The position numbers and the translations under genes are program-made. A stretch of DNA of 21,594 bases, taken from a virus. Of this stretch, positions 1 through 21,594 are shown in pieces. The notes below the pieces were generated by a model, which worked only from the letters and a program-made list of their open reading frames with translations, was not told where the DNA came from and made no database searches. The stretch lies in IMG/VR virus record IMGVR_UViG_3300028920_000298, positions 1 to 21,594 of that record. One strand, 5' to 3'. How positions within the stretch are numbered: the stretch's first letter is position 1; each line of letters opens with the position of its first letter.

Positions 1-1750
1 CAATAACTGAGTTGGGTAGGTAAGTAGCAATGTCACCGATATCGTTAATACTCGCATTTTTAGTCTGTAGTTCGGTAAGCCAACCTCCTATTGTACAGTC
101 CCAGGAAAGCTCAAGTACAGGATTAAGTTCTTCTCCGAATGAAGCGGTATCATCGAATGTTCCTGCATCCAAGTTGCTTTTGTATCTACGCGCCAAGGTT
201 TCAGTTCCACCCGCGTGGGATACGATATAGCCGTCGGTAGTTGAAGAGCCTGAGTATAGAACTCCCGTATCATCTCCTGAATTAAGTACCGTAAAGGCCC
301 CTATATTCATAGTATCCAAGGTATAGGCATCCCTAACGATATTATAGTTTAAAACCCTATTGTTATAGGCAGCGTCAGATATGTCAGAGGTATAAGCAAA
401 TTTATATGTATTATCGTAAAAAACTCCTACGGCGTTTTCAATGTCAGCCTGGGAAATATCACGTACCTCTTGAGTAACTGAATCAGACACCAGCCGAGAA
501 GACATACCATCAAATAGATAGAGGCCGTCTCTTCCCCGATAAAAGAGGCCCAAAGGAGATACGGCCACACTATAAGGAGCCGGGCATCCTATTTTAGAGT
601 ATACTCCGCTAACGTACCAGTCGGTGGACGGTGTACCTTCAGTATAATATTTAGATATAGAGTTAGTTTTTCCTATAGTCAATAGTCCGCGAAAGGTTTT
701 TATAAATGTTATTTTGTCTCCGTCGTCTTTTTGAATTCTTTCAAAGTGAGTCGGATAGAAAAAGTCAGGGTTGTATATGTCGCTAAAATATAGATAAGAA
801 GGATAGGTTACATTTCCCGCTACAAAGGTATACTCATTATGATTGTACCATAAATTTCCAGTTGGAGGAGAACAATCATATTTTCCGGTAGTATCCCACG
901 CAGTCTGGCCCGTAAGAGTAGCGTCAGTCATTGTATCTGCGTAAACTGAAGTAGTATTGTCTTCGATCGTAGTAACTAGGTAATAACTGGTTTCAGCTTC
1001 TGCGGCAGCTTGGCTTGCCGCACCCGATATTCGATATATTTGTCGAGACGTAGTTCCTGTGGGCCCTATAGGAATGTCAGTTAAATATATATCCCGAACT
1101 GCAGCCCCTGTTAAAAGGGGATTACTTTTTGCCTGGGAGTAATAGGTAACTCCGCTGACCACGAACATTACCTTGTATACGTACCATTTTGCAGCGGTTA
1201 AATTGGCTCCTGTATTAAGTTCAGCGAATGGGGCACCTAGTTCAGCGCAAAGCTCCGTAGACGTACGTGAACCATCGGTATTCGCGGTAACTTGTGTATG
1301 ACCGTCGTATTTTATAGGGCGATCGGAATTGTTACCCCCTATGCATAGATCGTTGTAGGTAATGAATTGCCATCTTTTACCATCTGACAGTCCGGCATCA
1401 ATCGTTTGTGCCGTTCCGTCATTGTCTATTTTTAGAGTAGTTCCTGTAGCTGCCACTGTATAGGCTGTTCCATCGTTTTTATAGTAACGATGAAGCCCCG
1501 TAATAGCTGAAGTTCCCATATCGATTACACTAATTAAACTATTTCGCTTGCATAAAGCTGCGTATTTCTCGTTAACACGAAAATTCTCGTACCGATCCGC
1601 TGATTCGTTCGGAGAATTACTATCGGATACGTGGCTATTTAGTCCCTTGCTGAAATCAGAGAGTATAAAAGCTTGAAAGGGTTTTTCAGCTGCATTTGAG
1701 CTAAAAACCACTCCCATGCTGAGCGTCAATACAATAAGTAATTTCTTCAT
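1..1750 (-). CDS. Phage propeller-type tail-hub / DNA-stabilisation-like protein with signal peptide, 3' end missing
   Basis: This reading frame is open from an ATG at 1750 to the left edge, giving at least 583 residues. The start overlaps the stop of the upstream gene as ATGA. The first 21 residues (MKKLLIVLTLSMGVVFSSNAA) look like a classical Sec signal peptide. After it comes a stretch with GLN, NEsAdryeNF and a later R, the usual opening of short-tail phage structural proteins related by position to P22 gp10. The middle, about residues 300-460, has blade-like repeats: a YLYFSDIYNP segment, then GCPAPYSV and GRDGLYLFDG. I infer a beta-propeller protein at the tail hub or head-tail junction that plugs or stabilises packaged DNA. 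The gene follows a likely adaptor gene, which fits. A signal peptide on such a protein is unexpected. The family assignment is from pattern memory only; the stop lies outside the window. Confidence 0.7.
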   Translation of the reverse strand, partial: MKKLLIVLTLSMGVVFSSNAAEKPFQAFILSDFSKGLNSHVSDSNSPNESADRYENFRVNEKYAALCKRNSLISVIDMGTSAITGLHRYYKNDGTAYTVAATGTTLKIDNDGTAQTIDAGLSDGKRWQFITYNDLCIGGNNSDRPIKYDGHTQVTANTDGSRTSTELCAELGAPFAELNTGANLTAAKWYVYKVMFVVSGVTYYSQAKSNPLLTGAAVRDIYLTDIPIGPTGTTSRQIYRISGAASQAAAEAETSYYLVTTIEDNTTSVYADTMTDATLTGQTAWDTTGKYDCSPPTGNLWYNHNEYTFVAGNVTYPSYLYFSDIYNPDFFYPTHFERIQKDDGDKITFIKTFRGLLTIGKTNSISKYYTEGTPSTDWYVSGVYSKIGCPAPYSVAVSPLGLFYRGRDGLYLFDGMSSRLVSDSVTQEVRDISQADIENAVGVFYDNTYKFAYTSDISDAAYNNRVLNYNIVRDAYTLDTMNIGAFTVLNSGDDTGVLYSGSSTTDGYIVSHAGGTETLARRYKSNLDAGTFDDTASFGEELNPVLELSWDCTIGGWLTELQTKNASINDIGDIATYLPNSVI

Positions 1751-2457
1751 CGTATAACAGGTCCTTGCCATTTTGCGGTTTGGTCTAAGTCGGGACGTCT
1801 ACGTATTAAGTCATGCTTCTCTTTTCGCTCTTTAACGTATAAATTTTGATTACGATTAAATTCATCGTTCATGGTATCTTGCCCCAACATGGGTATTATT
1901 TTCCAGCGCGCATAGTAACAGATAGCAAAGTCAAATATTTCCAGGTGAGAAAGCTTAGATGTCGATCCTACGAAAGGATAATGACCCGTATCGGACATAT
2001 CCGTAGGAAGTTTAGTATAGAAATTCCAGAATCCATCTGAAAGAGAATCTGAAGGATGAGGAACTATATATAGGTTGTCACCGTCAATGGCGTAGTCTTC
2101 GGGACTTCCTGAGGAAATTTCATGCCAGTTAGGGCGATTTTCATCAAGCCACTCTATTGTACGTGGACTAAGCTTTTTCCACTTAGGTGAATCTCCGTCC
2201 CCTGAATTCCACCACAATCCTCCGCCCCCCTGGACAAGAAAATCCCCTAGGGCCGATGACAGTGTGTAGGGGTTTGCAGCCGATCCTTGATCAGCTACGG
2301 CATTAAATTTTTTATTCGTAGGTAATAGCTCGCAGAAAGCTGTTAAATCCACTACCCCCGCGTTAAGAATAGGGTCCAGGACGGTATCGGCTATCACGGA
2401 CGACTTACTTCCGGGAACCATAGCTCTAACGATAGCTCTAAAATTTTCAAGTGTCAT
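1747..2457 (-). CDS. Probable head-tail adaptor / connector protein
   Basis: A 236-residue protein without signal peptide or membrane helix. It starts with ATG behind a GGGG ribosome-binding site and its TGA overlaps the start of the next gene. The N-terminus is helical (TLENFRAIVRAMVP). The centre carries the motif NWHEISSGSPEDYAID followed by NLYIVPHPSDS and FWNFYTKLP, and the C-terminus is helical with a basic tail rich in R and K. This order of a W-H-P-x-Y-like segment, an I-P-x-P strand and helices is what I associate with adaptor proteins of podovirus-like phages, which join the portal to the tail tube (P22 gp4 by role). Its position directly before the propeller-type protein supports that. 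The call rests on motif memory and context. Confidence 0.55.
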   Translation of the reverse strand: MTLENFRAIVRAMVPGSKSSVIADTVLDPILNAGVVDLTAFCELLPTNKKFNAVADQGSAANPYTLSSALGDFLVQGGGGLWWNSGDGDSPKWKKLSPRTIEWLDENRPNWHEISSGSPEDYAIDGDNLYIVPHPSDSLSDGFWNFYTKLPTDMSDTGHYPFVGSTSKLSHLEIFDFAICYYARWKIIPMLGQDTMNDEFNRNQNLYVKERKEKHDLIRRRPDLDQTAKWQGPVIR

Positions 2458-2466
2458 AATGTCCCC

Positions 2467-2775
2467 TTATTTTATCTCTCCCTTGTCCTTGAGAATGTTT
2501 ACTATTGCCACGATTAAAAGGTCGAGCCAGCGGTCTTTAATATCTTGCACTGTCAATATTGTTCGAGCGAAATCAAAAACTTTCTGCCACTTTTCGTCGC
2601 CGGAGATATTCTCTGTAGACACCTCGATTATCTTACCCTTAATGGCGTCAAAGGCCTCCCGACCTATCTGGTAGGATACTTGCAGTATGAGGGCCTGCAT
2701 CTTCTCAATCAAGTCGCTTAAAAACGGCCATTTCCACCCATGAACCCAATTATAAAGTTTTGTTAGAAATGTCAT
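2467..2775 (-). CDS. Small helical protein, unknown function
   Basis: A 102-residue protein starting with ATG seven bases after a strong AAAGGAG site. It is predicted mostly helical, with a tryptophan-rich N-terminus (YNWVHGWKWPF), an acidic/basic middle, and a hydrophobic C-terminal helix around residues 81-97 (DRWLDLLIVAIVNILK) that is amphipathic rather than clearly membrane-spanning. It ends nine bases before the adaptor gene. The gene lies in a run of tiny genes that includes holin-like proteins, so a lysis or membrane-associated role is possible, but nothing in the sequence shows it. I do not recognise a family. Confidence 0.65.
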   Translation of the reverse strand: MTFLTKLYNWVHGWKWPFLSDLIEKMQALILQVSYQIGREAFDAIKGKIIEVSTENISGDEKWQKVFDFARTILTVQDIKDRWLDLLIVAIVNILKDKGEIK

Positions 2776-2926
2776 GTTTTTTCTCCTTTAGTTTTCTGCG
2801 TGCTATAATATCCTGTGTCCACGTAGTCCGTTTCTGGTCGTGGGGGTCGAAAGGTTTGCCGTCGGAAATTCGTATCTGCAAACCCTTTCCCTTAATTATT
2901 GAGCAAAGTTTTTCTAAAAGTGACAT
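2750..2926 (-). CDS. Small basic protein, overlaps both neighbours
   Basis: A 58-residue frame starting at an ATG inside the end of the preceding gene and ending inside the beginning of the next one, with 116 bases of its own between them. The translation looks protein-like: MSLLEKLCSIIKGKGLQIRI, then SDGKPFDPHDQKRTTWTQDI and a very basic tail (ARRKLKEKKHD). Without it, 116 bases of this tightly packed region would be empty, which is the main argument for the gene. There is no strong ribosome-binding site, so coupled translation from the upstream gene would be needed. No family is recognised. Confidence 0.45.
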   Translation of the reverse strand: MSLLEKLCSIIKGKGLQIRISDGKPFDPHDQKRTTWTQDIIARRKLKEKKHDISNKTL

Positions 2927-3116
2927 ACCATTTGTCCACCCAGGGAATTATAATATCCCTTATTATATCGGCACGTTTTTCCCCGACCTCGTTCTCAACA
3001 ATCTTCCTTATTTCATTGGCGGCGTCCTCGGCGTATTCCTCTGCGGGATGGTCTTGCACGAACCCCTGTAAGAATTTAACCACGCCCACGCCTTTAATGA
3101 ATTTGAGAATACTCAT
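2892..3116 (-). CDS. Small helical protein, unknown function
   Basis: A 74-residue protein with a hydrophobic, glycine-containing N-terminus (ILKFIKGVGVVKFLQGF) followed by a strongly acidic helical stretch (AEEYAEDAANEIRKIVENEV) and a second helix ending in WVDKWYVTF. The N-terminal segment could lie on a membrane surface but is too short and too charged for a confident transmembrane helix. The ATG at 3116 has no good ribosome-binding site. It resembles the 102-residue protein downstream in general make-up (hydrophobic start, helical acidic middle) but I see no clear sequence homology. Function unknown. Confidence 0.5.
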   Translation of the reverse strand: MSILKFIKGVGVVKFLQGFVQDHPAEEYAEDAANEIRKIVENEVGEKRADIIRDIIIPWVDKWYVTFRKTLLNN

Positions 3117-3272
3117 ATAAAATAGAGGCGGCTATCAGCCCGTTGGGTAGTTAAGTTTGGTTATTCACCTTATCGTGTTTCCACGCCCTGCTATTTCCTT
3201 GCTGATTAGGGGTTGCCAATCTTGGGAATTTCACCAAGTGGCTGGGGGTAACGACTTCCCCCTGTATTTAGC
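3117..3272. other. Intergenic gap with one GC-rich hairpin
   Basis: These 156 bases carry no convincing gene. The only structure seen is an inverted repeat of five G and five C (3244-3248 and 3258-3262) with AA/TT pairs possible inside the loop. It lies ten bases after the stop of the holin-like gene. There is no T-run after it on either strand, so it is not a typical intrinsic terminator; it may protect the 3' end of a processed message. Confidence 0.35.
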
Positions 3273-3470
3273 TCAGCCGCCTTTTTCTCCTTTTTTATCA
3301 TCTTCCGACGTCCTTGACCTGTATAAATCTCTGCCCATAGCCGTTACTACAGCAATAAGACCGCCTATCGCCATGTCGGTATATTTAGTCGTCGGCCCAT
3401 ATCCTACGAGTAGCACCACGGCTAAAAGTGTGTATAGAAACCCTACGAATTTCCAATCTACTGTTTTCAT
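3273..3470 (-). CDS. Holin-like two-helix membrane protein
   Basis: A 65-residue protein from the ATG at 3470, chosen over an in-frame GTG at 3482 because the ATG has an AAGGTGG site eight bases upstream and overlaps the previous stop as ATGA. Two hydrophobic helices are visible: residues 7-24 (KFVGFLYTLLAVVLLVGY) and about 32-46 (DMAIGGLIAVVTAMG). The C-terminal 17 residues are strongly charged and end in KGEKGG. Small size, two helices with a short turn and a charged tail match the general design of class II holins, which form the inner-membrane lesion for lysis. No endolysin is found next to it, so this remains a topology-based call. Confidence 0.5.
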   Translation of the reverse strand: MKTVDWKFVGFLYTLLAVVLLVGYGPTTKYTDMAIGGLIAVVTAMGRDLYRSRTSEDDKKGEKGG

Positions 3471-3679
3471 TGCATTATCCACCTTATTAACCAGCTTTTA
3501 AAACTTTCTTCCTCGCCTTTATACCACCAGACCTGACAATACCTACATAATCTTTTTACCCGCTTGTCAATCCCGTCATATCTGGGGTATAAGTCCGTAT
3601 ATGTGTCGTGCCGGAAATGCTCAAAGAACTTCGGGGGTTTATGCTCCCACATATTAGTTACTATGTCCCATTTTACCAT
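3467..3679 (-). CDS. Small tryptophan-rich protein with CxxC
   Basis: A 70-residue protein starting with ATG six bases after GAGAGG. It has seven tryptophans, a basic middle (DKRVKRL) and a single CRYC pair at residues 45-48, too little for a complete zinc site unless histidines 13, 21 and 24 contribute. Its start codon lies inside one copy of a 14-base direct repeat. The stop overlaps the start of the holin-like gene, so the two are probably translated together. Function unknown. Confidence 0.6.
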   Translation of the reverse strand: MVKWDIVTNMWEHKPPKFFEHFRHDTYTDLYPRYDGIDKRVKRLCRYCQVWWYKGEEESFKSWLIRWIMQ

Positions 3680-3716
3680 TGTTAACCTCTCGTGATTGGT
3701 TAACCATTGTTAACCT
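3675..3716. repeat. Two 14-base direct repeats around a start codon
   Basis: The sequence ACCATTGTTAACCT occurs at 3675-3688 and again at 3703-3716. The second copy is joined on its left by GGTTAA, making an inverted repeat GGTTAA...TTAACC with a six-base loop. On the coding strand the first copy holds the start codon and part of the ribosome-binding region of the 70-residue gene; the second overlaps the stop of the 31-residue gene. It may be a binding site or the trace of a small local duplication. Confidence 0.7.
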
Positions 3717-3810
3717 ATTTTCTTCCCCACTTGATTATAAGCATTATCATTATTGCGTGAACCACGCCCCCAACGTAACAGAGCATATAGTTTATTTCAG
3801 CTTGAGACAT
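3715..3810 (-). CDS. 31-residue single-helix membrane peptide
   Basis: A small frame MSQAEINYMLCYVGGVVHAI followed by MIMLIIKWGRK. Residues 9-27 form one hydrophobic helix, with a basic C-terminal tail (KWGRK) that predicts the tail in the cytoplasm by the positive-inside rule. The ATG at 3810 lies inside the end of the preceding gene, in another frame. No strong ribosome-binding site is seen, so coupled translation is assumed. Among the neighbouring small membrane proteins it could be a lysis accessory factor such as a pinholin or antiholin, but size and topology alone do not prove it. Confidence 0.5.
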   Translation of the reverse strand: MSQAEINYMLCYVGGVVHAIMIMLIIKWGRK

Positions 3811-3938
3811 TTACAGCCCTGACGCTTTAACATTCCCCATGCCATTTCAATTACCATACCCCAATTTTCTTCTTCGGCATGGTCCTTGATGTGTTGCTTA
3901 ATCCGTAGTAATTCTTTATCGTTGTCTATCTTCATCAT
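3792..3938 (-). CDS. 48-residue small cytoplasmic protein
   Basis: A frame starting MMKIDNDKELLRIKQHIKDH and ending RQGCKCLKLK. It is charged, helical in make-up, and has a CKC pair near the end. Two adjacent ATG codons (3938 and 3935) are possible starts; GAGGG close upstream favours the second. It begins five bases after the stop of the preceding gene and overlaps the next one by 19 bases. Coding is supported by the good protein-like composition and tight packing. Function unknown. Confidence 0.55.
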   Translation of the reverse strand: MMKIDNDKELLRIKQHIKDHAEEENWGMVIEMAWGMLKRQGCKCLKLK

Positions 3939-3942
3939 GCCC

Positions 3943-4230
3943 TCACCTGGCTTGCCTGTTAGCATTATCATTGTCCCCCCCTTGTAGGGCTAGTCGTAAA
4001 TACCTAACCTCCACTTTTAGTTCGGCGACAACAGTCAAAAGTTCGGTATTGATTTTGCTTTGGTCAGACAGAGCCGCCTCTCTCTTAGTTGTCTCTAACG
4101 CAATAGCACAGCTTAACGGGGCGTAAACTATGGTATAAATCAGGGATATGATGACTAATGTGGCGGCTATAATCGCACCGCCCCACCGCATAATTGCCCA
4201 GAACCAATCATTCGCATTGCCGTTTGCCAT
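3943..4230 (-). CDS. Membrane-anchored coiled-coil protein, spanin-like
   Basis: A 95-residue protein starting with ATG behind GGGGG. Residues about 15-37 form one long hydrophobic helix (MRWGGAIIAATLVIISLIYT). Residues 47-82 are a likely coiled coil (TTKREAALSDQSKINTELLT, continuing with regular leucine and valine spacing), and the tail is polar. One N-terminal membrane anchor followed by a coiled coil is the design of inner-membrane spanins (Rz-type), which help breach the outer membrane in Gram-negative hosts. It is also the design of many unrelated small phage proteins, and no lipoprotein partner with a lipobox was found. It overlaps the preceding gene by 23 bases. Confidence 0.5.
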   Translation of the reverse strand: MANGNANDWFWAIMRWGGAIIAATLVIISLIYTIVYAPLSCAIALETTKREAALSDQSKINTELLTVVAELKVEVRYLRLALQGGDNDNANRQAR

Positions 4231-4378
4231 GCTTACCCCCTAGCCATTTTTTTACCGCTTTTTTATACTGCTTTGTGTGGTCGTATTCACATTGGACTTC
4301 ACGCTTTAATGTCTCAATCAGTTCCTCGGCAGTTACAACATTGAAGTCGCCTTTAAGATAATCGCCTATCATTATCAT
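4208..4378 (-). CDS. Small basic protein, unknown function
   Basis: A 56-residue protein if translation starts at the ATG at 4378, which overlaps the preceding stop as ATGA. A longer in-frame version (from 4453) would run across the preceding gene and is unlikely. The protein has an acidic middle (TAEELIETLKREVQCEYDH) and a lysine-rich C-terminus (KKAVKKWLGGKHGKRQCE) with cysteines at positions 29 and 55. No family is recognised. Confidence 0.55.
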   Translation of the reverse strand: MIMIGDYLKGDFNVVTAEELIETLKREVQCEYDHTKQYKKAVKKWLGGKHGKRQCE

Positions 4379-4671
4379 TTTATTTCCAGAGTTTTTGACG
4401 TGGTTTTTTCTGTCACGCCTTGCTTGTCGGCCTCGGCAATCAGGGCGTTCCACTTGTCAATCTCGGCCTGTAGTTCGTCCGCCTTTGCCTGATAATTAGC
4501 CTGTTGCTTTACAGCCTCGTCCCTTTTGGCTATGAGGTCGACGTAGTTGTATCGGGTGACTTTTTCAATCGTTTCGGTCTCCACCAAAGCCCCGTCGTCA
4601 CCCTTTTCGTAGGTCTTAGCATAAGCGGTTACGGCAAACAGCATCATTAAAACAAACCATATTAACCTCAT
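4375..4671 (-). CDS. Exported small coiled-coil protein
   Basis: A 98-residue protein whose first 18 residues (MRLIWFVLMMLFAVTAYA) form a typical Sec signal peptide with an AYA cleavage site before KTYE. The mature part of about 80 residues contains a coiled coil from roughly residue 43 to 85 (LIAKRDEAVKQQANYQAKAD and on). No lipobox cysteine is present, so a soluble periplasmic product is predicted. The ATG overlaps the stop of the spike gene as ATGA, so both are made together. It could be a periplasmic chaperone or partner of the likewise signal-bearing spike, or a soluble lysis factor. No family is recognised. Confidence 0.65.
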   Translation of the reverse strand: MRLIWFVLMMLFAVTAYAKTYEKGDDGALVETETIEKVTRYNYVDLIAKRDEAVKQQANYQAKADELQAEIDKWNALIAEADKQGVTEKTTSKTLEIK

Positions 4672-7600
4672 AAGTTATACGCTCCTTTCATAAGCAAGTA
4701 TATCTGCCACATCTGCGTAGCCGTAGCCTCTACGCCTTTGACGAAGAACAACGCCCCCATATCTCCTAAGAACGGATAATTAGCACCATTCGCGCCTATC
4801 TCCGTGGTTGTGGTAGAGGCCTCCATTGCGACATAGGAAACATCATTGGAAGCCGTCGCCGCAACTGCCACGCCGTCCACATAGAACGTAATGCCGTTCA
4901 TTGAAGTCGCACCGCCACCGCCGTCATAAGTTACGCCTAAGATATGGTCGCCCGTTGATACTGCGCCGTCTGTTAAACTGTTGACCAACCCTACCGAAGC
5001 GTCCCTACTATACCACTGTATTTTTTCGTCAGCGGTCAATACCCATATCCATTGGTCGAACCATACGCCTATAATGTCTTGTAAATCAGCCCCGTTGACT
5101 ACCTCTGCTTTTACAACGATAGTAACCTTTTGGTCGTTAGAGCCGTCGCCTAAATCAAAGTCGCTGTCGTTGCCCATGTAAAGGCGGTCATTCGTGCCGT
5201 CGAAGTCAAGCTCATAACAGAAACCCTTATATAATTGGTCGGAAGCTGTCCAGTCTGCGTCGGGGTCGTAAGTGAAGTCGTTGTTAGCTGGTGAATAGTC
5301 CTGTTCCGTCCCCCCGTCCGAAGGCGTGAGCCAGAGTAGCGCAAGGTCTAAATCTCCAAGAACACCGAGAACATCGGCGGCGAGATTGTAGGAGAACTGG
5401 TCGGAAATCGTGCCACCCTGTAATTCGCCCGATGATATAATCAGGTTTCCCGTCCCCTCCTCTCTGGGGTTTATTATTGTGTTTGTGTTGTCAAACACAA
5501 CTGAACAGTCGTTAGAGTTACCGATGTATATTTTATCATCGTCTCCCCCCAGGTGCATCCTCCCACCTGCGTTATATAACTGCCAGTTACTGGCCGCCTT
5601 TGTTAATTCAGCCAGATATATTTGATACCCGTTAGTTATCGTTTCAGTCGAATCTGCGTGTTTACCGATGTCCGCCATATATATACCCGCAAACGTCTGG
5701 ACTGTGCCTGCACTGTTTTGGGTTAGCTGAGGATTGGAATATATGCCATATAGGGATAGAGAGGTTCCGGCAGTATGATATACTGTCGGCTGTGATAGTA
5801 TACCAATAGTAGGGTAGGTATCAACCGACCCGACAATTTGCGGCGCGATGGAAAGCCCGTAGAGATAAGCCGTCGAATTAGAGCTAGGGTGTATCCTGGG
5901 TTGGAAAAGCATACCGTAAATAGTCCCTGACGTATCATTGTAACTTCTGTATGCGTTAATTACTCGTGAATCGTTTGGTGCTACGCCCAAACCCAAATTA
6001 CCCGTAAACTGATGACCACCAGCCCCCACCAACTGTGAGTTGTATTGCACATGAGTTCCGTCATACGAGATTGCCGCATCTTTGTCCGTCCCTATCTCGA
6101 TTTTATCGCCGTCAGTTGTTAATCGTATATTACCCGACACCTCCAATTTCTCGTCGGGGTCAGATACCCCAATACCGACGTTACCCGTGCTTTCCTCTAC
6201 CTTTAAAAGTGTCTGGTCTGTGCCGTCCCTGACATAGAAGTCCTGATTGCCGTCATTATCGTCGTCAAGGTCTATCACTATATCGGCATCATTAGCACTA
6301 ATTTTAGCCAGTGAGCCATTAGTAAGATTTAGGTTTCCGTTCAGAGATAGGGCGTTGGTGCTTGCATTCCACCCCAAGCCATTATCGGTTTTTATTTCGC
6401 CTCCCGTGCTAGCTTCGAAAATAGCGAAAAAGCACGAAGTGTCGGTAGATGTATCAGCTAATGTTGACGTGTTCCCATTAACGTCCAACTCCGCACCAGG
6501 ACTCGTCGTCCCGATGCCGACGTTGCCGGTATCGCTTTCTATGTGTAACTTTGTATCTCCATCAACTTGAAAATATAAATCATCACCAGAATCAATAAAG
6601 AATTTTCTTCCATCTACTGTTTTAAATTCAACGCCCAACGAAGAGTTTGCGATACGAAACCTCTCATCACCACCGTAAGTGAAAAGCATCCATAATTGAC
6701 TAGCAGCATTTAAATCTGATAGTTTCCAAACTGGGTCATCTGATAATCTCCCTCCACTGCCATATGTTGAATAAACGGCACCATTCACATCCAACTTCGC
6801 CGACGGACTCGTCGTCCCGATGCCGACGTTACCCGTGCAAGTATTTGCACTCGGCACGCTCGGCACGCCAGCGGCTATCCACGCCATGCCAGCGATATAA
6901 CTGCCTGTGTCGTAAAATATGTTCGTGCCTTCCCCACAGGGAATGTCAATGTAAGCCGTATATGTCCCCGTCGAAGTCCCTCGCCATATCCTTAAAACGG
7001 TATTGGCATATGTGTAGGTAGATATCGCAAAACTCTTATTATCGCCCGTAGCGGTTTCACTGACCTCTGCTGAATTGTCGGTATTGTAAGAGCCTTGATA
7101 GATTGCTACAGTATAGTAATAGGTCGTGGTATTCGCAATCGCACCAGGATAGTCCGTCCCCTCGGTGACTGTTATAGTGGGATTGGCGATAGTCTTATAC
7201 GCCGCTATCGTGGCATTGTTCGGGCTTCCGTCACTATTTACACCCTCTAAAGCCCACGTCCCTGCAACGTTGTGCAACAGAACATCACCCGTTAAAAGGC
7301 GTTTATTGTTTGCTAAAAGTGTATTTAGTGTGCCATCAGTAGCCGTTGCGGTCAATCCCATGTTATCGTAGATTAACCTAGTGAGGGAATACAGGAGATG
7401 TTTATTATTAGTCAGCCTTACTGTGGAGTTTTCTTCAATAGCGTTTATCTTTAAGAAATCAACCCCTACAGTTGTGGCTGTGGTGATATTCCTTACGATA
7501 GTGTTATTCTCTATCGTGACATGACAAGGCGTGTTTCCGTCGTTGTCTATATAAATAGGCTCATAGGTATATATATCCCATAAGTAATTATTTCGTATCG

Positions 7601-8615
7601 TAACGTCGCTATCGTTTATTGTTATTGCCGCCCCGTTGTCCGAATACTCTAAATGGTTACCCTCCATAATAACATCACGGCAGTTGTTAAAAATATATCT
7701 TCCCCCGACGTTATCGTGTATTCTAGCCCCCTGTGCGTTCTCTAGGGTCACTATGTCAACGTCTAAGGCACTAATCTCGGATATATCCCAAGCGTCGCCG
7801 TGGTCGCCCTGAACTATCCCCAAAGACCCTGCGACGGGATTAGTCCAGTAAACGCCCTTAATCCTGACGTTATCCGTATACCCTTCGCCATTACAGAAAT
7901 AATCTAACCCCGAACACTTAATATTTTCCGTAGCGAATCCGGCTTCATTATAATATATCAACGACGGCTTGCCTGTGGAATCATCGCCATACACATAGAC
8001 GTTCTTCAATATGAGCCGAGGCCCTGCGGGATAGCTTAAAACCTTGCTCCCTCCACTTGTTTCGTTAAGATGGAAGATGTATTTATCCGTAGCAAATACT
8101 GGATAAATCACCGCACCTTGCCCGTCACCTTGAATTACATAAGTGAAGTTTGTGGCATTATGGTCGAGGTAAAGACTATCAGTTATCTTATACTGTCCCC
8201 ACGCCGAAAGTAGGATTGTCCCACCCCCTGCGGCTTCACAGGCGTCAATACAATCCTGAAATGCGGTAGTGTCGTCTGTCGAGCCATCACCTGTCATGCC
8301 ATACGCCGCACCCGCAAAGAAATTAGCGGAATTGCGGGAGGACATTATATATGAGCCGATATTCCAGTCTCCCGTAGCCGTTGACGTGCCGTCGTTTTTC
8401 CAATAATAGGTGTCCAAAGCCTCCGACATAGTTGAATTCTTCCACTGAAGTAAAGAAGAATCGTATACCAGAATATCCTCGTCCGTTAAGGTATTCTCCC
8501 TATCTATATTACAGTCTAAAAGACTTCGAAGCTGGAATTCATCCCATTCTGCGTAGCTTGCAGAACACACAGCTAAAGCTAAAACCGCAACTATAAAAAC
8601 TTTAATTTTTCTCAC
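4668..8615 (-). CDS. Giant tail spike/fibre with signal peptide, beta-helix, VGIG modules and LamG-like end
   Basis: A 1315-residue protein with a GTG start overlapping the previous stop; GAGG lies just upstream. Residues 1-22 (MRKIKVFIVAVLALAVCSAS, then YA) form a Sec signal peptide. Residues 42-66 hold the DEDILVYDSSLLQWKN motif common in phage fibres. Residues 98-130 (GMTGDGSTDDTTAFQDCIDA, then GGG) begin a pectate-lyase-3-type right-handed beta-helix, with N-x-I-type repeats to about 420. Residues 470-590 look like a fibronectin-type insert. Three NVGIG modules lie at 596-612, 698-714 and 812-828, with a weak fourth near 873; such modules are common in trimeric fibres. Residues 1115-1300 resemble a LamG/concanavalin sugar-binding domain. 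It probably recognises or degrades host polysaccharide; no catalytic residues could be assigned. A signal peptide is highly unusual for a virion fibre. Confidence 0.85.
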   Translation of the reverse strand: MRKIKVFIVAVLALAVCSASYAEWDEFQLRSLLDCNIDRENTLTDEDILVYDSSLLQWKNSTMSEALDTYYWKNDGTSTATGDWNIGSYIMSSRNSANFFAGAAYGMTGDGSTDDTTAFQDCIDACEAAGGGTILLSAWGQYKITDSLYLDHNATNFTYVIQGDGQGAVIYPVFATDKYIFHLNETSGGSKVLSYPAGPRLILKNVYVYGDDSTGKPSLIYYNEAGFATENIKCSGLDYFCNGEGYTDNVRIKGVYWTNPVAGSLGIVQGDHGDAWDISEISALDVDIVTLENAQGARIHDNVGGRYIFNNCRDVIMEGNHLEYSDNGAAITINDSDVTIRNNYLWDIYTYEPIYIDNDGNTPCHVTIENNTIVRNITTATTVGVDFLKINAIEENSTVRLTNNKHLLYSLTRLIYDNMGLTATATDGTLNTLLANNKRLLTGDVLLHNVAGTWALEGVNSDGSPNNATIAAYKTIANPTITVTEGTDYPGAIANTTTYYYTVAIYQGSYNTDNSAEVSETATGDNKSFAISTYTYANTVLRIWRGTSTGTYTAYIDIPCGEGTNIFYDTGSYIAGMAWIAAGVPSVPSANTCTGNVGIGTTSPSAKLDVNGAVYSTYGSGGRLSDDPVWKLSDLNAASQLWMLFTYGGDERFRIANSSLGVEFKTVDGRKFFIDSGDDLYFQVDGDTKLHIESDTGNVGIGTTSPGAELDVNGNTSTLADTSTDTSCFFAIFEASTGGEIKTDNGLGWNASTNALSLNGNLNLTNGSLAKISANDADIVIDLDDDNDGNQDFYVRDGTDQTLLKVEESTGNVGIGVSDPDEKLEVSGNIRLTTDGDKIEIGTDKDAAISYDGTHVQYNSQLVGAGGHQFTGNLGLGVAPNDSRVINAYRSYNDTSGTIYGMLFQPRIHPSSNSTAYLYGLSIAPQIVGSVDTYPTIGILSQPTVYHTAGTSLSLYGIYSNPQLTQNSAGTVQTFAGIYMADIGKHADSTETITNGYQIYLAELTKAASNWQLYNAGGRMHLGGDDDKIYIGNSNDCSVVFDNTNTIINPREEGTGNLIISSGELQGGTISDQFSYNLAADVLGVLGDLDLALLWLTPSDGGTEQDYSPANNDFTYDPDADWTASDQLYKGFCYELDFDGTNDRLYMGNDSDFDLGDGSNDQKVTIVVKAEVVNGADLQDIIGVWFDQWIWVLTADEKIQWYSRDASVGLVNSLTDGAVSTGDHILGVTYDGGGGATSMNGITFYVDGVAVAATASNDVSYVAMEASTTTTEIGANGANYPFLGDMGALFFVKGVEATATQMWQIYLLMKGAYNL
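6499..6830. repeat. 26-base perfect direct repeat inside the spike gene
   Basis: The 26 bases at 6499-6524 are repeated exactly at 6805-6830, starting 306 bases (102 codons) apart and in the same reading frame. Each copy encodes the VGIGTTSP part of a VGIG module. The third module near 6170 is related but diverged. Such repeats allow in-frame deletion, duplication or exchange of the segment between them. Confidence 0.9.
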
Positions 8616-9504
8616 TGTTCCTCAGCTTGTTCAACATAGTTAGCTTTTTCTGAACCTCCCGATCACGTAAATCTAGGTATCTTTCTCGTTCATCGGCTGA
8701 AATTTCTCTTTCTTTAACTGACCTTTCTCTGGCCTCGACATTCTGGGAATAAAGCTTTATATGCTTCTTATGCTCTTGAAGCTCTTCACGCTCTTTTTGA
8801 AGCTTTTGAAATTCCTCTTTCGATCCGATAAGCTTCTTAAGCGAGGCCTGTTCGGATTTAAGAAGGTCCTGGTCTTTCTTTATCGCAGCTCTCTGGACCT
8901 GAATCTGACTGAGTATTTCCTGGTTCTGAAGAAGAACCTTTTCGTAGTATTTTTTATCATTGGAAAGCCGATTCGATTCCTTTAAGGTTTCCTCCTGCGC
9001 TTGAGCTGTCGCTTTTCTTAGAGCTTCCAAGGCCGACATCTCCTTTTTCAGCGTTTCCTGTGCCTCTTTAATCGACTTAAGTTTCTTGGACGTATCTTCG
9101 GAAACCTCTTGATTCGACTTGAAGAAGGATTCTTTATCTTCTGATAGTTTCTTCTTTTCTCGAAGTAAATTGCTTTTTTCGGCTTCTAAAACCTCTCGAT
9201 CTTTTTTCGCCGACTCAATTTCTTCATTTAGCATTTGAACTTTCACCGTCCATCCGGACTGAAGCTCTTTTAATTCTTTCTCACGTACCTCGAGGGCCTC
9301 TTTCCTTTTAGACGTAGAGCTCTCTAAAGCTGAAAGCTTACTGGAAAAAGCTTTAGATAATTCAGCCTCTTTCTTAGAAAGAAGCTCCTGAGCTTCTTGA
9401 GTTAACTTACCTCGCGACTTCTCTAGGCTTTGAATATCCTCCCGAAGCTTTTTCTTTCGATTCTCCAGATCCTCTATTAATTGTTTTAAGGTATCTACGT
9501 CCAT
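8602..9504 (-). CDS. 300-residue continuous coiled-coil protein
   Basis: Starts with ATG behind AAAGGGGGT and overlaps the spike gene by 14 bases. Nearly the whole chain is charged heptad sequence (LEDLENRKKKLREDIQSLEK and similar to the end), dominated by K, E, L, Q and S, with no proline-rich or globular part and no signal peptide or membrane helix. It is far too short and too uniformly coiled for a normal tape-measure protein, and lacks the hydrophobic stretches of one. Placement directly before the spike suggests a tail needle, fibre-attachment rod, or assembly scaffold for the spike, or a cytoplasmic partner of the exported proteins. The product is certain to be a coiled coil; the role is inferred only from position. 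Confidence 0.75.
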   Translation of the reverse strand: MDVDTLKQLIEDLENRKKKLREDIQSLEKSRGKLTQEAQELLSKKEAELSKAFSSKLSALESSTSKRKEALEVREKELKELQSGWTVKVQMLNEEIESAKKDREVLEAEKSNLLREKKKLSEDKESFFKSNQEVSEDTSKKLKSIKEAQETLKKEMSALEALRKATAQAQEETLKESNRLSNDKKYYEKVLLQNQEILSQIQVQRAAIKKDQDLLKSEQASLKKLIGSKEEFQKLQKEREELQEHKKHIKLYSQNVEARERSVKEREISADERERYLDLRDREVQKKLTMLNKLRNSEKN

Positions 9505-9519
9505 TTGAACCTACCCCCT

Positions 9520-9900
9520 TTATTCAAAGTAAATCGTTACGATTGTTCCGGGGCCCTGGTGAATATATACCTGCTTGTCAAGTATTTTAGGACGCGGGAA
9601 CCATAAACCTCCTGGAGTGAGCTCTTCCAATTCTGCTTCATCCAGAATCTCATCCCACTGAGTCATAGGACCGTCGTAGATAGTTACTACCAGCTCTGCA
9701 TTCTTTCCGGGAATGCGGGTCATTCTCCACCCTAAGACAATGCTCTCTCGAGGAATGATATCCAGGGAAATCCCGGTAGTAATGTAGTCGTCCGTGTCAT
9801 TAATTACGGCAGTAGACTTCCAGTGAGAGGGTACCTGGGCGAAAGCAGCCGTAGAAAACGATAGAATTAAAATAAGACTTAAAAGTATACGTTTTTTCAT
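9520..9900 (-). CDS. Exported beta-rich protein, paralogue A
   Basis: A 126-residue protein with a clear Sec signal peptide at residues 1-21 (MKKRILLSLILILSFSTAAF, then A), cut before QVPS. An AGGAGG site lies nine bases before the ATG. The mature 105 residues look all-beta and align by eye with the protein at 11346-11795: VLGWR with ILGYR, AELVVTIYDG with SEFVVSLWDA, LDEAEL with FDEAEW, and a shared C-terminal strand set (HQGPGTIVTIYFE with RQGPNTTVVIYYD). The pair must have arisen by duplication. No family is recognised. Possible roles are a minor virion surface protein assembled outside the cytoplasm, or a secreted modifier of receptor binding. Confidence 0.75.
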   Translation of the reverse strand: MKKRILLSLILILSFSTAAFAQVPSHWKSTAVINDTDDYITTGISLDIIPRESIVLGWRMTRIPGKNAELVVTIYDGPMTQWDEILDEAELEELTPGGLWFPRPKILDKQVYIHQGPGTIVTIYFE

Positions 9901-9901
9901 T

Positions 9902-10303
9902 TTACGCTGCCTCCTGCTTTGATAGCTTTGCGTTGAGTACGGTATCGGCCGAGTTTCCTGTCAGGCCTGTGATTTTCAAACGGAAGTATTTCATAGGAGT
10001 CAAGGGAAGCTTTACATGAACCCACGTATTCTCGGTGGTGAATCCGTCTACGATATCTCCCACCCCCTCAGGCTCTTTATAGCTACTATCCGAAGCGCAT
10101 TCGGTAGTTGGCAACTGAAAAGACTCCTCTATTTCCAGTTTCAGATTTATACCCCCGGCGTCAGAAGCAGCTTTATAGGACAGGCTGAAAAACTTCGCCA
10201 TACCTACAGGAATTGAGCGCGAGTAAACCGTAGTCTCCCCCGCAACTACTATATCGGGAGATCCCGCTAAATTGGTTAAAACGTTAAGACCTATTATGTC
10301 CAT
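9902..10303 (-). CDS. Beta-rich putative structural protein
   Basis: A 133-residue protein starting at an ATG five bases after GGAG and overlapping the end of the polymerase-like gene by ten bases. It has no signal peptide. The sequence alternates hydrophobic and polar residues in strands (IVVAGETTVYSRSIPVGMAK, MKYFRLKITGLTGNSADTVL), typical of a compact beta-sandwich seen in many minor head or tail proteins. Cysteine is present once, at residue 69. Its neighbours on both sides are exported or membrane proteins, so its cytoplasmic nature stands out. Function unknown. Confidence 0.6.
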   Translation of the reverse strand: MDIIGLNVLTNLAGSPDIVVAGETTVYSRSIPVGMAKFFSLSYKAASDAGGINLKLEIEESFQLPTTECASDSSYKEPEGVGDIVDGFTTENTWVHVKLPLTPMKYFRLKITGLTGNSADTVLNAKLSKQEAA

Positions 10304-11331
10304 ATAAGCTCCTTCTTTTTAAGTGATTCTCCGTACACCAGAGCCAGCATGCATACTACGAATAACGCATTGCTGCCCCAAAACATCGTTAATTGAACAA
10401 AGCTTAGTATAGCTATCGTTAAGCAAGGTATCAGGAACCACGATCCTTTAACCTGCGTAAATATTCTCCACATAAACATACCTAAGGGAATCCAAATTAA
10501 AGCTCCCATGGCGTGAGCTATATTAATGTAATCATTCTGTCGATACAGTCCCGTTTCACCCCAAGAAGTAGATAGAAAGAAGTTATCTCTAAGAATAAGC
10601 TTGTTGTAACCGTGCCCCAAAAGAGGATGGTTGATCACCCCGTGAGTATATTGTTCGAACGGTTTCTGAAGGAGAACGTCCTGAATCCCAACCGGGTTTT
10701 CTGGCTTTTGAAAGGTCATATCGTACCACAACGGTACTCGACAGTCCCACTTTTTCATAAACCAGTCTTTATTAATTAAAAAAAATGACGCAAGAAGGAA
10801 TAGAATTAAAAAGCCTACCTTTTTATTTTTGGAAAAGAAATAAGCCAGGGAAGCTATACCTAAAGCAAATATAGCCGATCCTCTACCCCCTTTTATAGCG
10901 TATTCTATTCCCGGAATGAGAGCTAAAGGTAAAGTTACCCACATTAAGCGTAGATTCCTTCCTTTATTAACTAAAAGTACGAATATCGCACATCCACAAA
11001 AAGGATATACCCACCCTTCAAATAGAAGATAAAAGTTTAAGTATTGAAATGTTATACTATTTACGCAATAGTAAAATGTATGAATGAACATACTGGAGAA
11101 AGCCATTAGACAGAAAATAGTAAGGCTAGGAAAACATTCGTTCCTTTCATTAGGATAGCTAAACCCTACCATCCATAAAACCCAGGCGAATCCGCACAGG
11201 TAAAACCCCATAATCGGCCGAGGAACCAGGCCCACTCCCCCTATCCCGTAGATAGCTATAATATCAAAAAGGGTAGGACGCGGCCGTAGAAAATAGTCGT
11301 ACAGCTTTTGTCCTACCCCCTTTAATATCAT
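10294..11331 (-). CDS. Polytopic membrane protein resembling O-antigen polymerase/ligase (Wzy/WaaL-like)
   Basis: A 345-residue protein, ATG eight bases after GGGAG. About nine or ten hydrophobic helices can be counted. GGRGSAIFALGI at residues 148-159 matches the RG-containing segment of Wzy proteins. A long hydrophilic loop (about 187-265) carries INHPLLGHGYN at 233-243, followed by QNDYINIAHAMGALIWIPLG at 265-284, the HP-x-G-x-G and N-Y-x-G-x-L pattern of the O-antigen ligase/polymerase family. Such enzymes join lipid-linked sugar units in the periplasm. Serotype-converting phages such as Pseudomonas D3 carry polymerases that alter the receptor and block superinfection; that role is inferred here. 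The gene is tightly packed among late genes with no visible promoter of its own. The assignment rests on topology and these motifs. Confidence 0.55.
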   Translation of the reverse strand: MILKGVGQKLYDYFLRPRPTLFDIIAIYGIGGVGLVPRPIMGFYLCGFAWVLWMVGFSYPNERNECFPSLTIFCLMAFSSMFIHTFYYCVNSITFQYLNFYLLFEGWVYPFCGCAIFVLLVNKGRNLRLMWVTLPLALIPGIEYAIKGGRGSAIFALGIASLAYFFSKNKKVGFLILFLLASFFLINKDWFMKKWDCRVPLWYDMTFQKPENPVGIQDVLLQKPFEQYTHGVINHPLLGHGYNKLILRDNFFLSTSWGETGLYRQNDYINIAHAMGALIWIPLGMFMWRIFTQVKGSWFLIPCLTIAILSFVQLTMFWGSNALFVVCMLALVYGESLKKKELIWT

Positions 11332-11345
11332 CGTTTCATTCTCCC

Positions 11346-11795
11346 TTAGTACTTTCGTGTATCGTCGTAATAGATGACCACTGTGGTATTAGGTCCCTGC
11401 CTAACCGTCAACTGAGTATTCAGTTTTTTCGGCAAGGGATACCACATAGGATCCCAGGGCCCTGTTGCTCCCCATTCTGCCTCGTCGAACATATCTGCGG
11501 CAGTCTGGGTATCGGCAGCATCCCATAGCGACACGACGAATTCTGAACTCGCTGTCGTGTCATAGGGGGCTATACGATAGCCCAATATCCGGCAATAGGC
11601 CGGAATGATGGTAGACGTGGATATATTGGTATCAGCATATTCCCCCGTAGCATTCGTGCACACGTAGGTACTGCCCGTTCGGTGCGGACTTTCGTACGCT
11701 CCGAAAGCTGACATAGACCACGCCAGTAACAGGACGACCAAGAACGCCCCGAGGCGTCTGCCTCCCCTATTCTTCTTCTTACATTTGAAAATCAT
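11346..11795 (-). CDS. Exported beta-rich protein, paralogue B
   Basis: A 149-residue protein with a signal-peptide-like start: a basic region (KCKKKNRGGRR), a hydrophobic core (LGAFLVVLLLAWSMS) and AFG before AYES. The double arginine recalls Tat signals, but the rest of the Tat motif is not present, so Sec export is more likely. The mature part is all-beta and homologous by eye to the product of 9520-9900. This copy has two extra cysteines, near residues 46 and 68, that could form a disulfide outside the cytoplasm. AGGAGG lies upstream and the gene begins one base after the previous stop. It directly precedes the polymerase-like gene. Confidence 0.75.
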   Translation of the reverse strand: MIFKCKKKNRGGRRLGAFLVVLLLAWSMSAFGAYESPHRTGSTYVCTNATGEYADTNISTSTIIPAYCRILGYRIAPYDTTASSEFVVSLWDAADTQTAADMFDEAEWGATGPWDPMWYPLPKKLNTQLTVRQGPNTTVVIYYDDTRKY

Positions 11796-11796
11796 C

Positions 11797-11997
11797 TCAT
11801 GCCCTCCTATAGGTCGCCTCGCCCGTGCTCGGGTCGTAGTTGACCAGTCGTTTCTCGTCCTGGAGCTTTAAAAGCCGATCCCGATCCTTGATAGTCTCCG
11901 TAATGAGCGCGGGCTGACTGACAGCCATCTCCTTCGGAGCTTCAGGTTTCGGAGACTCTTTTATAGGCTCCGGTGCTTTTTTTCCTCTCTTTGTCAC
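11797..11997 (-). CDS. Small charged protein
   Basis: A 66-residue protein starting at an ATG that overlaps the previous stop as ATGA. The first 25 residues are disordered, rich in K, P and E (KRGKKAPEPIKESPKPEAPK). The rest has a short helix (TIKDRDRLLKLQDEKRLVNY) and a DPSTGEATYRR tail. Proteins of this kind often sit after the major capsid gene, but no function can be assigned. Confidence 0.65.
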   Translation of the reverse strand: MTKRGKKAPEPIKESPKPEAPKEMAVSQPALITETIKDRDRLLKLQDEKRLVNYDPSTGEATYRRA

Positions 11998-12266
11998 GTT
12001 ATACCTCCGAATCCTGCTCTGTTTCTGAACCTCTTTTCGGCAGCGTGGCGTTCAGCTGATCTAAGACTTTCCGCATCGGCCATCAGGCGTTCTTTACACT
12101 CTTCACACATCTTTTTTCCCTGATACCAGACCAAAGGTACCCCCTCCCTGGATTCATCTATATTGGTCTGACTATCCGCGGATGTTAGCTCTGAGGCGGG
12201 GTAATCCCCGCCATCAGAGCTGCATACGGGACATATGCCAAACATCGGAAATTCTTCTCTACCCAT
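11994..12266 (-). CDS. Small zinc-ribbon protein after the capsid gene
   Basis: A 90-residue protein with cysteine pairs CPVC (12-15) and CEEC (54-57), the four-cysteine arrangement of a zinc ribbon. A strand segment (PLVWYQGKKM) lies before the second pair and a basic helix (RLMADAESLRSAERHAAEKR) follows. The ATG lies seven bases after GGAG; the gene begins 11 bases after the capsid stop. Its partner may be nucleic acid or another virion protein. An internal ATG at residue 8 is an alternative start. Confidence 0.7.
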   Translation of the reverse strand: MGREEFPMFGICPVCSSDGGDYPASELTSADSQTNIDESREGVPLVWYQGKKMCEECKERLMADAESLRSAERHAAEKRFRNRAGFGGIT

Positions 12267-12277
12267 GCCACTACTCC

Positions 12278-13273
12278 CTAGGAGTAAGACGCCGAGGAGC
12301 TTCCCCCGAGTCGTGTCCAGTTTCTGAAGTCCTTCAGGAAAACTCCTATCCTGATCCGGATCGAAGCGTGATAGCCCGCGTTAGGCTCATGCCTATAATA
12401 CCGAATCTCGGGATTTTTCCTCTCGTGGAACTGCCAACTATCCGACTTCGCCTTCCCGATGTACGCCACAGGGTCGGTGTCGTTAAGATAGTCCCAGTCC
12501 ATGGGCTTTACTGTCTTATAGTAGGGGTTTTCGTCGTTGATGTCGTCGCCGGGCATCCCCTTGGAGGTCATCGTTATCCTCCAGGCCTTGAAGTAGCTGG
12601 CTCCGGGCTTGGTCAGAATCGTATCCGCCGGGTTACGAATGATCTGATCTCTCTCGTTACGATTGTTCGTCGAAACGTGGAGATTGTATACTCGTTCGAA
12701 ATCACCGGGTATTACATCCAAACCCGATACGGAATTGTAATACGTACCTCCGCCTTTGGTCGTGTGTTCATTACCCGAAATGGCGAACACGGGCTTACCA
12801 TCGTACAGCAAATTACCTGAAGGATCGGTATTTCCCGTATGAGTTCCGTTAAGTACCCAGTCTCCTGAGGTAGCTCCGCCGACATTGAATACCCTCGCTG
12901 CTAGCGTCTCTTTAGCTATACGAACCTGCTCACCCCACGTAGCTGCGAAAGCCTTTATGAGGTTTCCGAACTTTATCGCGTCCTCCGAGGCTTCCGGGGA
13001 AAACGCCAAGCCATCCGAAAAGGTCCAGTATTTCACGTAATAAGACCAACCCTCTACGGGCGTCTTAAACTCGATATTCTGGCCTTCTACCGTATGGCGT
13101 GTCAAAGGCCCCGCGCCGATTATCTGCGTCTCCTTATCTCCCGCCCCTGTTACACCCGTTTTCACGGAGTATATCAGGTTATAGCGGGTAGACTCCTTAC
13201 CGTAGGCTTTGAATACGGCCTTGTAGGAGTCTTTCATAAATACCGCTACTAAATCACTTCTCTGTCCAGGCAT
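12278..13273 (-). CDS. Major capsid protein, probable HK97 fold
   Basis: A 331-residue protein with a very strong AAGGAGG site before its ATG. It follows the scaffold and a candidate decoration protein, the normal place for the coat gene. Residues 93-129 (PEASEDAIKFGNLIKAFAAT and on to AARVFN) make a long helix like the spine helix of HK97-type coats, followed by a glycine-rich loop region (GGATSGDWVLNGTHTGNTDP). Mixed strands and loops make up the rest, ending in a beta-rich C-terminus (YHASIRIRIGVFLKDFRNW). There is no protease domain and no obvious N-terminal delta domain, which fits a separate scaffold. The coat function is inferred from context, size and this pattern. Confidence 0.8.
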   Translation of the reverse strand: MPGQRSDLVAVFMKDSYKAVFKAYGKESTRYNLIYSVKTGVTGAGDKETQIIGAGPLTRHTVEGQNIEFKTPVEGWSYYVKYWTFSDGLAFSPEASEDAIKFGNLIKAFAATWGEQVRIAKETLAARVFNVGGATSGDWVLNGTHTGNTDPSGNLLYDGKPVFAISGNEHTTKGGGTYYNSVSGLDVIPGDFERVYNLHVSTNNRNERDQIIRNPADTILTKPGASYFKAWRITMTSKGMPGDDINDENPYYKTVKPMDWDYLNDTDPVAYIGKAKSDSWQFHERKNPEIRYYRHEPNAGYHASIRIRIGVFLKDFRNWTRLGGSSSASYS

Positions 13274-13291
13274 TTAAGTTTCCTCCTTAAT

Positions 13292-13810
13292 TTAAGCAGC
13301 AATCATTACTGCCGGATTCGGCCGAACGTATGCGTAGCCGTCTGACGTATACCCTGTTACCGCTGCAACCGCACTGGCCGCCTTGCCTCCGAGGACTATG
13401 AGTAAGTCGTCGGTGGAGTTGGTCAGATCTGCGAACTGGACATAACTGGTTCCGTCCCGGTATATGTCGTGCGCAGTGCCTATAACCGTATAGGCGTAAT
13501 TCACGGTATAAGACGATCCGTCATACGCGACGGGCATCTTAAACACCGCATCAGGGCTGATTATTACACTCAACTCCTCGGCCCCTGCCGTGGCAGATGT
13601 AGTATAATAATCGTATCCGGAAGCATGTCCCGGAACTTCAGCCCAGCCGAAGATGTAGCTGGAGTTCGCGTCTACCACTGTTCCGTACCCGGAAGCAATG
13701 TCTACGAACTTCCCACCACGATCTACGAATTTCTGACTTGCGGCCATGGCCAGCGGCCACCTTGTAAGGCCCCCTGTAACCCAGTCGTACTTCAGCTGTT
13801 GCGTAGTCAT
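13292..13810 (-). CDS. Candidate capsid decoration protein
   Basis: A 172-residue protein whose ATG overlaps the scaffold stop as ATGA. It is rich in alternating small and aromatic residues (YDYYTTSATAGAEELSVIIS, SYTVNYAYTVIGTAHDIYRD), predicting an all-beta fold, with an Ala-rich C-terminus (GGKAASAVAAV). No signal or membrane segment. A small beta protein between scaffold and coat gene is the usual position of head decoration or stabilising proteins. There is no recognised sequence motif, so the call is from position and composition. Confidence 0.55.
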   Translation of the reverse strand: MTTQQLKYDWVTGGLTRWPLAMAASQKFVDRGGKFVDIASGYGTVVDANSSYIFGWAEVPGHASGYDYYTTSATAGAEELSVIISPDAVFKMPVAYDGSSYTVNYAYTVIGTAHDIYRDGTSYVQFADLTNSTDDLLIVLGGKAASAVAAVTGYTSDGYAYVRPNPAVMIAA

Positions 13811-15012
13811 GTCTCTTTTTCTCCTTCTTGTTTCTTCATCACATCAAGATAAGCTTCGTACTTATCTTCCTCAGACATGGTATCAATGTTGAACATATCG
13901 AGTGCCTCTTTTTTCTGCGCCTCAGTGAGGGTGGCAGGTTTTTTTGAGGGTCCTCCCGATTTTTTACGGTCAGACTTGATACCAAGTATCTTAGCTTCTT
14001 CTTTTCCTTTATTGTACCCCTCCGTGTAAGCTTTTTTCTTCTCGCTCTCCAGACTGGCTTCTATCTCCCCGGCGTGCTTACCTTTCACCCAGTAGAGAAT
14101 ATCATCCAGACTATAATTTTCCTGCAAAACCGCCGCATCTGAAGTATTGTCCAGAACTTCTCGAATCTCTTCGGAATACTTCTTATCGTTTTCTGGAAGA
14201 GAAGTTACCAGTTTCTCACGTTTATCCTTCGCCTGTACCTTTGAATTAGCTAAAGTTTCCTTTGCTTTCAGGGCCATGTGGTTACGTATGTTGTCAGCTA
14301 TCATAGCCAGTACGCCTTTGTCCGTAACACCCTCTGTCTGATCGGGCTTTGATCCCCTGAACTGCTCTATAGCAAGGTCCCGCGTAAGTACGGTACCGTT
14401 TACCTTCACTTTCCCCGTATCCAGGTAGGTACTTAGGACTTCATCGTTCGTCATATTTTCAATGGTCCTCACCGGGACATACTCCCGAAGTGATTTGGCC
14501 TCTTCTTGAGTTTTCGTGAGCGTCCTCTGGATATGAAGAAATGCATCGGCCAAATCCTCGGGATTCTCGTACTTTTTTCGTATGGCCTTTATATGATTTC
14601 TTTCCTCCTTAGCGATGTCGAATGTAATCTTTTTCTTTAAGGCGTAAGCTTCGGTGGCTTCTTTCTCGACCTTAATTTCAGCCTCTTCGCGAGCCTTTAC
14701 TAGCTCAGCCTTTCGGGTTTTTTCCTCTTCCTTTAGATCCTTATCTTCAGAGGCTAAGATACGCTCGTCCTCTTTTTGCCGAGCTTCTTCTTCCTCTTTT
14801 TTCTTTATCTCTTCCTCGTTTTCTTCCTTTTCCTCGTTTTCTTTTACGTCCTCTTCCTTTTCCTCTTCCTTTTTCTCTTCTTTTTCCTCTTTCTTTTCTT
14901 TCTTATTCTCGCCTCCCTCAAGCTCTTCGCGCGCTTCCTCAGCAATGCTATCCATTTCTTCCTGTTCTGCGATCTGGGGATCTTTTACCTCTGCCGCTTT
15001 TTCCGGTGCCAT
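13807..15012 (-). CDS. Capsid scaffold protein
   Basis: A 401-residue, highly charged, largely helical protein with no signal or membrane segment. Residues about 27-117 are an almost pure K/E tract (EEKEEKKEEEKEEDVKENEE is one part), probably a long coiled coil or disordered stalk. The middle (residues 130-300) has a helical domain containing PEDLADAFLHIQRTLTKTQE, and the C-terminus is basic (GYNKGKEEAKILGIKSDRKK) with a final helical pair (KKEALDMFNIDTMSEEDKYE). A basic, helical C-terminus that binds coat and a charged body are the hallmarks of phage scaffolds such as P22 gp8. Location just before decoration and coat genes agrees. The ATG lies eight bases after AAAGGAG. Confidence 0.8.
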   Translation of the reverse strand: MAPEKAAEVKDPQIAEQEEMDSIAEEAREELEGGENKKEKKEEKEEKKEEEKEEDVKENEEKEENEEEIKKKEEEEARQKEDERILASEDKDLKEEEKTRKAELVKAREEAEIKVEKEATEAYALKKKITFDIAKEERNHIKAIRKKYENPEDLADAFLHIQRTLTKTQEEAKSLREYVPVRTIENMTNDEVLSTYLDTGKVKVNGTVLTRDLAIEQFRGSKPDQTEGVTDKGVLAMIADNIRNHMALKAKETLANSKVQAKDKREKLVTSLPENDKKYSEEIREVLDNTSDAAVLQENYSLDDILYWVKGKHAGEIEASLESEKKKAYTEGYNKGKEEAKILGIKSDRKKSGGPSKKPATLTEAQKKEALDMFNIDTMSEEDKYEAYLDVMKKQEGEKET

Positions 15013-15052
15013 TGGACTGTCTCCTTTCTAGCCCTTTCGGGTATTAGCTTTA

Positions 15053-15184
15053 CTACTCGCTTTCGACGATTTCTTTTTTCGCTTGTTCAGCTATCGCGCT
15101 CTCTTCTTCATCGGTCAACTCCTTGTTAACCCTAATCGAGTCCTTAATCTCTTCGTAAGCCTTGGGCTTCTTCTTGTCACTCAT
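15053..15184 (-). CDS. 43-residue charged protein upstream of scaffold
   Basis: A short frame, MSDKKKPKAYEEIKDSIRVN followed by KELTDEEESAIAEQAKKEIVESE. The ATG lies eight bases after a near-perfect AAGGAGG site, which is the main evidence that it is translated. It is lysine-rich at the start and acidic at the end, resembling the scaffold that follows. It may be a leader gene controlling scaffold expression or a small scaffold accessory. Its ribosome-binding region is right behind two hairpins. A small CCC-TTTC-GGG hairpin (15032-15041) lies between its stop and the scaffold start. Confidence 0.7.
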   Translation of the reverse strand: MSDKKKPKAYEEIKDSIRVNKELTDEEESAIAEQAKKEIVESE

Positions 15185-15197
15185 TTTGCGAGCCTCC

Positions 15198-15215
15198 TTT
15201 TTATCAAAATAAAAA
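15198..15215 (-). promoter_or_regulatory. A/U hairpin in front of a ribosome-binding site
   Basis: TTTTTAT (15198-15204) and ATAAAAA (15209-15215) are perfectly complementary around a four-base loop. In the minus-strand RNA this hairpin uses the U-tract of the adjacent terminator-like stem as its first arm and ends directly at the AAGGAGG site of the 43-residue gene. It could influence ribosome access or compete with termination. Confidence 0.6.
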
Positions 15216-15244
15216 CCCGTATCCTTTCACTCCAAGAATACGGG
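15206..15244 (-). terminator. Intrinsic terminator or attenuator after the com-like gene
   Basis: CCCGTAT (15216-15222) and ATACGGG (15238-15244) are perfectly complementary, with a 15-base loop and an extra G-U and G-C pair possible inside. In the minus direction the stem is followed by TTTTTATTTTG, a typical U-tract. It lies about 30 bases after the com-like stop and before the capsid genes. No new promoter is obvious downstream, so the scaffold-capsid genes would need read-through, which suggests a partial terminator or controlled attenuator. Confidence 0.75.
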
Positions 15245-15274
15245 CTTCATCGAGCCTCTTCTACTGCGCATCAC

Positions 15275-15469
15275 CTAGGTCAGTCTAACCGCTTCCTCCT
15301 GGGTAAGATAATTCAAGGTCTTGCACTTTCCGCATTTTATCTCTATGTCTAAAGTGGCAGCGTTTTTTTCCATACTTTCTACACCCGATCTTACTAAACG
15401 CTTTTGACCGAACGGCCCGTCATACTTAAGTAAAAGCCTTCGGCACTGTTTACACCGGAATTCCTTCAT
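15275..15469 (-). CDS. com: Com-family zinc-ribbon protein
   Basis: A 64-residue protein with the arrangement FRCKQCRRLLLK at residues 5-16 and IEIKCGKCKTLNYL at 42-55: cysteines C6, C9, C46 and C49. This spacing, with R-x-L-x-x after the first pair and I-K-C-x-K-C-K-T-L-N in the second, is the signature of the Mu Com family. In phage Mu, Com is a zinc-binding RNA-binding protein of about the same size that switches on translation of the DNA-modification gene mom. No mom gene is in the window. The ATG overlaps the previous stop as ATGA. Com-like proteins also occur in late operons of other phages, with unknown targets; a nearby RNA hairpin is a possible target here. Confidence 0.8.
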   Translation of the reverse strand: MKEFRCKQCRRLLLKYDGPFGQKRLVRSGVESMEKNAATLDIEIKCGKCKTLNYLTQEEAVRLT

Positions 15470-15795
15470 TGTATCAAAACTCCCTGACCGTGCACAATTT
15501 GATTGTACTGAACTTTGATTTTATTTACCGAGTCTAACCCCGTTGCCAGGATAAATGTATTCGGCATTCCGCAATTGCTGCATCGACATGATAAATCAAT
15601 ACTGATTATATGCCGGGGGTTGAAAGGCGATGCCAAGGTTTTAATCCTATAATTCTCCTTCTTCCATGCCCCGAGCATCCGAACCTCTTTCACGTCGGGT
15701 CTCCTTAAGTATCCGCTTTCACAGAGTGCGAGCCCGCATACCTTACACTTATGCTTTATGATCCTTTTCTGAAAACAGTGTAACGCTACGGTCAT
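15466..15795 (-). CDS. Zinc-ribbon protein, probable distant Com relative
   Basis: A 109-residue protein with CKVC at 17-20 and a second cluster CRCSNC at 70-75. The second half (ISIDLSCRCSNCGMPNTFIL) resembles the IEIKCGKCKTLNYL part of the Com-like neighbour, and the first half (HKCKVCGLALCES) the FRCKQCRRLL part. It therefore looks like a longer, diverged relative with an insert of about 20 residues between the cysteine pairs. The ATG lies one base after the previous stop, with GGGAGG upstream. It may bind RNA or DNA. No separate family is recognised. Confidence 0.65.
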   Translation of the reverse strand: MTVALHCFQKRIIKHKCKVCGLALCESGYLRRPDVKEVRMLGAWKKENYRIKTLASPFNPRHIISIDLSCRCSNCGMPNTFILATGLDSVNKIKVQYNQIVHGQGVLIQ

Positions 15796-15796
15796 T

Positions 15797-16237
15797 CTAT
15801 TCGCCTCCCACCAAGGGAATTCCCCTTGAATTTAGCTGATGCAGTCTTCTTTTTACGGCCTCCTGAGCTATAATTTCCAGATTCCGTACCACCAAAGAAG
15901 GTACCCCGAACTCCATAGCTATCCTGGAATGGGAATACCCCACCACCCGCATTCCAAGTAATGCCTTAAAAAATTCAACCAGTTCCTTATTGGAATACAA
16001 CGTACGTACCTGTGACGGAAGTCTAAGAATCAAGTCAGAGTCAATTCGATCCAACAAAGATACGCAGTAGGTCAAATAACGATAGCGATCTTTCCGCGGA
16101 GCAACGGACAACTGCTGCTGGTTCGCCTCCTTTTGAACGTCGTCCTTTAGAGTCTTTTTCTTTTCCTCTATCCAGTTGACCGCTTGCTCAAATGTAAAAT
16201 GAGGCTGAGCGGGATCGTGATCTTTATTCGGCTTCAT
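15797..16237 (-). CDS. Helix-turn-helix protein between portal and scaffold
   Basis: A 146-residue protein with GGAGGG eight bases before its ATG. Residues 98-122 (VVGYSHSRIAMEFGVPSLVV and on) match a helix-turn-helix: a G-Y-S turn, A-x-E-F-G in the second helix and V-P-S at the recognition helix. The N-terminal half is charged and helical. It could bind DNA, as a regulator of late transcription or as a component that recognises packaging sites, or be a head-assembly protein that only resembles a regulator. It lies in a set of small genes after the portal. Confidence 0.6.
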   Translation of the reverse strand: MKPNKDHDPAQPHFTFEQAVNWIEEKKKTLKDDVQKEANQQQLSVAPRKDRYRYLTYCVSLLDRIDSDLILRLPSQVRTLYSNKELVEFFKALLGMRVVGYSHSRIAMEFGVPSLVVRNLEIIAQEAVKRRLHQLNSRGIPLVGGE

Positions 16238-16520
16238 TTTCTAATCCCTCCAATAGCGCGCGATACACCTCTAACTTGTTCATGGCGCAGCGAAGCATAT
16301 AACCGTCCTTCACCGGATCGGCATGCACATTCGTTTCGCAATACTTTATAAGGGCCCTCTCAGCCTCGTTTATTCTTTTCTTAAATGCTTTTCCGTCCTC
16401 GGAAGCTAACAGTCTCCTGGCTACCTCGCGAGTCAGCTTGAATAAACTCTCAAGAGACTCTTTTTCCTTCCGTATTCTTTCGGCCTCTACTGCGTCCAAC
16501 GGCTTAAATGGATTACGCAT
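16224..16520 (-). CDS. Small helical protein after portal
   Basis: A 98-residue protein, charged and helical, with coiled-coil character at residues 13-60 (AERIRKEKESLESLFKLTRE, RRLLASEDGKAFKKRINEAE). The ATG overlaps the portal gene by eight bases and follows AAAGGAGG at a rather long spacing. Single cysteines occur at 61 and 78. It may be a portal-associated or assembly factor; there is no recognised family. Confidence 0.65.
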   Translation of the reverse strand: MRNPFKPLDAVEAERIRKEKESLESLFKLTREVARRLLASEDGKAFKKRINEAERALIKYCETNVHADPVKDGYMLRCAMNKLEVYRALLEGLENEAE

Positions 16521-18555
16521 TTTTCTTCTGGGCCTCCTTTACTTCTTCCTTTGTCGGAGGAGTTCCCAGGAGTTTTTGTCCCTGGGCTATCATCCCCGCC
16601 AACTCTTCTACGTTAAATTCAGGCGGAACTCCGGTGGTTCTCGACTCCATTATTTTCATCTGTATATACTGCGCGGTAGTTTGCATAGCTTGCTTAACCG
16701 ATTTCTTCTGAAGATCTTCCGGCTTGCCTATCAGCTGCGAATATAAGCGTCTCCACTTCGGAGAGAATCCTTTGATGATGGTTTTCAACGCGAAATAAAC
16801 TTGATTCGGATCCGCGGCGAAGAGAGGTTCCAACCTTAAAGTCTGGTATAAAGCCAAGTCGACTTTCTGGGAGTTAAGTTGATCGAAATCGAAAGCCAAA
16901 GCCATGGTCTGTATATTGGACTTGGACATAATGTCTTGCCGGGTGAGAGTACTAAAAGGACCTTCTTCACCTTCCCTGTCAGGGGATACTCTATAACGTA
17001 CCCCGTCCTCGTTCATCTGGTAGTACATTGCGAAAAGTATCTCCCCGTCTCGATTGAAAGCGGGAGCCATGGTTTGAATGTACTCCTTTATATTGATACC
17101 CGACTGTTGAAGCAAAGCTAGGGTCTTGCTTGCCGGGGCGGAAGGATCTAAAGGAGACTCCCTGCCGCTCATTAGGCTCGTTACTCCCGAAGCGTCGTCC
17201 TGAGCCTGGAGCATAAACTGCATTAAGCTAACCATTCCCGGAACGTTTGGAGCAGCCATGTACTTCTGGAGAAAATCTACCGTCTCCCCTTGCTCTAACG
17301 TTAAGGGAACGCCGTGCGTCCATCTTTTTGACGTGAACTGCTTCGCAACCTGGGAGTTTTTCTGGGTGATAGGGGTGATGAGGTTCTGCATCCACACCGA
17401 TTCCAGTATCGCATTTAGCATAGCGTCCTCGGCCAAAGACAGGTCAGTCAGAACTTCTCCCAATCCTATTCCGTAGAAATCGGAAGTCTTGCGCATGATG
17501 TAAAAAGGATTGTAATAGCAATCCACAGCATAGAGAGGATAAAGGATAGAACCTATCATCTTCCGCTTTTCCTCGTTAATCCAGAATACGCACTTGGTGA
17601 ACTCTTCGTCGCTTTCTTTAAGCTTGGTGTAGAATACGCATTCCAGTATATCGTAGTATCGATTCTCGGCTTTGTCTATTCTGGCCTTTTTCTCCTTGTC
17701 GGTATAGGTGAGGTCGTCGATATCGTAGAACATTCCGCGCTCTTCTTCCCGCTTCAAATCCCAGTAAAGCATGGGTATTTTTTCGGCGGTGAGCTTTGTG
17801 GTGCATAGTCCTTCATACCCGTCACAACCTATCCGAACAAAAAAGTTTTCCGGCTCTACCGAAAAGAATCCGGGGTCGTTATAGGTAGTTTCTTTGAACT
17901 TAGCCATTATCCTCAATTCCTTACCCGACTGCAGGGTCTTGATATACTGAGGGTAGTCCTTCTCGGCCGTAGGCCAATTCTTAAGGAAAGCTTCGAGGTC
18001 TTGAGGACGGTAAACTTCTTCCCGGCGACGATCTTCACGCTTAATTATGTGCCGTATCTTCTTTATCCCCGTACCTATGAGCACCCCGTTGTGAACAACC
18101 ATACCCGAAGGATCCCGATACGGGAGATTGTCCAGCTTGTAGTCCAGGAAGTCTGTTTTCTTTTCGCAAGCCGCATCTGCGTTCGGATCTTCGTTTTCAG
18201 GCCGAGGAGTTACGGAGAACTTCGGGTCAGAGTCCATAAAAGCTTGCATAAGGAGACTGCTCACCTTGTTCACCTTCGTCCGGGTGGTCTGCCGAGACAA
18301 GTTGAACATACGCCGTTCGTCCTCCGTCACCTCTCCTTTATACTGATTACGCAGCGCGACAATCTTGGAATCAAGCTTTATAGAATTTCTTTCGTCCCGT
18401 ATGGCCTCCAACTCAACTACAATTTCATCCAGGATGCGTTCTTTGTCAGACTCCTTCAGCTTCAATTGTTCATAGTAGACGGGAAGCTCTCCTTCTTCCG
18501 TCTCCTTCGGAGAGATTTTTTCCAGGTCTACGTCACTGAACTCATTCATCGACAT
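16513..18555 (-). CDS. Portal protein
   Basis: A 680-residue protein, the size of podovirus-type portals (P22 gp1 is 725). The ATG at 18555 has AAGGAG six bases upstream, and overlaps the previous gene by 14 bases. After a charged helical N-terminus come LSRQTTRTKVNKVSSLLMQA at 86-105, the strand region GVLIGTGIKKI at 157-167, the conserved core DFYGIGLGEVLTDLSLAEDA at 359-378, then the clip-to-stem helices (NAILESVWMQNLITPITQKN) and GVTSLMSGRESP at 457-468. Portals form the dodecameric DNA entry channel at the special capsid vertex and dock the terminase. The core motif, length and position after terL make this a firm call. Confidence 0.85.
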   Translation of the reverse strand: MSMNEFSDVDLEKISPKETEEGELPVYYEQLKLKESDKERILDEIVVELEAIRDERNSIKLDSKIVALRNQYKGEVTEDERRMFNLSRQTTRTKVNKVSSLLMQAFMDSDPKFSVTPRPENEDPNADAACEKKTDFLDYKLDNLPYRDPSGMVVHNGVLIGTGIKKIRHIIKREDRRREEVYRPQDLEAFLKNWPTAEKDYPQYIKTLQSGKELRIMAKFKETTYNDPGFFSVEPENFFVRIGCDGYEGLCTTKLTAEKIPMLYWDLKREEERGMFYDIDDLTYTDKEKKARIDKAENRYYDILECVFYTKLKESDEEFTKCVFWINEEKRKMIGSILYPLYAVDCYYNPFYIMRKTSDFYGIGLGEVLTDLSLAEDAMLNAILESVWMQNLITPITQKNSQVAKQFTSKRWTHGVPLTLEQGETVDFLQKYMAAPNVPGMVSLMQFMLQAQDDASGVTSLMSGRESPLDPSAPASKTLALLQQSGINIKEYIQTMAPAFNRDGEILFAMYYQMNEDGVRYRVSPDREGEEGPFSTLTRQDIMSKSNIQTMALAFDFDQLNSQKVDLALYQTLRLEPLFAADPNQVYFALKTIIKGFSPKWRRLYSQLIGKPEDLQKKSVKQAMQTTAQYIQMKIMESRTTGVPPEFNVEELAGMIAQGQKLLGTPPTKEEVKEAQKKNA

Positions 18556-18907
18556 GAAGCACTCCTTTATGCCCCTGGAGGGCCTTTAAAAATTTACCCA
18601 TCGCCTCAGCGTCTTTCATAGAGCTCAAGTCCTCTGCGACAGTGTTGACGCACGCTTGCCAATCAATCTCGCTCATTCCTTTAGATTTCATCTTCAACTT
18701 CTTTCTTACCGCTTTGAACTCGAGTATAGCCATCCGCAAGAAAGTAAACCATGACATCCGAGGCATCTCGGCGTGGAATACGCATTTGTTCTGAAGAAGA
18801 ATAAACTCCGGGTACGTTAATTCGAACCCGCAAATGTTACACTTCGCCCGAACCTCTATCTCGTCCGTACGGGACATACCGCACGGATGACATTTGTGGT
18901 CGCTCAT
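18542..18907 (-). CDS. Small zinc-knuckle protein before portal
   Basis: A 121-residue protein with cysteine pairs CHPC (6-9) and CNIC (23-26), followed by C42 and H45, enough for a zinc site. The rest is helical and basic (FLRMAILEFKAVRKKLKMKS), ending in a helix with KDAEAMGKFLKALQGHKG. The ATG overlaps the previous stop as ATGA. Its position between terL and portal suggests a packaging accessory or nucleic-acid binder. No named family recognised. Confidence 0.7.
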   Translation of the reverse strand: MSDHKCHPCGMSRTDEIEVRAKCNICGFELTYPEFILLQNKCVFHAEMPRMSWFTFLRMAILEFKAVRKKLKMKSKGMSEIDWQACVNTVAEDLSSMKDAEAMGKFLKALQGHKGVLHVDE

Positions 18908-19170
18908 CTTCTCACCCCTCTCCAGAAAGGAGCAATCACTTTATTCTTCGGTTTCGTTTGATTTTTCTCCCGTTCTGCAGTAAACAGGATTGTCCGATAG
19001 GCGTCTCTCAGGTCCTCAATGAACCCTTTTTTCACGACCGTGGGTATTTCTTTCATCCCCAAAAGAGGACAGGATATTTTCCACGTCCCATCTGGATGGA
19101 ACACCGCGTGAAGTTCTATCGGTGTCTGCTCTGCGCTCTCTTCGGCATCCGGCTTTCGATCTTCGTCCAT
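18904..19170 (-). CDS. Small protein between terminase and portal
   Basis: An 88-residue protein with an acidic N-terminus (DEDRKPDAEESAEQT), a short beta hairpin (ELHAVFHPDGTWKISCPL), a helix (KGFIEDLRDAYRTILFTAER) and a basic tail ending in WRGVRR. A strong AAGGAGG site precedes its ATG, 11 bases after the terL stop. No family is recognised; conservation of position would be the best clue to its role. Confidence 0.7.
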   Translation of the reverse strand: MDEDRKPDAEESAEQTPIELHAVFHPDGTWKISCPLLGMKEIPTVVKKGFIEDLRDAYRTILFTAEREKNQTKPKNKVIAPFWRGVRR

Positions 19171-19181
19171 TTTCTTCCTCC

Positions 19182-20909
19182 TTATTTATAGGTGAACATA
19201 GGCTTTTTCATATCTTGAACGGGCTCTTCCTCATCCTTGAAAGGTACATAAGGAAACTCTACAATAACTATCCCGGCAATTGCGGTAGCTATAACTCCGT
19301 CATCAAGGAAATCTCCGTCAGCTTCCGGCTTACCGTTCTTAGCGTTAAACACGAAAGTTTTGCACTGAGAGATAAGCGTTTCGTCACGAAGTTCAATCAC
19401 TCCCTTCCTTATCTCTTCCTCTAACTGGTCAAGCATTCTTGGACGGGTAAGGGGCGTTGTACTCCACCCCGCTTTCACAACGTCATTCTTCTTATTCTTC
19501 GTGTAGTATAATTTACAGTCCATACCGCATAGGTCGGAATTTACAGAATAGCCGTGATTGTTGTTCTCTACCGCGACTATCTCCTTGTTGTAGAACTTTC
19601 CAACTCTCTGAGCCTTAATAGCTAAGTCGTCCGGGGGATACGCTCCATTCGAGGTTGCTACAACGTTACGAGTCCACTTCTCACGTACAACAAGAAAGCT
19701 TTCGTCCCCTTTCGCCAATCCTTCGGCTACGTCCCCTCCCACCACGTACTGTAATCCTTTCCGGGGAAACTCATAAATCCGGAGCCAGCCCCGGTACGCG
19801 TCTTCCCGAACCTCTACCCGGTTGTCGATCTCAACCAGCTTCGCCAAGATATGAAACCCGTGCGGAACCGAATCGGAAGGCAGCTTGCGTTTAATGATAG
19901 GCCATACTTTTTGGTTAGCCAGGGCCTTCTGGGAGAAGAAAGGCTTGCCCGAACGAAGATAGTCTATATCGACTTCCTGAGCCAGATCGGCTTCCTTTCG
20001 ACGAAGAGCCTCGGCGTCGTACCACGTGCTACGAACCAATCCCGCCTCGCGCCCGGACCTCAGCCAGTGGTTGTAGGCCGAGGTAGAATCTGCCAATCCT
20101 ATTTTCTCTCCGTCCTTGATATAATAGGCCTCGCGTATCTTTTTGGGATGCAGAGTCCAGTGGAGAGTTAACTTCTTAATCTTTTCGTGCGTTCCGTTCG
20201 CCAATTGTCCGAATTTGTTTGCGCTTCCCAAAGGGGTACTAACTGGGATACGACAGGGTGTGACGTCCGCAGTACTTGTCCAAGCTGCCCCGGCTACGGA
20301 GTTGTCCCACTTGCTGAACTCGTCCAAAAGAATCGCTCTCCGGCGTCCTCCTGAACCAAAGCTAGGATTCGCGCTCTCTCCTACGATACTGTTACCGCTC
20401 TCCGGATTAATAATCTTCATGAAGGTAGCGTGTTCATCAGGCCTGAATCCTTTAGGAAGAAGAAATAAAGGCTTACGCTTAAGGTCAAACCGTATCTTCT
20501 CAATGAGGGTATCAATGTCTCCAAGCTTATCAACATATTCTTCCTTACGCGAACCTACGCGGAAATCGCTTCCCGGCTGAAAGTTCCAGAACCATTCAAA
20601 CACCATCAGAATAAACCAGCTCACCCCCATGTCACGACTCTTCTCAACAAGAAGGTCTTCACCGCGCTCTATACTGTCGATCAAAGCGTATACGGATTTT
20701 TCCTGAAAGTCGTAAAGAATGAAAGGTAGAACATCCGGCTTTACACGGGGATCTTTGGTCCAGCAGAAACAATTGATATAATAGATAGGGTCAAGCTCAC
20801 ATGCCCGGCGAACCGAAGCCTGAAAGTTCGGATCACGTTCGCACTCTTCTAAAACCCACGCGCGATAGCGTAAGTTCTCCCGTATTTCCCGTGGATATTT
20901 TAGGTCCAA
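19182..20909 (-). CDS. terL: Terminase large subunit
   Basis: A 575-residue packaging motor. It starts with TTG directly after the previous TAA, with AGGAG six bases upstream. The N-terminal ATPase shows the deviant Walker A LLVEKSRDMGVSW (86-98, K90 and R92 key), Walker B AILLDEF (192-198) and coupling motif STPLGSANKF (224-233). The C-terminal nuclease has the RNase-H-like carboxylates D393 in VVGGDVAEGL, E448 in IVAVENNNHG, and D536/D537 in GDFLDDGVIATA. The protein drives DNA into the capsid through the portal and cuts it. All catalytic motifs are intact, so the phage appears functional. The neighbouring candidate small subunit fits. Confidence 0.95.
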   Translation of the reverse strand: MDLKYPREIRENLRYRAWVLEECERDPNFQASVRRACELDPIYYINCFCWTKDPRVKPDVLPFILYDFQEKSVYALIDSIERGEDLLVEKSRDMGVSWFILMVFEWFWNFQPGSDFRVGSRKEEYVDKLGDIDTLIEKIRFDLKRKPLFLLPKGFRPDEHATFMKIINPESGNSIVGESANPSFGSGGRRRAILLDEFSKWDNSVAGAAWTSTADVTPCRIPVSTPLGSANKFGQLANGTHEKIKKLTLHWTLHPKKIREAYYIKDGEKIGLADSTSAYNHWLRSGREAGLVRSTWYDAEALRRKEADLAQEVDIDYLRSGKPFFSQKALANQKVWPIIKRKLPSDSVPHGFHILAKLVEIDNRVEVREDAYRGWLRIYEFPRKGLQYVVGGDVAEGLAKGDESFLVVREKWTRNVVATSNGAYPPDDLAIKAQRVGKFYNKEIVAVENNNHGYSVNSDLCGMDCKLYYTKNKKNDVVKAGWSTTPLTRPRMLDQLEEEIRKGVIELRDETLISQCKTFVFNAKNGKPEADGDFLDDGVIATAIAGIVIVEFPYVPFKDEEEPVQDMKKPMFTYK

Positions 20910-21374
20910 TTATTTCTCCTGTCGAAATTGTGACATGAAACGATCATTCAAGTCCTGAACAATCGATTCATTTTTTCTTTCGGTCGTAACTATATTCTGA
21001 AATACCGTTTTACCTCCCTCAAACCCTTCACCTTTCACGTGCATTTCCCTGGGAGCAAGGGCCGCGCCCACCTGAAGCAAAGTACGTAGGGGAATCTCAC
21101 GCAGCTTATCCTCGAACCACTTTTTACGTGAAGGAGACCATCTACGCCGCGTATTCGTTGCATCGAAATCCATCTGAAGAATGTAATCGAAAAGTTTTTC
21201 TTTAACGAGCTGGCCTTTAGTTTTGATTCCTTTGGGACGTCCGGGATTTCCTGGCTTAAAAAATCGATTGCCCGAATCTTTATAATCCTCACGACGATAA
21301 TTAAGTTCGGGTTGTTTCGGTTTCTTAAACTTCTTGAGATGAAATCTGTTTGCATCCTTTCTTATTTTAGTCAT
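20910..21374 (-). CDS. Candidate small terminase / DNA-binding protein
   Basis: A 154-residue basic protein from the ATG at 21374; an in-frame TTG at 21401 would add nine residues, and neither start has a good ribosome-binding site. Residues 37-49 contain RFFKPGNPGRPKG, an AT-hook-like GRPKG motif typical of DUF5681-type phage proteins found beside terminases. The N-terminus is very basic (HLKKFKKPKQPE) and the C-terminus polar. Small terminases recognise the packaging site on DNA and regulate the motor. Position immediately before terL makes this the best candidate, but the family match is only to a short motif. Confidence 0.6.
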   Translation of the reverse strand: MTKIRKDANRFHLKKFKKPKQPELNYRREDYKDSGNRFFKPGNPGRPKGIKTKGQLVKEKLFDYILQMDFDATNTRRRWSPSRKKWFEDKLREIPLRTLLQVGAALAPREMHVKGEGFEGGKTVFQNIVTTERKNESIVQDLNDRFMSQFRQEK

Positions 21375-21500
21375 ACCGAAACTATCGCCCGCAATTCTCA
21401 AAATTCAACATTTCAAGCTGAATCATGTGTAAATTCTCTTATTTTTTCATGCACTCTTCGTCGGAAAATCTGGCCGTAGCTCACACTTCAAGGTACCCCG

Positions 21501-21530
21501 ATTCTACAAATCAAGCCCATAAAGCGTCAA
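21501..21530 (-). promoter_or_regulatory. Sigma70-type promoter for the structural operon
   Basis: On the minus strand TTGACG (21530-21525) and TAGAAT (21506-21501) are separated by 18 bases; each matches five of six consensus bases. Transcription would begin near 21494, about 120 bases before the candidate small terminase gene, and run through the whole gene array. Confidence 0.6.
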
Positions 21531-21586
21531 TTTACCCCTTGACGAATGGAACTGCTCGACGGTAAATTTAGGGGTTCACGTCGAGC
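21525..21586. repeat. Inverted repeats in the promoter region
   Basis: Three perfect inverted repeats are seen: CGTCAA/TTGACG (21525-21530 and 21539-21544), which is formed by the two -35 boxes; AATTTACC/GGTAAATT (21529-21536 and 21561-21568); and GCTCGACG/CGTCGAGC (21554-21561 and 21579-21586). They could be operators for a dimeric regulator or a site recognised by the small terminase next door. Confidence 0.6.
21539..21568 (+). promoter_or_regulatory. Possible divergent promoter reading off the right edge
   Basis: On the plus strand TTGACG (21539-21544) and TAAATT (21563-21568) are also 18 bases apart. The -35 matches five of six, the -10 four of six. It lies back to back with the opposite promoter and would drive genes beyond the window, perhaps early or regulatory ones. 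Confidence 0.35.
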
Positions 21587-21594
21587 GTACGACT

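Follow-up and report, generated by a model that had tools for sequence, protein, structure and literature searches.

Outer tail proteins of a lineage of short-tailed phages carry predicted Sec signal peptides

Tailed phages are the most studied bacterial viruses, and the standard teaching places their assembly entirely in the cytoplasm. The short-tailed phages P22 (gp4, gp10 and gp9) and T7 (gp11, gp12 and gp17) possess an adaptor followed by a hub or nozzle, plus internal ejection proteins, and the genome fragment described here resembles them in this respect; unlike in the clade to which the fragment belongs, however, the tail proteins of P22 and T7 that we scanned carry no leader. In M13, the virion proteins pVIII and pIII are made with Sec signal peptides and join the particle outside the cytoplasm.

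A first-pass annotation of the fragment described five classical signal peptides among its virion genes, and stated that no described tailed-phage system was known to work in this way. This appraisal stands in part: in the literature searched (open-licence papers only) we found no description of tailed phages exporting their tail proteins and no paper remarking on the pattern, while the database records of cultured Cellulophaga phages already contain it.

Gene map and five predicted leaders

The window, that is, the whole stretch of DNA analysed here, is a single contig of 21,594 bases (IMG/VR record IMGVR_UViG_3300028920_000298). Its virion genes all lie on the minus strand, as do all the features given below, in the order terminase, portal, scaffold-like, decoration-like, capsid and tail module. 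Searches of Pfam, NCBIfam and PHROGs with the window proteins gave almost no matches. The terminase large subunit (19182..20909) has PHROG terminase matches and IMG/VR relatives that are 55–61% identical. The putative portal protein (16513..18555) gave no direct family match in the PHROG search and is identified by position and synteny, its family standing in the same order in relatives G002, G003, G006, L003 and L004. A scaffold-like charged protein (13807..15012) precedes the capsid gene, and a small decoration-like protein (13292..13810) is named by position; both families are kept in five relatives. The major capsid protein (12278..13273), assigned by synteny, has homologues in the relatives that are 50–57% identical. 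No signal peptide is predicted on any of these five proteins.

The tail module presents a different picture. Paralogue B (149 aa, 11346..11795) is predicted to be exported by virtue of a 32-aa signal peptide (11700..11795, MIFKCKKKNRGGRRLGAFLVVLLLAWSMSAFG; predicted cut before AYE), and its homologues in L093 and L106 are also signal-bearing; the basic n-region of this leader is unusually long. The 133-aa protein encoded next (9902..10303) matches PHROG 28213 and has no signal peptide. Paralogue A (126 aa, 9520..9900), again predicted to be exported, carries a 21-aa signal peptide (9838..9900, MKKRILLSLILILSFSTAAFA; cut before QVP), as does its homologue in L093. The first-pass annotation called A and B paralogues, and indeed they are 36% identical (E 1e-18). 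A 300-aa coiled-coil protein (8602..9504) with a homologue in L083 and no signal peptide separates paralogue A from the 1315-aa spike- or fibre-like protein (4668..8615), the predicted signal peptide of which is 22 aa long and begins with GTG (8550..8615, MRKIKVFIVAVLALAVCSASYA; cut before EWD). The spike contains TTSPxxKLDVNG repeats and a weak pectate-lyase-like match at residues 104–154 (E 2e-4), and its relatives in L096 and L106 also bear signal peptides. It is followed by a 98-aa coiled-coil protein (4375..4671), predicted to be exported through an 18-aa signal peptide (4618..4671, MRLIWFVLMMLFAVTAYA; cut before KTY); in the relatives, exported-type proteins of similar size adjoin the adaptor on its upstream side. 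The module ends with the adaptor (1747..2457), which has no signal peptide, and the putative propeller-type nozzle or hub (2..1750), which is cut by the contig end and is predicted to be exported through a 20-aa signal peptide (1691..1750, MKKLLIVLTLSMGVVFSSNA; cut before AEK).

Signal peptides and cut sites were called with our own heuristic scanner, which is uncalibrated on proven signal peptides and counts scores from 4.5 as positive; on this scale the five leaders score 5.5–6.8. Shuffled N-termini of the same proteins reach 4.5 in 18 of 5140 trials (0.35%), and the matches above threshold in T7 and P22 are few: a spanin and non-virion ORFs. All five leaders have a basic n-region, an apolar h-region of 10–15 residues and small residues at −3 and −1, with no lipobox. 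At 1750 and 4671 the start codon and the preceding stop overlap within four bases (ATGA), the starts at 9900 and 11795 lie one base past the stop before them, and Shine-Dalgarno sites of the GGAGG/AGGAG type stand 5′ of the starts at 4671, 9900 and 11795; the open frame of the nozzle extends back to 1771, its coupled start being 1750. The gene overlaps, the Shine-Dalgarno sites and conservation thus back the upstream starts over any start downstream of the hydrophobic segments, and rule out start-site error as the source of the leaders. All five ORFs and leaders are therefore present as first described, and by their features the leaders are genuine Sec signal peptides of the signal peptidase I type, as far as sequence can tell.

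The adaptor and nozzle assignments rest on different kinds of evidence. The AlphaFold model of the adaptor (pLDDT 66) finds chains of podophage portal–tail complexes (GP4, SU10, VP1, KHP30) as top matches in Foldseek, with a best E of 2.5e-4, a probability of 1.00 and a TM of about 0.45–0.5; together with its position, the modelled structure identifies this protein as a predicted ring adaptor of the short-tailed (podovirus) type, located between portal and nozzle. The adaptor family lies immediately 5′ of the nozzle in the window and in nine relatives, and holds the same position in the wider census given below. The nozzle profile matches the ‘phage stabilization protein’ of MW202497 (hhalign 96.9%) and the L035–L044 group (97.2%), and a protein of MW202701 that is also named ‘phage stabilization protein’ matches PHROG 578, head closure Hc3. 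The putative identity as a hub or nozzle is based on this chain of homology, together with the position after the adaptor. A direct profile comparison with P22 gp10 gave no match, and sequence searches of the PDB with the nozzle alignment, its sister group and the MW202497 protein yielded no phage tail protein. The AlphaFold model of the nozzle, mostly strands, is poor (pLDDT 49) and leaves the propeller fold unconfirmed.

Distribution of leaders among relatives and cultured phages

Relatives were reached via terminase and capsid alignments, and include contigs G002, G003 and G006 of 44, 49 and 47 kb, respectively; single-sequence scans of IMG/VR with the nozzle or paralogue A yielded none. 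Scans with nozzle alignments returned 67 loci in the larger of the two, and near-copies were removed before counting. As judged by our scanner, a signal peptide is carried by 36 of the 36 distinct clade nozzle/hub proteins with an intact start, and by none of the 15 out-group nozzle homologues. In an unrooted maximum-likelihood tree a single branch, supported at 99/97, separates leader-bearing from leaderless proteins; since neither T7 gp12 nor P22 gp10 has a leader, we prefer gain of the leader over its loss. Homologues thus do not speak with one voice: the close ones always have a leader and the distant ones never do. Locus L092 was excluded from the count; there, a leader-like stretch lies directly before the mature start, after a read-through region in which an HNH endonuclease gene is encoded on the opposite strand.

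Among ten sequences, the leaders average 29% identity and the mature parts 51%, which indicates at the sequence level that the leader has drifted while the property of being a signal peptide has persisted. We saw no rise in the cysteine content of the exported-type proteins. The host search gave a single genome locus, L011, a terminase relative, and the nozzle was not found in the six genomes of its phylum that were searched. Gln follows the predicted cut in 15–21% of the clade leaders, and a Bacteroidota host is not indicated by the Gln rule when this is set against six of seven in the Cellulophaga phages.

Which genes carry leaders was assessed with a census that counts genes around the nozzle locus by locus and is therefore independent of where module borders are drawn. 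The adaptor position has a signal peptide in 1 of 30 loci (the sole positive being a 78-residue ORF in L106), the nozzle position in 34 of 34, and the three genes after the nozzle in 24 of 28 (+1), 15 of 19 (+2) and 9 of 15 (+3); at positions +4 to +6, which encode internal proteins, the count falls to 3 of 37. In the out-groups the nozzle itself is never positive (0/15); the counts are 1/71 for the five preceding positions, 0/32 for the three genes that follow it and 5/22 beyond those. G002, G003 and G006 each have about 7–12 strongly signal-bearing genes, most of which lie in the stretch bounded by the capsid gene and the genes for internal virion proteins. Taking the window and four relatives together, 31 of 51 tail-module genes are signal-positive as compared to 8 of 160 elsewhere, although the Fisher value of 1.4e-16 is a guide only, the genes being non-independent and the module borders having been drawn after the pattern was seen. 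The giant protein after the nozzle module of G006 has a murein hydrolase domain and no leader, as expected for an ejected protein. In G003, a lysozyme-type (SLT) protein has a signal peptide, which would fit Sec-dependent lysis.

The contrast drawn in the first-pass annotation, between a spike and a hub-like protein with leaders and a capsid and adaptor without them on the same strand, thus recurs in the relatives: the predicted leaders are confined to the tail exterior, and the head, portal, adaptor and ejection proteins have none. On these predictions, the observation made in the window extends to a whole lineage of short-tailed phages.

Cultured phages of Cellulophaga also encode signal-bearing virion proteins. 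In phi18:3 (Pachyviridae), signal peptides are found on 3 of 12 virion proteins, which are encoded by consecutive spike/fibre genes, and in the tape-measure-bearing phi19:1 (Assiduviridae) on 4 of 14, again a consecutive spike/fibre cluster; the crAss-like phi14:2, which infects the same host species, has none on 18. The GenBank records of phi18:3 and phi19:1 attribute the signal-bearing spike/fibre proteins to MS/MS detection in virions; these statements are record notes, which do not give the N-terminus found in the particle. A 118-residue N-terminus, leader included, is about 82% identical between phages of different families. Bacteroidota signal peptidase I sites are mostly followed by Gln (>60% in P. 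gingivalis; PMC5837995). Gln follows six of the seven leaders of phi18:3 and phi19:1, several of which are mutually related, and this suggests that the leaders are real signal peptidase I substrates.

A candidate assembly route and competing explanations

We consider it somewhat better than an even bet that cleavable Sec leaders export the outer tail parts, and that heads made in the cytoplasm join them at lysis. The nozzle or hub, spikes, fibres and small accessory proteins would cross the inner membrane via Sec, signal peptidase I would trim their leaders, and the exported parts would fold in the periplasm. The capsid, portal, adaptor and internal ejection proteins would stay in the cytoplasm, where heads would be filled with DNA; once the inner membrane opens at lysis, adaptor-closed heads would pick up hub and spikes. 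From the sequences we strongly infer export of the tail exterior in the clade, together with cleavage, and more tentatively that lysis, with the opening of the inner membrane, would be the point at which head and tail meet; this membrane probably separates the places where the two are made, and they would be joined late. Of the readings offered in the first-pass annotation, the best fit is assembly either after lysis or from the periplasmic side, the leaders falling exactly on the outer tail layer. It is not implausible that tail parts are added late to filled heads, given that P22 spikes attach to heads in vitro. It counts against the proposal that, with the hub in the periplasm, the adaptor alone would have to close DNA-filled heads, and that the family of the 133-aa protein is mixed, the window member having no leader and those of L079, L089 and L096 having one.

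The leaders could instead be uncleaved signal anchors that hold tail proteins in the inner membrane, where heads would dock and which would thus be the assembly site. Hydrophobic N-termini could equally anchor, and filamentous phages as a rule make membrane-anchored virion proteins with signal peptides. The nozzle leaders, however, have short uninterrupted apolar runs (median 14.5 residues), an (A/V/S/G/T)xA site in 27 of 36 cases and no lipobox, and a scan of full-length clade hubs found no strong second membrane segment. Furthermore, the predicted cut lies directly ahead of the conserved core, at a median of 11 residues; in four leaderless out-group proteins with the core placed near the start, Met1 stands 10–13 residues before it. 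Anchoring in this orientation would also have the hub face the periplasm and not the portal. Retention as anchors, a second suggestion of the first reading, is accordingly disfavoured and in our view unlikely.

It is quite unlikely that the leaders are cytoplasmic chaperone or protease tags, which would delay folding and be removed without export. P22 gp7 offers a precedent for such processing and, like the tail proteins in our proposal, is a virion protein that loses N-terminal residues: according to the P22 record, the host protease OpdA removes 20 of them, with no export needed. Unlike the clade proteins, though, gp7 has no Sec-like leader in our scan, while all 36 clade hubs retain n-, h- and c-regions and the Cellulophaga leaders bear the Gln typical after Bacteroidota signal peptidase I sites.

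Action of the exported proteins at the host surface, outside the particle (capsule removal, superinfection block or receptor masking), strikes us as improbable. In its favour, several of the proteins resemble spikes, and exported surface proteins are known from phages, for example Lom of lambda (PMC12309495). Against this, the hub gene lies directly 3′ of the adaptor-position gene in the clade, and the MS/MS records of phi18:3 and phi19:1 imply that signal-bearing proteins can be in particles; the earlier suggestion that these proteins are not virion components has therefore lost ground.

Finally, it is highly improbable that the leaders are non-functional debris inherited with spikes captured from secreted host enzymes, as the pectate lyase annotation of the Cellulophaga spikes and the weak match in the window spike might suggest, given that the hub is no host enzyme and has leaderless out-group homologues, and that leaders only 29% identical yet all functional-looking imply selection.

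Implications and comparison with known phages

A large lineage encodes an adsorption apparatus with export signals, as do cultured Cellulophaga phages of at least two families. If export is real, it links completion of the particle to lysis, makes the periplasm the place where tail proteins fold, and gives periplasmic proteases and chaperones an influence on which particles turn infectious. We put at about even the chances that this is a new assembly route, in which the cytoplasm would yield the heads and the periplasm the hub and receptor-binding parts, and infectious particles would arise only once the inner membrane opens, lysis being the last assembly step. With the Cellulophaga isolates, the question can already be put to experiment. 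Annotators should retain signal peptides on presumed virion genes rather than trim them away as start-site errors.

The clade tail proteins share Sec signal peptides with the coat proteins of filamentous M13. Filamentous phages differ in that their coat proteins are membrane-anchored and the particles are extruded without lysis, whereas the clade phages are tailed and their hubs lack a strong further membrane segment. The ‘phage stabilization proteins’ of MW202497 and MW202701 and the proteins of the L035–L044 group are hub-type proteins homologous to the clade nozzle, but they are leaderless and begin directly with the protein body. The Cellulophaga spike proteins are unrelated to those of the window’s clade, and the 1612-aa structural protein of phi18:3, a possible hub, is leaderless, unlike the leader-bearing clade hub; the remaining core tail proteins of phi18:3 and phi19:1 have no leader either. 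As in the clade, however, the portal and head proteins of these two phages are without leaders, and phi18:3 and phi46:3 (Pachyviridae) and phi19:1 (Assiduviridae) all have several consecutive tail genes with predicted Sec signal peptides.

Leader gain or loss within one family

The protein encoded at 9902-10303 of the window, which adjoins the two exported paralogues A (9520-9900) and B (11346-11795), belongs to a family whose members mostly lack a signal peptide, here as well as in the majority of relatives. In three loci, the family member does carry one (L079:4777-5247, L089:1403-2002 and L096:1406-1852); the family thus includes members with and without a predicted Sec leader, which means that the leader was gained or lost inside a single family.

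Neighbouring genes and relatives

Inserted between the paralogues is a multi-pass membrane protein of 345 aa (10294-11331), assigned by eye to the O-antigen polymerase/ligase type; family and plasmid searches gave no match for it. A small zinc-ribbon-like protein (CPVC...CEEC; 11994-12266), directly preceded by the capsid gene, is conserved in relatives.

Small HNH-endonuclease-like genes are interspersed among the tail genes of the longer related contigs G002 (18334-18999 and 32256-32591) and G006 (1860-2399) and of the relatives' loci L030 (3605-4183) and L092 (4213-4653, directly before the gene for the putative tail nozzle), and antisense frames of such genes mimic membrane proteins. In the related contig G003, one uninterrupted ORF of 4174 codons (18415-30939) lies amid internal virion genes, with likely counterparts of 1958 residues in G006 and 1157 residues in G002. 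In both G003 and G006, the two contig ends share an identical stretch of 127 bases. This terminal repeat is probably not biological but most likely reflects the k-mer of the assembler, with the genome itself being circular or permuted.

Further signal-bearing proteins

A phage-like contig of bacterium SM23_31 (L011), whose terminase is related, encodes a signal-bearing protein after a capsid-like gene (11723-12205). Finally, cultured Cellulophaga phages of different families have in common a leader and anchor module (residues 1-118; L055:34544-36901 and relatives) at ~82% identity, a level of sequence similarity suggesting that the exported spike base has been exchanged between them.
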